A stretch of DNA of 55,179 nucleotides, taken from the IMG/VR virus record IMGVR_UViG_3300046734_000050, positions 1-55,179 of that record; one strand, written 5' to 3'. Source of the stretch: a virus. Numbering within the stretch: position 1 is the first letter of the stretch; every line of letters begins with the position of its first letter. The notes under the pieces were generated by a model. That model did not search any database. It was not told the DNA's origin and was given only the letters and a program-made list of their open reading frames with translations. The position numbers and the translations under genes are program-made. Shown here in pieces: positions 1 through 55,179 of this stretch.

Positions 1-60
1 CAAAAGGAAGGAGCTAATTTAGAGATAACAGCATACTGTAAACCTATAAGGAAAAAATAA
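1..60 (+). CDS. 3' end of small Cys-containing protein (partial)
   Basis: The frame opens at base 1 and reads 19 codons to a TAA at 58-60. It is identical to the last 19 codons of the complete gene at 54791-54973. It is therefore the same gene interrupted by the window edge, not a second locus. The following gene starts one base after the stop. Confidence 0.85.
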   Translation, partial: QKEGANLEITAYCKPIRKK

Positions 61-266
61 AATGTTAGCAGAACTAGCCGCAGCTAACGCTGCTTTCAGC
101 GTCATAAAACAATTTGTGTCCAACGGTAAAGAACTGAGTGGGTGTGCAAAACATATAAGCGATTTCGTATTCTCTAAAGAAGCAATAGAAAAGAACCTAA
201 AGAAAAAGAAAGCTAAAGGTGTAGGAGGTACAGACTTAGAAGAGTTCATGGCTCTTGAGCAGATAA
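1..266. repeat. Left copy of the terminal overlap
   Basis: Bases 1-266 recur at 54914-55179 in the same orientation with five substitutions (positions 100, 142, 166, 190 and 220) and no gaps. The repeat carries the 3' end of one gene and the 5' part of the next. It is best read as the overlap that closes a circular or circularly permuted assembly. A genuine direct terminal repeat cannot be excluded. Confidence 0.9.
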
Positions 267-505
267 AAGAAAAAGAAGAAGAACTCAAGAAGATGATGAT
301 ATATCTAGGCAGACCCGGATTATGGCAAGATTGGCAAGCCTTCCAAGCTGAAGCACGTAAGTCTAGACGCTATCAAGAAAAGATGGCAGAGAAGCGTCAA
401 CAAGAACTAATGGAATATGTAGGCTACGGAATAGCATTTATAGTTGTTATATTCTTTGCAGGACTGTTAGCGTGGGCTGCAGGTAAATGGGTAGGAAAGT
501 TTTGA
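62..505 (+). CDS. Coiled-coil protein with C-terminal membrane segment
   Basis: A 147-residue protein of unknown function. Residues about 30-115 are highly charged (long Lys/Glu stretches, probably helical and coiled-coil). Residues about 120-142 form one strongly hydrophobic transmembrane segment ending in a short basic tail. The ATG follows an AGGAAA-type ribosome site. From memory, similar proteins recur in marine phages as conserved hypotheticals. Its position just upstream of holin-like genes and a lysozyme suggests an accessory role in lysis or the cell envelope, but nothing identifies it as a spanin. Its first 68 codons recur at 54975-55179 with only synonymous changes. Confidence 0.8.
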   Translation: MLAELAAANAAFSVIKQFVSNGKELSGCAKHISDFVFSKEAIEKNLKKKKAKGVGGTDLEEFMALEQIKEKEEELKKMMIYLGRPGLWQDWQAFQAEARKSRRYQEKMAEKRQQELMEYVGYGIAFIVVIFFAGLLAWAAGKWVGKF

Positions 506-642
506 GTCCTTGTGTAGGCATCTGTAAGTTACAAGGAAATGTCTGTACAGGATGCTTTAGAACAATAGAACAAATAAAGGAAGCATATGAGAGCACCACA
601 AAAATCTCTAGCAAATTGGACAAAACAAAAGTGGCGAACTAA
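502..642 (+). CDS. DUF1289-like small Cys protein, TTG start
   Basis: A 46-residue frame starting with TTG inside the stop of the previous gene (TTGA overlap), preceded by AGGAAAG with 5-base spacing. The product opens with SPCVGIC and continues with CTGCFRT, the four-cysteine pattern of DUF1289, a short probably metal-binding family found in proteobacteria. The next gene begins within its 3' end. The cysteine signature and ribosome site make it convincing despite its length. Function is unknown. Confidence 0.65.
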   Translation: MSPCVGICKLQGNVCTGCFRTIEQIKEAYESTTKISSKLDKTKVAN

Positions 643-832
643 AAGTGGGAAGCCTAGTACACAAGGGAGTAAAGCAACAGGTGAACGTTATCTACCTGAA
701 AAAGCAATTAAGGCTCTTTCTTCCAGTGAATACGCCGCCAGTACGGCTGCTAAACGAAAAGCAACTAGAGCAGGTAGACAGGTATCTAAACAGCCCAAAA
801 AGATTGCTACAAAAACGGCGAGATTTAGATGA
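587..832 (+). CDS. Small basic conserved phage protein
   Basis: An 81-residue Lys/Arg/Ser-rich protein with the N-terminal pattern WTKQKWRTKSGKPS and then RYLPEKAIKALSSSEY, which I remember as a conserved small protein of marine phages. It has no membrane segment. The ATG follows AAGGAAG with ideal spacing. It overlaps the DUF1289-like gene by 56 bases, and its stop overlaps the next start (ATGA). The charge suggests nucleic-acid or envelope binding, but function is unknown. Confidence 0.75.
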   Translation: MRAPQKSLANWTKQKWRTKSGKPSTQGSKATGERYLPEKAIKALSSSEYAASTAAKRKATRAGRQVSKQPKKIATKTARFR

Positions 833-960
833 AAAAATACGAATTTTATCTCGCTTTAGCGAAGCCCTTCCAGAAGGTAGGAAACTATCTAATGCTAAAA
901 CACGTAAAGGCTCTGAGACAGTGGCAAGCAAAACAAAGAATTAGGCAGGAAAGACTTTAG
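829..960 (+). CDS. 43-residue basic peptide
   Basis: An ATG overlapping the upstream stop (ATGA at 829-832) opens 43 codons ending in TAG at 958-960, whose last base begins the next gene's GTG. The product is basic and aromatic with a likely amphipathic helix. Support comes only from the tight stop-start coupling at both ends. The longer overlapping frame at 645-944 was judged less likely because it would lie across the better supported gene at 587-832. Confidence 0.45.
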   Translation: MKKYEFYLALAKPFQKVGNYLMLKHVKALRQWQAKQRIRQERL

Positions 961-1208
961 TGGTAACCGTTGAACAATTCTTAGAATGGAAAATACTTCC
1001 TAGATGTATGATGCTTGCAAGCACAGTAATGTCATGGAGATGTGCAGAATGGTTTATGGAACTTGATGCACCAACAGCGGCTCAGTCAGCTTTCGTGTCA
1101 GTAGTTATGGGTGTGATGACAGGTGTCTTTGGTATTTGGATGGGTCACGAACATAAAGGAGATAGTAATGTTAACAGCGTTGATAGGACCAATCGCAAAT
1201 CTCGCTAG
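960..1208 (+). CDS. Holin-like small membrane protein, GTG start
   Basis: An 82-residue protein with two hydrophobic segments (about residues 14-32 and 42-62) and a charged tail. The first block, VEQFLEWKILPR, and the glycine-rich second helix ending in GIWMGHE match a small membrane protein that marine phages often carry beside lysozyme genes and that is often annotated as a holin. The start is GTG fused to the previous stop, with AGGAAAG upstream. The 3' end overlaps the next gene by 41 bases. The role as inner-membrane pore former is inferred from topology and neighbourhood. Confidence 0.65.
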   Translation: MVTVEQFLEWKILPRCMMLASTVMSWRCAEWFMELDAPTAAQSAFVSVVMGVMTGVFGIWMGHEHKGDSNVNSVDRTNRKSR

Positions 1209-1560
1209 TTCTTGGATGGACAGCAAGGTTGAGAAGGTTAAAGCTGAAGGACAGGCAAAGGTAGCACAAGCTAAAGCTAAAGCAGTTGTAGCTGAGAAGG
1301 TAGCAACAGGCGAAGTTGAATGGGAAAAGTCTATGGCAGATGCCACAGATAATTCATGGAAAGACGAATTTGCCTTGACAGTTTTACTTTTACCTGCTAT
1401 ACTAGTGTTCATTCCTAGCATGACAGAATATGTAAGAACAGGGTTTGAGGTATTGAATACACTTCCTGAGTGGTATCAATATCTTTTGTTTATAGCAATT
1501 AGTGCATCGTTTGGTATTAAGGGTGCAGGTCAGGCTATGAAGATTATGAGGAAAAAATAA
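1168..1560 (+). CDS. Three-segment holin-like membrane protein
   Basis: A 130-residue protein. The N-terminal segment LTALIGPIANLASSW is amphipathic, followed by an Ala/Lys coiled region, then two hydrophobic stretches (about 74-93 and 103-122) and a basic tail. This resembles the 3TM phage holin families related to the gene transfer agent holin. The ATG at 1168 was chosen because AAAGGAG precedes it, whereas an in-frame start at 1123 has no such site. It likely acts in the inner membrane with the lysozyme two genes downstream. Its stop overlaps the next ATG (TAATG). Confidence 0.6.
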   Translation: MLTALIGPIANLASSWMDSKVEKVKAEGQAKVAQAKAKAVVAEKVATGEVEWEKSMADATDNSWKDEFALTVLLLPAILVFIPSMTEYVRTGFEVLNTLPEWYQYLLFIAISASFGIKGAGQAMKIMRKK

Positions 1561-1655
1561 TGTTTGCTTGGTTTAAAAACTTATTTATACATTCTAGCGG
1601 AGACTTATCTAAGCATAGACTACACACAACCAAGTATCAAGACTTGTGCATGTAA
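1560..1655 (+). CDS. 31-residue peptide between holin and lysozyme
   Basis: TAATG coupling to the holin-like gene opens 31 codons ending at TAA 1653-1655, nine bases before the lysozyme start. The N-terminus (MFAWFKNLF) is amphipathic and aromatic. Otherwise this 104-base gap would be empty. Translation is supported only by coupling and position. Confidence 0.4.
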   Translation: MFAWFKNLFIHSSGDLSKHRLHTTKYQDLCM

Positions 1656-1664
1656 AGGAAGACA

Positions 1665-2132
1665 ATGAACTTAATAAAACTACAAGATGAAATAGCAGAC
1701 GATGAAGGCGTTAAGTACGAAATATATAAATGTTCAGAAGGATACCCTACAGGGGGTATTGGACATCTGATTACAGAATGGGATGAAGAGTATTATGAAA
1801 AACCCATAGGAACAAGGATTCCACATGAACAAGTGGATGATTGGTTTGCGAAAGACATAGAAACAACTATAAAAGATTGTAACCTATTGTTTTCGCAATT
1901 CGATAATCTACCTGAAGATATACAACATGTATTAGCCAATATGTGTTTTCAATTAGGTAGACCTCGCCTATCTAAATTTAAGAATATGATTGCCGCCGTA
2001 GAAGATTTAGATTGGCATAAAATGGCAGACGAAATGGAAGATTCTCGTTGGTTTAAACAGACTCCCAATAGAGCAAAACGTCTAATAGCAATCGTGGATA
2101 GGCAGCATCATAGAGAGAACCCACCCGTATGA
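1665..2132 (+). CDS. T4-type lysozyme (GH24) with Cys in place of the catalytic Asp
   Basis: A 155-residue endolysin that should cleave the beta-1,4 bond between MurNAc and GlcNAc in peptidoglycan. Aligned with T4 lysozyme, Glu14 matches catalytic Glu11 and Thr29 matches Thr26 in the YPTGGIGH block. The position of Asp20 is Cys23. The NRAKRLI motif near the C-terminus is the usual GH24 signature. No signal peptide is visible, so export should depend on the holin. An AAGGAAG site precedes the ATG, and the stop overlaps the terS start (ATGA). A T4 lysozyme with Cys at this position is reported to stay active, so this enzyme is probably functional. Confidence 0.88.
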   Translation: MNLIKLQDEIADDEGVKYEIYKCSEGYPTGGIGHLITEWDEEYYEKPIGTRIPHEQVDDWFAKDIETTIKDCNLLFSQFDNLPEDIQHVLANMCFQLGRPRLSKFKNMIAAVEDLDWHKMADEMEDSRWFKQTPNRAKRLIAIVDRQHHRENPPV

Positions 2133-2491
2133 GTAGACAACTAACCGAAAGACAACAAAAGTTTCTTGATGTACTATTTGATGGTGCAGGTGGAGATGTC
2201 GCACAGGCTAAAGTGCTTGCAGGATATTCTGAAACATCTAGTACAACAGATATAATAAAATCTCTCAAAGAAGAGATTATGGAAGCTACACAATTATATA
2301 TGGGTAGAAACGCACCTAAAGCCGCTGTGGCTATGGTAAGTGGTGTAGATGACCCTACCCAGCTTGGCATACGAGATAAGCTCTCAGCAAGCAAAGAACT
2401 GCTAGACAGAGTAGGTTTAATTAAGACCGAGAAGGTACAAGTAGAGGCATCAGGTGGTGTTATGATATTACCTCCTAAAAATAAAGAGTAG
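2129..2491 (+). CDS. terS: Terminase small subunit
   Basis: A 120-residue protein opening with LTERQQKFLDVLFDGAGGD, then AKVLAGYS, the helix-turn-helix type N-terminus common to phage small terminases (recognition of the packaging site on DNA). The C-terminus, with a glycine- and proline-rich end, probably contacts the large subunit. It sits directly upstream of the terminase large subunit, separated by one small gene, and is translationally coupled to the lysozyme. Confidence 0.75.
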   Translation: MSRQLTERQQKFLDVLFDGAGGDVAQAKVLAGYSETSSTTDIIKSLKEEIMEATQLYMGRNAPKAAVAMVSGVDDPTQLGIRDKLSASKELLDRVGLIKTEKVQVEASGGVMILPPKNKE

Positions 2492-2492
2492 A

Positions 2493-2897
2493 ATGACAGT
2501 AAGAAGTTTAGGTAAGTGGAAGTTACCACAACCTACAGACATAAAGGATGAAGAAGGTAAAGAGTGGTCTAAGATACCACGTATATCACGAATAATACCT
2601 TTTGGATATGAAAAAGATAAAGAAGACCCTGACGTACTTAATCCAATACCCTTTGAACTTGAAGCTATTGAAATGGCTAGAAAGTATGTAAGACAGTATT
2701 CCTATAGGCAAGTTGCTAATTGGGTTACTCAAAAAACAGGTAGAGAAATATCTCACGTAGGATTAAGAAAAAGGTTAATGCATGAGCAACAACGTAAGAA
2801 CCAAGCTAGAACTCTCAGAAAATGGTCTGAGTACGCCCAGAAAGCAATCGAAAAGGCGAAAGCCATTGAAGAAGAAAGACTCGGTTCAAAAACCTAG
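2493..2897 (+). CDS. Terminase-associated HTH-like protein
   Basis: A 134-residue protein of unknown function. Residues about 60-95 (KYVRQYSYRQVANWVTQK, then ISHVGLRKRL) read as a helix-turn-helix of the resolvase/recombinase type. The rest is a charged helix. It lies between terS and terL and overlaps terL by 116 bases in another frame. From memory the same gene sits there in related marine phages. A DNA-binding role in packaging is inferred. Confidence 0.7.
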   Translation: MTVRSLGKWKLPQPTDIKDEEGKEWSKIPRISRIIPFGYEKDKEDPDVLNPIPFELEAIEMARKYVRQYSYRQVANWVTQKTGREISHVGLRKRLMHEQQRKNQARTLRKWSEYAQKAIEKAKAIEEERLGSKT

Positions 2898-4326
2898 TAT
2901 AGTTGAAGTAGAAAGATTAGAAGAAGAATCTCTTAATGTAATCTTTAAACCAAATGCAGGACCACAGACAGAGTTTCTTGCGGCAAATGAAAGAGAAGTA
3001 TTATATGGAGGTAGTGCAGGTGGTGGTAAATCATATGCTATGCTTGCAGACCCTTTAAGATATATGGGTCATCCATCGTTTAGTGGTTTATTATTAAGAC
3101 ATACAACAGAAGAACTTAGAGAATTAGTATGGAAGTCACAAGAATTATATCCTAAGATTTGGAAGGGTATAAAATGGTCAGAAAGAAAGATGCAATGGGT
3201 AGCACCATCAGGTGCTAGATTGTGGATGTCATACCTTGACAGAGATGATGACGTATTAAGATATCAAGGATTGGCATTTAGTTGGATAGGGTTTGACGAG
3301 TTAACGCAGTGGGCAACTCCATTTTCATGGAATTACATGCGTTCACGTTTAAGAACAGCATCATCAGATTTGCCAATCTATATGAGGGCAACCACAAACC
3401 CGGGAGGTCCGGGTCATGGTTGGGTCAAAAAAATGTTTATTGACCCCGCACCATATGGAAAGACATTTGATGCAACAGATATTGAGACCGGGGAAATACT
3501 TAAGTATCCAGCAGGACATAGCAAAGCTGGACAATCGTTATTTAAAAGGAAATTTATCCCTGCAAGATTACTTGACAATCCGTATTTATCTAGAGAAGGT
3601 GATTACGAAGCAATGTTGCTATCACTCCCAGAGCAACAGCGTAGGCAATTACTTGAAGGCGATTGGGATATTAAAGAAGGTGCCGCTTTTACGGAGTTCA
3701 ATCGTGATATTCACGTTGTTGAGCCTTTTCACATCCCTAGTAATTGGGTCAAATTTAGGGCTTGTGATTATGGGTATGGTTCTTATAGTGGGGTGTTATG
3801 GTTTGCTGTCTCACCATCTGAACAACTTATTGTTTATAGAGAACTCTATGTTAGCAAAGTCCTTGCCACAGATTTGGCAGATATGATAAATGAATTGGAA
3901 GCAGAAGATGGAAATATTAAGTACGGTGTTCTTGACAGTAGCCTTTGGCACAAACGTGGTGATACTGGTCCTTCTCTTGCGGAACAAATGATACAGAGAG
4001 GGTGTCGTTGGAGACCTTCTGATAGAAGTAAAGGTAGTCGTGTATCAGGTAAGAATGAGATACATAGACGTTTGCAAGTAGACGAATATACAGAAGAACC
4101 TAGAATAGTGTTTTTTAATACGTGTACTAATACGGTTTCGCAATTACCTTCTATACCTTTGGATAAAAAAAATCCCGAAGACGTAGATACTAGAGCCGAA
4201 GACCACTTGTATGATGCATTAAGATATGGTATAATGTCACGACCAAGATTTAGTATATTTGATTACGACCCACATGGCAGACCTTCTAGTAGTATGCCTG
4301 TAGCAGATTCAACGTTTGGATATTAA
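2782..4326 (+). CDS. terL: Terminase large subunit
   Basis: A 514-residue packaging motor. The Walker A site is GGSAGGGKS (76-84) and the Walker B site is IGFDEL with Asp172-Glu173. The C-terminal nuclease has the expected acidic residues at Asp329 (ACDYG), Asp385 (VLDSS) and Asp474/Asp478 (EDHLYDAL). It hydrolyses ATP to pump DNA through the portal and cuts concatemers. The ATG at 2782 is the only upstream ATG before the ATPase core, and this start makes an unusually long 116-base overlap with the previous gene. A later TTG near 2866 is possible. Confidence 0.93.
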   Translation: MSNNVRTKLELSENGLSTPRKQSKRRKPLKKKDSVQKPSIVEVERLEEESLNVIFKPNAGPQTEFLAANEREVLYGGSAGGGKSYAMLADPLRYMGHPSFSGLLLRHTTEELRELVWKSQELYPKIWKGIKWSERKMQWVAPSGARLWMSYLDRDDDVLRYQGLAFSWIGFDELTQWATPFSWNYMRSRLRTASSDLPIYMRATTNPGGPGHGWVKKMFIDPAPYGKTFDATDIETGEILKYPAGHSKAGQSLFKRKFIPARLLDNPYLSREGDYEAMLLSLPEQQRRQLLEGDWDIKEGAAFTEFNRDIHVVEPFHIPSNWVKFRACDYGYGSYSGVLWFAVSPSEQLIVYRELYVSKVLATDLADMINELEAEDGNIKYGVLDSSLWHKRGDTGPSLAEQMIQRGCRWRPSDRSKGSRVSGKNEIHRRLQVDEYTEEPRIVFFNTCTNTVSQLPSIPLDKKNPEDVDTRAEDHLYDALRYGIMSRPRFSIFDYDPHGRPSSSMPVADSTFGY

Positions 4327-4327
4327 T

Positions 4328-6457
4328 ATGGCTGAAGACGAAATAAATTTAGAAGATGATGCGATTGCATTAGAGGACTCTAAAGATTCTGATGTAACTG
4401 ATGTAGAAGTAAAAGGTATTGCTAGTCATGTTATGTCACAGTTTAAAAAATCAGAAGACTACAGATATGATGATGAAACAAGATGGGTTCGTGCCTATAG
4501 AAATTATAGAGGTATATATGGACCTGATGTTCAGTTTACGGAAGCCGAAAAGTCTAGAGTATTTATTAAAATAACTAAAACAAAAACATTAGCCGCTTAT
4601 GGACAGATTGCTGATGTATTATTTGCGGGAAATAAATTTCCTATAAGCATAGAGCCAACAGAGTTACCAGAAGGAATTGCTAAAGATGTTAGTTTCGACC
4701 CTAAAGAACCTCAAGAATTACGTAATCAAAATGACAGCGGAGATGTGGTTTCTCCTTACGGTTTTATGGGAGATGGCAAAGAGCTTCCTAAAGGAGCTAC
4801 AGCTAAAAGCTTGCAAGATATGCTTGGTCCTTTGGGGGAAAAGCTTGAAGACGTTGAAAATCTTAAAGAAGGCAGTGGACAAACTCCTACAGCGATAACA
4901 TATAGTCCTGCAATGATTGCAGCTAAGTCTATGGAAAAACAAATCATGGACCAACTGCAAGAATCTCATGCCAACAAACATCTTAGAAGTACAGCTTTTG
5001 AAATGGCGTTGTTTGGTACAGGGGTAATGAAAGGACCTTTTGCTGTTGACAAAGAATACCCAAACTGGGATGAAGAAGGGGAGTATTCTCCTGTATTTAA
5101 AACAATTCCTCAAGTCAGCCATGTTTCCGTTTGGAACTTTTATCCTGACCCTGATAGTACTAATATTGAACAAGCACAATACATAATAGAACGACACAAA
5201 ATGTCACGCTCTGAGCTACGTGCTTTAAAACGAAGACCTTACTTTAGAGATAACGTTATAGAAGAGGTAATATCAGAAGGAGAAAACTATACAAAAAAAT
5301 ATTGGGAAGATGACTTAATAGATTATAATCAAGATAGCTATGTAGAACGTTTTGAAGTTCTTGAATACTGGGGTATGTTAGATACCGAAATGCTTGAAGA
5401 CCAAGGGGTTGATATTCCCAAAGAATTAAAAGACTTTGAAGAGCTACAAGTTAATGTGTGGGTTTCTGGGGGTAGATTACTTAGAGTTGTACTTAACCCA
5501 TTTAAACCTGCTAAGATACCATACATGGCTGCACCTTATGAATTAAATCCATATTCTTTTTTTGGAATTGGATTAGCAGAAAATATGGATGACACACAAA
5601 CATTGATGAATGGTTTTATGAGAATGGCTGTTGATAATGCGGTGTTATCAGGTAATTTACTTATAGAGGTGGATGAAACAAACTTAGTTCCGGGACAAGA
5701 CTTATCTGTATATCCGGGTAAAGTATTTAGAAGGCAAGGTGGTGCACCGGGTCAAGCTATCTTCGGTACGAAGTTTCCAAATGTATCAAATGAAAACTTA
5801 CAATTGTTTGATAAAGCTAGACAACTAGCAGATGAGAGTACAGGATTACCATCATTCTCTCATGGACAAACAGGAGTATCCGGTGTAGGAAGAACTGCAT
5901 CAGGCATATCTATGTTAATGAACGCAGCAAGTGGCAGTATTAAAACTGTTATTAAAAATGTAGATGATTATTTACTTAAGCCTTTAGGTGAAGGATTGTT
6001 TAGATTTAATATGCAATTTAATTTTAACCCAGAAATAAGAGGTGATTTAGAAGTTCATGCTAGAGGAACGGAAAGCCTAATGGCAAACGAAGTCCGTAGC
6101 CAAAGACTAATGCAATTTTTACAAACTGCATCTAATCCTGCCCTTGCTCCGTTTGCTAAGTTTAATTATATAATTAGAGAAATAGCAAAAGCTATGGATT
6201 TAGACCCATCAAAGGTTACTAACAATATGGATGAAGCTGTTTTACAAGCGGAGTTACTTAAACAGTTTCAAGGACCTCCACCACCTCAAGGTCAAGCTCC
6301 AGCAGGTGCAAATCCAATGGACTCCACAGGAGCAGGGGGAGGAACAATAGGAACAGGTCAAGTGCCGCAACCGAATGAACAAGGATTTAGTGGAAATGGA
6401 CAAGCAAATACTGGGCAACCTCAAACCCCTAGTCAGCCACCAGCACCAACTCAATAA
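4328..6457 (+). CDS. Portal protein
   Basis: A 709-residue protein beginning one base after terL. The start at ATG 4328 is preferred over an upstream TTG at 4316. It has a very acidic N-terminus, a long mixed alpha/beta body and a Pro/Gln/Gly-rich tail after about residue 640. Position after terL and size match the large portal proteins of P22-like and marine podoviruses. It should form the dodecameric ring at the capsid vertex through which DNA moves. Blocks such as WVRAYRNYRGIYG and SHGQTGVSGVGRTASGISML fit the family as I remember it. Confidence 0.85.
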   Translation: MAEDEINLEDDAIALEDSKDSDVTDVEVKGIASHVMSQFKKSEDYRYDDETRWVRAYRNYRGIYGPDVQFTEAEKSRVFIKITKTKTLAAYGQIADVLFAGNKFPISIEPTELPEGIAKDVSFDPKEPQELRNQNDSGDVVSPYGFMGDGKELPKGATAKSLQDMLGPLGEKLEDVENLKEGSGQTPTAITYSPAMIAAKSMEKQIMDQLQESHANKHLRSTAFEMALFGTGVMKGPFAVDKEYPNWDEEGEYSPVFKTIPQVSHVSVWNFYPDPDSTNIEQAQYIIERHKMSRSELRALKRRPYFRDNVIEEVISEGENYTKKYWEDDLIDYNQDSYVERFEVLEYWGMLDTEMLEDQGVDIPKELKDFEELQVNVWVSGGRLLRVVLNPFKPAKIPYMAAPYELNPYSFFGIGLAENMDDTQTLMNGFMRMAVDNAVLSGNLLIEVDETNLVPGQDLSVYPGKVFRRQGGAPGQAIFGTKFPNVSNENLQLFDKARQLADESTGLPSFSHGQTGVSGVGRTASGISMLMNAASGSIKTVIKNVDDYLLKPLGEGLFRFNMQFNFNPEIRGDLEVHARGTESLMANEVRSQRLMQFLQTASNPALAPFAKFNYIIREIAKAMDLDPSKVTNNMDEAVLQAELLKQFQGPPPPQGQAPAGANPMDSTGAGGGTIGTGQVPQPNEQGFSGNGQANTGQPQTPSQPPAPTQ

Positions 6458-6602
6458 GTATTTAGATGCTTTAATAGAACAGCATCATAAAGCTATAGAG
6501 CAAACAGAAGATACAGTTGTTATGTATAGAACGCAAGGTGCAATAGCAGCATTGAGAAGATTAAAATATTTAAGAGACGAGGTAAATAAAAACGATGGCT
6601 AA
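6375..6602 (+). CDS. Small portal-downstream protein
   Basis: A 75-residue protein whose second half (LDALIEQHHKAIEQ, then YRTQGAIAALRRLKYLRDEV) is a helical block I remember as conserved behind portal genes of marine phages. ATG 6375 lies inside the portal tail (83-base overlap). ATG 6396 is an alternative and no later ATG fits. It ends inside the next start. Function is unknown, possibly a head-assembly factor. Confidence 0.6.
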   Translation: MNKDLVEMDKQILGNLKPLVSHQHQLNKYLDALIEQHHKAIEQTEDTVVMYRTQGAIAALRRLKYLRDEVNKNDG

Positions 6603-8628
6603 AAAACCTGTAAGCGACCAAATGGAATTGTTTGAAGATGGCGGTTTAAAAGACCAAGGAAAAACTAAAGACCCTGTATCAAATAACCCCGTACCTATTG
6701 GCTCTACTCAAGAAGAAGTAAGAGATGATATACCTGCTCAACTAAGCGAAGGTGAATTTGTGTTACCTGCGGATGTTGTAAGATATCATGGCTTAGAAAA
6801 AATTATGGGTATTAGAGACCAAGCTAAACAAGGTTTACAAAAGATGGAACAAATGGGTCAAATGGGTAATTCTGACCAAGCTACCATACCTGACGGTGTA
6901 CCTTTTAAACAAATGGCAGAAGGTGGTGTAGTTCCGGGTGTTAATATACAAGGACCTACAACACAACTTACTAAACCATCTATGTTTGCTGCCCCTGCTC
7001 AAACACAACCACAACAAGTTGCACAGCCTGTTACTGTACAAACGCCAAAAGCACCTGTGTATGCGTCTTCTCAAGTAATGCCTAAAGTACCTTATACGTT
7101 TGAACAAGCTATAGGTACACCATTTGGACAACAGCAACAATCAGAAACACGTGTATATATAAATGATGCAGGTGAAAAACTATATATACCTTTTGTTAAT
7201 GAGCAACCTATATATCCTATTCCAGCAGGTTATAAACCTGAACCTGTTGCTGAAAAAGAAAAAGAACAAGAGCAGACAGTAACTGATGTTCGTGCTAGAA
7301 GTGCTACTACGCAAGATACTGGAGATGATAGTGTAGGTATTAAATCTACAGCGGTATCTGATTTAGCTAAAGCCGCACAAAGAAGAGAAGCGGGAGTAGG
7401 CAAAGGTTTAGCTACAGCAGTAGGTGCTTTAATTAATCCTATAGCAGCTATTGGTGGAACTATTATAAGTAGCTTAACAGGTAGAGATAAACCTGAAACA
7501 TTAACTCCTGCAGAAGCTCTTGATGAAGAACGAGCATTTGAAGGTATAACTCCACAAGAAGTGTTAGAAGAAAATTCACAAAAAGCTTTTGATACAGATA
7601 TAAGAAATGCTACTGCTATGTTTGGTGCTACTCCAACATTTAAGTTTGGAACAGGTGCAGGAGATGTAGACATAGCAACTAATGGTGTATATCACAATAG
7701 TGGTTTAGCTATGAATAATAATGGTTCTGCTGCATTAACAGAACAAGGAACTGTTTCATATAAAAGTGCAGCAGACTTTGCTAAACATATGTCAGCTAGT
7801 TTTAATACAGGTTGGCATGGTTCTACTGTATCTACAAAAGAATATAACGCATTAGGGCAAAAGGGAAAAGAAAGATATGATGCATGGGCAACAGAGCTAG
7901 GATATAAAACAGGTGGCGGTACTAAATTTGCCGACCCTAAAGATGATAGACTTACTAAAGTAGGAGATGAAATAAAAGGTGGAGACCAAAAACCCAAAAC
8001 TACTACTACTATGGGATATGTAGAACCTTTTGATGAAGTTACACCAAGTAGAAAAACCGATACTACAAAATTTACTGGAGCTTTTCCAACGCCTAAACCA
8101 TCAGTTTTAACAAAAGGAGATTCAAGAGTTTCTACTCCAAAAGGTGCAGTAACTCAAGTAGACCAATTTTTACAATTATCTCCTAAAGTTCAGAGAGAAC
8201 TTAAAGTAGGTTTAGCAAGAGACCCTAGTTTACTTAAAGACCCTTTTGAAAATATGTCACCTAATAAATTAGCATCTTTAAAAAAAGCAGCAAAGAAAAC
8301 TCAAGATATATATGATGATATGTATAAAGGCAGAAAAGGTGCAGGTATTTCAAACATAGCTTCTCAAGAATACTTAGATAGAAATGAAGAAGCAGCTCAA
8401 CGAGGTGGTGATTATGGTGTAGGTAGTAGTTTGTATAGTGACTTTGGAACTGTAACACCAAGTTATGATGATAATAATTCTAGCGATGATGACGGTGGTC
8501 AAAGTAGTGGTGGCGGTTCTGCATCATCCGATATGGGATTTTCTACTGCATCAGGTGGTTTTATACAAAGAAAGAATTTACCTAAAGCTAATAAGAAGAA
8601 GCGAGGTGGGTTGGCTTCAAGACAATAA
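6595..8628 (+). CDS. Putative virion protein with DIPAQLSEGEFVLP motif
   Basis: A 677-residue low-complexity protein. Residues about 40-85 hold a conserved marine-phage block (DIPAQLSEGEFVLPADVVRYHGL, split here as DIPAQLSEGEF and VLPADVVRYHGL). Gln/Pro-rich segments follow, then a Gly/Ala hydrophobic patch near residues 265-300 and an Asp/Ser/Gly-rich tail ending in basic residues and GGLASRQ. It lies between the portal and the scaffold. A head-assembly or ejected internal role is plausible but unproven. Confidence 0.6.
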   Translation: MAKKPVSDQMELFEDGGLKDQGKTKDPVSNNPVPIGSTQEEVRDDIPAQLSEGEFVLPADVVRYHGLEKIMGIRDQAKQGLQKMEQMGQMGNSDQATIPDGVPFKQMAEGGVVPGVNIQGPTTQLTKPSMFAAPAQTQPQQVAQPVTVQTPKAPVYASSQVMPKVPYTFEQAIGTPFGQQQQSETRVYINDAGEKLYIPFVNEQPIYPIPAGYKPEPVAEKEKEQEQTVTDVRARSATTQDTGDDSVGIKSTAVSDLAKAAQRREAGVGKGLATAVGALINPIAAIGGTIISSLTGRDKPETLTPAEALDEERAFEGITPQEVLEENSQKAFDTDIRNATAMFGATPTFKFGTGAGDVDIATNGVYHNSGLAMNNNGSAALTEQGTVSYKSAADFAKHMSASFNTGWHGSTVSTKEYNALGQKGKERYDAWATELGYKTGGGTKFADPKDDRLTKVGDEIKGGDQKPKTTTTMGYVEPFDEVTPSRKTDTTKFTGAFPTPKPSVLTKGDSRVSTPKGAVTQVDQFLQLSPKVQRELKVGLARDPSLLKDPFENMSPNKLASLKKAAKKTQDIYDDMYKGRKGAGISNIASQEYLDRNEEAAQRGGDYGVGSSLYSDFGTVTPSYDDNNSSDDDGGQSSGGGSASSDMGFSTASGGFIQRKNLPKANKKKRGGLASRQ

Positions 8629-8690
8629 CCCACATATAGGCTACTTATCCCCCAACATATTTGGCTACGATAACCCCAAGGAGAAAATAA

Positions 8691-9566
8691 ATGGCAGAAG
8701 CTATGATTAAGGAAGCAACACCTAAAAAAGTTGCATTTGTAACTAAACCTTACACGCAAGAAGAAAGAATAAAAAAAGAAGAAGCTGAATTAGAACAGCT
8801 ATTGAAAGAACAAAAGGGTGAAGTTGAAACTGAAGCTAAAGAAGCGGAAAATAATAATGAAGAAGAACCGACTTCTGCTGAAGAGAAAACTTTTAAAAAG
8901 CGTTATGGAGACTTACGAAGACATACCCAAGAAAAGGAACGAGAGTTTCAAAAGCAACTAAGTGATTTGAAAGAACAGTTAGATAAAGCAACTAAAAAAG
9001 AAATGAAACTTCCTAAGTCGGATGAAGATATAAGTGAATGGGCAAAGGAATACCCTGATGTAGCGGCTATAGTAGAAACAATTGCTACAAAAAAAGCAAG
9101 AGAGCAATCAGAAGATATAGCTAAACGAATAAAAGAAATAGATGAAAGAGATGCTAACTCCGTAAAAGAGAAAGCTGAATTAGAATTACTACGAATACAT
9201 CCAGATTTCGTAGACATAAGAGAAAGTGATGACTTCCATGATTGGGCAGAAGACCAACCACAATGGGTACAAAATGCTTTGTACGAAAACAATAATGATG
9301 CCAAATCTGCAGCAAGAGCAATCGACCTCTATAAGGCAGATAAGGGAATTAGTAAGACAAAAGAGAAGTCAGATGATGCAGGTGCTGCTAAAGCAGTCAC
9401 AACGAAAGGCAAAACGACTCCTTCAGAAACTAGCAAAAGCGTAGGGTTTAAAGAGTCTCAAGTAGACAAAATGAGTCCTCAAGAGTATGAAGCTAAGTCA
9501 GAACAGATAATGGAAGCTATTAGGTCAGGCAATTTTATATATGATATATCAGGAAATGCAAGATAA
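8691..9566 (+). CDS. Capsid scaffolding protein
   Basis: A 291-residue, very acidic, almost entirely helical protein with long Glu/Lys coiled-coil segments. A KKRYGDLRRH block near residue 70 matches scaffolds of marine podoviruses as I recall them. It lies directly upstream of the major capsid gene, the standard place for the scaffold that guides procapsid assembly and is then released. AAGGAGAAAA precedes the ATG. Confidence 0.75.
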   Translation: MAEAMIKEATPKKVAFVTKPYTQEERIKKEEAELEQLLKEQKGEVETEAKEAENNNEEEPTSAEEKTFKKRYGDLRRHTQEKEREFQKQLSDLKEQLDKATKKEMKLPKSDEDISEWAKEYPDVAAIVETIATKKAREQSEDIAKRIKEIDERDANSVKEKAELELLRIHPDFVDIRESDDFHDWAEDQPQWVQNALYENNNDAKSAARAIDLYKADKGISKTKEKSDDAGAAKAVTTKGKTTPSETSKSVGFKESQVDKMSPQEYEAKSEQIMEAIRSGNFIYDISGNAR

Positions 9567-9569
9567 TAG

Positions 9570-9603
9570 TTGACAAGTAATTTATTATAGGTATAACTAT
9601 AAT
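9570..9603 (+). promoter_or_regulatory. Sigma-70-type promoter for the capsid genes
   Basis: TTGACA at 9570-9575 is followed after 16 bases by TATAAC (9592-9597), with a second TATAAT at 9598-9603. It lies in the 245-base gap before the major capsid gene and would give a leader of about 200 bases. Confidence 0.6.
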
Positions 9604-9610
9604 AACTAAA

Positions 9611-9650
9611 AGTGTAACATAACCCCATACTTGGTTACTTGTGTTGCACT
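9611..9650 (+). other. Imperfect inverted repeat in the capsid leader
   Basis: AGTG-TAAC at 9611-9618 can fold back onto GTTAC and CACT up to 9650, with an inner TAACC/GGTTA stem around 9619-9636. It lies just downstream of the promoter. It could be a leader structure or a weak terminator for read-through from the scaffold gene. Confidence 0.35.
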
Positions 9651-9765
9651 ATTCCCGAAACTTTAGAGATTACCCAATTATGTGAGCCTACAAAGGAATC
9701 GCTATCCTACGTACAACCTCAACGCATGAATGGTCCTTATAAAGTAAAATGACTAAAAACTAATA

Positions 9766-9782
9766 GTACACATTCCGTGTAC
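9766..9782 (+). other. Short hairpin before the capsid ribosome site
   Basis: GTACAC, a five-base loop, then GTGTAC forms a perfect 6-bp stem about 30 bases upstream of the capsid start. The ribosome site AAGGAG follows it. The rest of the 9567-9811 gap holds no open gene that I can support. Confidence 0.4.
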
Positions 9783-9811
9783 ATTTGATAAATGTTTAAG
9801 GAGATTTAAAA

Positions 9812-10870
9812 ATGGCATTTACAGCAGCAGCTGGTTATGGTAATCTTCCTAACGGTAATTTTAGTCCTATTATTTACAGCAAACAGGTTCAACTTGCTTT
9901 CCGCAAGGGGTCTGTCGTTGAAGCTATCACTAACAGTGATTACTTCGGTGAGATTGCTAATATGGGCGATTCCGTTAAGGTTATCAAAGAACCAGAAATA
10001 ACAGTCAAGGAATATGCAAGAGGAACAGCAATTACTCCTCAAGACCTTGATGACGAAGAATTTTCACTTACTATTGACAAAGCTAATTACTTTGCATTTA
10101 AAGTGGATGATATTGAAGAGGCTCACTCTCATATTAACTTTCAACAGTTAGCATCAGATAGAGCAGCTTATAGACTAGCCGACCAATTTGACCAAGATGT
10201 ACTTGGTTATATGTCAGGTTTTAAGCAATCAGCTATACACGGTGCACCTGATACAGCTAATACTACCACTAACGGTACTGTTGCTGTTTCAACTGCAGGT
10301 TCTGACGAACTCTTATCATCAATGAAAGTTGATGCTTCAGACTTCGGTGGTTCAGCAGGTGACGCTGTGGCTATCTTACCAAGAACAGGTGGAGCTACAA
10401 CTGCTGCTCCTGCAAACGGTGATAGACACCCATTAACTGTTATTGCTAGAATGTCTAGACTATTAGACCAACAGAATGTTGACACTAATGGTAGATGGTT
10501 AGTATTAGACCCTGTATTTATAGAAGTACTAAAGGATGAAGATTCAAGATTATTTGATGCAGACTTTGGTGGTTCAGGACTACAGAATGGTTTAATTCTA
10601 AACAACCTACATGGTTTCAAGGTTTATCAGTCAAACAATTTACCAAAAATAGGTACTGGACCATCTAATACAGGTGCTAACAGTTCCACTAACTATGGTG
10701 TAATTGTTGCTGGTCATTCTTCATCAGTAGCTACTGCCGAGCAAATCAACAAGACAGAGACTTACAGAGACCCTGATTCTTTTGCTGATATTGTTCGTGG
10801 TATGCATTTGTACGGTAGGAAGATACTTCGCCCAGAAGCAATCACTACTTGTGCTTATCACTTAGCGTAA
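9812..10870 (+). CDS. Major capsid protein
   Basis: A 352-residue protein downstream of the scaffold and a strong promoter. The N-terminus (FSPIIYSKQVQLAFRKGS, then VEAITNSDYFG) and the EITVKEY and DRAAYRLADQFDQDVL blocks match HK97/P22-fold major capsid proteins of marine phages as I recall them. It builds the icosahedral shell. Codon choice looks more regular than in neighbouring genes, as expected for a highly expressed protein. AAGGAG precedes the ATG. Confidence 0.88.
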   Translation: MAFTAAAGYGNLPNGNFSPIIYSKQVQLAFRKGSVVEAITNSDYFGEIANMGDSVKVIKEPEITVKEYARGTAITPQDLDDEEFSLTIDKANYFAFKVDDIEEAHSHINFQQLASDRAAYRLADQFDQDVLGYMSGFKQSAIHGAPDTANTTTNGTVAVSTAGSDELLSSMKVDASDFGGSAGDAVAILPRTGGATTAAPANGDRHPLTVIARMSRLLDQQNVDTNGRWLVLDPVFIEVLKDEDSRLFDADFGGSGLQNGLILNNLHGFKVYQSNNLPKIGTGPSNTGANSSTNYGVIVAGHSSSVATAEQINKTETYRDPDSFADIVRGMHLYGRKILRPEAITTCAYHLA

Positions 10871-10884
10871 AGGGAGATTGAATT

Positions 10885-11367
10885 ATGGCGAATATTACTG
10901 CTGTTCTTAAAGCCGCTTCTGGCAACTCCCAGAGAGGCAGAAACGTATACTATATAGATAACGTTATTGACTTAACTGCTAATAGTATTAATCCTAACGG
11001 TGATACCATTCAAGCTATCACAGTTCCAGCTAATACTCTTGTTGTGGGTGCAGGTCTTCAGGTTGTAGAAAGTGCAACTCAGAATACTGGTACAGACGCA
11101 ACAGCATCACTTGGTTTCACAGGTGGTGACGTTGATGAGTTTGTTGCAACTTTTGATATTGATGGTGCTGCCGATGGTGCTTATGCTCCTCAAATTGCAA
11201 TCACAGGTTTGACTGCTTCTACTTCTGCTGACACTATTGATGTGTTATTAGCAGGTAGTGGTGCATCATTCAGTGCAGGTAAAATCCGTGTCTATGCAAT
11301 GATGATGGATATAAGTGACCAAGGTGATATGTCTGCTGACGAAGTAGATAGAGACACTTTAGCTTAA
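10885..11367 (+). CDS. Putative head decoration protein
   Basis: A 160-residue Ala/Thr/Gly-rich, probably beta-rich protein with no charged clusters until the acidic C-terminus. It follows the major capsid gene by 14 bases with its own AGGGAG site and precedes a hairpin terminator, so it is probably made in similar amounts to the capsid protein. A small capsid-adjacent protein of this composition is commonly a decoration or minor head protein. No sequence motif proves it. Confidence 0.6.
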   Translation: MANITAVLKAASGNSQRGRNVYYIDNVIDLTANSINPNGDTIQAITVPANTLVVGAGLQVVESATQNTGTDATASLGFTGGDVDEFVATFDIDGAADGAYAPQIAITGLTASTSADTIDVLLAGSGASFSAGKIRVYAMMMDISDQGDMSADEVDRDTLA

Positions 11368-11374
11368 ATCATAT

Positions 11375-11404
11375 ATAAGGGAGCAGGGCAACTTGCTCTC
11401 TTAT
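11375..11404 (+). terminator. Hairpin terminator after the capsid genes
   Basis: An 11-bp stem (left arm about 11375-11385, right arm 11394-11404, one G-T pair) encloses an 8-base loop just after the decoration gene stop. A T-rich stretch follows. It would reduce transcription from the capsid promoter into the connector genes. Confidence 0.5.
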
Positions 11405-11420
11405 CTTTATAGGAATTATT

Positions 11421-12362
11421 ATGGCAGAAAACTACCTAACATTAACAAATAAAGTAATAGCAAGGTTGAATGAGGTTGCATTAACTTCAGCAACCTTTTC
11501 TAGTGCTAGGGGTATACAAGTTCAATGCCAAAACGCAGTTAATGAATCAATAAGATATATAAATCAGAAAGAATTTCAATATCCATTTAATCATGCTACA
11601 GATACAAAAGTATTAACAGCAGGAGTGGTTAGATATTCTTTACCTACTACAACTAAAACAGTCGATTACAATACTTTTAGAATTATTAAAGACTCTGACT
11701 TAGGTATAGGAGGTGGCAATTTAAGAATATTAAACTATAATGATTATGTAAATAATTTTATTACACAAGAAGATGAAATAAGTAGTACAGTAACTAGTAC
11801 GACACACACTGATAGTGTAACAACCATAACCGTCACAAGCACCACAGGTTTTGACAGCACGGGTACTTTGTTTGTCGGCAATGAAGAAATTACATATACA
11901 GGTACAACAAGTACAACATTTACAGGGTGCACTAGAGGTGCAGGTGGTACTACAGCGGCTTCAATAGATAGCGGTATTACTGTTACGCAGTTTGACGGGG
12001 GTGGTGTTCCTGAGTTTGTTATAAGAACCCCTGATAACAATTATCTTTTATATCCCTTCCCTAAAAAATCATATACTATAAAGTATGATTACTTTTCATT
12101 TCCTACTGACTTATCATTATTTGATGACGTAACAACTGTACCTGATAGATTTGCGGCGGTTATTATAGATGGTGCTACAGCATTTGTTTATCAATACAGG
12201 GGTGAGACACAGCAATATCAATTAAACTTTGGAAGATTTGAACAGGGTATAAAAAATATGCAGACATTGTTGGTTAATAGATTTGATTATGTAAGGTCTA
12301 CTTACATACCACAATCAAGTTCAGGAAGTAATAGCTCTACTTTAAACATTAGAGTAAATTAA
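11421..12362 (+). CDS. Head-tail connector (gp4/tail tubular A-like) with inserted beta domain
   Basis: A 313-residue protein. The helical N-terminus (VIARLNEVALTS, then AVNESIRYINQKEFQYPF) and C-terminal helix fit the P22 gp4 / T7 gp11-like adaptor that sits under the portal. Between residues about 115 and 200 lies a Thr-rich insert with the pattern FVGNEEITYTGTTSTTFTGCTRG, a beta module I remember from other phage structural proteins. It is followed directly by the nozzle gene. The assignment rests on order and fold-like pattern, not on a diagnostic motif. Confidence 0.65.
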   Translation: MAENYLTLTNKVIARLNEVALTSATFSSARGIQVQCQNAVNESIRYINQKEFQYPFNHATDTKVLTAGVVRYSLPTTTKTVDYNTFRIIKDSDLGIGGGNLRILNYNDYVNNFITQEDEISSTVTSTTHTDSVTTITVTSTTGFDSTGTLFVGNEEITYTGTTSTTFTGCTRGAGGTTAASIDSGITVTQFDGGGVPEFVIRTPDNNYLLYPFPKKSYTIKYDYFSFPTDLSLFDDVTTVPDRFAAVIIDGATAFVYQYRGETQQYQLNFGRFEQGIKNMQTLLVNRFDYVRSTYIPQSSSGSNSSTLNIRVN

Positions 12363-12363
12363 T

Positions 12364-13878
12364 ATGGCAGACCAATCTCAAACAGTGCCTTCAGCATTTA
12401 CTTGTGAAGGTGGTTTAGTATTAAATAAATCTACATTTATGATGCAACCGGGTGAAGCATTAGAGCTAGAAAACTTTGAGCCTGACATAACAGGTGGCTA
12501 CAGAAGAATAAATGGTTACTCTAAATATGTAGATGCAGTTGTACCACAGACAGCATCCTCTACCGAAAAAGTACTTATGGTTGTTACTTTTGGTAGTAAG
12601 GTCTTGGCAGCTAGAGGCGAAAGTATCTATAGTGCAGACCCGGGTGGTTCATCTTGGACTAGTATAGATAGTGGTAGAACAAATGCAGGTAAGTATAGGT
12701 TTGAGAGATACAACTTTGATGGTACAGATAAGTTAATAGTTGTTGATGGTACTAACGCACCAACAATATTTAATTCATCTTTAACAGCTTCAGATGTAGC
12801 GGCATCTTCAGTAGCAGGTGCTAAACATGTAGCTGCTTTTAGAGACCATATGTTTTACTCAGGTATGTCTAGTACCCCACAAGAACTAGTGTTTAGTAAA
12901 CCTTTTGATGAAGATAACTTTTCTAGTGGTTCAGGCTCAGGTTCTATTGCAGTTGATGATAATATAGTAGGCATCAAGGTTTTCCGAGATAACTTGTTTA
13001 TCTTTTGTCAAAATAGAATATTTAAGTTAGCAGGTTCTTCCGTTACTGACTTTGCAATACAAGATGTAACAAGAGACATAGGTTGTATAAATGGTGACAC
13101 AATTCAAGAATTTGCTGGTGACCTTATCTTTCTTGGTCCTGATGGCTTGCGTACCATCGCAGGTACAGCTAGAATTGGTGACGTGGAGTTGGGCACTATA
13201 AGCTCTAACGTGCAGTCTATATTTAATGATAACATAGCTAGTTCATCAGAATTTGATAGCACGGTTATACCTGACAAAACACAATATAGAATATTTTTTA
13301 CTAAGAGTGGAACATTGGAAACACAAACAAAGGGTGTGATTTGTGTTCTTAAAGGACAAAGATTTGAGTTTGCTGAGATTAGAGGAATAAAACCTGCGAG
13401 TACTGACCACTTTGTTAATGATGGTGATGTTATAGTTTTACACGGTGGGTATGAAGACGGTTACATTTACAGACAAGAATCAGGTGATACCTTTGATGGT
13501 GTTAACATAGCAGGTAAATATAGAAGTCCAGACTTAACTTTTAATGACCCCGGAATAAGAAAACATATGCAAAGGGTTATTATTAACTATAAACCTGAAT
13601 CAACAGTAGACGCTGATTTATTTTTAAGATATGACTATGAAGCATCTGACTCATCTAGACCTGCCGCCTACCCTTTAGACTCAGGCGATGTTGTTGCTAT
13701 ATATGGCACATCAGTTTATGGAGTACCTACATATGGTGGAGCTGCACAACCTTTAGTTAGACAAGCCGTAGAAGGTTCAGGTTTTGCTGTAGCATTAAGA
13801 GTTAGAGATGGAACAGGAAGTGCACCTTATTCACTTAAAGGTTTTCAGCTAGAATATCAATTAGGAGCAAGAAGATAA
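12364..13878 (+). CDS. Tail nozzle protein (gp10/tail tubular B-like)
   Basis: A 504-residue beta-rich protein with repeated short strands and aromatic-glycine turns (VAAFRDHMFYSG, KVFRDNLFIFCQNRIFKL, LIFLGPDGLRTIAG), the look of the beta-propeller of P22 gp10 / T7 gp12-type nozzles. It begins two bases after the adaptor gene stop and precedes the tail fibres. It would close the DNA channel and carry the fibres. Confidence 0.7.
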   Translation: MADQSQTVPSAFTCEGGLVLNKSTFMMQPGEALELENFEPDITGGYRRINGYSKYVDAVVPQTASSTEKVLMVVTFGSKVLAARGESIYSADPGGSSWTSIDSGRTNAGKYRFERYNFDGTDKLIVVDGTNAPTIFNSSLTASDVAASSVAGAKHVAAFRDHMFYSGMSSTPQELVFSKPFDEDNFSSGSGSGSIAVDDNIVGIKVFRDNLFIFCQNRIFKLAGSSVTDFAIQDVTRDIGCINGDTIQEFAGDLIFLGPDGLRTIAGTARIGDVELGTISSNVQSIFNDNIASSSEFDSTVIPDKTQYRIFFTKSGTLETQTKGVICVLKGQRFEFAEIRGIKPASTDHFVNDGDVIVLHGGYEDGYIYRQESGDTFDGVNIAGKYRSPDLTFNDPGIRKHMQRVIINYKPESTVDADLFLRYDYEASDSSRPAAYPLDSGDVVAIYGTSVYGVPTYGGAAQPLVRQAVEGSGFAVALRVRDGTGSAPYSLKGFQLEYQLGARR

Positions 13879-15567
13879 ATGGGAGCTACATACACTAGAC
13901 AATCCTCGTACACAGATGGAGATATAATCACTGCGGCTCATACCAATGATGAGTTCAATCAGTTATTAGCTGCCTTTGCTGCAAGTACAGGACATACCCA
14001 TGATGGTACGACTGCTGAAGGTGGTCCTATCACTAAGATGCTTGGCACATCTCTTACACTAGGAGATGGCACAGCAGGTACAGATATTACAGTTACATTT
14101 GATGGTGAGTCAAATGATGGTGTCCTTAAATGGATGGAAGATGAGGATTATTTTGAGTTCAGTGATGACATACTTGTTGCTTCTACAGAGAAGTTACAAT
14201 TCAGAGACACAGCTTTATACATCAATTCAAGTGCCGATGGACAACTTGACATTGTTGCCGACACAGAAGTCCAAATAGCCGCACCAACAATTGACATAAA
14301 TGGTGATGCAGACGTATCAGGTACACTAACATATGGTAGCTTGTCTGATGGCTCTATAACTATTACAGCGTTTGTAGATGAAGATAACATGGCATCTGAC
14401 AGTGCTACTCTTGTACCTACACAGCAGTCTGTAAAGGCATATGTAGATGCACAGGTAACTGCTCAAGACCTAGACTTCCAAGCAGATAGTGGTGGTGCAT
14501 TAAACATAGACTTAGATAGTGAGATACTTACTCTCACAGGTGGTACAGGTATTGATACAAGTGGTAGTGGTAACGCTGTTACCTTTGCAATAGATTCTAC
14601 TGTAGCTACACTTACAGGCTCACAAACACTTACAAATAAAACAATAGATGTAGACAACAATACTGTTTCTAACATTGAAGTTGACAATCTTAAATCAGGT
14701 GTACTAGACACAGACTTATCTTCTGTATCAGGTAGCGATGACACACTAGCTTCTGCAAAAGCTATTAAGACTTATGTAGACTCACAAGTAACTGCACAGG
14801 ACTTAGACTTTCAGGGTGACTCAGGTGGAGCATTAAGCATTGACTTAGACAGCGAAACTTTAGACATAGCAGGTGGTACAGGTATTGACACTTCAGGTTC
14901 AGGTAATACACTTACTGTAGCTATTGACAGTACAGTTGCTACACTTACAGGAACACAAACACTTACAAACAAAACACTTACAGCACCTACTATAAGTAGT
15001 ATTACTAATTCAGGTACACTTACATTACCTACATCTTCTGACACACTTGTAGGTAAAGCTACTACTGACACATTAACTAACAAAACTATTGACGTTGATA
15101 ATAACACAGTATCTAACATTGAGGTAGATAACTTCAAAGGTACAGCCATTGTAACTGAATCAGAAGGTATTGGGTCTAGTGACAATGATACATCCTTACC
15201 TACATCAGCAGCGGTTAAGGATTACGTAGATACACAAATTACTGCTGAAGATTTAGATATTACAACAGATAGTGGTACAATTGCAATTGACCTTGACAGT
15301 GAGACACTAACTGTTGCAGGAACATCTAATGAGATTGAGACAAGTGCAACAGGTAATATAGTAACAATTGGATTACCAAACTCTGTTACTATAAGTGGTA
15401 CTTCAACAGCTACTACATTTAGTGGTGATTTAAATGGTACAATTAATAGTGCTACTACAGCTACTACACAGACAGCAGGAACAAATAATACATTAGTTGC
15501 TACCACAGCCTTTGCTGTCACGGAAGCAAATAACTCAGCAGTAGCAATGGCAATTGCTCTAGGATAA
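13879..15567 (+). CDS. Tail fibre protein with internal repeats
   Basis: A 562-residue Thr/Ser/Asp/Gly-rich protein, almost free of Cys, Trp and Pro. The N-terminus (TYTRQSSYTDGDIITAAHTNDEFN, split as TYTRQSSYTDGD and IITAAHTNDEFN) and a GHTHDGT metal-turn motif are typical of phage fibre attachment regions. Two long repeats begin at VTAQDLDFQ (about residues 193 and 304), a third diverged unit begins near 453 (ITAEDLDI), and QTLTNKT is also repeated. It starts immediately after the nozzle gene. It probably forms a trimeric shaft, with no chaperone domain visible at the C-terminus. Confidence 0.8.
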   Translation: MGATYTRQSSYTDGDIITAAHTNDEFNQLLAAFAASTGHTHDGTTAEGGPITKMLGTSLTLGDGTAGTDITVTFDGESNDGVLKWMEDEDYFEFSDDILVASTEKLQFRDTALYINSSADGQLDIVADTEVQIAAPTIDINGDADVSGTLTYGSLSDGSITITAFVDEDNMASDSATLVPTQQSVKAYVDAQVTAQDLDFQADSGGALNIDLDSEILTLTGGTGIDTSGSGNAVTFAIDSTVATLTGSQTLTNKTIDVDNNTVSNIEVDNLKSGVLDTDLSSVSGSDDTLASAKAIKTYVDSQVTAQDLDFQGDSGGALSIDLDSETLDIAGGTGIDTSGSGNTLTVAIDSTVATLTGTQTLTNKTLTAPTISSITNSGTLTLPTSSDTLVGKATTDTLTNKTIDVDNNTVSNIEVDNFKGTAIVTESEGIGSSDNDTSLPTSAAVKDYVDTQITAEDLDITTDSGTIAIDLDSETLTVAGTSNEIETSATGNIVTIGLPNSVTISGTSTATTFSGDLNGTINSATTATTQTAGTNNTLVATTAFAVTEANNSAVAMAIALG

Positions 15568-15575
15568 GAAAATAC

Positions 15576-15604
15576 TTGACAAATAAAGCAAAACCGAGTA
15601 TAAT
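15576..15604 (+). promoter_or_regulatory. Consensus sigma-70 promoter
   Basis: TTGACA (15576-15581), exactly 17 bases, then TATAAT (15599-15604): a perfect consensus. It lies in the 59-base gap after the first fibre gene and about 20 bases before the next start, so the transcript would begin close to the ribosome site AAGGAAAAGG. Confidence 0.75.
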
Positions 15605-15626
15605 TATATAACATAAGGAAAAGGAA

Positions 15627-15971
15627 ATGGCAAACGCATTTTTATCAGAAACTGATACAGGAATTGGTACATCACCTGCTACTATACTAACATGTGGTGC
15701 TTCAACTGAAACTACCATCATTGGTCTTAGTATCTCCAACATAGTCACTAGCCAAATCACTGTAGATGTACAGCTTGATGCTTCAAGTCGTACTAGCGGT
15801 GCAGAAGACAGTGTTTACATTGTTAAGGGAGCACCTATACCTGTAGGTGGTTCGTTGGTAGTTGTAGGTGGAGACCAGAAACTTGTATTAGAACCGGGTG
15901 ATGCAGTTAAAGTTACATCTAGTCAAGCATCTTCTGCTGACGTTGTTCTGAGTCATCTAGATATTACATAA
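15627..15971 (+). CDS. Small beta-rich tail-region protein
   Basis: A 114-residue protein with alternating hydrophobic strands and the pattern YIVKGAPIPVGGSLVVVGG followed by KLVLEPGDAVKV, which I remember as a conserved small protein between fibre genes of marine phages. It may be a fibre cap or virion decoration. It is the first gene behind the consensus promoter. Function is not known. Confidence 0.6.
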   Translation: MANAFLSETDTGIGTSPATILTCGASTETTIIGLSISNIVTSQITVDVQLDASSRTSGAEDSVYIVKGAPIPVGGSLVVVGGDQKLVLEPGDAVKVTSSQASSADVVLSHLDIT

Positions 15972-15981
15972 GGGGTAACGT

Positions 15982-17556
15982 ATGACATACGTAGGAAAAA
16001 AACCTGCCGATATAATTGCAACTGCTGTTGATACCACTACAGGTACGTTTAGTGGTGACCTAACAGTAGACACATCAACACTTTATGTAGACTCAGCTAA
16101 CAATAGGGTTGGTGTAGGAACTGTAAGTCCTGCTAATACTTTGTCAGTAGAAGGTTCAGGTACTGGACTAAATATAAATAGTACTAATGATGAAGTTAAA
16201 AAGATTGTTTTTGAAAATAGTGGCACTACTACTGGCTACATAGGAAGCAGTTCATCATCACCTATACGACTTTTAGATGGGTCAGCTAATGAACGCATGA
16301 GAATAGACAGTAGTGGCAACTTGTTGGTGGGATGCACTGCCGTAGGTGAAGGTGTGGGTAACACTAACTTAGGTATTACTGTAGGTAGTTTCTTGTCCGT
16401 GTCACGAGATGGTGGCACTGTAGGTTACTTTAATAGAAACACATCAGACGGCGACATTGTGCAACTCCGCAAAGACGGCTCTCTTGTAGGAAATATTGGT
16501 ACTTCAAATGGAGATTTATATATTGGTACTGGTGATACTGGATTAAGATTTCACGATGGTGATAATAGTATTTATTCAGTAAATGCTACTACTGGTGCAA
16601 AAATAAATGGAGCAGTAGATTTAGGTGAACCAGCAGGTCGTTTCAAAGACCTCTACCTATCTGGTGATATTACATTTGGTGATAGTCATTTTATTGGTAA
16701 CCAAACAACATCAGATAATTTGTTAATACAATCAAGCACTGGTGAAAATATAATATATGATTCTGCTAATGGTGGTCATATATTTTATAAGAATGGTACA
16801 GAAAAATTTAGGATTGATGATAATGGAAATGTCGGCATTGGCACTAGTGGTCCTGATACTACTTTAGATGTAGAAGGTGCAGGAGACTGCACAATAAGCA
16901 TTACTGCTAATAGTACAAGTCACGACAGTAAGATAGACTTTGTGCAAGGTTCAACAATAGAGGGTGGAATAACCTTTGACCATAATGGGTCTTTTGGCAG
17001 TGAACAAATACAATTTAGAGTAGGTAATAATACAACTCATGTATATATGCACGGAACTGGAGCAACTTCTTTTGGAGATTCTGATGCAAGTCCATATATA
17101 GCAACTGAAGGTCATGTAGTTGCTTTAAATGATGGTTCTAGATATGGAGGTCTTTTTGGTTGTGATAATATAGCAAATAGAGATGCAATTGCATTTGTAA
17201 ATCCAAATGGATTTGTTGGAAGTATTAAAACAAATGGTTCATCAACATCTTACAACACTTCTTCAGACCATAGACTTAAGGAAAATGTAACAGCAGATTG
17301 GGATGCAACAACTAGACTAAAGCAACTTAATCCAGTTCGTTTTAACTTCATAGCAGATGCAGACACCACAGTAGATGGCTTCTTAGCACATGAGGTGCAG
17401 TCAGTTGTACCTGAAGCTATTAGTGGCACACACAATGAACTAGATGATGATGGTAACCCTGTCTATCAAGGCATAGACCAAAGCAAACTTGTGCCTTTAC
17501 TCGTAAAGACAATACAAGAATTAGAAGCTAGAATAGAAACATTGGAGAACGCATAA
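15982..17556 (+). CDS. Tail fibre with C-terminal S74 chaperone domain
   Basis: A 524-residue fibre. The N-terminus YVGKKPADIIATAVDTTTG is a common marine-phage virion anchor. The middle is beta-rich with NVGIGTSGP-like turns. The last about 98 residues are an intramolecular chaperone (peptidase S74): SSDHRLKEN at 427-435 supplies the Ser428 and Lys433 expected for self-cleavage, and a coiled-coil follows at the end. The domain helps trimerisation and then cuts itself off. The stop overlaps the next ATG. Confidence 0.85.
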   Translation: MTYVGKKPADIIATAVDTTTGTFSGDLTVDTSTLYVDSANNRVGVGTVSPANTLSVEGSGTGLNINSTNDEVKKIVFENSGTTTGYIGSSSSSPIRLLDGSANERMRIDSSGNLLVGCTAVGEGVGNTNLGITVGSFLSVSRDGGTVGYFNRNTSDGDIVQLRKDGSLVGNIGTSNGDLYIGTGDTGLRFHDGDNSIYSVNATTGAKINGAVDLGEPAGRFKDLYLSGDITFGDSHFIGNQTTSDNLLIQSSTGENIIYDSANGGHIFYKNGTEKFRIDDNGNVGIGTSGPDTTLDVEGAGDCTISITANSTSHDSKIDFVQGSTIEGGITFDHNGSFGSEQIQFRVGNNTTHVYMHGTGATSFGDSDASPYIATEGHVVALNDGSRYGGLFGCDNIANRDAIAFVNPNGFVGSIKTNGSSTSYNTSSDHRLKENVTADWDATTRLKQLNPVRFNFIADADTTVDGFLAHEVQSVVPEAISGTHNELDDDGNPVYQGIDQSKLVPLLVKTIQELEARIETLENA

Positions 17557-19967
17557 TGGCATACATAGGAGTATCTCCTTCCAACGGAGTTAGACAAAAA
17601 CATACCTACACAGCCACTGCTTCACAGACAACATTCAGTGGTGCAGGGTCAGAAGGTATTTCACTAAGCTACAGAGATAGCAACTACGTTGATGTGTACA
17701 GAAATGGTGTTAAGCTAGGTGACGCAGATTACACTGCCACTAGTGGTACATCTATTGTGCTAGGAGAAGGTGCTGCTGTAAGTGATATCATAGAGATTGT
17801 AACATATGATGTATTTTCTGTAGCTGATACAGTAAGCAAGGCAGATGGTGGCACGTTTGATGGTAATGTCACAATGGCAGGTACTCTTGCAGTTACAGGT
17901 GAGACTACTCTTTCAGCTAATCTTAATCTAGGTGATAATGATAAAGTCATATTTGGTGATGATGATGATTTTGAAATAAGGTATAATAGTGCAACTGGTG
18001 AAAATCAGTTAAATCTTACAAGCAACCCTCTTGAGATGAAACAATTAGGAACAAACTCGGTTTTGCAACTTATTAATGGTGGAACAAATCACAATCAAGT
18101 CTTGCAAATACTTAAAGGAAGCACTCTCCACGGCAGTATTAGCACTGATACTAATAAATTAAAAATAGATGGCATTGGTTCTCTTGAGTTATCAGATGAC
18201 GGTAGTACTAAACTCGCCACCACATCAACAGGCATTGACGTAACAGGTACAGTTGTATCAGATGGTATGTCTACAAACACAGCAGGAACATCTAACTTTA
18301 TAGCAGGTGTCAATGCAGGTAACTCAATTACAAGTGGGGGTAATTTTAATACTGTAGTTGGCGATGAAGCAGGTACAGCTTTAACTACTGGAGATGACAA
18401 CACAGCATTAGGTTATGGAGCTTTATATTCAGAAGATGCACACGGAAAGAATACAGCAGTTGGCACTAATTCTCTGTTAACACTTAATGCAGGTGTAGAT
18501 GGTCACAACACAGCAGTCGGATATTTCTCAGGTAGAGCAATAACAACAGGAGTTCAAAACACCCTAATTGGTAGTCGTGCAGGAGATGCTTTGACTGATG
18601 CAGATTTCAATGTAGCTATTGGTGACCAAGCTCTAACTACTGATACTCAAGGTAGTAGGTCTATTGCCATTGGTTATGGTGCATTATCTACACAAAATTT
18701 TACTTCTGCTACTAATTCTCATAATACAGCAGTTGGACACGCTTCTGGAGCAGCAATCACAACAGGAACTCTCAACACTTTAGTTGGTGCATTATCTGGT
18801 GACGCATTAAATACAGGTGCAGAAAATGTGGCTCTTGGATACAATGCTTTAAGTGCAGATGTAAAAGGAAATAATAGTATTGCTATTGGTTCTAAAGCCT
18901 TGCAATCACAAAGTTTTTCTGGAGCAACAGATGTTTACAATACGGCAGTTGGGCATAATGCAGGTAAATCAGTAACAACAGGTGTACAAAACACTCTAAT
19001 TGGGGGTCTAGCTGGAGATGCCTTAACTACAGGAAATGAGAATACAGTTCTTGGTTATGATTCTCTAGGCTCAGATACTAAAGGAAAACATTCTGTAGCA
19101 ATAGGTCACAGAGCTTTAACAACTCAAAACTTTACTAGTACTACTGATAATTACAATATAGCAATAGGGACTCTTACATTAGCATCATTAACAACAGGAG
19201 TTAACAATACTTTCGTTGGTGGTCTTTCAGGTGATGCACTTACTGATGCTGATGATAATGTTGGAATTGGACTATTTGCACTTAGTGCATCAACACAAGA
19301 TAGCAGAAATGTAGCAATAGGAGCTAATGCTTTCAAAGTTTTAAATTATGGCTCACAAGCCAACTTTGAAGCTGTAGCTGTAGGATATGATGCAGGTAAA
19401 AGTGTAACTACTGGTTTAAGAAATCAATTATTTGGTGCTTTTGCAGGAAAAAACATTGATACTGGACAAAAAAATACATGCGTTGGCTATGATTCTGGTG
19501 CGACACTTACAAGTGGTGGTCAAAATACTTGTTTAGGATTTGAAGCAAATGTTGCGAGTGCAAGTGCAAATAATAGTATTACTTTAGGTAATGCAGATGT
19601 TACTGCATTAAGATGTCAGCAAACATCTATAAGTTCTTTATCAGATGTTAGAGATAAAACAGATATAATTGATTTACCTTATGGTTTAGATTTCATTAAT
19701 AAAACAAGACCAGTTCAATTTAAATGGAATTTAAGAGATGCTAAAGAAGAAAGCACATTAAATGGAACAATAAGAAATGGATTTATTGCACAAGAATTAC
19801 AAGACTTAGGCAATAATGACCAACATCAATTAGTATATGATGAAAATCCAGAAAAGCTAGAAGCAAGATATGGTAATCTAATGCCTATGCTAGTAAAGGC
19901 AGTACAAGAATTATCAGCACAAGTAACAGCATTACAATCTGAACTCAAAACAATAAAAGGAAAATAA
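17556..19967 (+). CDS. Tail fibre with YadA-head-like repeats and S74 domain
   Basis: An 803-residue fibre. The N-terminus (AYIGVSPSNGVRQKHTYTA) is another typical anchor. Residues about 250-670 are repeats of the form NTAVGxxxG, NxxIG and ALTTGxxN, resembling the left-handed beta-roll of trimeric autotransporter heads. The C-terminal 111 residues resemble the S74 chaperone with SDVRDK (Ser696, Asp697, Lys701), a divergent version of the usual SDxRLKEN, and end in a coiled-coil. It probably binds a receptor, and self-cleavage is likely but less certain than in the preceding fibre. Confidence 0.85.
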   Translation: MAYIGVSPSNGVRQKHTYTATASQTTFSGAGSEGISLSYRDSNYVDVYRNGVKLGDADYTATSGTSIVLGEGAAVSDIIEIVTYDVFSVADTVSKADGGTFDGNVTMAGTLAVTGETTLSANLNLGDNDKVIFGDDDDFEIRYNSATGENQLNLTSNPLEMKQLGTNSVLQLINGGTNHNQVLQILKGSTLHGSISTDTNKLKIDGIGSLELSDDGSTKLATTSTGIDVTGTVVSDGMSTNTAGTSNFIAGVNAGNSITSGGNFNTVVGDEAGTALTTGDDNTALGYGALYSEDAHGKNTAVGTNSLLTLNAGVDGHNTAVGYFSGRAITTGVQNTLIGSRAGDALTDADFNVAIGDQALTTDTQGSRSIAIGYGALSTQNFTSATNSHNTAVGHASGAAITTGTLNTLVGALSGDALNTGAENVALGYNALSADVKGNNSIAIGSKALQSQSFSGATDVYNTAVGHNAGKSVTTGVQNTLIGGLAGDALTTGNENTVLGYDSLGSDTKGKHSVAIGHRALTTQNFTSTTDNYNIAIGTLTLASLTTGVNNTFVGGLSGDALTDADDNVGIGLFALSASTQDSRNVAIGANAFKVLNYGSQANFEAVAVGYDAGKSVTTGLRNQLFGAFAGKNIDTGQKNTCVGYDSGATLTSGGQNTCLGFEANVASASANNSITLGNADVTALRCQQTSISSLSDVRDKTDIIDLPYGLDFINKTRPVQFKWNLRDAKEESTLNGTIRNGFIAQELQDLGNNDQHQLVYDENPEKLEARYGNLMPMLVKAVQELSAQVTALQSELKTIKGK

Positions 19968-19968
19968 A

Positions 19969-20244
19969 ATGAGCAGAACAGCAGAAGAAATAGCACAAGC
20001 ACATTCCGCTTGTTTAGATGGAGCAAATACAATCAATGTTGTAATTGCTACACATAACTTAGGTGATGATGCAACAAATGAGAATTATGGACATGACATG
20101 ACACTTGAGGAAAAGAAAGCAAGGGTTAGTCGTAGTGTAGGATATCTTAAGTATCAGAAAGATAACTTTGATGATTGGGGTGATGCTGATTTTACAGTTA
20201 TAGATGCAGCGATAGCGAGTGCCGACACCTTTACAGAGGAATAA
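19969..20244 (+). CDS. Small protein between fibre genes
   Basis: A 91-residue acidic protein with a helical pattern (LEEKKARVSRSVGYLKYQKDN, split as LEEKKARVSRS and VGYLKYQKDN). It begins two bases after the previous stop. Comparable small proteins often follow fibre genes in marine phages and may act as fibre chaperones or assembly factors. I cannot assign a function. Confidence 0.6.
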   Translation: MSRTAEEIAQAHSACLDGANTINVVIATHNLGDDATNENYGHDMTLEEKKARVSRSVGYLKYQKDNFDDWGDADFTVIDAAIASADTFTEE

Positions 20245-20247
20245 TAC

Positions 20248-21999
20248 ATGACAAGAGCAAAAGACATATCCAAGATAGTCACTGATGCAGACCTCAGTGG
20301 TACTCTTGATGTAACAGGTACAGTGACAGCAGGTGATGTAACCATGACCAGAGAAACTGGTGGTTACTTGTTTAACACTGGTGGCTCAACTAGAGCAGGT
20401 ATTCGTTCTGATGACCAAAACAATTTAACTCTAAGAGCAGGTACTGATGCTATAAAAATGCACGTTGGAGCAGATGGCAACGTAGGTATTGGTACTAGTA
20501 GTCCAGATAGCACACTTGAAGTTAACGGAATCATAGAGATAAAAAGAAGTAATGAATTATCAGTACTTACAACTACAGCTACAGGTGTTGCAAACTTTGA
20601 GTTTGGTTTTAATAAAAGTGGTGGCACTACTCGTGGCATGCCAAATGACACAGCATTTATAAATATGCGACAAGGTTATCCTATTATAATTGCGACTCAA
20701 GAAACAGAACGTATGCGTATTACTGATGGTGGAAACGTAGGTATTGGTACTAGTAGTCCAAATAGGATGCTCACCTTAGAAAATGGTGATATTCAAATAC
20801 ATGATAGTGGAACAGGTGACCCATTATTAAACTTTTCTGTAGGAGGCACACAGGCTTCTCCAACTCAAAGTTGGACTTTTAGAATAGACAATAGTGATTC
20901 TGATAAATTTCAATTAATGGATGTTACTGATAGTCGTATTGTTTTAACAGCAGATGGCTCAGGCAACGTAGGTATTGGTACTAGTAGTCCTTCTGCAAAA
21001 CTTGACGTAACTGGTGCAATAGAAGCTGACGATAAAATCACTATTGCTTATGAAGCAGGAAGTAGTGATTGGGAACTTGAATCTACATCAGGTGATGACT
21101 TTACTATTTCAAGAAATGGTTCACAAAAGTTATTGATAGATGGTAGTACAAGCAACGTAGGTATTGGTACTACTAGTCCTGCTACAACATTAGATGTGTA
21201 TGGAAACATAAATTTAAGAAGTGGTTACAATTTAACTTGGGGTGGTTTTTACGGAGCAAATATCCCTACAATAGCTGCTCCAAGTGGAGCAGGAGCTAAC
21301 ATCCAATTCTACCCTGCTGGTAATACATCAGGCGAAACAATGCGTATTACAAGTAATGGTACTGTATTAATAGGCAAAACTTCATCTGACGGCTCTGCTA
21401 GTGCTGGATTTGAATTTGAGCCTCCCGGTGCTTTAAGTATTGCCGCTGATGGAGCACCTTCCGTAACAATAAATAGGAACACTAGTGATGGTTCTTTAGT
21501 TGCCTTCCGTCAAGCTAATACTACTGAAGGAACAATTTCAATAAGTGGAACAACTACAAGCTATAATGGTGGACACATATCTCGTTGGTCAAGATTACTT
21601 GATAACAGTAAAGACACTTCAATAGTCAAAGGCACAGTAATGACTAACCTTGATGAAATGGTTGAATGGGGTGATGAAGACAACGAGCAGTTAAACAAGA
21701 TGGCAGTATCTAGTGTTGAGGGTGACGCTAATGTTGCAGGAGTATTTGTTAACTGGGATAATGATGATGACTGGAATGATATGAATGTAGCAATGACTGG
21801 TGATATGGTTATTAGAATTGCTCAAGGAACAACAGTCGCTAGAGGTGACTTGCTAATGAGTGCAGGAGATGGCACAGCAAAACCTCAAGATGACGATATC
21901 GTAAGAAGTAAAACAATAGCCAAAGTTACTTCTACAAACGTATCACATACATATGATGACGGCACTTATTTAGTGCCTTGTGTATTGATGGCTTGCTAA
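20248..21999 (+). CDS. Tail fibre with VGIGTSSP repeats and a non-S74 C-terminus
   Basis: A 583-residue fibre. The N-terminus TRAKDISKIVTDADLSGTLD is an anchor used by marine-phage fibres. Four NVGIGTSSP or NVGIGTTSP units mark beta-turn repeats. The last about 130 residues (VEWGDEDNEQ, VAGVFVNWD, GDLLMSAGDGTAKPQ, YLVPCVLMAC) do not fit S74. They resemble another fibre-maturation domain, possibly of the peptidase G2 type. The stretch is probably trimeric and receptor binding. Confidence 0.78.
   Translation: MTRAKDISKIVTDADLSGTLDVTGTVTAGDVTMTRETGGYLFNTGGSTRAGIRSDDQNNLTLRAGTDAIKMHVGADGNVGIGTSSPDSTLEVNGIIEIKRSNELSVLTTTATGVANFEFGFNKSGGTTRGMPNDTAFINMRQGYPIIIATQETERMRITDGGNVGIGTSSPNRMLTLENGDIQIHDSGTGDPLLNFSVGGTQASPTQSWTFRIDNSDSDKFQLMDVTDSRIVLTADGSGNVGIGTSSPSAKLDVTGAIEADDKITIAYEAGSSDWELESTSGDDFTISRNGSQKLLIDGSTSNVGIGTTSPATTLDVYGNINLRSGYNLTWGGFYGANIPTIAAPSGAGANIQFYPAGNTSGETMRITSNGTVLIGKTSSDGSASAGFEFEPPGALSIAADGAPSVTINRNTSDGSLVAFRQANTTEGTISISGTTTSYNGGHISRWSRLLDNSKDTSIVKGTVMTNLDEMVEWGDEDNEQLNKMAVSSVEGDANVAGVFVNWDNDDDWNDMNVAMTGDMVIRIAQGTTVARGDLLMSAGDGTAKPQDDDIVRSKTIAKVTSTNVSHTYDDGTYLVPCVLMAC
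20476..21180 (+). repeat. Four near-identical DNA repeats inside the fibre gene
   Basis: A stretch of about 28 bases encoding NVGIGTSSP recurs at 20476-20504, 20731-20760, 20962-20990 and 21152-21180. Identity at DNA level, including synonymous positions, is almost complete. Such short identical blocks can recombine and swap fibre segments. Confidence 0.75.
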
Positions 22000-22015
22000 C
22001 TTAAAGGAGAATAAA

Positions 22016-22327
22016 ATGGCAGTAACTTGGACAATAGGAACAATGGAAAGAGACTTAGTGCAGGGAGACAACACAGATATTGTGACTATCTTGCATTGGA
22101 GAGCATCTGACGAAGACGCAGATGGTAACACAGGGTCAGCTTATGGCACAGTCGGTGTAACACTTGTAGGAACACCAACACCATATGCAGATATCACAGA
22201 GACGCAAGCTATTGGATGGGCTAAAGATGCACTTGGTGCAGACGAAGTGGCATCAATAGAAGCAGGGATAGCTAGTCAGATAGATGCAATGGCTAACCCA
22301 ACAACAGCAAGTGGAGTATCTTGGTAA
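22016..22327 (+). CDS. Small conserved tail-region protein
   Basis: A 103-residue acidic protein with WTIGTMERDL near the start and an amphipathic helical C-terminal half. Similar proteins with this opening follow fibre genes in many marine phages as I remember them. No catalytic motif is visible. AAGGAGA precedes the ATG, and the stop overlaps the next start (TAATG). Confidence 0.6.
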   Translation: MAVTWTIGTMERDLVQGDNTDIVTILHWRASDEDADGNTGSAYGTVGVTLVGTPTPYADITETQAIGWAKDALGADEVASIEAGIASQIDAMANPTTASGVSW

Positions 22328-22566
22328 TGACTGAACAATCAAACGTAATCACTATTGATGGTAAAGAGTATAAAGAAGAAGATTTATCTCAAGACCAAAA
22401 CTATTTTATCAATCAGATAAAAGACTTACAGGGTAAAGCTGCTAATCTTAGGTTTCAACTAGACCAAGTAACTGTAGCACAAAATGCCTTTACTAATTCA
22501 CTAATACAGTCAGTTAAAGGTGAAGAAGAGGAATCTACAGACAATGCAGATGAAAATGCAGCCTGA
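22327..22566 (+). CDS. DUF6447-like small protein
   Basis: A 79-residue protein opening with VITIDGKEYKEEDLS and followed by a helix with AxNLRFQLDQV, a pattern I associate with DUF6447-type phage proteins (name from memory). The acidic tail overlaps the next gene. The start is the ATG fused to the upstream stop. Function is unknown. Confidence 0.6.
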   Translation: MTEQSNVITIDGKEYKEEDLSQDQNYFINQIKDLQGKAANLRFQLDQVTVAQNAFTNSLIQSVKGEEEESTDNADENAA

Positions 22567-22738
22567 GTTAAAAGTACAAATGGAACTAGATGCACATGAG
22601 AAAGAGTGTGCCATCCGATATCAAGCAGTCAATGACAAGCTAGAAACCCTAGACAAAAGAATGTGGCGAATAGAAGCTATGTCTATGGTGGGTACGCTTG
22701 GTGTGGTAGCTTTGGTTGTCGCAATTGTAATGAAGTAA
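22544..22738 (+). CDS. XhlA/holin-like tail-anchored membrane protein
   Basis: A 64-residue protein with a soluble helix (HEKECAIRYQAVNDKLETLDKRM) and one C-terminal membrane helix (about residues 44-62). This matches the small haemolysin XhlA / phage holin-accessory layout. The start is uncertain: ATGs at 22544, 22550 and 22556 are in frame. It overlaps the previous gene. Its distance from the lysozyme makes a lysis role tentative. Confidence 0.55.
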   Translation: MQMKMQPELKVQMELDAHEKECAIRYQAVNDKLETLDKRMWRIEAMSMVGTLGVVALVVAIVMK

Positions 22739-22752
22739 TAGGATAAGGATAC

Positions 22753-24948
22753 ATGGCAGTACAACAAGAAATGCAAGAATCGTTTGCTAGGGTATTAGGT
22801 TATGATGGACCTATGCAAGGATTCAATAGCTTTATACAGTCAGACCCTGCAGCTTCAGAAAAGTATAAGGGTATGTTAGCCATTGCTGAAAAGCAAAGAG
22901 AGATGGCTAAACAAAATATGATGAAACGTACTCAAGCACCTAAACCACAGATGGCTCAAGGTGGTTACATGATGGATAGGTTTTCACAGAATCAACAACA
23001 AGATATGGTTGGTGGTTACGTGCCACCACCTACACAATCTTTTCGTGAAGGTGGTTTAGCAAATCCCGGATTATTACCTCAAGCTACTGCTTTTTATGGA
23101 GTAGATGGACAAGAAACTTCTTTATCTTTACCTGTACCAAATAAAGCAGGTGGTTTAACAACTCTACCTACTGCTAAACCACCAAGCCAAGACTTTCAAG
23201 ATGTAACTAAACCTGTATATGACACTAATCCATACTTAGCAGATGGCACTACACCTAACCCTAATTATGGTAAGGACACAGGAACTACAACTACTTCTGC
23301 TCCTAACATAGGAGAGATGGGTGCTCAGATGATAACAACACCCGGATTACCTACAGGCGGTGCGGTTGAAGCAGTAGGTGTGGATGCTGGGACAAATCAA
23401 TTTTTACAGACAACAACAGGTGGTGTAACACCAAGTGCTGTTGCTGTACCTACTACACTAGCTTCCACAGCCACAGCACAAGGACAGACTAAAACCACTC
23501 CTAGTGCAATAGAACCTGCTAAAGCAGAAACTTCGGTTAACACTGCATTACAGCAAACTCAAGCGGCTCAAGGTATTGTCGGTACTAATGCACAAGTAAC
23601 TGCACAACAGCAGGTAGCTAGTTCCGTATCCGAATTAAATGCAGCACAGGGTATTGCCACACAAATGACTAACCCTGTACAAAGACAAGTACAAGCTGGT
23701 GAATTAGTATCTCCTGTAGCTAACGCCGAAACAGCATCTACATATGCGGAACAAATACAGGCAGCAACAGCTACTCCTACAGAAAAGGCAACAGTGCAAG
23801 GGCAGCTTGCTAGTTTAACTGCTGACTTTGATGCAAGCAATCCTCCTGCGTGGGCAGCAGGTTCTTTACGTGCTGTACAAGCACAGATGGCACAAAGAGG
23901 TTTAGGTGCATCTTCAATGGCAGGGCAAGCTATGATTCAAGCGGCCTTAGAGTCAGCACTTCCAATAGCACAAGCGGATGCACAAATACAAGCACAGTTT
24001 GAAACACAAAACCTATCTAACAGACAGCAAAGGGCAATGCTTGCAGCTCAACAAAGAGCACAATTTATAGGTCAGGAATTTGACCAAGCATTTCAAGCAA
24101 GGGTACAAAACTCTGCACGTATAGGTGACATAGCTAATCAAAACTTTACTGCTGAACAAAACATAGCCTTAGAAAACTCTCGTGCTGTTAATACAATGAA
24201 CTTAAATAACCTGTCTAATAAACAAGCACTAGTTATAGCAGAAGCATCAGCACTTGCTAATATGGATATGTCTAACTTAAACAATAGACAACAATCTGCT
24301 GTACAAAACGCACAGTCTTTTTTGCAAATGGATATGGCTAATCTATCCAATACACAGCAAGCTAATATGTTTAATGCACAGCAAAGAATACAATCTTTGT
24401 TTACAGACACAGCTGCTGAAAACGCCGCTAAACAATTTAATGCTACATCACAAAATCAAGTTGACCAATTCTTTGCACAGCTAGGGCAACAAGCTAATCA
24501 GTTTAATGCTACACAAGTTAATGCACAAGAACAGTTTAATGCCGGGCAAAACAATACAGTAGAAAGATTTAATGCTGAATTGAATAATGCACGTGACATA
24601 TTTAATGCCCAAAACCAACAAGTAATAGCACAGTCTAATGCTAATTGGAGAAGACAGATAGCTTCAGCAGATACTGTAGCTGTCAATCGTGCTAACGAAC
24701 TTAATGCTCAAAGCATATTAGGTATAAGCAATCAAGCTTATAACAACTTATGGCAGTACTACGGTGACACTATGGAGTGGGCATGGACATCAGCAGAGAA
24801 TGAAAGAAGTCGTGTCGTTGATTTAGCAAAAGCACAATTAGCTGCCGATGCTAATGCTGATATAGCAAAAATGAAGAATGATTATAACTCATCAGCTGCA
24901 TTTGGTGGTCTTATGACTAAGTTTATTGGAGGAGCACTAGGATTCTAA
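22753..24948 (+). CDS. Large Gln/Ala-rich internal virion candidate
   Basis: A 731-residue protein. The N-terminal half is Pro/Thr/Gln-rich with GGYMMDRF and GGL motifs. The C-terminal half is a long helical array with repeated NLSNxQQ and FNAxQ units, almost without Cys. It ends in a short glycine-rich hydrophobic tail. Position before two other large proteins fits an ejected internal protein or a needle-like component. No enzymatic motif is visible. AAGGAT precedes the ATG. Confidence 0.6.
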   Translation: MAVQQEMQESFARVLGYDGPMQGFNSFIQSDPAASEKYKGMLAIAEKQREMAKQNMMKRTQAPKPQMAQGGYMMDRFSQNQQQDMVGGYVPPPTQSFREGGLANPGLLPQATAFYGVDGQETSLSLPVPNKAGGLTTLPTAKPPSQDFQDVTKPVYDTNPYLADGTTPNPNYGKDTGTTTTSAPNIGEMGAQMITTPGLPTGGAVEAVGVDAGTNQFLQTTTGGVTPSAVAVPTTLASTATAQGQTKTTPSAIEPAKAETSVNTALQQTQAAQGIVGTNAQVTAQQQVASSVSELNAAQGIATQMTNPVQRQVQAGELVSPVANAETASTYAEQIQAATATPTEKATVQGQLASLTADFDASNPPAWAAGSLRAVQAQMAQRGLGASSMAGQAMIQAALESALPIAQADAQIQAQFETQNLSNRQQRAMLAAQQRAQFIGQEFDQAFQARVQNSARIGDIANQNFTAEQNIALENSRAVNTMNLNNLSNKQALVIAEASALANMDMSNLNNRQQSAVQNAQSFLQMDMANLSNTQQANMFNAQQRIQSLFTDTAAENAAKQFNATSQNQVDQFFAQLGQQANQFNATQVNAQEQFNAGQNNTVERFNAELNNARDIFNAQNQQVIAQSNANWRRQIASADTVAVNRANELNAQSILGISNQAYNNLWQYYGDTMEWAWTSAENERSRVVDLAKAQLAADANADIAKMKNDYNSSAAFGGLMTKFIGGALGF

Positions 24949-25157
24949 TGATTACTAACCCTATGATTATGGCACTAAATGGTGTACCAACCATTGAAGA
25001 AGAGACAGAGGTAAAGAAGATACCATCTAAAGGATTACTTACTCGTACTATGGATTCAAAACAATCCACAGGCAGTTCTCCTGATGATGTTAAAATGCGT
25101 GTAGCAAGATATGTACAAGATATACGTAACAAAAGAAAAGGTTTAAAAGATGCCTGA
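24948..25157 (+). CDS. Small basic protein
   Basis: A 69-residue protein starting in the stop of the preceding gene (TAATG) and overlapping the next start by 8 bases. It is basic, without membrane segments. The tight coupling on both sides supports it as a gene. Function is unknown. Confidence 0.6.
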   Translation: MITNPMIMALNGVPTIEEETEVKKIPSKGLLTRTMDSKQSTGSSPDDVKMRVARYVQDIRNKRKGLKDA

Positions 25158-25650
25158 ATTAAATGAAGTCGTACATGATGGTCCTGTAGCAGGTCAGTCT
25201 CTAACAGCAGAGTTTGGTGCTAGACCTTGGCAGAGTCCACCACAATATAATACACTAGAAGAAGCATTAGAGTGGTATGTACCTAGACTAACAAACAAAG
25301 CGTTTACTACAGAGTTATTTGATATAATAGAAATGGGAATACCATTAACTACTATAGCTAATAGTATGCAGTTGACAGCAGTTATGGAAGGTGTTCACTC
25401 GATTGATATAGGCATTTTAGTTACTCCTATTATAGTAGAGATGTTAGCCTATCTTGCAGACAGTCAAGATGTAGAATACAAAATAGGTAATGAAGAGCCT
25501 GAAGATGACGATACACCTAGTGAAGGTATGATAGCGGCGGCTCTGAACAAGTTAAAACAAGAAGAAGATAAACCTATTCCTGTCCCGGGAATAGATAATG
25601 AGGTTACTGAAGAAGAAGAGCCTAGTGGATTAATGGCAAGGAGAGCTTAA
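25150..25650 (+). CDS. Conserved virion-region protein
   Basis: A 166-residue protein with PVAGQSLTAEFGARPWQSPPQ near the N-terminus (split PVAGQSLTAE, FGARPWQSPPQ), then a hydrophobic helical core with VMEGVHSIDIGILVTPIIVEML (split VMEGVHSIDIG, ILVTPIIVEML), and an acidic tail. I remember this core as conserved in marine phages with different tails. It is probably a minor virion or assembly protein. The stop overlaps the next ATG. Confidence 0.6.
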   Translation: MPELNEVVHDGPVAGQSLTAEFGARPWQSPPQYNTLEEALEWYVPRLTNKAFTTELFDIIEMGIPLTTIANSMQLTAVMEGVHSIDIGILVTPIIVEMLAYLADSQDVEYKIGNEEPEDDDTPSEGMIAAALNKLKQEEDKPIPVPGIDNEVTEEEEPSGLMARRA

Positions 25651-26921
25651 TGGGATTTAGTTTAGCAGGATTTATTGGTGGTGCAGCAACTCAAGGTTTA
25701 AAAGACATTGAGGCAGAGGAGCTACGTGTTAAAAAATTCTATGAGAAGGAACTTGACAGGTCTGTTGCAGAGCAGAGAGAGATGCGTAAAGACAGGCGTA
25801 AGAAAGTAGAATCTCGTATGGAACAAATAACTATGCTTGAGTCTTTCTTTGGGGATGACCCACAAGCTAGAAACATGGCGGCTAAAGTCGTAGCAGGTGG
25901 TACTGCTAATGTTAATATGATATTAAATACACTTCAAAAAGCTAGAGTTAATGGTGCGACAAAGGAAGATATGTTTAAGGCTATTCAGTATGTACCAGAT
26001 AAAGATGCACCTAATCAATCTTTTGAAACAGCTAAAGACGCTGCTGAATCAATCACAGAAGTGATTAAGCCTATTGAGTTTGATTCTATATCTTCCGCAG
26101 CCTCAAAGCAAACTAAAGGTTTATTTGGTAGGCTTGTTAATAAAGATAAAATCTTTAACACAATGGTTCAAGAATATAAAGACGTTGGTGGATTAAGAGA
26201 TGAGCCTAATGATAAAGTTGTTCAAGCTCTGAAGGGAACACTAAAGGTAGACTTTACTCAACTACCAACAGAGGTTAAGTCATTAGACCAAAACTTAAAT
26301 AGGGTAAGTGTAAGTATGTCTAAGCTAGATAAATCTAGTCCTACTTATCAGCAAGACTTTGACAAACTTAATAACGAAAAGAAACGTATCATAGGTATTA
26401 TGAATGAAAAAGCTATTGCTTTAGAAGGTACACCAACGGATACCTCTGCTAGTATATCTGTACTAGGTACAAACTTAAACAGTGTTATATCAGATGCGGA
26501 AAAGTCAGTAGGTTATGATAAAACTAAAAAGACAGCGATAGTAAATGGTCAACTAGTTGCGGTTGGCGATGCCCAAAAGATACGTAATAAAGTAGTTGAT
26601 AAGGCTAAGAAAGAATTTTTACTAACATTAGTAGATGGTAGTGGTCAGCCATTAAATAGTAAGGCTGCTTTTATAATAAGGTCAAGACTAAAAAATGAGT
26701 ATGAAGAGTTAATGGCTAGACTAGAAGGCAAGGAAGTAAAAAGCACAGTAGATAAAAAGGAAGAAGCAACTAAAATAGAGGTAGGTGTGGCTAAAAACTT
26801 TGGCTCTCCTGAAGCTTATCTAAATGACCGTAGAAAAAAGGGATTGAATAATGCTGCTATTAGAGTGATATTAAAACAAGCATACCCTAACGCAGACATA
26901 GATAAATTATTAAAAGGATAG
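25650..26921 (+). CDS. Helical internal virion candidate
   Basis: A 423-residue, Lys/Glu-rich, mainly helical protein with a short glycine-hydrophobic N-terminus (FSLAGFIGGAATQGL) and a coiled-coil at residues 20-60. It lies between two other large proteins in the position where podoviruses encode internal core or ejection proteins. No recognised domain. The C-terminus (KNFGSPEAYLNDRRKKGL) may be a separate small domain. Confidence 0.55.
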   Translation: MGFSLAGFIGGAATQGLKDIEAEELRVKKFYEKELDRSVAEQREMRKDRRKKVESRMEQITMLESFFGDDPQARNMAAKVVAGGTANVNMILNTLQKARVNGATKEDMFKAIQYVPDKDAPNQSFETAKDAAESITEVIKPIEFDSISSAASKQTKGLFGRLVNKDKIFNTMVQEYKDVGGLRDEPNDKVVQALKGTLKVDFTQLPTEVKSLDQNLNRVSVSMSKLDKSSPTYQQDFDKLNNEKKRIIGIMNEKAIALEGTPTDTSASISVLGTNLNSVISDAEKSVGYDKTKKTAIVNGQLVAVGDAQKIRNKVVDKAKKEFLLTLVDGSGQPLNSKAAFIIRSRLKNEYEELMARLEGKEVKSTVDKKEEATKIEVGVAKNFGSPEAYLNDRRKKGLNNAAIRVILKQAYPNADIDKLLKG

Positions 26922-26930
26922 GTATCCGCT

Positions 26931-29900
26931 GTGAGCAATACTAACTTTGAGCTACTGAACAATCTGTATGCTGATGAGGATATAAATGAAGAGAATAATA
27001 TTACCTCTCTGAATACCATCTATGGTGAATCTCAGATACCCGATGTTGAAGTAGAAGAGAAAGATGAAAACATAGAGTCCTTAAATAGCTTGTATTCTGA
27101 AGAAGAAGAGCAGACTATTGAGGATAAAAGACCTGCCGTTGAACAACTAGAACTCCCTGAAGAATCAACTAAAACATTAACTGAATTTGCCAACGATGAA
27201 AAGTTTATAGAAGACTTAAAGAAGTATGGTAAATCTAGATTTGGTGAGTCTGGTATTCCCCAAGAAGATGAAAGTAACGAAGACTACGTTAAACGTTTTA
27301 TAACACACACAAGGCAACTTGAAACTAATTCTCTAGACTTAGGTGCTCAAGTAGCTTGGATGCGTGGTGCTTCAGAACAAGAGAAAGCTAACTTTGGTAG
27401 AGTGTATCAAGAAATGGAAAGACTTCCATCCTTCTACGAAGAAGGTGGTACTAGTGTATTAAGTGCAGTTAAAGACTATGGTCTTTCTGTATTTACTGAC
27501 CCCTTAACTTACTTAGGTTTTGGTGTAGGTAAAGTTGTATCAGCAGGTGCTCAACAAGGAATCAAGAAACTTGTATTGGCAGGTGCAAAAGAAGCCGCTA
27601 TAAAACAATCCAATAAACTACTAACTAAAGGTGGGCTTAAGACAGGTCTGGCTGTAGGTGCTACTGAAGCAGGTGTAGGTGTAATCCATAGCTTAGGTGG
27701 TCAAGAGATACGACAAGAAGCAGGAATGGAACTTAAAGGTGAAGATGGTAAGGTAGACTACGACTTAGGTGAAGCTGCTTTATTCGGTACTATAGGTGGT
27801 GTGCTAGGCTTTGGTGGTGGTGTAGGCATGAGTCGAAGTTTGTCTAAAGGAGTAGCCAAGAAAGAGATTGGAAAACAAGAAGCACTAGAAGCTGCTGAAG
27901 AGACTGTAGAAGAAACAGGTTTAGAATTATCTGAAGAAGCTATAGAAAATGTAAATAAACAAAACTTTAAATTTGATGTCAACGAAGGTTATAAAGTATA
28001 TGACAAGCTTAGTCCTGACTTCGATGTAGGTAAGTTAACTGACGTTAAAATAAAGAAGGATATACAGAATAGAGTTGGTCAAATTGGTGTACAGCTATTA
28101 GAAGAGATAGAACGACAGGGCAAATATAAAGACCTACCCAAAGAAATACTTAGCGAGAAACAGGTTACTAAGTTTGTAGGTAGACTACTTGTAGAGCAGG
28201 GTGATGTCATTGATGATGATGTATTGGATGCTGCTATAAGTCGTTCAGGTTTGTCTATGGAACAATTTACTCAAGCACTTAACGCAGGTCAGAACGAAGC
28301 AGGTAGTATACTTGGTGGGTTTGGTCAAGCGGGTAAGGTGTTTAAGAGATTAAAAGAACTAGACCCTGAGTTTGAAAAAAGATGGCAGAATCTTTATGGC
28401 TTAGAAAGTGAGACCCTAGGTTTTATGAACAAGGCTTATACTGTAATGCAGAAGCTAGACCGAAACCGTAGAGCATTAATGGTTACTCAGCTATCTACTA
28501 CTATACGTAACGTAGCTACAGGTGGTATGCGTATGACTATGGAGATGGGTGCTAACGCTATTGAAACATCTTTATACCATTTAGGTAAAGCTACCTCTGC
28601 TGCTTTAAGAGGTGAGGGTAGTGTGCAAGGTATAAAGAATGGCTTAAAAGATATGGCGAAAGATGCCTTTGGTACTCTAGCTTTTATATCAGATTCAGGT
28701 CAGACAAAAGAAATAGCTGAAGCACTTCTCAAACATAATCCTAGATTATATAGACAGATAGACAGGTCTCTACAAGAGGTAGGTGCAGATAGTAGTGATG
28801 ATTTATGGAGATTTTCTAAGTGGGCTAACAGCCTAAACATGGCTCAGGACAGGTTCTTTAGACGTGCTGTATTCTCAGCTTCTGTTGATAAACAGATAAG
28901 AAGAACAGGACTTAAGGGATTAGGTGGTGAGGATGCCGCAGGTTTAGCCGAAGCTTTAGCTACAGGTAAGTCAGTTCCCGCTAGTGTTTTAAAACAAGCA
29001 ACGGAAGATGCACTTTCTTTTACTTTCTCTCGGATGCCTAAAGCACAGAAGGGTAAGATAGGAGATAGTATTGCTCATTACTTTATAAAGTTTAATGAAT
29101 CATTAGGTCCTATCCCCGGTCCTGTAGGTACAGCGGCATTTCCATTTGCTAGGTTTATGGCTAATGCCATGCAGTTTCAATTTAGTTATAGTCCATTGAG
29201 TATTCCTGCCGCAGCTTTTAATACTGTAGGTGGTGCAACTAAGTATATAAAGAAGGCTATCACAGGCAAGGGTGGTGAGGGTGCAGAAGCACAGATGCGA
29301 TTAGCTAGGGAGCAGTTCTCTAAAGCCACTGTAGGTAGTGCTGCTCTAGTAGCCGCTATTAAGTATAGAATAGACAACCCTGATATAAAATGGTATGAAG
29401 GTGAAAAGGAAGATGGTAGGACTGTAGACCTCAGACCTTTCTTTCCTATTACTCCGTACTTAGCAGTAGCTGATGTTATTGTAAGACTAGGTCAAGGAAG
29501 AGAGATTGATACTAAGCAACTCATAGAAGGTTTAACAGGTGCTCAGTTTAGAGCAGGTGCTAGTTCATATATGATTGACTCAGCCTTTGAGTTCATGCGT
29601 GAAGATGGCAGTAATATACAACAAGAAAAACTAGGAGAGTTCTTTGGTGGGTATGTAGGTGAAATCTTTGGTGGGTATGCCACACCATTTAGAGTAGTTA
29701 AAGACATAGATGCAGCGTTTAACAAAGATGCAGCTACAGTTAGAGACTCTCGTCAAGTAGAAGGAAGTGGTGCACTAGAACGTGGGTTGAGTGCAGCTAC
29801 AAATGCAATACAAAGAAACCTACCTTTCGTAGGTAAGGATTTACCTGCACTACAAAGTCCTACGCAGGAAGGTGATGTCATACAGCAAGACCCTTTAACA

Positions 29901-30395
29901 ACACAGTTGACAGGTCAAAAAATGACAGCTAGAAGAACTGCTGTACAAAGAGAATTAATAAAGCATGGATATGAAGACTATCAGATTATCCCAACTACAG
30001 GCGATAAAGCAGCTGATGCCTACATTAAAAAGTATATGGGTAAGCTAGTAGCAGATAGTTTAGCCAATGAAATTGAATCGGATTATTACAAGGGTCTTTC
30101 AAGAGTTAAGCAAGAGGCTGCCATTAAAAATAAACTAAGCTTGTATAGAGACATTGCTAAAACATTAGGTGAAGCTGAAGCTATTCAAGAAAATACTAAA
30201 GCGGGTAAAAGATTTACTCCCTTTGATAGGGCACAATGGACACGGATGAGTAAGGTTGGTAGGAAGTTAGCAGACGAATACTATAAAAATAAATATGGTA
30301 AAACGGTTGCGGAGATGCAGAAAGACGAGCCTGAAACTAATCATTTCTATATAGGAAAAACTATAGGCAATAGTCTAAGTAGTGCTTACAGATAA
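26931..30395 (+). CDS. Very large internal virion / ejection protein candidate
   Basis: A 1154-residue protein, the largest in the window and the last rightward gene. The N-terminus contains three acidic repeats (LLNNLYADED, SLNTIYGES, SLNSLYSEE). Glycine-rich hydrophobic stretches near residues 190-310 could insert in membranes. The rest is helical. Size, order and hydrophobic patches resemble large podoviral internal proteins that travel with the DNA and form a trans-envelope channel. No transglycosylase motif is obvious. The start is GTG at 26931, with no clear ribosome site. Confidence 0.6.
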   Translation: MSNTNFELLNNLYADEDINEENNITSLNTIYGESQIPDVEVEEKDENIESLNSLYSEEEEQTIEDKRPAVEQLELPEESTKTLTEFANDEKFIEDLKKYGKSRFGESGIPQEDESNEDYVKRFITHTRQLETNSLDLGAQVAWMRGASEQEKANFGRVYQEMERLPSFYEEGGTSVLSAVKDYGLSVFTDPLTYLGFGVGKVVSAGAQQGIKKLVLAGAKEAAIKQSNKLLTKGGLKTGLAVGATEAGVGVIHSLGGQEIRQEAGMELKGEDGKVDYDLGEAALFGTIGGVLGFGGGVGMSRSLSKGVAKKEIGKQEALEAAEETVEETGLELSEEAIENVNKQNFKFDVNEGYKVYDKLSPDFDVGKLTDVKIKKDIQNRVGQIGVQLLEEIERQGKYKDLPKEILSEKQVTKFVGRLLVEQGDVIDDDVLDAAISRSGLSMEQFTQALNAGQNEAGSILGGFGQAGKVFKRLKELDPEFEKRWQNLYGLESETLGFMNKAYTVMQKLDRNRRALMVTQLSTTIRNVATGGMRMTMEMGANAIETSLYHLGKATSAALRGEGSVQGIKNGLKDMAKDAFGTLAFISDSGQTKEIAEALLKHNPRLYRQIDRSLQEVGADSSDDLWRFSKWANSLNMAQDRFFRRAVFSASVDKQIRRTGLKGLGGEDAAGLAEALATGKSVPASVLKQATEDALSFTFSRMPKAQKGKIGDSIAHYFIKFNESLGPIPGPVGTAAFPFARFMANAMQFQFSYSPLSIPAAAFNTVGGATKYIKKAITGKGGEGAEAQMRLAREQFSKATVGSAALVAAIKYRIDNPDIKWYEGEKEDGRTVDLRPFFPITPYLAVADVIVRLGQGREIDTKQLIEGLTGAQFRAGASSYMIDSAFEFMREDGSNIQQEKLGEFFGGYVGEIFGGYATPFRVVKDIDAAFNKDAATVRDSRQVEGSGALERGLSAATNAIQRNLPFVGKDLPALQSPTQEGDVIQQDPLTTQLTGQKMTARRTAVQRELIKHGYEDYQIIPTTGDKAADAYIKKYMGKLVADSLANEIESDYYKGLSRVKQEAAIKNKLSLYRDIAKTLGEAEAIQENTKAGKRFTPFDRAQWTRMSKVGRKLADEYYKNKYGKTVAEMQKDEPETNHFYIGKTIGNSLSSAYR

Positions 30396-30406
30396 GACTA
30401 CTGCCT
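30365..30406. terminator. Inverted repeat at the convergent gene junction
   Basis: A 12-base arm at 30365-30376 pairs with 30395-30406 with one mismatch, around an 18-base loop. It spans the end of the last rightward gene and the gap before the last leftward gene, so it could stop transcription from either side. No T-run follows, so terminator strength is uncertain. Confidence 0.5.
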
Positions 30407-30413
30407 ACTAACG

Positions 30414-30806
30414 TTATCTATTATCCCCTGAACCTGATAATGTTCCACGTTCCTTTCTGCTATGTAACTTCTTCAAGTTTTCTTTCATAATCTCATTCAA
30501 TGGAACACCTACCTCTTTAGCCATCATAGCACAATACCAAAGTACGTCACCTATCTCTGATGCTATGGCAATCTTCTTCAACTCAAAGCCTTCCATATCC
30601 TCACCATCACGTATAAGTTTCTTTACCTTACCTGCTACTTCACCTGCTTCACTTGTTAACCCTAGAGCTAAATACTCTAGGGCTTTGTCTTTAGGGAAGA
30701 TGGCTGTTTGTCCTGCCTTCATTTCGTAGAACTCAGCAGTCATTATCTCTGCTATAACTATTTTATCTTTCATGTATTTGTTCGCTTCTTCTTCTAGTTT
30801 CGACAT
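30414..30806 (-). CDS. mazG: MazG-like nucleotide pyrophosphohydrolase
   Basis: A 130-residue protein with the all-alpha NTP pyrophosphatase signature: SEAGEVAGK (Glu53, Glu56) and ASEIGDVLWY (Glu84, Asp87), the metal-binding ExxE...ExxD pattern. The family hydrolyses (d)NTPs to monophosphates. In marine phages it is thought to affect nucleotide pools or alarmones, which remains open. It is the last gene of the early operon. Its start overlaps the upstream gene by 44 bases. Confidence 0.85.
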   Translation of the reverse strand: MSKLEEEANKYMKDKIVIAEIMTAEFYEMKAGQTAIFPKDKALEYLALGLTSEAGEVAGKVKKLIRDGEDMEGFELKKIAIASEIGDVLWYCAMMAKEVGVPLNEIMKENLKKLHSRKERGTLSGSGDNR

Positions 30807-31041
30807 TCTTTACCTTCTTAAGTTGTTGTGCATATGCAGAGTTATACCCACGTAACCATTCCCTTGCTTGCATAGTGTTTGGATTATATGGATTCTCTGT
30901 CATAATTATTTTAGCATCTCCATTTGTTTTCACATATTGCTTACCCTTGAAGGCATTGAACCCTCTATCAAATTGTATTCTTAAGGGAGCATCATACTTA
31001 CTTAGATTTGGATTTCTCTTTCTCTTGACTCTCGATTGCAT
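30763..31041 (-). CDS. Small basic conserved protein
   Basis: A 92-residue Arg/Lys/Asn-rich protein (RKRNPNLSKYDAPLRIQFDRG, split RKRNPNLSKY, DAPLRIQFDRG; then QAREWLRGYNSAY). The start is ATG 31041, chosen because AAAGGAG lies 8 bases upstream. The longer reading from TTG 31059 would include that site. From memory it is conserved in marine phages next to nucleotide-metabolism genes. Function is unknown. Confidence 0.65.
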   Translation of the reverse strand: MQSRVKRKRNPNLSKYDAPLRIQFDRGFNAFKGKQYVKTNGDAKIIMTENPYNPNTMQAREWLRGYNSAYAQQLKKVKNVETRRRSEQIHER

Positions 31042-31252
31042 TTTCCTTACTCCTTTCAAAATATTTTATTAGTATATTTATTCTTCCATCAAGATGTTCT
31101 AATGCAGACATCTCTTTCTCAATAGTATCTATCACAGTTGCACGGTCTCTTGCACCAACGGGGTTGGTTAGCATAACCTCTACGTTAGCTATGTGTGCGT
31201 TCATCTGCCCTATCATCTTAGTTTTTATTGCGTTAATTATCATATCTCTCAT
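30998..31252 (-). CDS. Small conserved helical protein
   Basis: An 84-residue protein with MRDMIINAIKTKMIGQMNAHI (split MRDMIINAIK, TKMIGQMNAHI) and ANVEVMLTNPVG, a pattern I recall as conserved across marine phages. It has a helical N-terminus and a Lys/Ser/Glu tail. It overlaps the genes on both sides (44 bases downstream, ATGA upstream). Function is unknown. Confidence 0.65.
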   Translation of the reverse strand: MRDMIINAIKTKMIGQMNAHIANVEVMLTNPVGARDRATVIDTIEKEMSALEHLDGRINILIKYFERSKENAIESQEKEKSKSK

Positions 31253-31668
31253 GCTTCTGCTCCTTTAAATGCTTTTATAACATCAGATGAAAATAACTTC
31301 TGTAGATTAAGTAAGTACATTCTAGATGCTTTGTGGTCTCCACCTGAGACAGACTTCTTATAATCTAAGTTCTTTATTATCTTCTTTAAACTCTCTGTGT
31401 TAAATACCAATGTGCAAAAAGTATCTTCTCCTACACACAAATTATGAAACCAGTAGTCAGATTCAGTTGCATCTATTCCACTTGGTTTACCATAAGACTG
31501 ATACTCAATGGCAATGTTACCTGTACGTTGCCACATATCTCTTTCACTTTTAACTTCTATCTTTTTGTTTTGTAACATGTCTGCTACAAGTTGCTCTCTC
31601 ACTTGCCCATACTCTAGGTCAATATCAAACTTCTTTCTGTTCTCTTTACTTGGTGCTAGGTTTTCCAT
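31249..31668 (-). CDS. Putative PD-(D/E)XK endonuclease
   Basis: A 139-residue protein. KIEVKSE (Glu38-x-Lys40) after an acidic helix (FDIDLEYGQVRE) gives the core of a PD-(D/E)XK nuclease. IAIEYQSYGKPSGIDATESDY (split IAIEYQSYGK, PSGIDATESDY) continues the fold as in small resolvase-like or restriction-like phage endonucleases. It may act in DNA processing or host DNA degradation. GGGAG precedes the ATG. Confidence 0.65.
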   Translation of the reverse strand: MENLAPSKENRKKFDIDLEYGQVREQLVADMLQNKKIEVKSERDMWQRTGNIAIEYQSYGKPSGIDATESDYWFHNLCVGEDTFCTLVFNTESLKKIIKNLDYKKSVSGGDHKASRMYLLNLQKLFSSDVIKAFKGAEA

Positions 31669-31822
31669 GTGTAACTCCCTTTCTCTTAGGTTTAAGATGT
31701 AATAGTTCCCTTATGTGTAGCTTCCTACCTTTAAAGAACACGATTAAGTTTATAGTTGTGTTGATGGAAATGGCGATAAGTAACCACCATTGCCACCATA
31801 ATAACTCAGCAGAGTCTAACAT
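31646..31822 (-). CDS. 58-residue single-span membrane protein
   Basis: The ATG at 31822 is fused to the stop of the ribonucleotide reductase gene (TAATG). The product has one transmembrane segment rich in Trp, Leu and Ile (about residues 8-31) and then a basic tail. Its 3' end overlaps the nuclease gene by 23 bases, and the nuclease ribosome site lies within it. Coupling and the clear membrane profile support a real small gene. Function is unknown. Confidence 0.55.
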   Translation of the reverse strand: MLDSAELLWWQWWLLIAISINTTINLIVFFKGRKLHIRELLHLKPKRKGVTHGKPSTK

Positions 31823-33735
31823 TAATTAGATGTCAAGTCAACTACTTCACAGGCATCTGCTGTGCAAGCTAGTTCTCTACCACCTGATGTAGTGTCTTCC
31901 TTCTCATAGTCTGCTAACTTTGACCAATCAATTGACTCAGGCATCTCATGTGACAAGGCATAATACTTTGCTTCATCTATATCTTGATAAGGTGCTTGAG
32001 CATATGTATGGTCACTGAATGGTAAGAAGGATATACCTGATACTTCATCAAAGTTCTTATACACCCATGCTCCTACATCCATCCACTCATCTTCCTTAAC
32101 AGATACAGTAACAGAAGGCTTGTGCTCACACCAATGTCTTTGGAACATTAGCCAATACTCTAGCTGTTCAATAGCAGACATCTGTGTTCTAGTAACAGCA
32201 CCTTGAGGTGACTTCATTGGGAAACTGAACACAGTAGTGCTATCAGGTTTCATAACACAAGGCTCATTTGGTATACCACTCTCTTTCATAAACTGTGTGA
32301 GTGGGTCTTTGTTATCACCACGTACAGTTCTGATGTAGTAGTCGTTGTGTCTAGCATGAATACCTGAAGCACTGTCAACTAACTGACTGACTGTACCACT
32401 TGGCTTTACACAAGTGATAGCAGTTGACTGTGGTATACCTAACTCTTTAGCCATTTTCTTGTTAGTTTCTACTGCTACTTCTCTTAGTATAGAGAGAACT
32501 TCTTCTGTCCAGATATTATTATCTAGGATACCTGTTAGGGAAACTCCTAATAATCTTTCTTCTTCTGTATTATCCTTCCATATCTTACGTAAATATTTAA
32601 AGCTAGTAAGAGTAGATTGTAATGTGCCTAATATAGTAGCCATACGTACTTTCTCTGTTAGAGATGCTAAGTCATCCGTAGCTCTACATACTACTTCAGT
32701 TAGGTTACAGAACTGATATGGTCGTAATATGATTTCACTACAGGGATTACAACCAAACTCGTGTTCAATCTCACGTCTACCATTCTCAGATGCCTTAACT
32801 TTGGCTGCCTGTCTGTTGAAGATACCACGTTCACCTGACTTAGATTCATATAATGATGTCCACTCTCGCATGAATGTACCCATCTCAGGCTTACCTTTAA
32901 ATGCTACAGAGTTATTGGCTAGTGCCCTCTGCCCTTCATTCTCCCACCATTGACCTGACTTAGCGTGTCTCATTTGGTCATCACCTAAGTTGGATAGAGA
33001 TATAAGAGCAGACCTACGTACACCACCCACAACTACAACCTCACCTATCTTGCACATAAGGTCGTGGCACTCAATAGGAAATAGTCTTCTACCTTTAGCA
33101 CCTTCAAACTTCTGTATGCAGAATTGAAACAGCTCAACTAAAGGTGCAGGTCCTGATGCCCTACCACCAAATGTTTTTAGCCTAGCACCTGCAGGTCTTA
33201 CCTCAGATACATCCCATGTAGGAACTTGTCCTGCATATAATAAAGATATTAACTCTCGTAATGCACGTGCCCAACCGGGTCTGCTATCAGCTACTTTTAT
33301 TATTGTAGATGACTTCTCAAAATGCTCATTGACTACAGGTAGTTTGTCTACACTTTCTCTTTCAACAGAGAAACCTACACCCGTACCACACATTAAAATG
33401 TACATACATTCATCAAATGAACGTGGACTATCTACGGGTATGTAGCTACAGTTATAACCACCCACGTGACACCTGTCTAGAGCAGGTCCTGCAGTCATTA
33501 AGGCTCTCATGCTAGGCATCACACCTAAACTCATTATCTGCTCTGTAAGCTTATCTTTTAAAGCTTTAGTAATAGTGTACGAATAGTTCTTCTTAAGGTG
33601 GTCAGACATGTAATTAAAGTATCTGTCTACTGTCTCACCCCAATTCTCTCTCCTCTGTTCGTCTTCCTTCCATCTTGCATAGCGAGAGAGTGCTATAAAG
33701 TTTTGATAGTCGGTTGGTAAATAGTTTTGTATCAT
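31822..33735 (-). CDS. nrdJ: Class II (B12-dependent) ribonucleotide reductase
   Basis: A 637-residue monomeric enzyme that reduces ribonucleotides to deoxyribonucleotides. Active-site residues are present: Asn330, Cys332 (thiyl radical) and Glu334 in GCNPCSEI, the redox pair Cys96 (NCSYIP) and Cys343 (FCNLTE), and the C-terminal electron shuttle Cys624/Cys629 (ACTADAC). The lack of a separate radical-generating subunit and the motifs place it in the adenosylcobalamin class, so the host must make or import B12. It supplies dNTPs for the adjacent replication genes. Oxygen-independent catalysis suits a marine host. Confidence 0.93.
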   Translation of the reverse strand: MIQNYLPTDYQNFIALSRYARWKEDEQRRENWGETVDRYFNYMSDHLKKNYSYTITKALKDKLTEQIMSLGVMPSMRALMTAGPALDRCHVGGYNCSYIPVDSPRSFDECMYILMCGTGVGFSVERESVDKLPVVNEHFEKSSTIIKVADSRPGWARALRELISLLYAGQVPTWDVSEVRPAGARLKTFGGRASGPAPLVELFQFCIQKFEGAKGRRLFPIECHDLMCKIGEVVVVGGVRRSALISLSNLGDDQMRHAKSGQWWENEGQRALANNSVAFKGKPEMGTFMREWTSLYESKSGERGIFNRQAAKVKASENGRREIEHEFGCNPCSEIILRPYQFCNLTEVVCRATDDLASLTEKVRMATILGTLQSTLTSFKYLRKIWKDNTEEERLLGVSLTGILDNNIWTEEVLSILREVAVETNKKMAKELGIPQSTAITCVKPSGTVSQLVDSASGIHARHNDYYIRTVRGDNKDPLTQFMKESGIPNEPCVMKPDSTTVFSFPMKSPQGAVTRTQMSAIEQLEYWLMFQRHWCEHKPSVTVSVKEDEWMDVGAWVYKNFDEVSGISFLPFSDHTYAQAPYQDIDEAKYYALSHEMPESIDWSKLADYEKEDTTSGGRELACTADACEVVDLTSN

Positions 33736-33903
33736 TTATATATCCTCGCTAACTAATTTCATATTGTTTATTCTTACTCCTTCTATTTCATGGAAGGCTT
33801 CTCTTATGTATTCTTCAATCTCGTCACTAACCACGCCATCAGCAGGTACAGCATACTCATCTGGGTCTATGGAAAGTGTCATCATTATCTTAACTTTTAT
33901 CAT
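33736..33903 (-). CDS. 55-residue small protein
   Basis: ATG 33903 to TAA 33736 on the minus strand, ending next to the ribonucleotide reductase start. The product begins MIKVKIMMTLSIDPDEYAVP, continues with an acidic DEIEEYIRE helix and ends in a KLVSED tail. I recall the pattern (VxxDPxEYxVPxDGxVxDE) as conserved in marine phages. It overlaps the upstream gene by 14 bases. Function is unknown. Confidence 0.6.
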   Translation of the reverse strand: MIKVKIMMTLSIDPDEYAVPADGVVSDEIEEYIREAFHEIEGVRINNMKLVSEDI

Positions 33904-34192
33904 CGTAGACCTCAATAAGTTTATTCAGATACCACTGTGCTTTTTTTAAATCCTCTACACCATTCTTATATCTGAATCTCCATAGGTATTTAACTATGTT
34001 ACCTTGTAAATAATAATCAAACCCATCAACTAACATAGCTTCTAAGGCATCGATGGTTTCAATACCCGCTTTGTTATAGTGTTTAGGACTATTAACCATA
34101 TCTTCTTCCATTTGCTTCTCCCTTTCTGCTCTGTAAGCCATGTATTCTAGATGTCTCATAGGCTTTTTATCATAGTCCGATGACGTTGTCAA
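33890..34192 (-). CDS. DUF3310 protein
   Basis: A 100-residue protein with the DUF3310 core: VNSPKHYNKAGIETIDAL, then GNIVKYLWRFRYKNGVEDLKKAQWYL (split GNIVKYLWRF, KNGVEDLKKAQWYL). The family is widespread in phages, sometimes called nucleotide kinase-like, with no settled activity. The start appears to be TTG at 34192, coupled to the previous stop (TTGA). ATGs at residues 12 and 18 are alternatives. It lies in the nucleotide and recombination gene block. Confidence 0.8.
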   Translation of the reverse strand: MTTSSDYDKKPMRHLEYMAYRAEREKQMEEDMVNSPKHYNKAGIETIDALEAMLVDGFDYYLQGNIVKYLWRFRYKNGVEDLKKAQWYLNKLIEVYDDKS

Positions 34193-34539
34193 TGCTTAGT
34201 TTCTCTTCCAAATGTAATATGTATTACATTGTCTTCTTCTTCTTTCTCTACCTTTGATGTAGGCTTGGATGGTATATCAAAAACATCCTCAATAGGTAGG
34301 TGTTTATTTGCTTCTTCTTCAACAGCGTCTCTAAACAATTTATTATGTTCCATCAGGGGAACAGTAGAACATATCTGCCTAGTTAAATTTAACATAGCTT
34401 CAAAGTCATCATCACTTAACGGGTTATCTTTTCCTACCATAATATTTAATGACACATCTCCTGTCCAGCCTTTAGAATCTAGGTGAGGTTTTATTTGTAT
34501 AACAAAGTCTTCATCGTCTAAGTATTTATCGCTAATCAT
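34189..34539 (-). CDS. Conserved acidic small protein
   Basis: A 116-residue protein with LSDDDFEAMLNLTRQICSTVPLME (split LSDDDFEAML, TRQICSTVPLME), which I recall from other marine phage replication regions. The C-terminal part is acidic and ends with VIHITFGRETK. It overlaps the endonuclease I gene by four bases (ATGA). No function can be assigned. Confidence 0.65.
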   Translation of the reverse strand: MISDKYLDDEDFVIQIKPHLDSKGWTGDVSLNIMVGKDNPLSDDDFEAMLNLTRQICSTVPLMEHNKLFRDAVEEEANKHLPIEDVFDIPSKPTSKVEKEEEDNVIHITFGRETKH

Positions 34540-34997
34540 TTTATTCTCCTTATTCTTTTTGCTACAAACTTAATCAGTTTAGGGTGTTTATTTTTACCTT
34601 TTTCTTTGAGCCAATCTTCAGGTATGATTCTATCATAATATCGGAATCCGTATTTAATACACCATTCTCCATATGTAGACTTTGCACCTTTACTTAATTT
34701 ACGTCTGCTGTTCTCAAACACAAATCTAATATCTAAATTAGGGTGTTGCTTTTTAATTGCTAAATGTTTCCTTCTGTCATTAGCTAGAAACCTACCCTTT
34801 GTTTCTATAATAACCCCGTTGCTTAATATAAAGTCAGGGGTATAAGTTCTGTAGGCTAGGTCTTCCCACTCTATCTTAATAGATTCGTAGTCATACTTAT
34901 GATTACGTTCCTCTAGATAGAGTGATACCTTATGCTCTAGCCCACTCCTATACCCATACTTATACGCAGCACGTGTTGCCTTGTGAGAAGGATACAC
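34536..34997 (-). CDS. T7-type endonuclease I (Holliday junction resolvase)
   Basis: A 153-residue protein with the full catalytic set of T7 gp3: Glu21 (SGLEHK), Asp55 (TPDFIL), Glu65 and Lys67 (IIETKGRF), nearly the same numbers as Glu20, Asp55, Glu65 and Lys67 in T7. It cuts branched DNA so replicated concatemers can be packaged, and may help break host DNA. It is coupled to the Cas4-like nuclease upstream (one-base overlap). Confidence 0.9.
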   Translation of the reverse strand: MYPSHKATRAAYKYGYRSGLEHKVSLYLEERNHKYDYESIKIEWEDLAYRTYTPDFILSNGVIIETKGRFLANDRRKHLAIKKQHPNLDIRFVFENSRRKLSKGAKSTYGEWCIKYGFRYYDRIIPEDWLKEKGKNKHPKLIKFVAKRIRRIK

Positions 34998-35845
34998 TAT
35001 GCTACCTTAATATACTGAACCATCTTTGGTTCTCTTGCTGATGACTTCTGTGCAGGTAACTCTTTTAAAGTTTCCCAACATGTATATCTGAAGGCACAAA
35101 AGTTACAGTTCCTATTAAGGACTAGATTACCCGTAGGTTTACCTCTAAATGTTTCTTCCTCTGGCTCAAAGCACCTATCTAATTCTTTGGCATTAGCTTT
35201 CTCTATAGTCTTCTCGATGTCATCTAAGACACTAGTTGTATCCGCATTTTTAGCTGACACGTATTTGAACTGTCCATTAGACTTGTTCACTACCCACCAA
35301 CCGCCTATGTTTTTACCACTCGCTTTCGCATACCCAACGAGTTGACCTACATATCCAAAGCTATCACCTTTAGCTAGAGATTCAAAGGACTCAAACTTAT
35401 TTCTGTAAGACCAATCAGATGCTGATTTAATATCATCAACGCAATCGTCTAACACTAAGTCATAAGTTCCCTTTACATTGATACCATTCTTTAGAGGTAA
35501 CATAACTTCTTCACTGTCTTTATAATCTATCTTAGCCTCTTTCAGCAATGCTTTAAATACAGCTTCGACTATATCACCAATCATCATGGTCATCAAGAAG
35601 TTATTACCTCTTGGTAAAGCTTTATCAGGGTGATTCTTTTCAAACCAAAGCTGACAGGAAGGTTTACCTATGTTAGACATACGTAATTTAAAATCCTTCC
35701 TATCATTCTTTGAGCCGAACTGACGAACCATAGCTTCCTTTATATCGGATGCTACACCTTCAATAGTCTCCATAGACATCTGCTTCTTAGATGCAAGTAT
35801 ATCTTCTAGCAACTTGTATATCGCCAATTCAGCACGATGGTTCAT
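34997..35845 (-). CDS. Cas4/RecB-like exonuclease with Fe-S cysteines
   Basis: A 282-residue PD-(D/E)XK nuclease. Motifs: GTYD (Asp129), DDIKSAS (Asp138-x-Lys140) and GQLVGY (QxxxY, Gln168 and Tyr172) as in RecB/AddB/Cas4 nucleases. Cys64 together with Cys247, Cys250 and Cys256 (CNFCAFRYTC) is the arrangement that holds a 4Fe-4S cluster in Cas4 and AddB. It probably resects DNA ends for phage recombination or degrades host DNA. It is coupled to the downstream and upstream genes by one-base overlaps. Confidence 0.82.
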   Translation of the reverse strand: MNHRAELAIYKLLEDILASKKQMSMETIEGVASDIKEAMVRQFGSKNDRKDFKLRMSNIGKPSCQLWFEKNHPDKALPRGNNFLMTMMIGDIVEAVFKALLKEAKIDYKDSEEVMLPLKNGINVKGTYDLVLDDCVDDIKSASDWSYRNKFESFESLAKGDSFGYVGQLVGYAKASGKNIGGWWVVNKSNGQFKYVSAKNADTTSVLDDIEKTIEKANAKELDRCFEPEEETFRGKPTGNLVLNRNCNFCAFRYTCWETLKELPAQKSSAREPKMVQYIKVA

Positions 35846-36756
35846 TAGCTTGCATCCACTTCTACAAAGTCTTCGACTATGTCTTTCATGGCATCATCCG
35901 CTTTACTACCTACGTTTGAATCCCACTCACTGACTATATACTGATTATAGTTTTGTATCCATGATATAAAATCGCCAAAGATAACTTGGTCTTCATCAGT
36001 AGTTTCAATAGTACTAGATACATCTAGAGTCGCTGTAGGTAAGTAAAAAGAGTTACCATTAGGTAGCTTACGTTCCTGAGTTTCTAATCCAATATGATGC
36101 TGTACAGGTAGCCTTCTTAAATCCGCTAACTTAGCGAAAGGTTTTCCTACATCTTTAAATGCATCACGATTATCTATCTCCCATATAAAAGGAGTTGTCT
36201 CAAAAGAAATGCTCTCACCTTTTTCGTTGTAAGGTTCTAGTAAATCTACTAAACCAAAGATAACACGTACCCTTTTAATCTGCTTGATTAAGTCTTGGGT
36301 TTCTGTAGGTAATGCCTTAAAGTCTTGTATATAACCTGCAGGTTTACCGCAGTTGAAGCCACCTTGATTATCTTTTAAGTCTAGGTTAAGTGAATCTGCC
36401 ATGACAGTCTTATGGTATATACCCATAGGCTCTCCCATCTTGGCGTTCATATTTTTAACAAACCTCTTATACATGTATCTCTGCATGAATGGTCTTATTC
36501 TAGCAGTCTTACTATAATAGGTTTCTCCATCAGGTATCTCAAGTTTGTAAGTACCACCTTCAACTACCTCTACGTTTACATTCTTGCCATTCATTTTGGT
36601 TTCACCCATGATTGGTGAATGGTTTATTCTGAAACGTGGTAACTGCTGAGACTTCTTTGTATCAGAGGACTTTGAACCCTCTCCTGCTATACCCATAGCC
36701 TTAGCCATTGCTTCGTAGTTATTGGTATCAATCGTTACTAAATTATTATTATCCAT
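35845..36756 (-). CDS. Putative single-stranded DNA-binding protein
   Basis: A 303-residue protein of mixed beta structure with an acidic C-terminus (EDFVEVDAS), the hallmark tail of phage SSB proteins. A central block FNCGKPAGYIQDFKALP with IKRVRVIFGLVDL is conserved in marine phages as I recall. It lies between the DNA polymerase and an exonuclease and has its own promoter, as an abundant ssDNA-binding protein would. No family motif proves it. Confidence 0.55.
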   Translation of the reverse strand: MDNNNLVTIDTNNYEAMAKAMGIAGEGSKSSDTKKSQQLPRFRINHSPIMGETKMNGKNVNVEVVEGGTYKLEIPDGETYYSKTARIRPFMQRYMYKRFVKNMNAKMGEPMGIYHKTVMADSLNLDLKDNQGGFNCGKPAGYIQDFKALPTETQDLIKQIKRVRVIFGLVDLLEPYNEKGESISFETTPFIWEIDNRDAFKDVGKPFAKLADLRRLPVQHHIGLETQERKLPNGNSFYLPTATLDVSSTIETTDEDQVIFGDFISWIQNYNQYIVSEWDSNVGSKADDAMKDIVEDFVEVDAS

Positions 36757-36792
36757 ATGTATTGCTCCTTTCTGTGAGTCAAATGTTGTATA

Positions 36793-36821
36793 GTTATATC
36801 AGCTAACATCTTTCGTGTCAA
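36793..36821 (-). promoter_or_regulatory. Promoter overlapping the end of polA
   Basis: On the minus strand TTGACA (36821-36816), 17 bases, then TATAAC (36798-36793). The -35 box lies inside the last codons of the polymerase gene. It would drive the putative ssDNA-binding protein gene and those after it, giving higher dosage than polA. An AAGGAG site precedes the downstream ATG. Confidence 0.6.
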
Positions 36822-38808
36822 GCCAATTATCACCTATTTTTGCTTCAAGTAATAATGGTACATTGAACTCGATGCTAAACTGTTTCTCAATAATAGATTG
36901 GAGACTACTATTGAGTAGTTTGATAAGATATAATACTTGTGTTATCTCATCAGGGTGTATGTCAACAACTACAGAATCGTGTACTGAATTAACAATACAT
37001 GACTTATAATTAGCTAACAGGTTCTCCATGTGTATTAATACAATGGGAACTATGTCGGCAGTAGCAAAGCTTTGTACAGGATAGTTCTTTATCTGTGTAA
37101 AGAAGCTTACTGTGCCATTCATTCTTCTTTGAACATCAGGAAAAGAAAACTCTCTGCCTGATGGTGTGGATATCTTGCCTGTCTCTAGAGCTTCTTTAGC
37201 CAATCGGGAGTGCCAAGCTTTGATTCCTGTGTACTTCTTTGTAAAGTGTTCATAGTACTCCGCTTCAGCTTTACTTCTTCCAAAGCCTGTTGCTCCGTAG
37301 AGAGGTGCAAATGTGTGTGCTTTCGCATCCTGCCTAGAAGTCGGTTGACCCGCATCTGTAATAACTTTAGACGTATATGAGTGAACATCAAATCCAGTAG
37401 AGACTTCATTCATTGCCACCTTATCTTGTGATAGATATGCCGCAGCTCGAAACTCTAGCTGTGCAAAGTCAGCTTCAAGTATCTTGCCACCTTTCCAACG
37501 TGATACGAATACCTTCTTTACAGGAAACGTACCACCTCTAGGCATATTCTGCATATTAGGGTCTGCACCGCTGAATCTACCTGTGGCAGTTCTGTGTTGT
37601 AATAATCTCACATGAAGCTTACCATCAGTTTTAACGTGTGCCTTTATGCCCTCTACAAAAGAACTTAAGTATGAGTCTAGAGCCGACAAACGTTTAACAT
37701 CTGTCAAGAAGTTGACAGCGTCTGTCATGTTGTTACGTTTAGCCATGCTCTGTAGCATATCCAAGTTAGTCTTTGAAACACCAAAACCATTGGCAGATAC
37801 CCACTTAGAGTTTGGTGCTTTAAATTTTAGCCCTGCTACTAATCCAAGAGATTGAAGACTATAACCATAACCACCACAGTCAATGTGCTTAGTGGTATTT
37901 GCGTAAGGAGTTCCATTCTTTCTTACCTTTCTTATCTGCCCTGTGCCATTACAACCTCTGCATGATACAGCCTTTGTTTTAAATACTATGCTTGAGTTCT
38001 TAGATACAGTATCGTTGAAATGACTCTTGTCCATATAAGGAGTAAAGGCATTAGCCCACATAGTTTTATCGTGTGGTTTTCTGCTGTATATAACCCAAGA
38101 CATCTGCTCTGGACTATTTAGATTAATAGGAGTGTCACCCATAAGAGTTCGTATTTGAACCTGTAATCTCTTTTCTATCTCAAGCTTCTCTGTTTCAAAC
38201 TGAAGCCTAACTTCCTCTAGCTTCTCTTCATCTACAGCAAAGCCTGTATTATATATATGAGCTAGAGTGACACATACCCTATTAGTTAATACAACACACT
38301 CCATCAATGATGAATCTGTAGTCATCAATCTTTTTGATAGTTTCTCAGCTAACTGTTGTGTTGCATGTAAGTCTGCTGATAAGTACGAAGACAATTCATC
38401 AGGCGGTATCTCATCAACACCTATACCCTGTTTAAAATACTCCTTCAAAGTATCCTGCTTCTTTGTATCTAACTCATACCTTTCAGCACAAGCTTCTAGT
38501 GATAAGGGTTCTTTCTGTCCACGTTGCAAGACATACTCGCCTAGCATTGTGTCAAACACAGGACCATCATACTTGAAGCCACACTCCCATAGCCACATTA
38601 AATCGTATGCTATGTTGTGTCCTATTAATATAGTAGCTTCATCCAAGTGTGCTTGCACACCATCAAAATTATCTCTATATAAATATTCTTCTCCTTTATC
38701 TGTCAAGCATCCAACCATGACAAGTTTATTGTCAGGCTCAAATGGGTCTAGGTACATCTTGCCATCACGTTTAGTGACAGTATTTTCTACATCTAATGTA
38801 AGTTTCAT
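36799..38808 (-). CDS. polA: Family A DNA polymerase with DnaJ-like zinc finger insert
   Basis: A 669-residue replicative polymerase. The 3'-5' exonuclease has LDVEN (Asp6, Glu8), GHNIAYD (Asp69) and YLSAD (Asp146). Residues 283-316 form a DnaJ-like finger: CRGCNGTG (Cys283, Cys286) and HIDCGGYGY (His308, Cys311), so one of the usual cysteines is His. The polymerase has motif A (Asp447), motif B (Arg492, Lys496, Phe500, Tyr504-Gly505) and motif C (His610-Asp611). Phe500 matches E. coli Phe762. ATG 38808 was chosen because AGGAG lies 5 bases upstream. The finger between the two domains is the hallmark described for HMO-2011-type phages. Confidence 0.93.
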   Translation of the reverse strand: MKLTLDVENTVTKRDGKMYLDPFEPDNKLVMVGCLTDKGEEYLYRDNFDGVQAHLDEATILIGHNIAYDLMWLWECGFKYDGPVFDTMLGEYVLQRGQKEPLSLEACAERYELDTKKQDTLKEYFKQGIGVDEIPPDELSSYLSADLHATQQLAEKLSKRLMTTDSSLMECVVLTNRVCVTLAHIYNTGFAVDEEKLEEVRLQFETEKLEIEKRLQVQIRTLMGDTPINLNSPEQMSWVIYSRKPHDKTMWANAFTPYMDKSHFNDTVSKNSSIVFKTKAVSCRGCNGTGQIRKVRKNGTPYANTTKHIDCGGYGYSLQSLGLVAGLKFKAPNSKWVSANGFGVSKTNLDMLQSMAKRNNMTDAVNFLTDVKRLSALDSYLSSFVEGIKAHVKTDGKLHVRLLQHRTATGRFSGADPNMQNMPRGGTFPVKKVFVSRWKGGKILEADFAQLEFRAAAYLSQDKVAMNEVSTGFDVHSYTSKVITDAGQPTSRQDAKAHTFAPLYGATGFGRSKAEAEYYEHFTKKYTGIKAWHSRLAKEALETGKISTPSGREFSFPDVQRRMNGTVSFFTQIKNYPVQSFATADIVPIVLIHMENLLANYKSCIVNSVHDSVVVDIHPDEITQVLYLIKLLNSSLQSIIEKQFSIEFNVPLLLEAKIGDNWLDTKDVS

Positions 38809-38818
38809 ATCTACTCCT

Positions 38819-40042
38819 CTATGCTGTGAACCTTGCGATTCTATAATCAAGGTTACAATTAATCATACCATGCCATCCTGTTACTTTATTCTTTACAACA
38901 TTAATATGCCTTAAAGTTGACTGTTCGTCAACCCCTTCTACTTGAGCAGGTTGTCCTATCAGTATCATCAAGTCTGCTTCAGCGGCCTTACCTGTACGTG
39001 AGCCTTCCATCATAGCCTGATTAAGAACCTGTCTGCCTTCCGCTTCCGCAGACAACTGTGACATATAGAATACAGCACAGCCATATGTCTTTGCTATTTG
39101 TCTAGCATATATAGCATTAGCTTTTAACATCTCATCAGGTCTAGAGTAACTACCTGACCTAGCAAACTTATCTCCCATATCTAGAACTACTATGTCAGGT
39201 CTCTCTGTCTTACACATTGTCTCTACCCATGACATATCCTCACCACTAACATCTTTAATCTTTACGTTCTTGGTTACATCTTGGTAGATTGATTTAGCTT
39301 CTTGGATGTTAGCTTGAATCTTCTCCTTTGGAAAACCTGTAGATGCCTGTATATATCGGAAGGCAACTCTGTCATAAGACTCTTCATTGCAGAGGACTAC
39401 ACATTTAGCACCCTGTCTAGCCATACCATTAGGACCTACCAACATAGATGCATGAAAGGAAGTCTTGCCTGTGTTAGGTCGAGCACCTATCTCCACAAGG
39501 TAACCTGCATTTACACCTTCTACCTTACGTGCCATCTCAGGTATATTGAATGTCCACTTCATCTGTACAGATTGTTTAGCCATGATAGTATCAAAAGATA
39601 TATCATCCCATTCAATCTTTACTTCAGGTAAAAAGTTATCATTATACTTGTCAAGTAAATCACGTAATGGTCTAAGACTTTTCTCTGCACCATTCACATA
39701 ATCAAATCCTAGATTTGCTATGTCTTCACCAATGACCTGTTGAAATAACTTAGACAGCACATCCTGTGCCACATCAGTACCCATTGGTTGCTCACGTTTT
39801 ACTGTGTTAAACAGTGCACTATAACCTTGCTTCTGTGCTGTAGTCATCGATGGATTGTTTGCCATAAACAATGCTTCCACTTCATCAGGTGTTACATCTC
39901 TTTTATATTTATTCATAGCATAATCAATAGTATGCTTTAGCTTTCTTGCATCTTTACTGAACAGTCTATCAGGACACTTAGAGCCACGATGGTCTGTGTA
40001 AAAATCTTTGTTCATCAAGCTACGTAGTAGGGATAGTTCCAT
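38819..40042 (-). CDS. Replicative DNA helicase (DnaB/T7 gp4-like)
   Basis: A 407-residue RecA-fold helicase: Walker A GARPNTGKT (186-194), Walker B IVVLDMG (Asp288), and a C-terminal block with SQLSAEAEGRQ and EGSRTGKAAEADLMI. The N-terminal about 150 residues are helical and may bind the primase or polymerase. It unwinds DNA ahead of the polymerase encoded next. It overlaps the primase gene by 23 bases, so helicase and primase are separate polypeptides here, unlike T7 gp4. Confidence 0.87.
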   Translation of the reverse strand: MELSLLRSLMNKDFYTDHRGSKCPDRLFSKDARKLKHTIDYAMNKYKRDVTPDEVEALFMANNPSMTTAQKQGYSALFNTVKREQPMGTDVAQDVLSKLFQQVIGEDIANLGFDYVNGAEKSLRPLRDLLDKYNDNFLPEVKIEWDDISFDTIMAKQSVQMKWTFNIPEMARKVEGVNAGYLVEIGARPNTGKTSFHASMLVGPNGMARQGAKCVVLCNEESYDRVAFRYIQASTGFPKEKIQANIQEAKSIYQDVTKNVKIKDVSGEDMSWVETMCKTERPDIVVLDMGDKFARSGSYSRPDEMLKANAIYARQIAKTYGCAVFYMSQLSAEAEGRQVLNQAMMEGSRTGKAAEADLMILIGQPAQVEGVDEQSTLRHINVVKNKVTGWHGMINCNLDYRIARFTA

Positions 40043-40787
40043 ATTGGTTCTCCTTTGGGGTTAAGTTAATTAAATTTTCTATATCATCTTGCTTCTTGTA
40101 CTTCAAGTCATCTTGCAATCGTAGCACCTTAACATCATTTACATAAGCTCTCAATTCTTTTGCGAATGACATTGTCTTGGGTAATGCGTCAGGGTCTAAT
40201 GCTATAATTGCTGTTGAGAACTGCGAGAGATACCTCTTGTGAGATTCTGATAATGACGTACCCAATACTGCTACCCCAACATATACTTCACTATCTAGGA
40301 CTGAAGCACTCACGCAATCCTCAACAACTACTGCGACCTTACCATGTCCTGAGACAAAAGGCAAGTCACTTTTTCCATACCTTTTCCACTTAGGTATTCT
40401 TTTTCCTAATGACCTGCCATTGGCATCAACAACCCTGCCCTCATGTATGACAGGGAAAACAACTCTGTGTTCCTTGACATCATACATAAGCTTGTCATTA
40501 GGTATACCATAATAACTTTCTTTATCGTAAGGTACTATGTATTCAGGCATTACGAATGGTTCATTGTCTTTCTCTATATCCTGTCTGTGTTTTTTAATAT
40601 CACTAACAGATAACGATACACGTTTAGAACCTGACAACTGACAAGAAGACTTGTAACAGTTCCATAACATCTGACCCATGTTGTTGGTGACAGTAAAAGT
40701 TTTGTATCCATTACAAGATGGACAGTTAAGTCTTTTACTTTCTCCTATACTTAAATCTAAGTCATTAATGTACATATTAATATTCAT
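40020..40787 (-). CDS. Toprim DNA primase with N-terminal zinc finger
   Basis: A 255-residue primase. The zinc ribbon uses Cys22, Cys25, Cys44 and Cys49 (CPSC and CYKSSC). The Toprim core shows VVVEDCVSA (Glu156) and ALDPDAL (Asp198, Asp200), the metal sites for primer synthesis. It lacks a helicase domain, which the next gene provides. ATG 40787 is used, with an alternative ATG four codons later. A GGAG site precedes it. Confidence 0.85.
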   Translation of the reverse strand: MNINMYINDLDLSIGESKRLNCPSCNGYKTFTVTNNMGQMLWNCYKSSCQLSGSKRVSLSVSDIKKHRQDIEKDNEPFVMPEYIVPYDKESYYGIPNDKLMYDVKEHRVVFPVIHEGRVVDANGRSLGKRIPKWKRYGKSDLPFVSGHGKVAVVVEDCVSASVLDSEVYVGVAVLGTSLSESHKRYLSQFSTAIIALDPDALPKTMSFAKELRAYVNDVKVLRLQDDLKYKKQDDIENLINLTPKENQYGTIPTT

Positions 40788-40809
40788 ATATCACTCTCCT
40801 TGTCGGCAT

Positions 40810-41712
40810 TTACATGCTTTTAACATGGCTTTTTCGTAATGTCAATGCATTATTTGCAGATTCATACGTATTTTTCATGTAAGGTTTGACCGATTGAGGG
40901 TTAGCATGACCTGTAACGGACATAATTTGACCCATAGACACACCTGCTTCTACCATTTCAGTCGTTCCTGTACGTCTTAAGTCTGAAATACGTAGTGTAT
41001 CAGGTAAATTAGCTAAGTCCATCACTCTACGTGCCACTTTTGATAGCCTTTGCATGGTATAAGGTGCATACTTACCACCTTTTGCAGTAGGATAGGGTGC
41101 TACGTAAGGCTGAAAGTCATAATCTTTTGCCTGTTGTTTAAGCATTTCTAATAAGTCAAGTGAAATAGGTAGATGAACTACACTTCTTCTCTTGGACTGT
41201 TGTAAATTTAGCACACTTTTATCAAAGTCAATGCTAGAAAACTGCAACATTCGCATATCTCCCACCCTCTGACACCATTCGTAAGACATTTGTACAATCA
41301 ATCCTATGTTTCTGTACTTGAAATCAGCATAAGCTGCATCCAAAAACTGTATGACTTGGTCTTGTGTCCATACTGTGTTCCTAGAATGGGGTGTCTTACG
41401 TTTGTAAGTAGCAAATGGATTAGTCTCAGCATAACCCATCTCCATCCCATAAGAATATATCTTACGAGCAACAGAAGTAATGGCATTAGCTTGATATATA
41501 CCACGACCAAGCCACTGCTCATACGCTCTTCTAGCTATTGCTCCTGTCATTTTAAGAAGACTTATTCCCGCCACACTTTTGCCATCAACTTCAGTAGCCA
41601 ATAAAACTCCTGCACAATATTGATAATCATGTTTAGTTTTATCAGCTAACACCTTGAAATCATTAGATAAATAATACTTATCTACTAAGTCATTCAAATT
41701 TAATTTTGTCAT
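40810..41712 (-). CDS. int: Tyrosine recombinase (integrase)
   Basis: A 300-residue phage integrase. The C-terminal catalytic domain has Arg149 (WCQRVGD), Lys174 (QQSKRR), Arg246 (SDLRRTG), His269 (VTGHANP) and the nucleophile Tyr278 (KPYMK). The usual His of HxxR is Ser243. The N-terminal about 110 residues are the SAM-like core-binding domain. It should recombine phage and host attachment sites. It lies inside the replication block. I found no tRNA-like attP nearby and no recognisable repressor. Confidence 0.88.
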   Translation of the reverse strand: MTKLNLNDLVDKYYLSNDFKVLADKTKHDYQYCAGVLLATEVDGKSVAGISLLKMTGAIARRAYEQWLGRGIYQANAITSVARKIYSYGMEMGYAETNPFATYKRKTPHSRNTVWTQDQVIQFLDAAYADFKYRNIGLIVQMSYEWCQRVGDMRMLQFSSIDFDKSVLNLQQSKRRSVVHLPISLDLLEMLKQQAKDYDFQPYVAPYPTAKGGKYAPYTMQRLSKVARRVMDLANLPDTLRISDLRRTGTTEMVEAGVSMGQIMSVTGHANPQSVKPYMKNTYESANNALTLRKSHVKSM

Positions 41713-41983
41713 TATTTACTCCTGTAATAATTACATCTTTCTTTGTATTTAATGTGTGACCTACGCCATGCCCTATATCTACCTGTTTGATATGTCCTTC
41801 TAAAAAGATTACCTCTCCATGTATGGGTCGTATTGCCCATCTTTTCATGTGCTTTATATGTTCATCTATAGCTTCATCTAAAGTTTCTCCTTGCACATAT
41901 TCTACTCTACTAGTAGGATAATCTATTGTAGAATCATATCTATCGTTTGCAGTATATACTACTGTATACTTTTTTATATCCAT
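41690..41983 (-). CDS. Small unknown protein upstream of the integrase
   Basis: A 97-residue protein, rich in Ile, Lys and His, with a beta-like pattern (YTVVYTANDRYDST, then VIFLEGHIKQVDIGHG). It overlaps the integrase start by 23 bases, so the two are probably made together. I do not recognise it. A regulatory or excision role is possible only from position. Confidence 0.55.
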   Translation of the reverse strand: MDIKKYTVVYTANDRYDSTIDYPTSRVEYVQGETLDEAIDEHIKHMKRWAIRPIHGEVIFLEGHIKQVDIGHGVGHTLNTKKDVIITGVNNDKIKFE

Positions 41984-42007
41984 ACCACATCCTTTATAAA
42001 CAATAAC

Positions 42008-42640
42008 TTACTTAACATCCACATAAACTCTCATATGAGATGACTCATTTAAACCTTGACCCCAATAGGTAGCACCTGTACCCTTGAGTTCTTCCTTGAT
42101 GTGTTGTCCCCGTACTCTTATCTTATATGATTCTTTGTTGAGATACTTCTTCATAGTGTCTACAAACTCTTGACCTTCTGTGTCGTTAGGTATCTCGCTG
42201 AATACATAGTTACAACCTTTCTTAGATGTAGCCTTCTCATATTCTTTTCTCCACATCTCTGCTCGTTTCTCTAGAGTCTGAATCCTTTTCCAAGCTACAT
42301 CATATGCTTCTGCCTTAACAGTTGGTTGTCTATTCAATTCAGCTAGAGCATCTTTAACTTTATTGAATGAGTGTTTCTCTACCATGTTCATAGCTTTCTC
42401 TTTCCACCTGTCACGTTCTTTAGCTATCTTGAGTGCTGTATCTGTAACACCTACTTGCCTATTCAACATACGTTCTTGATGTCTAAATGCTCTGACTAAA
42501 TACACAACATCCATGTCTGCAATTCGTATGGGTTCATCTCTGTGAAAAGATTTATGTTCCACCTCATCTAACTCATACATATCGGCAGGTAGTTTTCCAT
42601 TTACTGCTTCTGCTATTTTAATTAACTGTTTTACTTTCAT
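42008..42640 (-). CDS. Coiled-coil early protein
   Basis: A 210-residue protein with two helical, charged segments (residues about 50-90 and 105-140) and a beta-like C-terminus with KIRVRGQHIKEEL. ATG 42640 is chosen over the upstream in-frame start because AAGGAGAAG precedes it. It overlaps the previous stop by four bases. Function unrecognised. Confidence 0.6.
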   Translation of the reverse strand: MKVKQLIKIAEAVNGKLPADMYELDEVEHKSFHRDEPIRIADMDVVYLVRAFRHQERMLNRQVGVTDTALKIAKERDRWKEKAMNMVEKHSFNKVKDALAELNRQPTVKAEAYDVAWKRIQTLEKRAEMWRKEYEKATSKKGCNYVFSEIPNDTEGQEFVDTMKKYLNKESYKIRVRGQHIKEELKGTGATYWGQGLNESSHMRVYVDVK

Positions 42641-43143
42641 GCTACTTCTCCTTCTAGCCATTGTGGTTTATTTGTATACTTATACCTAGCAAATTTAAGT
42701 TTGTCAACTTTATAAAATGCTCTGTATGCTTCAATAGGAAAGCTCTCATCTGTCTTCAAGTCATCATGCCCACTAAAACATTGTGGGTGTGGTGTTATAA
42801 AGTTCTTCCAATCAGGTACAAACTTCCTGCCTTCCCATAGAGGTGTAAAGTGTTTGACTGCACCATGTATTTTTTTATATCTTCTAGTGTACTCAGTCAA
42901 CATAGCATCATACAAACCAAATGCCCATATGTAATTAAGCTGACATTCCATTGCCCATAGTGTGCAAGGGTGCTTTTGATGTACAGGTTTGTACAAGCCA
43001 TGCTCCTCTGCATACTGTGGTGCATGATGCCATAGTGTAGTACATAACATCTGTGCTTCTTCAAGTGGCATCTTGACTACGTGTTGGTCACATAGAGATG
43101 ATGCTATTTCTTGTGGTGTCTTCTCTATAATAAATCTATTCAT
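42637..43143 (-). CDS. Conserved His/Cys/Trp-rich phage protein
   Basis: A 168-residue protein opening FIIEKTPQEIASSLCDQHVVKMPLEEAQML (split FIIEKTPQEIA, CDQHVVKMPLEEAQML), with HKHPCTLWA-like (QKHPCTLWAM) and YTRRYKKIHGAV blocks. The family, conserved in marine phages and T4-like phages as I recall, has an invariant DxHVVK motif that could bind metal or nucleotide. No activity is known to me. It is coupled to genes on both sides (ATGA). Confidence 0.6.
   Translation of the reverse strand: MNRFIIEKTPQEIASSLCDQHVVKMPLEEAQMLCTTLWHHAPQYAEEHGLYKPVHQKHPCTLWAMECQLNYIWAFGLYDAMLTEYTRRYKKIHGAVKHFTPLWEGRKFVPDWKNFITPHPQCFSGHDDLKTDESFPIEAYRAFYKVDKLKFARYKYTNKPQWLEGEVA
42679..42707 (-). promoter_or_regulatory. 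Possible internal early promoter
   Basis: Minus-strand TTGACA (42707-42702), 17 bases, TATAAG (42684-42679), inside the end of the preceding gene and about 40 bases upstream of ATG 42640. Weaker than the others because it lies wholly within coding sequence. Confidence 0.4.
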
Positions 43144-43352
43144 GTTGTCTCCTTATCATTTATTTTAGTTCTGCATACATCTGTGCCTAACATATCAAAC
43201 ATAACACACCCATAATCATAACCTATCTTATAGTAATGATGTGTCTTTGTGTCATCTCTTTCGCCATGCAATAAGCCATCTGCTATACCATCTTTGATAG
43301 CTTCAACAATCTTATGCTCTTTGATTTGTTTATCTAATTCTATTAAGTTCAT
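43140..43352 (-). CDS. Small unknown protein
   Basis: A 70-residue protein with a helical N-terminus and HHYYKIGYDYGCVMFDM in the middle. Its stop overlaps the next ATG (ATGA), and AGGAGATAT lies upstream. No family recognised. Confidence 0.55.
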   Translation of the reverse strand: MNLIELDKQIKEHKIVEAIKDGIADGLLHGERDDTKTHHYYKIGYDYGCVMFDMLGTDVCRTKINDKETT

Positions 43353-43361
43353 TTATATCTC

Positions 43362-43508
43362 CTATTCAAATGTTTGTTCTATATGTACTATAACTCCATC
43401 AATCATATCTATGATTTGTTGAGAATCATAAGCCTTTATATAGATATAAAAAGTTCCATAGTCTTCTTTACCTCTTGGGTGTTCCATCTCTACATAATAT
43501 CTATTCAT
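43362..43508 (-). CDS. 48-residue early peptide
   Basis: ATG 43508 to TAG 43362 on the minus strand, preceded by AGGAGATAGC. The product has a beta-alpha-beta feel (RYYVEMEHPRGKED, then FYIYIKAYDSQQIIDMIDG). It overlaps the stop of the preceding small gene (ATGA) and ends nine bases before the next. It fills an otherwise empty gap. Unknown function. Confidence 0.55.
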   Translation of the reverse strand: MNRYYVEMEHPRGKEDYGTFYIYIKAYDSQQIIDMIDGVIVHIEQTFE

Positions 43509-43639
43509 GCTATCTCCTGTGTCCAATAATCATACAAATCATTTACTGTTTCATCATCAGCTTCTTCAATCCATTTCCAAAGATTTCCTGCTAATCTTTC
43601 TTGTCTGATAATAAACTTTATCTTATCTTCACGTGTCAT
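43505..43639 (-). CDS. 44-residue early peptide
   Basis: ATG 43639 to TGA 43505 on the minus strand. The product (TREDKIKFIIRQERLAGNL, then WIEEADDETVNDLYDYW) is a compact helical protein of a kind often seen in marine phages as I recall. It has coupled overlaps on both sides and an AGATAAAAG stretch upstream. Unknown function. Confidence 0.55.
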   Translation of the reverse strand: MTREDKIKFIIRQERLAGNLWKWIEEADDETVNDLYDYWTQEIA

Positions 43640-43814
43640 CTTTTATCTCCCATATTGTATTATATTTTTGTGTTAATTGGTCAATGACATTCTCAATACA
43701 ATCTCCAACAGTAAAACTACTGCCATCATTATCCTTTGGTTTATCATATAACTTAGCTTGTTTGACTTGTTCTTTAATGTCATACATATCGCATAGCATA
43801 TCACTTATATTCAT
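43629..43814 (-). CDS. Small acidic early protein
   Basis: A 61-residue acidic protein with a GSSFTVGDCIENVIDQLTQKY core (split GSSFTVGDCI, ENVIDQLTQKY). It is coupled to the cell-wall hydrolase upstream (ATGA) and to the 44-residue gene downstream. No family recognised. Confidence 0.55.
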   Translation of the reverse strand: MNISDMLCDMYDIKEQVKQAKLYDKPKDNDGSSFTVGDCIENVIDQLTQKYNTIWEIKDDT

Positions 43815-44254
43815 TTCTTACTCCTTTCAATATCCCATCTATAAAATATGTGGTCATCTATTCTTGTTACATAAGTCTTAGTCTCTGCCCAACTAGGATT
43901 CACATAGTAGGCATGGTAGTGTGTCGCACCTTCAACAAAGTCATCTAGGTTGCCCTTGTATACACCACTTGCAACTTTCAATGCTTGCTTGATAGCTTCC
44001 TTGTTCTTAGGCTTGTCACTCTTACCATCACAGTACCAACTGAATTGGCATTTGTTCCTGATAGGTATAGATGGATTCCATTTGTATGTTAAGCCTTGTT
44101 TAACTACGTCACATACATTGTTAGGATACCTTTCATCCTTTACCCTATTCATTACAACTTGTGCTACTGCTACTTGCCCTATGAAACTTTGGTTCTTAGC
44201 TTCATGGTAGACATTGAGTGCTAGACACATGAGTGCTTCAATCATTATCGCCAA
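43811..44254 (-). CDS. SleB-type cell wall hydrolase
   Basis: A 147-residue Hydrolase_2 family protein: LNVYHEAKNQSFIGQVAVAQVVMNRV (split LNVYHEAKNQS, FIGQVAVAQVVMNRV) with catalytic Glu18, then CQFSWYCDG and the C-terminal GATHYHAYYVNPSW block. The family hydrolyses peptidoglycan, as in spore cortex SleB and lysis-related phage enzymes. No signal peptide is clear. It is unusual here because it belongs to the early operon, far from the late lysis cassette. It overlaps both neighbours. Confidence 0.87.
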   Translation of the reverse strand: MAIMIEALMCLALNVYHEAKNQSFIGQVAVAQVVMNRVKDERYPNNVCDVVKQGLTYKWNPSIPIRNKCQFSWYCDGKSDKPKNKEAIKQALKVASGVYKGNLDDFVEGATHYHAYYVNPSWAETKTYVTRIDDHIFYRWDIERSKK

Positions 44255-44478
44255 TCCCTTCTATCTAAGTCAAAGCTACGTCTTAAATCCCACATACTTT
44301 GCTCTAAGTTTCTTATGTCAGACAGATATAAGTCTTGACAATCAAACAACATCTGTAGTGCTGAACTTAAATGTTGTTCAGCTTCTTTAACTGCTTTCAT
44401 CTGTTCCTCACTCATGCCTTGAATACCTTTTTGTCTAGAGATTTCAATTAATTCAGATTTAGTTTTTTTCTTAGCCAT
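44245..44478 (-). CDS. Small coiled-coil protein
   Basis: A 77-residue helical protein with a Lys-rich N-terminus (AKKKTKSELIEIS) and a C-terminal charged helix rich in Arg and Asp. It overlaps the hydrolase start by 10 bases. AGGAGAACG precedes its ATG, which is fused to the upstream stop. Unknown function. Confidence 0.55.
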   Translation of the reverse strand: MAKKKTKSELIEISRQKGIQGMSEEQMKAVKEAEQHLSSALQMLFDCQDLYLSDIRNLEQSMWDLRRSFDLDRRDWR

Positions 44479-44639
44479 TATACGTTCTCCTCTGTTTCAT
44501 CAACTAAAAATTTTATTGTAACTTCTCCATAGTCATCTTCAATAAATTTGTAAGTTCCTTTATACTTATTAAGCCACTCAAAAAATTGTTCTCTATTCAT
44601 TTTATTATCTTCTACTATTCCTAATCTATACATTGTCAT
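44478..44639 (-). CDS. 53-residue early protein
   Basis: ATG 44639 to TAA 44478 on the minus strand, fused on both ends (TAATG) to the methyltransferase stop and the next start. The product (MYRLGIVEDNKMNREQFFEWLNKYKG, split MYRLGIVEDNK, REQFFEWLNKYKG) is acidic with a short beta strand pair at the end (GEVTIKFLVDE). The perfect coupling supports translation. Function unknown. Confidence 0.6.
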   Translation of the reverse strand: MTMYRLGIVEDNKMNREQFFEWLNKYKGTYKFIEDDYGEVTIKFLVDETEENV

Positions 44640-45865
44640 TATACCATCTCCTTGTTGTTGTTATACATTTCATGCCATGTCTCAGCTAATGGTATGCCCT
44701 TGAGTATATGTGCAATCACATCAACTGTCCACCCATTGCCAATCATTTTGTATCGCTGACTATTGGATACATGATTGGTATAGTTGTCAGGTAATGTCTG
44801 CAATCGTTCACACTCAAGTGGTGTCAGCTTTCGCCACATATCTTTAGAGACTAGCACGTTATCTTTTTGTACAGTAGTGAGACAGTTAGACTTCTCATCT
44901 TTGCGAACTTCTATCTGTCTTGTGTAAGGCAACTCAAGTTGATAATCTTTCCTAGTACCATGCTCATCTAGTCTACGATTAACAATCCTACCAATAGCAA
45001 CCTTTGGTTCTCTGTGTCCACCTTGCATGGTAGTAAGTGTAGGTGCTTTACCTTCTTGTGCATACACTCGCTTGATTGAGTCATGTCCTTTGAGGTCAGC
45101 AGTACCTACCCTAATCAATCCATCTTTGGACATGGTAGGGTTATCCTTGAGTACCATAGTACGTTGTTTACGTTCAATACTATTCCACCATACTGCACCA
45201 TTATATCTAGCAGTAAGACAATGAGACTTGCCATTGCTAGTCATCTCATCTGTAGCATAGCCATCTTCTAGTATGTTTTGCATAGTCAAACCCTTGCATA
45301 TCATAGGTGGTATAGTTATCTGCTCATACTTAGGATAGTGTTCAAAGTCATCTTCAACATCATAGTATAGTTTACCAAACCAATACAATCTGTATCTGTT
45401 TTGTGCTGATACATACTTAGAGTTTAATGCTTGTGGTTCAAATCCCATGTACTCAGATATCACATCTTGTGATTTTCTAGCCATACGTACATTCTCTAGC
45501 AGTACATACTTAGGCTTACACTCATCTCGTATACGTATGAAGTCAAAGAATAACTTACTACGTGGGTCATCAAAGTTAAGCTGATGTCCTGCGAATGAGA
45601 ATCCTTGACAAGGTGAACCACCCATAAGCAAATCAATAGGTGGGTCATAGTCTAAGGCATAATCAACACCCATACCTCTTTCGCTAGGCTTTACTTGTGT
45701 AACATCTCCTAGCTGAATAGTGTTAGGAAAGTTAGCTTGTGTCACTTTGATTGCATACTTATCAATCTCACTTGCATAGTAGTTGTCTACGTGAATACCT
45801 GCCCTTTGCAAGGCAAGTTGACCACCACTACAACCATCAAATAAACTTAGTACATTCATTACCAT
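44639..45865 (-). CDS. DNA cytosine-5 methyltransferase
   Basis: A 408-residue enzyme transferring a methyl group from S-adenosylmethionine to C5 of cytosine. Conserved motifs: I (SLFDGCSGGQLAL), IV (GGSPCQGFS with nucleophile Cys86), VI (LLENV, Glu124), VIII (AQNRYRLYW) and X (MIGNGWTVDVIAHIL). The target recognition region lies between about 200 and 345. No partner endonuclease gene is adjacent, so it is probably an orphan phage enzyme that masks DNA from host restriction or modifies regulation. ATGs at 45865 and 45859 are both possible. Confidence 0.9.
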   Translation of the reverse strand: MVMNVLSLFDGCSGGQLALQRAGIHVDNYYASEIDKYAIKVTQANFPNTIQLGDVTQVKPSERGMGVDYALDYDPPIDLLMGGSPCQGFSFAGHQLNFDDPRSKLFFDFIRIRDECKPKYVLLENVRMARKSQDVISEYMGFEPQALNSKYVSAQNRYRLYWFGKLYYDVEDDFEHYPKYEQITIPPMICKGLTMQNILEDGYATDEMTSNGKSHCLTARYNGAVWWNSIERKQRTMVLKDNPTMSKDGLIRVGTADLKGHDSIKRVYAQEGKAPTLTTMQGGHREPKVAIGRIVNRRLDEHGTRKDYQLELPYTRQIEVRKDEKSNCLTTVQKDNVLVSKDMWRKLTPLECERLQTLPDNYTNHVSNSQRYKMIGNGWTVDVIAHILKGIPLAETWHEMYNNNKEMV

Positions 45866-46140
45866 GTTCCTCCTAGTTTTCTTACCTTAACATACATTCT
45901 ATCTAGTTGTACAGCCAATCTTCTATACTTGATAAACCATTTTCTAACGTGTGGGTCTGATTGTTTCTCCACTTTATAGAATGGTAGCCTACCTTCTACG
46001 TTCAAAGTCACTTGTGAGAAGTCATCATTAGCACACTCCATGTCCTCTAAATTTTCATAGAGAGCATCAATAATCATTGACAACTCTTGTGGTTTTAGCT
46101 TTACATCTATCTCTTTTACTTTTGCACTTACGTCAGCCAT
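45859..46140 (-). CDS. Small early protein upstream of the methyltransferase
   Basis: A 93-residue protein with an acidic helix (LSMIIDALYENLEDMECAND) and a basic C-terminal helix (KWFIKYRRLAVQLDRMYVKV). It overlaps the methyltransferase start by seven bases. GGAG precedes the ATG. Unknown function. Confidence 0.6.
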   Translation of the reverse strand: MADVSAKVKEIDVKLKPQELSMIIDALYENLEDMECANDDFSQVTLNVEGRLPFYKVEKQSDPHVRKWFIKYRRLAVQLDRMYVKVRKLGGTW

Positions 46141-46141
46141 T

Positions 46142-46225
46142 TTATACTCCTATGTAACTTGAAAAATATAACACAACAAATGTGCTAATAATAAGCACAA
46201 TCATTGTATCCTTGTCGTTAGGCAT
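46142..46225 (-). CDS. 27-residue membrane peptide
   Basis: ATG 46225 lies inside the previous gene's end, and TAA is at 46142. The product is a single hydrophobic span (residues about 8-24) with a charged N-terminus. A GGGAAG stretch precedes the ATG, and the downstream gene's GGAG site lies at its 3' end. It otherwise explains a 77-base gap. Weakly supported by length. Confidence 0.4.
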   Translation of the reverse strand: MPNDKDTMIVLIISTFVVLYFSSYIGV

Positions 46226-46583
46226 CTTCCCATTCCTTAATGGTGAATCCTGCATTGCTATGATTTATAGCTTGCTTACCTATGAAGGTAATACTATGCC
46301 TTAACTCTTTAAGGGTTGAATGAGCAGACACACTCTCTCCTCTATCATCAAGACCTAGCACTAAACCCTTACCACCTATAGGTGTATAGGCATCTTTGTG
46401 AAGAAAGAAGTGATTGTTTTCCTTAAGCAATCCTTCATCGTCTACAAAAATAGTATCCTCATTTGGAATGTCCACAACACCAAAGGTACTAGCATCTATG
46501 TGCTTGTATATCTGTGTGTAATCTCCGTTGTATTCTACCTCTTCGATTGTTTCGTTGATTGGGTCAATTAGTATTGCTCTCAT
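46218..46583 (-). CDS. DUF3846-like protein
   Basis: A 121-residue protein with AILIDPINETIEEVEYNGDYTQIYKHI (split AILIDPINETIEEVEY, NGDYTQIYKHI) and IFVDDEGLLKENNHFF, the layout of DUF3846 proteins found in phages and plasmids. The activity is unknown. A shared base couples it to the upstream gene. Confidence 0.65.
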   Translation of the reverse strand: MRAILIDPINETIEEVEYNGDYTQIYKHIDASTFGVVDIPNEDTIFVDDEGLLKENNHFFLHKDAYTPIGGKGLVLGLDDRGESVSAHSTLKELRHSITFIGKQAINHSNAGFTIKEWEDA

Positions 46584-46765
46584 TAGTTGTACTCCTTCAC
46601 ATATAAAAATTCTATTCTCTCGTTTGGGTGAACTGCTCTAGCAGTATCCATAGCATGTTCAATTGCATACTCCCATGATGCATCAGGTAGGGCATCAGAG
46701 TGGACATTAACTTGCCCACTCTCTGCACCTATCTTGATACCTACTTGCCAATATGGTATTGTCAT
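46583..46765 (-). CDS. Small early protein
   Basis: A 60-residue protein, beta-alpha-beta by pattern (WQVGIKIGAESGQVNV, WEYAIEHAMDTARAV, RIEFLYVKEY). It is joined to neighbours by single-base overlaps. No family recognised. Confidence 0.6.
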   Translation of the reverse strand: MTIPYWQVGIKIGAESGQVNVHSDALPDASWEYAIEHAMDTARAVHPNERIEFLYVKEYN

Positions 46766-47142
46766 TAGGCTACCTTTCTCTTTCTGCCTAGCTTAGACTT
46801 GGCTAGGTCTTTGAGGTTACTTACTTTGAAAGAACCATAGCTTTTACTATTGAACTCTTTCCCTTTTCTGATTGCTCTGCAAACTGAGGTTAAGTCTTGT
46901 ATTAAGACCATGAAAGCAGTAGTCGCAGTATTCTGTATGTAGAATCCTTCGTCTGCTTTAGCACCTCTAGACATCTCTAAAGACAGCTTGTACAGTTTCA
47001 TCTTAGATAGTGGTAAACCTACCACCTCTTCATATATAGGCTGAAGAGTATCAAAAAGGTTTTGACCTCTCTCGCTTAAACATTGACCTGTACGACCTGT
47101 AGATTGCTTCCAATAGGAAACGTTGAATGTCTTCTTACTCAT
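46765..47142 (-). CDS. Early protein with basic C-terminus
   Basis: A 125-residue protein, mainly helical, with a Lys/Arg-rich end (LAKSKLGRKRKVA). An AAAGGAGAAC site lies upstream, and a GTCCAACATTGGAC dyad sits 26 bases before the start. The basic tail suggests nucleic-acid binding, otherwise unknown. Confidence 0.6.
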   Translation of the reverse strand: MSKKTFNVSYWKQSTGRTGQCLSERGQNLFDTLQPIYEEVVGLPLSKMKLYKLSLEMSRGAKADEGFYIQNTATTAFMVLIQDLTSVCRAIRKGKEFNSKSYGSFKVSNLKDLAKSKLGRKRKVA

Positions 47143-47168
47143 AGTGTTCTCCTTTCATTGAGAGTTAG

Positions 47169-47184
47169 TGTCCAACATTGGACA
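47169..47184. promoter_or_regulatory. Dyad GTCCAACATTGGAC, copy 1
   Basis: Seven-base arms (TGTCCAA / TTGGACA) around CA, in the leader of the gene at 46765-47142. It is one of six copies within 3.3 kb, all with the same central CA on the plus strand. Confidence 0.75.
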
Positions 47185-47195
47185 GTTACTTTGCA

Positions 47196-47336
47196 TTATG
47201 CAAAATTCCGTTCTTGTATGTTACGTTTAACTTTACGTAAGGCTTGTCTGTCTCGCTTCCAATCATCACGTTTATCTTTCTTGACTGTCTTCTTAACAGA
47301 AATCTTTTCAAATGTTTCGTATTTAATCTTTCGCAA
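47196..47336 (-). CDS. 46-residue basic protein, TTG start
   Basis: TTG 47336 to TAA 47196 on the minus strand, with TGGAGA six bases upstream. The product (RKIKYETFEKISVKKTVKKD, then DDWKRDRQALRKVKRN) is about 40 percent Lys/Arg, a likely nucleic-acid binder. A leader hairpin of the same family as four other early genes lies 26 bases upstream of the start, which argues that this frame is a gene. A longer frame at 47186-47386 in another phase has no such support. Confidence 0.55.
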   Translation of the reverse strand: MRKIKYETFEKISVKKTVKKDKRDDWKRDRQALRKVKRNIQERNFA

Positions 47337-47361
47337 TTTAATCTCCAATAGTTATAATAAT

Positions 47362-47403
47362 ATATATATAATACTTTCATATACATTTAAGTATTATATA
47401 TAT
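47362..47403 (-). other. Leader hairpin 1
   Basis: A 15-bp AT-rich stem (47362-47376 with 47389-47403) and a 12-base loop; the loop-closing pairs are CTT/AAG. It lies 10 bases after the stop of the upstream gene and 26 bases before the TTG start at 47336. It belongs to a family of five. Confidence 0.75.
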
Positions 47404-47411
47404 TATAATTG

Positions 47412-48146
47412 TTATATGTACTTAGCACCTGTTCCATGTCCTACAATAGCAATGCTCTTTGCATTGATAACTGAACCACTACAAAGCTTACAGCTTTCAC
47501 AGGTAGTACGTCTACCTGCTTCTTCTGATGCAGGACATAGAACTTCTTCACCTTTGACTACAGAGTCAACAGATTTGATTACTCTGAAGGTTCTGATACC
47601 ACTAGCCCAAGCACTTTGTGCTTCTTCTAGAGTGTCAGCACTCTTCATACAAAGGTCATATCTTTGATTGACCTTCTGATGTGTATAGCCCGTTCTACCT
47701 TTTGAGTAAGATAGAAGGCTATCCCAAATATAAGATGGTACTGCTGATGGGTCACCATAAGACCCAAGTCTTATGATGTTATCCTTGCCAAGTTCAGCTA
47801 AATCATTATGTCCTTGAACATAATCATAATTACCCTTCTTGTATGTTTTCCAAACATTCAAAGGTGCTTGGTAGATTGCAACATAGCAAGCCCTATTTTC
47901 AGCTAACTTCCTATCGGAAGAAGCATCAACAGCAGTACCTCGAAGCTTACAGTCTCCACAAATAGAATAGTCCAAGCCAAGCTTATTAGCTTCACGTGGG
48001 TCTATGTCCTTGCAAAGTATCCATGTCTGTATCATGCTACCTGTCTTGCTATTGCTAGAATCCTTATCAAATCCCGTTGCAATAACAACAATATCTTGAC
48101 CATCAATCATTGATTGACCTTCATATAAAATGTAACCATTAGCCAT
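47412..48146 (-). CDS. Cys-rich early protein conserved in marine phages
   Basis: A 244-residue protein with paired cysteines (SICGDCKLRG near residue 63; ESCKLCSG near 220, preceded by RRTTC) that probably bind zinc. A central block RLGSYGDPSAVPSYIW and YTHQKVNQRYDL match a conserved phage protein I cannot name. A leader hairpin and a CGGAGAA ribosome site precede the ATG. It may handle nucleic acid. Unknown. Confidence 0.65.
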   Translation of the reverse strand: MANGYILYEGQSMIDGQDIVVIATGFDKDSSNSKTGSMIQTWILCKDIDPREANKLGLDYSICGDCKLRGTAVDASSDRKLAENRACYVAIYQAPLNVWKTYKKGNYDYVQGHNDLAELGKDNIIRLGSYGDPSAVPSYIWDSLLSYSKGRTGYTHQKVNQRYDLCMKSADTLEEAQSAWASGIRTFRVIKSVDSVVKGEEVLCPASEEAGRRTTCESCKLCSGSVINAKSIAIVGHGTGAKYI

Positions 48147-48176
48147 TGTATTCTCCGTGATGTTTAAGTTATATAT

Positions 48177-48218
48177 ATAATAAATATACTTTCATATACA
48201 TTCAAGTATATTTATTAT
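48177..48218 (-). other. Leader hairpin 2
   Basis: A 15-bp stem (48177-48191 with 48204-48218) and a 12-base loop (48192-48203) whose sequence is nearly identical to the loop of hairpin 1. It starts 30 bases upstream of the ATG at 48146. Confidence 0.8.
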
Positions 48219-48225
48219 TATATTA

Positions 48226-48459
48226 CTAAAGTTTTTTATCTAGTGCAGTCCATAGTCCATCAAGTTCATTGATGTCGTAGTATCCATAGCCTAGCTTTTT
48301 ACCTTCGGTATCTTCTATGTAAAAACCTCTATCATCAGACTGCCACTTCTCCCATATATTTCCAATATATCCAAATGAATAATCTTTTGGAAGATTGTTT
48401 TCAATCTTATCATAGTACTTACGGAACTTCTCTCTATCAATATCTTTAAAATGTATCAT
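48226..48459 (-). CDS. Small early protein
   Basis: A 77-residue acidic-aromatic protein (YYDKIENNLPKDYSFGYIG, then GLWTALDKKL). It starts one base after the stop of the upstream gene. The hairpin 2 element begins eight bases after its own stop. No family recognised. Confidence 0.55.
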   Translation of the reverse strand: MIHFKDIDREKFRKYYDKIENNLPKDYSFGYIGNIWEKWQSDDRGFYIEDTEGKKLGYGYYDINELDGLWTALDKKL

Positions 48460-48460
48460 T

Positions 48461-48712
48461 TTAATACTCCCTAACTCTATCGTAGATATAAAGATACTCT
48501 TTAATATCTAGTAATATTTCATCATACTCTTTCTTTGCCAAGTCTTTTAACCCTTCCTCATAGGAAGAATAACTAGAAACGATTTGATTAAGAGATATGT
48601 ATCGTAAGACACAACTCCCTTCCTTAAGGTTTTCAACCTTTTCTAGCACGTACCTGCTACCCTTTGCTATGATGTCAGAAGGCAAATCTTGATATCCATA
48701 ATTAAATCTCAT
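48461..48712 (-). CDS. Small early protein
   Basis: An 83-residue helical protein, rich in Tyr, Leu and acidic residues (EILLDIKEYLYIYDRVREY at the end). A GGAGATTAAT site precedes the ATG, and a dyad copy lies about 32 bases upstream. No family recognised. Confidence 0.55.
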   Translation of the reverse strand: MRFNYGYQDLPSDIIAKGSRYVLEKVENLKEGSCVLRYISLNQIVSSYSSYEEGLKDLAKKEYDEILLDIKEYLYIYDRVREY

Positions 48713-48743
48713 ATTAATCTCCGATTAAAAGTTAAAATTAAAG

Positions 48744-48759
48744 TGTCCAACATTGGACA
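48744..48759. promoter_or_regulatory. Dyad GTCCAACATTGGAC, copy 2
   Basis: Perfect seven-base arms in the leader of the gene at 48461-48712, directly after the stop of the gene at 48761-49030. Confidence 0.75.
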
Positions 48760-48760
48760 G

Positions 48761-49030
48761 TTAGTACTCATCAGAGTACACTTCTCCGAAGTCTTCCCAC
48801 TCCTGCTCCCATGAAGGCTGACCATCATCTTCGTCTTCTTCTCCGAAGAACTCAGCCCACTCCGAAGGAGTTACACCTGTCTTAATGAACTCTCGTTCAT
48901 CAGCAGATAAGTTTGGCATGGCATCTTGAATAAGAGTACCATTCTCCCAAGAGCTTAATTGCTCTTGAGTTACATCAATGTCCATTGTATGAACATTGTT
49001 AGTAAAAGCTGACATTCTTGTAATTTTCAT
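48761..49030 (-). CDS. Conserved acidic early protein
   Basis: An 89-residue protein with DIDVTQEQLSSWENG, LIQDAMPNLSADEREFIKTG (split LIQDAMPNLSADER, EFIKTGVTPSEW) and a very acidic C-terminus. The block is a conserved small protein in marine and other phages as I recall. The strong negative charge at the end could mimic DNA. A hairpin and a dyad precede the gene. Confidence 0.6.
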   Translation of the reverse strand: MKITRMSAFTNNVHTMDIDVTQEQLSSWENGTLIQDAMPNLSADEREFIKTGVTPSEWAEFFGEEDEDDGQPSWEQEWEDFGEVYSDEY

Positions 49031-49053
49031 AATAAACTCCGTTTAAGTTAAAG

Positions 49054-49069
49054 TGTCCAACATTGGACT
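49054..49069. promoter_or_regulatory. Dyad GTCCAACATTGGAC, copy 3
   Basis: Six-base arms intact, with the outermost pair lost (T/T). It lies between leader hairpin 3 and the ATG at 49030. Confidence 0.75.
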
Positions 49070-49077
49070 GTTTAAGT

Positions 49078-49125
49078 TATATATATAATAAATAATATTT
49101 CATTAAAATATTATATTATTTATTA
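49078..49125 (-). other. Leader hairpin 3 (imperfect)
   Basis: An AT-rich stem of about 9 bp next to the loop and more pairs outside a small bulge. The loop is shorter and lacks the conserved sequence of the others. Its flanks (AGTAATATAATAATAAAT and TATATATAACTT on the transcript) match those of hairpin 2, so it belongs to the same family. It lies about 48 bases upstream of ATG 49030. Confidence 0.6.
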
Positions 49126-49133
49126 TTATATTA

Positions 49134-49349
49134 CTAATTGTTTCGGAAATGGTGGATTATAAATAATCCTGTCATTAACAAAGTTAATCCCATTGCTCCG
49201 ATTAAACCAACAAACATTATTCCCAAAGGGAATCCTTGGTTGATTGCTTCGCTCATGTAATAACCTTCCTCTTCTGATAAGGTTATCCAAGCCATTAAAG
49301 TTACAGGTATTCCTAAAAGGAATATTAATACTCCATCTAATTTACTCAT
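49134..49349 (-). CDS. Two-span small membrane protein
   Basis: A 71-residue protein with membrane segments at about residues 5-23 and 42-66 and an HHFRNN tail. It is an early gene starting one base after the upstream stop, with a GGAG site. It could be an early host-envelope modifier or superinfection-exclusion protein, inferred only from topology. Confidence 0.6.
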   Translation of the reverse strand: MSKLDGVLIFLLGIPVTLMAWITLSEEEGYYMSEAINQGFPLGIMFVGLIGAMGLTLLMTGLFIIHHFRNN

Positions 49350-49350
49350 T

Positions 49351-49617
49351 TTAAACTCCGTTTAACATTTCATCTAACATTGCAATAGCTTCGCTATTGT
49401 CAGAGTGTCCAACATTGGACAGTTTACCTTTGGTAAGAGCTTCTTTGAACATCTTAGTTTCAAGTTCATTCTTTCTTGAAACATAAACTTCCAATGGCTC
49501 ATCATGGTCTTTGACCATCTGAATCCAATTACTTCGTAATGGTTTATGTTTATAATTAGAACCAAAGCTTCGCTTTACAGTAGTTTTACACCAAAGTTTT
49601 CTTTTAAGTCTCGCCAT
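49351..49617 (-). CDS. Basic early protein containing a dyad element
   Basis: An 88-residue protein with a very basic N-terminus (ARLKRKLWCKTTVKRSF) suggesting nucleic-acid binding. Near the C-terminus the SNVGHS stretch is encoded by a GTCCAACATTGGAC dyad (49406-49421). AGGAGATAAAC precedes the ATG, and hairpin 4 lies 14 bases upstream. Confidence 0.6.
   Translation of the reverse strand: MARLKRKLWCKTTVKRSFGSNYKHKPLRSNWIQMVKDHDEPLEVYVSRKNELETKMFKEALTKGKLSNVGHSDNSEAIAMLDEMLNGV
49406..49421. promoter_or_regulatory. Dyad GTCCAACATTGGAC, copy 4 (inside a gene)
   Basis: Perfect seven-base arms within the coding sequence of the 88-residue basic protein, read as SNVGHS. Confidence 0.7.
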
Positions 49618-49630
49618 GTTTATCTCCTAA

Positions 49631-49685
49631 GATATATATAATAATTAATACTTTCGTAAGTATTCAAGTATTAATTATTTATATC
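49631..49685 (-). other. Leader hairpin 4
   Basis: A 14-bp stem (49640-49653 with 49666-49679) with a 12-base loop, extended by an outer 6-bp GATATA/TATATC stem across a three-base bulge. It ends 14 bases before the ATG at 49617. Confidence 0.8.
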
Positions 49686-49724
49686 TCTAAATGTTAAAGT
49701 TATCATTCACAAAGAAGATAGCTG

Positions 49725-50327
49725 TTAAGCTACCTTCTTAAGGTTATCTTCTTCTAAAAGAGCTAATTGCTCTTTAAGGGCTTTGATGAAGTCACTCTTT
49801 GAGATACCATTGGTATCACAAGCTAGTATAGCTTCAAAAGCTACATCAGAAGCTGAAAGCTTCTTTTGAACCTTCGGTTCTTCTTTGACAGACTGTCCAA
49901 CATTGGACTCTTCAGAAGAAGTATCTTCTGTAGTTTGAGACTCTGTCTCATCTTGAACCTTTGGTTCATCTTTTGGCTTATTAGCCAAGCTGTAAGCTCT
50001 TTGCAGAGCAGTTAAAGAGGTAAACCTCTTCTTAGGGTTTTGGTTTAACCAAGTGACTATGTCACTATGATTGGAGAATAACCATAAAGCTTCGCTTTTT
50101 CTTCTTCTATCGATGGAATTAATTCCATACTTTAAGGCTAAAGCCTTACTAATAATCTTAACATTTTCAATGGTTAAGATTTCAGACTGTAGCTTTCCAA
50201 GCTCAAAGTCAAAACTCTCCTTGCTGAAAACCATCTTTGTAGTTTTCACTTTCAAAGCCTTTTGCTCTTTGTTGTAGATTTTAGTTAAGTTTGAACCGAT
50301 TGACTGAAGTGTTGAAATGTTAGTCAT
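49725..50327 (-). CDS. First leftward early gene, putative regulator
   Basis: A 200-residue protein, the first gene after the early promoter. The N-terminal half is basic and helical (VKTTKMVFSKESFDFELG, YGINSIDRRRKSEALW). The middle is acidic and low-complexity, with a repeated EPKVQ unit around a dyad-encoded SNVGQS. The C-terminus is helical (LSASDVAFEAILACDTNG). I do not recognise it. Its place suggests an early regulator or host-takeover protein. AGGAGAAAAC precedes the ATG. Confidence 0.6.
   Translation of the reverse strand: MTNISTLQSIGSNLTKIYNKEQKALKVKTTKMVFSKESFDFELGKLQSEILTIENVKIISKALALKYGINSIDRRRKSEALWLFSNHSDIVTWLNQNPKKRFTSLTALQRAYSLANKPKDEPKVQDETESQTTEDTSSEESNVGQSVKEEPKVQKKLSASDVAFEAILACDTNGISKSDFIKALKEQLALLEEDNLKKVA
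49894..49909. promoter_or_regulatory. Dyad GTCCAACATTGGAC, copy 5 (inside a gene)
   Basis: Six-base arms around CA, in the acidic middle of the first early gene, read as SNVGQS in the same codon phase as copy 4. Confidence 0.7.
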
Positions 50328-50342
50328 ATGTTTTCTCCTAAG

Positions 50343-50405
50343 TTATATTAATTAAATTTAAACACCTTTCGTAAGAACTCAAGGTGCTTTAAATTTAATA
50401 TATAA
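50343..50405 (-). other. Leader hairpin 5
   Basis: A stem of about 20 pairs closed by CACCTT/AAGGTG (left arm ending 50368, right arm starting 50381) with a one-base bulge and a 12-base loop. The pairs next to the loop differ from hairpin 4 on both strands yet still match. It forms the 5' end of the main early transcript and ends 16 bases before ATG 50327. Confidence 0.8.
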
Positions 50406-50427
50406 CTAAATGGTTTCGGTTTGTCAA
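50399..50427 (-). promoter_or_regulatory. Main leftward early promoter
   Basis: Minus-strand TTGACA (50427-50422), 17 bases, then TATATA (50404-50399). Transcription would start near 50392, so leader hairpin 5 begins at or very near the 5' end of the mRNA. A TGTCGA...TCGACA dyad lies 15 bases upstream of the -35 box. Confidence 0.65.
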
Positions 50428-50442
50428 GCCATCAATAGACTT

Positions 50443-50462
50443 TGTCGAAGTAAGTATCGACA
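50443..50462. promoter_or_regulatory. Dyad upstream of the early promoter
   Basis: TGTCGA, eight bases, TCGACA: a perfect six-base inverted repeat 16 bases upstream of the -35 box. Candidate operator or activator site. Confidence 0.4.
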
Positions 50463-50486
50463 TTGTTTTTTTAAGAAGACTTCAAC

Positions 50487-50502
50487 AGTCCAACATTGGA
50501 CA
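50487..50502. promoter_or_regulatory. Dyad GTCCAACATTGGAC, copy 6
   Basis: Six-base arms around CA, about 60 bases upstream of the early promoter -35 box. Rightmost copy of the family. Confidence 0.7.
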
Positions 50503-50737
50503 CTTAACTTACTACCACTAGGGTAGTAAAAAAGCCATACTCCTCCACTCCGTACTACCTCTTGTTGCAAAAATGTCACACTTCTCATCGAAGATGAATA
50601 GGAAACTGATAGTAAATGAGTTGTTTACTTAGAATAAGTACTTGATTTTACTACATTTTATATGCTTTAGCATATAGAGCTTGGGAAGAAGTCTTCAATT
50701 CTATCAGAAAAGACTCTTTGAGATGAGAACTCTAGCC

Positions 50738-50778
50738 AATCCCTAGCCCTCGGCAGGGGTCAGTGGGGGGTAGGGGTT
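50738..50778. other. GC-rich patch with G-runs
   Basis: A 40-base GC-rich island in AT-rich surroundings, containing CCCT-CGGC-AGGG (a 4-bp hairpin) and runs of four, six and four G. Outer ATCCCTA/TAGGGGT arms can pair. A G-rich structure or protein site is possible. Confidence 0.5.
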
Positions 50779-50874
50779 ATATATATATACAGAAATACAC
50801 AGATTAGGAAAACTAAGTGTTAACTACAATAGAAACTGTACAAACATATACACACAAGCACACACAAATAAGTG

Positions 50875-50903
50875 TTGCATTTATATCACACGCATGTTAT
50901 AAT
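50875..50903 (+). promoter_or_regulatory. Rightward promoter 1
   Basis: TTGCAT (50875-50880), 17 bases, TATAAT (50898-50903). First of two closely spaced rightward promoters. Confidence 0.5.
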
Positions 50904-50928
50904 CGTACATGCCTAAAAATAATTGGGG

Positions 50929-50957
50929 TTGACAAGTATCGTGATTGATGGTATAAC
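50929..50957 (+). promoter_or_regulatory. Rightward promoter 2
   Basis: TTGACA (50929-50934), 17 bases, TATAAC (50952-50957). It would start the late transcript near 50964, about 140 bases before the first rightward gene; the 17-base direct repeats then lie in the leader. Confidence 0.6.
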
Positions 50958-50984
50958 TTAGGGCATAATCAACACACACTTATA

Positions 50985-51048
50985 ATGTAACACTTAAATG
51001 TTTATTACTTATTCTTGTTAAATTCACTTATATGTAACACTTAAATGT
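50985..51048. repeat. Pair of 17-base direct repeats
   Basis: ATGTAACACTTAAATGT occurs at 50985-51001 and 51032-51048, 47 bases apart. The core TAACACTT also occurs inverted at 50815-50822 and, with one change, at 50870-50877. Iteron-like or operator-like. Confidence 0.6.
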
Positions 51049-51106
51049 ACACATAAGTAATCCTCCCTAATAAATATATCCGTAATAAATAAAAAGTTGC
51101 TTGACA

Positions 51107-51319
51107 ATGAAACGAAAATCAGTAAAACTATATACACCAGAGAATATGTTAGAAGCATTTTATGATGCTATCCGTAATAACAAACTAAAAGAATTGCACA
51201 TTCCCCATAGTTCCGTATTTTATGTACGTGCTGCTATTGAAGCCGACACTGGAGTGCGATACACTCTGAAACATGTAGAGACTGCAATGAAGGCAGAAGG
51301 GATGTTAAATGATGTTTGA
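51107..51319 (+). CDS. First rightward gene, small HTH-like protein
   Basis: A 70-residue protein (RKSVKLYTPENMLEAFYDAI, IPHSSVFYVRAAIEADTG, YTLKHVETAMKAEGML) with a helical pattern conserved in marine phages as I recall, possibly DNA-binding. ATG 51107 lacks a Shine-Dalgarno sequence, so initiation may be weak or of an unusual kind. It lies behind two promoters and could regulate late expression. Confidence 0.65.
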   Translation: MKRKSVKLYTPENMLEAFYDAIRNNKLKELHIPHSSVFYVRAAIEADTGVRYTLKHVETAMKAEGMLNDV

Positions 51320-51509
51320 AGCATTTGTATTTATTTGTATGTTGAAAGACCCAACGAACTGTCAGACATTACAAGATACACAAGGACCATACCAAAAAGA
51401 ATCACAGTGCGTAAAGAGAGCATATCAGATAGCTGTAGAGTTACCTGAGTGGATGCCTGAGTATGTTGCTCTTCGGTACAAATGTGATAATAAAGGACAA
51501 GGCGTATGA
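51309..51509 (+). CDS. Small Cys-containing protein with hydrophobic N-terminus
   Basis: A 66-residue protein with a hydrophobic start (FEAFVFICML), then NCQTLQDTQGPYQKESQCVKRAYQ and CDNK near the end. The layout, a hydrophobic N-terminus and spaced cysteines, is like the gene at 54791-54973. It may be exported with disulfides. It overlaps the previous gene, and the next ATG overlaps its stop. Confidence 0.55.
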   Translation: MMFEAFVFICMLKDPTNCQTLQDTQGPYQKESQCVKRAYQIAVELPEWMPEYVALRYKCDNKGQGV

Positions 51510-51781
51510 CTGTAGAAAAATCAGGTGAGAAGTTTTCAGGTTATAACAAACCTAAACGTACCCCTAAACATCCTAAGAAGTCACATGCCGTATTAGCCAA
51601 GGAAGGCGATAAAATTAGATTAATACGCTTTGGTCAGCAAGGCGTTAAAGGTGCTGGTAAAAATCCTACCACAGCGAAGGATAAGGCACGTAAGAAGAGT
51701 TATTATGCTAGACATAATGCTCAAGGCAAACCAACTTCAAAGTTATCAGCGAAGTACTGGTCGCATAAGGTAAAATGGTAG
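51506..51781 (+). CDS. Conserved small basic protein
   Basis: A 91-residue Lys-rich protein with the conserved marine-phage pattern SHAVLAKEGDKIRLIRFGQQGVKGAGKNP (split SHAVLAKEGDKIRL, IRFGQQGVKGAGKNP) and an end AKYWSHKVKW. I recall it from many phage genomes as a conserved hypothetical. The charge suggests DNA or RNA binding. Function unknown. Confidence 0.7.
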   Translation: MTVEKSGEKFSGYNKPKRTPKHPKKSHAVLAKEGDKIRLIRFGQQGVKGAGKNPTTAKDKARKKSYYARHNAQGKPTSKLSAKYWSHKVKW

Positions 51782-51791
51782 GAGTAATACT

Positions 51792-52391
51792 ATGTCTGAA
51801 GACGTTATAAAAAAATATAAACAAAGATTAAAAAAAGATTTAGTGCAACCTAAGTCTAAAAAAGAAACAACTAAAAAAAAATCAAGCTTGACTAAGCCTA
51901 AAAGTTCTAAGCTAGGAACAGGTAGTAAAAGCAGTGGTTCAAAAAATCCTACTACTGTAAAAAATATAAAGGAAAAGAAAAGCATACTATCTGGAATGAA
52001 TTTTAAAGATATATTTAATACGTACATTGCAGGTTCTAAGACTAAAATTAAACCAAAGAAAAAAACAACATCAACTAAAACAAAAACGATGTCCGATAAA
52101 TATAAAACTCAAATGTCTAAAATAGCTAAAAATGAAAAAGGTGTCAAGTCTTCTCAAAATGACGCAAACAAATACTCTAAGTTAAAAAGTGACGCTACTA
52201 AAAAGCTAATGAATAAAAAGAAAAGCACAACCACTAAAAAGAAAACACCTATAGTAACTAAAGAGCAGTTAAGAAAATCAGGTCTAACCTTACGTGATTA
52301 CATGAATATGTTACAAGGTAAAACACGTAGAGATTATAAGGATGTTAAAAAAGCAGCCGTAAAGAAAAGAGCAAAAGGAGCAATCACATGA
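51792..52391 (+). CDS. Lysine-rich protein
   Basis: A 199-residue protein, roughly one third Lys, low complexity, with a more ordered C-terminus (QLRKSGLTLRDYMNMLQGKTRRDY, split QLRKSGLTLRDYM, MLQGKTRRDY) that is conserved in marine phages as I recall. It resembles histone tails in composition. GTAGGAGTAAT precedes the ATG. It may bind DNA in the virion or cell; unproven. Confidence 0.6.
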   Translation: MSEDVIKKYKQRLKKDLVQPKSKKETTKKKSSLTKPKSSKLGTGSKSSGSKNPTTVKNIKEKKSILSGMNFKDIFNTYIAGSKTKIKPKKKTTSTKTKTMSDKYKTQMSKIAKNEKGVKSSQNDANKYSKLKSDATKKLMNKKKSTTTKKKTPIVTKEQLRKSGLTLRDYMNMLQGKTRRDYKDVKKAAVKKRAKGAIT

Positions 52392-53149
52392 GTGCAAAAG
52401 CAAAATTAGCCGCTAATATATTAAAAGCTTTAGGTAAAAAAACTAGCAAGAAGAAAAAAGAGTTAGAAGCAAAGACTCTTAAAGAGTTAAAAAAAGAAGC
52501 AAAATTAGTTCAGGGTCATTCATCCGATAGAAAAACAAATTTTAAAGATGCACGTAAAAAAACAGATAACAAAAAAGTTACTGAAACTTTAAAAAAAGAA
52601 CAGAAAAGACAATTAAACGTTAACAAAAACCAAAAGTCAGGTGGAGGCGTAAATAAAATTGTAAGAGGTGATGAAAGTAAAGATGCTCTTAAAACTGCAC
52701 CTATGACACAAAAAGAACTAAAAGCACAAGGTGCAGTAAGTGGACCTTCTTCTATGGCATTTATGGCTGCTATTAAAGGTAAAGCAAAAGCCTTAGCTGA
52801 ACAAGTACAAAAGAAAAAGAAGCTGTATGATAATTTATCTGCCTCAGATAAAAAAGGAGAAAAAGGACAGCTACTACAAAATGCTATTAAAGATATGCAG
52901 AAGAAACTAAAAGGTCAAGTACCTATTCGTACTTTACGAGACGCAAATCTTTTAAATAAAGGTGGATTAGCTACGCCTAAGCCTAATCAAACAGGATTAA
53001 AGAAACTACCTACTACTGTACGTAACAAGATGGGTTACATGTATGGTGGTGGAATAGCTAAGAAAAAGAAAACAGGAAGTATGGACTACCGTAAGGGTGG
53101 ACTTGTAATAATGATAGGCATGGGTAAACCTAAGAAAGGAACAAAATAA
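52388..53149 (+). CDS. Lysine-rich protein with KGG-type C-terminus
   Basis: A 253-residue Lys-rich, helical protein with a more neutral middle (SGPSSMAFMAAIKGKAKAL) and a C-terminus of KGGLATPKPNQTG, GYMYGGGIAKKK and RKGGLVIMIG. KGG motifs recur in several proteins here. It starts within the previous stop (ATGA) and its stop overlaps the next ATG. Function unknown, perhaps a virion or nucleic-acid-condensing protein. Confidence 0.6.
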   Translation: MSAKAKLAANILKALGKKTSKKKKELEAKTLKELKKEAKLVQGHSSDRKTNFKDARKKTDNKKVTETLKKEQKRQLNVNKNQKSGGGVNKIVRGDESKDALKTAPMTQKELKAQGAVSGPSSMAFMAAIKGKAKALAEQVQKKKKLYDNLSASDKKGEKGQLLQNAIKDMQKKLKGQVPIRTLRDANLLNKGGLATPKPNQTGLKKLPTTVRNKMGYMYGGGIAKKKKTGSMDYRKGGLVIMIGMGKPKKGTK

Positions 53150-53442
53150 TGGCTATGGATGCGAAAAAAGGAATGACTGATGCACAGATAATGAAACAGA
53201 TTATCAAAGATGCAACTAAAGGTCTAAAGGGTGAAGAAAAACAAAAGGTAATTAGAGACTTATTTGTTAAAGTTATGCCAAAACCAAAAGGCATGACAAA
53301 CAAAAAGAAAACAACCATGACTACTAAAAAAATGACAGCAGCTAAAGGTGGTATGGCTAAGAAAACTAAGTACATGGCTAAGGGTGGTGCAACTAAAAAG
53401 ACTAAGTACATGGCTAAGGGTGGAGCTGCTAAAAAGAAGTAA
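53149..53442 (+). CDS. Lysine-rich protein with tandem KYMAKGGA repeats
   Basis: A 97-residue protein. The N-terminal half is a normal helical domain (AQIMKQIIKDATKG-like). The C-terminal half is Lys-rich and has two near-identical units KKTKYMAKGGA encoded by almost identical DNA (about 53359-53430). It ends in KKK and overlaps the next ATG. It is a third KGG-type basic protein in this cluster. Unknown function. Confidence 0.6.
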   Translation: MAMDAKKGMTDAQIMKQIIKDATKGLKGEEKQKVIRDLFVKVMPKPKGMTNKKKTTMTTKKMTAAKGGMAKKTKYMAKGGATKKTKYMAKGGAAKKK

Positions 53443-54146
53443 TGTCTTATCTGATAAGTAACGTACCACATTTTAAATGTTGGGTACGTAGGGAGTTCAC
53501 ATGTAATCATCTGGACTACCACGGAGAATATCTCCACGCATTAGCGTTTGCCGTGAATACCATACCTGACAGGTCATTAAGTTTTCAGGTAGTCTTTACT
53601 GGAAGTACTGAAGAAGATAATGTACATGGTGGTGCTATGTGGGCTAGGATGCCAATACAAGCACTTGTAGCTGATATACCTGTAGATGAATGGGCAGAGC
53701 CAATGGAAGACCACTTGTGTCAACCTTGGGATTGTGAGTCTAGGCATCATAGTGTTATAGTAATGGACAGAGTAAGTTCTAGTCCATGGCTGTGTAAGAT
53801 AGACAATGAGTTCTACAAAGCTAAGTATATGTTTACAGTGGACTATACTGACAGTGATATAGCAGATGACCCTGCACAGCATAAACAATCACACGTAATG
53901 TATTTGATTGATGCAGGTAAATGGACAGGTAACATTGTAGCCTTACCGAATAACAGAGTAAGAGCCACAAGTCCTGCTTTATGGGTTACAGGTGAAGGTG
54001 CTCCTGATTTTACACCATCACAGTGGACACACTCAGCAGAGTCACATGAGTCTTACTTAGACCCATATACTACATTTAATAATCTTTATGAGGATAGAGA
54101 TGGCAATAAAAAAAGCAAAAGCAACAATAAAAAAAGTAGCAAGTAA
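53442..54146 (+). CDS. Conserved marine-phage protein of unknown function
   Basis: A 234-residue protein with blocks I recall as highly conserved in marine phages: DYHGEYLHALAFAVNTIPDR, VHGGAMWARMPIQALVAD, MEDHLCQPWDCESRHHSV, ADDPAQHKQSHVMYLIDAG and GNIVALPNNRVRATSPALW. It has many His, Cys and Trp residues and could bind metal. The very basic Ser/Lys/Asn tail overlaps the next gene. Neither fold nor function is known to me. Confidence 0.7.
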   Translation: MSYLISNVPHFKCWVRREFTCNHLDYHGEYLHALAFAVNTIPDRSLSFQVVFTGSTEEDNVHGGAMWARMPIQALVADIPVDEWAEPMEDHLCQPWDCESRHHSVIVMDRVSSSPWLCKIDNEFYKAKYMFTVDYTDSDIADDPAQHKQSHVMYLIDAGKWTGNIVALPNNRVRATSPALWVTGEGAPDFTPSQWTHSAESHESYLDPYTTFNNLYEDRDGNKKSKSNNKKSSK

Positions 54147-54387
54147 ATTAAAGAAAGCTAGTAAAGCACATGCAGGTCAGGCAAAGGCTTTATCTAAAAT
54201 TAAGTTAAGTAAAGGCGGGAGTACAGTAAACAGTGCTGGGAATTATACTAAACCATCCATGCGTAAGCGATTATTTAGCCAAATCAAGTCGGGTGGTTCA
54301 GGCGGTGCACCCGGTCAATGGTCTGCAAGAAAAGCCCAAATGCTTGCCAAACAATATAAAGCTAAAGGCGGTGGATATAGAAGCTGA
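54100..54387 (+). CDS. Basic protein with GQWSARKAQ motif
   Basis: A 95-residue protein. The first 40 residues are Lys/Ala-rich. The C-terminus NYTKPSMRKRLFSQIKSGG and PGQWSARKAQMLAKQYKAKGGGY matches a small family found in phages and large algal viruses (DUF5872 as I remember the name). ATG 54100 is chosen over 54088 because AGGA lies just upstream. The stop overlaps the next start (TGATG). Confidence 0.65.
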   Translation: MAIKKAKATIKKVASKLKKASKAHAGQAKALSKIKLSKGGSTVNSAGNYTKPSMRKRLFSQIKSGGSGGAPGQWSARKAQMLAKQYKAKGGGYRS

Positions 54388-54692
54388 TGAAGAAGAAGAA
54401 GGCAGACCCTAAAGTTGGCACAGGTAAAAAACCAAAGGGCAGTGACAGAAGACTGTATACGGATGAAAATCCTAAAGACACAGTTAGTATCAAGTTTGCC
54501 ACAGTCGCAGATGCCAAAGCAACCATTGCAAAAGTTAAGAGAATTAATAAACCGTTTGCGAGAAAGATACAGATACTTACAGTCCTTGAACAACGAGCCA
54601 AAGTATCTGGGAAGAAAGAGCAAGCAAGACTTGCAAGAATAGCAAAAGAGCAATTAAGAAAGAAACACGAAAATGATAAAAGAAAAGTGTGA
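54387..54692 (+). CDS. Small basic conserved protein
   Basis: A 101-residue protein: GTGKKPKGSDRRLYTDENPKD, split GTGKKPKGSDRR and LYTDENPKDTVSIKF, then ATIAKVKRINKPFARKIQIL and a charged helix. I recall the pattern from many marine phages, usually next to the GQWSARKAQ protein. It is basic, without membrane segments. Function unknown. Confidence 0.65.
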   Translation: MKKKKADPKVGTGKKPKGSDRRLYTDENPKDTVSIKFATVADAKATIAKVKRINKPFARKIQILTVLEQRAKVSGKKEQARLARIAKEQLRKKHENDKRKV

Positions 54693-54786
54693 TACATGCG
54701 AATGTTACGAATGTGACTGCGAAGAATGTAATTGTGAATGTCACATAGAAAAAAAGAATGAGGAGGTACAAGGAGTACCTGTATAA
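54673..54786 (+). CDS. Cysteine-rich miniprotein
   Basis: ATG 54673 to TAA 54784-54786, 37 codons. The first 24 residues carry eight cysteines and one His in the pattern CDTCECYECDCEECNCECH. That density is seen in metallothionein-like or zinc-cluster peptides. It overlaps the previous gene by 20 bases and ends five bases before the next ATG, and its 3' end carries an AAGGAG site for that gene. The cysteine spacing is unlikely by chance in an AT-rich frame. Confidence 0.55.
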   Translation: MIKEKCDTCECYECDCEECNCECHIEKKNEEVQGVPV

Positions 54787-54790
54787 ATAA

Positions 54791-54973
54791 ATGATTGAGT
54801 TTGTGCTTGTGTTTATGATGGGATTAAGAGTAGTAGACCAAACACAAACCTTCCAAGATATAGATAGATGTTTATACTTTGCAGAGAGACTGCACAACCA
54901 ACCTTCAATACCACAAAAGGAAGGAGCTAATTTAGAGATAACAGCATACTGTAAACCTATAAGGAAAAAATAA
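54791..54973 (+). CDS. Small protein with hydrophobic N-terminus and Cys pair
   Basis: A 60-residue protein opening FVLVFMMGLRVVDQTQTF, then DIDRCLYFAERL and AYCKP. The short hydrophobic start may be a membrane anchor or export signal, and two cysteines could pair outside the cytoplasm. AAGGAG lies upstream. It is the complete copy of the gene whose end is at 1-60. Similar in layout to 51309-51509. Unknown function. Confidence 0.6.
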   Translation: MIEFVLVFMMGLRVVDQTQTFQDIDRCLYFAERLHNQPSIPQKEGANLEITAYCKPIRKK

Positions 54974-55179
54974 AATGTTAGCAGAACTAGCCGCAGCTAA
55001 CGCTGCTTTCAGTGTCATAAAACAATTTGTGTCCAACGGTAAAGAACTGAGTGGCTGTGCAAAACATATAAGCGATTTTGTATTCTCTAAAGAAGCAATA
55101 GAGAAGAACCTAAAGAAAAAGAAAGCTAAAGGGGTAGGAGGTACAGACTTAGAAGAGTTCATGGCTCTTGAGCAGATAA
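54914..55179. repeat. Right copy of the terminal overlap
   Basis: Matches 1-266 with five substitutions (55013, 55055, 55079, 55103, 55133). All five fall at third codon positions of the gene starting at 54975 and change no amino acid. Confidence 0.9.
54975..55179 (+). CDS. 5' part of the coiled-coil membrane protein gene (partial)
   Basis: ATG 54975 opens 68 codons and runs off the end of the window. The protein is identical to residues 1-68 of the complete gene at 62-505. It is the same gene seen at the other end of the overlap. Confidence 0.85.
   Translation, partial: MLAELAAANAAFSVIKQFVSNGKELSGCAKHISDFVFSKEAIEKNLKKKKAKGVGGTDLEEFMALEQI

Follow-up and report, generated by a model that had tools for sequence, protein, structure and literature searches.

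The early region of a marine podovirus of the HMO-2011 type, one of the kinds of phage that rank among the most abundant viruses of the sea, carries long hairpins in front of its leftward genes, which raises the question of what these structures are and why they should be repeated ahead of one gene after another. The window analysed is the whole 55,179-nucleotide stretch of IMG/VR record IMGVR_UViG_3300046734_000050. An earlier note, made from the sequence alone, had described five such hairpins, taken them for selected RNA structures and known of no matching described element. The last statement holds. Searching Rfam 15 at the family gathering score gave no match in the window or in six loci, and a relaxed threshold gave none in positions 47100–50600. 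The one paper on the HMO-2011-type group that was searched mentions neither ‘hairpin’ nor ‘promoter’, RNA polymerase or early expression (PMC9038755), and a literature search for HMO-2011 together with hairpin or stem-loop found no paper.

Hairpins of the window

The five hairpins are present at the positions given in Table 1, each in the same orientation as the gene behind it, and they lie far beyond chance. An exhaustive scan of the 55 kb window for perfect stems of at least 10 bp with loops of 3–20 nt returned only five matches; four are copies 1–4 (stems of 15, 15, 14 and 14 bp) and the other, a 10-bp stem at 15357, is unrelated. Stems of at least 12 bp number four in the early region, compared with a mean of 0.01 in 200 dinucleotide shuffles. 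Copy 5 contains one bulge yet has the strongest fold (z = −6.7, against −2.5 to −5.6 for copies 1–4). Copies 1, 2, 4 and 5 have a 12-nt loop closed by CTT/AAG, as had been described, while copy 3 differs, with a 14-nt loop and an ATAT closure. The measured distances to the start codon, 13–47 nt, also agree with the earlier description, copy 1 preceding a TTG start at 47348. That description gave the apical parts correctly but mostly missed the basal helix of copies 2–5, which extend below the apex, after a small internal loop or bulge, to a total of 22–30 bp. The basal helix of copy 4 runs up to an AGGAG, the stem foot of copy 5 adjoins the AGGAG of gene 49725–50327, and in copy 3 a GTCC palindrome comes next downstream.

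Table 1. Features of the early region, in window positions
Feature	Positions	Strand	Details
Leader hairpin 1	47362–47403	−	before TTG-started ORF 47196–47348; loop AAATGTATATGA; E 4.5e-4
Leader hairpin 2	48169–48228	−	before gene 47412–48146; apical part 48177–48218; loop GAATGTATATGA; E 3e-4
Leader hairpin 3	49078–49131	−	before gene 48761–49030; apical part 49085–49126; 14-nt loop AATATTTTAATGAA
Leader hairpin 4	49631–49687	−	before gene 49351–49617; apical part 49640–49679; loop GAATACTTACGA; E 3e-4
Leader hairpin 5	50343–50405	−	before first early gene 49725–50327; loop GAGTTCTTACGA; stem ..GCACCTT/AAGGTG..
Candidate host sigma-70 promoter	50399–50427	−	leftward early operon; TTGACA 50422–50427, 17 nt, TATATA 50399–50404
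First early gene, gp01 family A3	49725–50327	−	200 aa; predicted all-helical, without a known fold
GTCCAACATTGGAC palindrome 1	50488–50501		upstream of early promoter
GTCCAACATTGGAC palindrome 2	49895–49908		within gene 49725–50327
GTCCAACATTGGAC palindrome 3	49407–49420		end of gene 49351–49617; next start codon 57 nt away
GTCCAACATTGGAC palindrome 4	49055–49068		between hairpin 3 and ribosome-binding site of gene 48761–49030
GTCCAACATTGGAC palindrome 5	48745–48758		before gene 48461–48712
GTCCAACATTGGAC palindrome 6	47170–47183		before gene 46765–47142

Occurrence and position relative to genes

A model search of related phages, the check that the earlier note had proposed, brought out homologues and a family that far exceeds the five copies of the window, with members in Puniceispirillum phage HMO-2011, in Roseobacter phages CRP-345 and CRP-1 and in about 100 IMG/VR contigs. 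A second hairpin-bearing group consists of temperate podoviruses that have a different DNA replication module and are unrelated to the HMO-2011 type, and in it the loop of hairpin 2, GAATGTATATGA, recurs identically. Of 112 viral contigs, 109 have the loop core on a stem of 6 bp or more, and the element is absent from hosts (0 of 33 cellular genomes, for stems of 8 bp or more). Some close relatives lack it (CRP-603, CRP-2, CRP-207 and HTVC033P), which counts against the explanation that we favour below. A sample of relatives based on DNA polymerase comprised mostly short contigs and was of little value for co-occurrence.

Hairpins are confined to early operons, and a ribosome-binding site and start follow within 130 nt in 100 of 115 cases (quartiles 31, 48 and 54 nt). 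The element is independent of the gene that follows, the downstream genes belonging to 34 unrelated families. It is also oriented in sense: 134 of 142 model matches lie on the gene-sense strand and the remaining eight are mirror images at sense hairpins, while in the second phage group, where hairpins occur on either strand of the genome, every one is in sense to the gene that it precedes. Often a second element, a 14-bp GTCC-N6-GGAC palindrome, stands between hairpin and ribosome-binding site, at a median of 21 nt before the start.

The hairpins had been said not to look like terminators, and this is confirmed, as no T-run follows the window's copies on the minus strand or any of the 115 hairpins of the family; an intrinsic terminator has a G+C-rich stem and a T-run, and the arms here are AT-rich. 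Restriction to early operons could instead suggest antitermination in cis, with host RNA polymerase modified by the element, as by HK022 put RNA or the lambda nut sites. Unrelated phages carry the element, as expected if host polymerase alone reads the signal, and it would be a structured RNA with a conserved loop and bulge. Antitermination, however, requires neither a site beside each ribosome-binding site nor repeats every 600–900 nt, and in a non-systematic look no conserved terminators were noticed behind the hairpins, so that we regard this reading as distinctly improbable.

Covariation of the stems

The stems vary widely between copies while their complementarity is kept, and the proposal of a selected structure with compensatory stem changes is borne out by double changes in 12 of 12 scored pairs. 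The covariation score was 0.602, compared with 0.195 after shuffling and no more than 0.25 in slid registers; in a larger set, which was fitted to the model, it was 0.612 versus 0.160. The basal helix, which played no part in selection, is complementary too, at about 11 SD above re-paired flanks (−7.9 kcal/mol for own flanks versus −4.7 ± 0.28 after re-pairing). Across the family apical stems of 14–26 bp carry loops of 10–15 nt, the folded leader domain has a median of 28 bp, and the leader helix overall measures 22–37 bp in two or three segments, at the upstream edge of the ribosome-binding site. The upper part has a fixed motif, in which a mini-stem of 2 bp and a tip rich in U are accompanied on the 3' side by a GA bulge or tandem G-A, and the 3' half of the loop is fixed as UUU(A)RUGA. 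In a scan blind to the loop, 42 of 61 distinct long sense-strand hairpins had the loop ending [TC]GA and four more GTAAA. Because the sequence is free to change while the folding stays constant, we consider this a real and apparently undescribed control element. A kink-turn is ruled out, the three-nucleotide bulge being absent, and a leader-peptide reading of the NTGA loop end was dropped since CGA or TAA loop ends have no start codon.

Template switching between DNA arms could likewise maintain complementarity, which counts against a function in RNA. Hairpins acting as DNA would be recognised in single-stranded or extruded form, as a hairpin promoter, a folded recombination site or a cassette boundary, with template switching keeping the arms perfect. 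The pairs comprise 781 Watson–Crick and only 4 G-U, and with G-U pairs so rare a reading in RNA only is less than fully settled; a sense-strand test on G-U versus A-C counts (4 versus 5) gave no discrimination. The hairpins stand between unrelated gene families, as expected of a cassette boundary, the phages that bear them encode a tyrosine integrase, and a −10 shares positions with the left arm of hairpin 5. On the other hand, the orientation is always that of the downstream gene, even with opposed genes in one genome, the spacing from the start codon is constrained, and the basal internal loop is kept and not mended. Integron attC sites have at the foot of the folded site a conserved R'/R'' core (GTTRRRY) that is read by IntI, and this was not seen by eye in the stems. 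An element acting at the level of DNA is in our view improbable.

Candidate early promoter and first early protein

Copy 5 had been proposed to form the 5' end of the main early mRNA. This is plausible given the candidate promoter, TTGACA-17-TATATA, which suggests that host RNA polymerase transcribes the early operon, but its putative −10 sits inside the outer arm of hairpin 5, and part of that arm is therefore perhaps untranscribed. In relatives L024 and L056 the equivalent place holds TTGACA-17/18-TATAAC, with the −10 abutting the stem. A promoter of its own for every hairpin was rejected as a general rule, matches of at least 10 of 12 being found in 13 of 89 against an expectation of 3.3, and some TTGACA strings are part of the coding sequence at the end of the preceding gene. 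AT-rich arms do yield TATAAT-like strings, and the region has about as many promoter-like matches as shuffled sequence (35 versus 32.0 ± 5.5), as could be expected of chance AT-rich inverted repeats, terminators or coincidental promoter palindromes. Shuffles, though, almost never yield such hairpins, and these are kept across phages with double changes; with the absent T-runs and the complementarity of the basal helix, this already refutes such a reading, to which we give practically no credence.

The first early protein, gp01, has a confident all-helical predicted structure (pLDDT 82). The model had no match in the PDB, its only significant match in BFVD was an unnamed viral protein, and gp01 fell into no Pfam family. 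Hairpins and gp01 are both present or both absent in cultured phages (four and eight genomes, window counted), and this co-occurrence at first favoured gp01 as the hairpin-binding protein. That candidate was then weakened by hairpins without gp01, in contigs L031–L033/L290 and the second phage group, the gp01 family being missing from two of three hairpin-bearing groups. The suggestion in the earlier note that a phage protein binds the hairpins is weakened likewise, as the product of the first early gene, which is the obvious candidate, is missing from two phage groups that have the element; proteins common to both phage groups were only lysis or accessory ones.

Binding without cleavage could still make the hairpin a translational operator, in which the bulged upper stem-loop would dock a host protein or differing phage RNA-binding proteins and switch all early genes jointly, in the style of coat protein or RegA. 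A protein that reads structure plus loop would be expected to leave such a trace, with stems that vary around a GA bulge or tandem G-A and a loop whose 3' half is fixed, and the site adjoins the ribosome-binding site. The latter lies outside the helix, however, where binding would not obviously block it, and the phages encode no common candidate. We judge an operator of this kind possible, although rather unlikely.

Comparison with known systems

Cluster K mycobacteriophages carry, before the starts of some non-structural genes, the ESAS, inverted repeats some 17 bp long around a spacer of 4–13 nt (Pope et al. 2011, PMC3203893). A second short repeat, the 13-bp SAS, lies at the ribosome-binding site, with the sequence GGGATAGGAGCCC at the start codon (PMC3203893). 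The hairpins here are similarly start-associated, restricted to early/non-structural genes and in gene orientation, and the order of hairpin, then often the 14-bp GTCC..GGAC palindrome, then ribosome-binding site is also alike. ESAS arms, however, are conserved in sequence, with ‘little support’ for mRNA hairpins as left and right departures do not pair (PMC3203893), whereas the arms here vary, stay paired and covary around a conserved loop, with no conserved half-site. Our second element is GTCC-N6-GGAC and not the SAS sequence, and the phages and hosts are unrelated and share no common sequence.

In the RNase III sites of T7 (R0.3–R1.3) the cut site is an internal loop and no conserved apical loop is known. 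These five long hairpins split the early operon of T7 into units of one or two cistrons (PMC4858673). The elements here are, like them, long intercistronic helices (about two turns) in an early operon, probably transcribed by host RNA polymerase, but they have a conserved apical loop, and cleavage is only proposed. The lambda N leader holds nutL and an RNase III hairpin beside the N ribosome-binding site, in a single copy, with boxA/boxB for N protein. It too is an early leader helix abutting a ribosome-binding site, and the lambda helix is RNase III-sensitive; here the copies are many and the genes behind them unrelated, and no N-like protein was found. HK022 put is likewise a structured RNA of early phage transcripts that works with host machinery only, but it lies near the promoter and is not known to be linked to ribosome-binding sites, as the elements here are. 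The intercistronic UUCG hairpins of T4 are also repeated in phage mRNA, with short stems and a CUUCGG tetraloop, unlike the long apical stems and large loops described above.

Proposed function and significance

We lean, tentatively, towards reading the hairpins as copies of a portable RNA element in the 5' leaders of early phage mRNA, which would set up translation of the next gene by being processed or bound. The helix would be recognised on the nascent early transcript and then processed or protected. The recognising factor would most likely be of host origin, for example RNase III together with a loop-binding protein; a host factor is favoured because the hairpin phages share no candidate RNA-binding protein. 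RNase III needs no conserved apical loop, and cutting alone therefore fails to explain the loop. Each early gene or small gene group would obtain a separate, defined 5' end and a ribosome-binding site that is open, with effects on translation or stability. In function the element would match the five sites at which RNase III processes the early RNA of T7, and also the hairpin for this enzyme in the leader of lambda N.

We would further suggest, with some reserve, that this is a new, transferable family of RNA leaders in at least two unrelated marine phage groups, read by a host factor as a plug-in for swapped early genes, to which the gp01-bearing group may add another RNA hairpin (GUCC-ANNU-GGAC), one whose occurrence follows that of the first early protein. 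A covarying leader before many accessory early genes marks those genes and predicts transcript units, and it points to an RNA-recognition event in host–phage pairs that are uncultured or hard to grow; the cultured members HMO-2011, CRP-1 and CRP-345 make a direct test possible. The contrast with the non-covarying ESAS arms of mycobacteriophages bears on why phages put inverted repeats before early starts. If the leader family is transferable as suggested, it would be a plug-in expression module for exchanged early genes.

Proposed leader hairpins in the window and its relatives

Puniceispirillum phage HMO-2011 gives the best match to the DNA polymerase of the window (67% identity), followed by other HMO-2011-type phages, and PHROGs names a polymerase, helicase, integrase and ribonucleotide reductase. 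The two ends of the record share an imperfect overlap, and a circular or terminally redundant genome is probable. The early operon runs leftward from about 50.4 kb with the hairpin family at its head, where all five hairpins of the earlier note are present. In the entire window just five perfect stems reach 10 bp, and copies 1–4 are four of them; shuffled early regions yield a mean of 0.01 hairpins with stems of at least 12 bp, and RNA folding z-scores of copies 1–5 range from -2.5 to -6.7. CTT/AAG closes the loops of copies 1, 2, 4 and 5.

The homologues expected in related phages were found in HMO-2011, CRP-345 and CRP-1, using either the stem alone or the loop, and throughout the IMG/VR relatives of the early genes. 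CRP-345 and CRP-1 carry a further hairpin ahead of the first early gene, TATCTCTC-CCTTTAGGGTGA-GAGAGATA, at the end of their linear records. No hairpin of the family was found in CRP-603, CRP-2, CRP-207, HTVC033P, CRP-235, CRP-738, CRP-3 or CRP-212. A covariance model trained on 60 hairpin copies gave 142 matches over 100 loci, most of the training copies being counted among them by construction. These lie in sense to early genes in 134 cases, the remaining 8 being mirror images at sense hairpins, and in whole records the strong matches fall in the early region. In the window three of the five copies score E < 1e-3, copies 3 and 5 match weakly, and no other site rises above chance level.

Features of the window and related records
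Feature	Record	Position	Strand	Detail
Leader hairpins, copies 1–5	window	47362–50405	-	gene-sense loops: copy 1 AAATGTATATGA, copy 2 GAATGTATATGA, copy 4 GAATACTTACGA, copy 5 GAGTTCTTACGA
Two hairpins	HMO-2011	4–42; 1208–1238		loop GATACTTTAGTGA
One hairpin	CRP-345	817–856		GAATATTTGTGA
One hairpin	CRP-1	991–1027		
gp01 (first early protein) gene	window	49725–50327	-	
DNA polymerase	window	36799–38850		
GTCC-N6-GGAC, six copies	window	47170–50501		start-associated
Near-consensus sigma-70 promoter	window	50929–50957	+	TTGACA-17-TATAAC; faces rightward genes from 51101
Record ends	window	1–266; 54914–55179		first 40 bases reappear at 54914
HMO-type DNA polymerase match	G073 (locus L290)	2825–4838		two overlapping pieces, stop codons inside one

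Covariation and size of the element

The compensatory stem changes that had been claimed are borne out by MAFFT alignment A2, in which 88.6% of paired cells are complementary against 62.4% after shuffling, all 12 stem pairs show double changes, with a covariation score of 0.602 against 0.195 for shuffled and at most 0.25 for slid registers. A model-fitted alignment of 76 distinct rows, which leans towards structure, gives 96.4% and 0.612. As candidates had been picked for their stems and flanks had not, we tested the latter. In 56 non-redundant cases the 24-nt flanks of the apical stem pair together with a mean of -7.9 kcal/mol, against -4.7 +/- 0.28 kcal/mol when right flanks are swapped among hairpins. 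The element is therefore larger than first described, the earlier note having caught mainly the apical part. It comprises an apical stem of 12–19 bp, a small internal loop and the basal helix, reaching 30–37 bp in copies before first genes.

G-U pairs are oddly rare in all apical stems (4 against 781 Watson-Crick pairs, alignment A5), unlike drifting RNA helices. Their near-absence would also be expected from template-switch repair of the arms and, with a putative -10 located in a hairpin arm, lends some weight to a role at the DNA level, which we nevertheless consider unlikely.

Loop anatomy

In a loop-blind scan, [TC]GA ends the loop in 42 of 61 distinct sense hairpins scoring at least 13, and GTAAA in 4. 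Among 53 class-A loops, selected for the [TC]GA end, GA predominates at the first two positions and G or A at position -4, and -5 to -7 are U/A-rich. In the loop that we infer, two base pairs (AC/GU) would make a mini-stem, the tip would be U-rich (UUUA, for example), and GA would form a bulge, or a tandem G-A when GA also stands on the 5' side. A second loop class is CCATTTATGGGTAAA. A conserved loop calls for a binding partner and counts against cutting alone; recognition of the loop by such a partner is a possible, though less favoured, account of the hairpins.

Spread beyond HMO-type phages

We located the core CTTGANNCTTTAGTGAAAG in 112 viral contigs, and in 109 of these it comes with a stem of 6 bp or more. 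Among 84,980 cellular genomes it occurs in 33 stretches, about the chance number estimated from pattern length, and a stem of 8 bp or more accompanies it in none of the 33. In several core-bearing viral records neither the HMO-type polymerase nor the gp01 family was found. Loci L354–L362 (records G051, G052, G057 and G059) form a second group, 36–44 kb temperate phages with the same hairpins, for which no close cultured relative was found. The 38.6 kb record of L356/L357 encodes an integrase, a Gam-like protein, a replication initiator, a regulator with an N-terminal HTH match positioned like a CI repressor, and a portal protein just ~22% identical to those of phages such as Vibrio phage 1.211. 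Both strands of this record carry hairpins, every one directly before its own gene and in sense to it, and the record shares only accessory genes with HMO-type loci. The split L290 polymerase possibly reflects a frameshift, intron or pseudogene.

gp01 and the GTCC palindrome

In cultured phages gp01 and the hairpin are both present or both absent. As hairpin partner gp01 is weakened by hairpins without it in L031–L033/L290 and the second group, so that reading by a host factor is the simpler assumption. What tracks with gp01 is the palindrome GTCC-N6-GGAC, absent from those same loci, and gp01 may bind it. Counted as distinct copies, this palindrome is present 283 times, against 15 for three equally composed control palindromes; 144 of the 283 stand at most 70 nt before a start codon (median 21). 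Its centre prefers one orientation (AATGTT+GATGTC 134, AACATT+GACATC 35) and forms compatible with G-U outnumber A-C forms (16 to 1), which hints at an RNA mini-hairpin rather than a DNA operator only. Start-associated copies also occur in L007, L008, L009 and most gp01-bearing loci. Palindrome variants seem to go with particular types of first early protein (L025, L026, L007, L098, L113), with TTCCG-N5-CGGAA in L025/L026 and GTCCGACAGCGGAC or GTCCGCTGTCGGAC alongside HMO-2011-like gp01. The gp01 genes of the window and other loci themselves contain the palindrome, which is read in frame to give S-N-V-G-(Q/P)-S, within a disordered, variable linker (residues 122–154, pLDDT < 50).

Placement and proposed role

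A Shine-Dalgarno-like motif and open frame follow within 130 nt in 100 of 115 hairpins (quartiles 31, 48, 54); few of the 115 lie within longer frames, and none has a T-run behind it. We consider antitermination improbable. A sigma-70 promoter is plausible from sequence ahead of the first gene in the window (TTGACA-17-TATATA), L024 and L056, and internal hairpins mostly have none. The downstream proteins form 34 families without detectable mutual similarity, and the leader is therefore part of the expression system rather than tied to a particular gene.

Our favoured, still tentative reading is a processed or protected early-mRNA leader, in which two-turn helices next to ribosome-binding sites would split the early operon. 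This resembles T7, where five RNase III sites divide the early operon (PMC4858673). The earlier note knew of no matching described element, and we likewise found no match in Rfam 15 and no 'hairpin', 'promoter' or 'RNA polymerase' in the HMO-2011-type group paper searched (PMC9038755). The nearest described arrangement is the SAS/ESAS of cluster K mycobacteriophages, whose authors reject mRNA hairpins since the arms do not covary (PMC3203893). The hairpin leaders fail the SAS/ESAS sequence definition and, decisively, their arms do covary; we file them as a new RNA leader family of a known kind.
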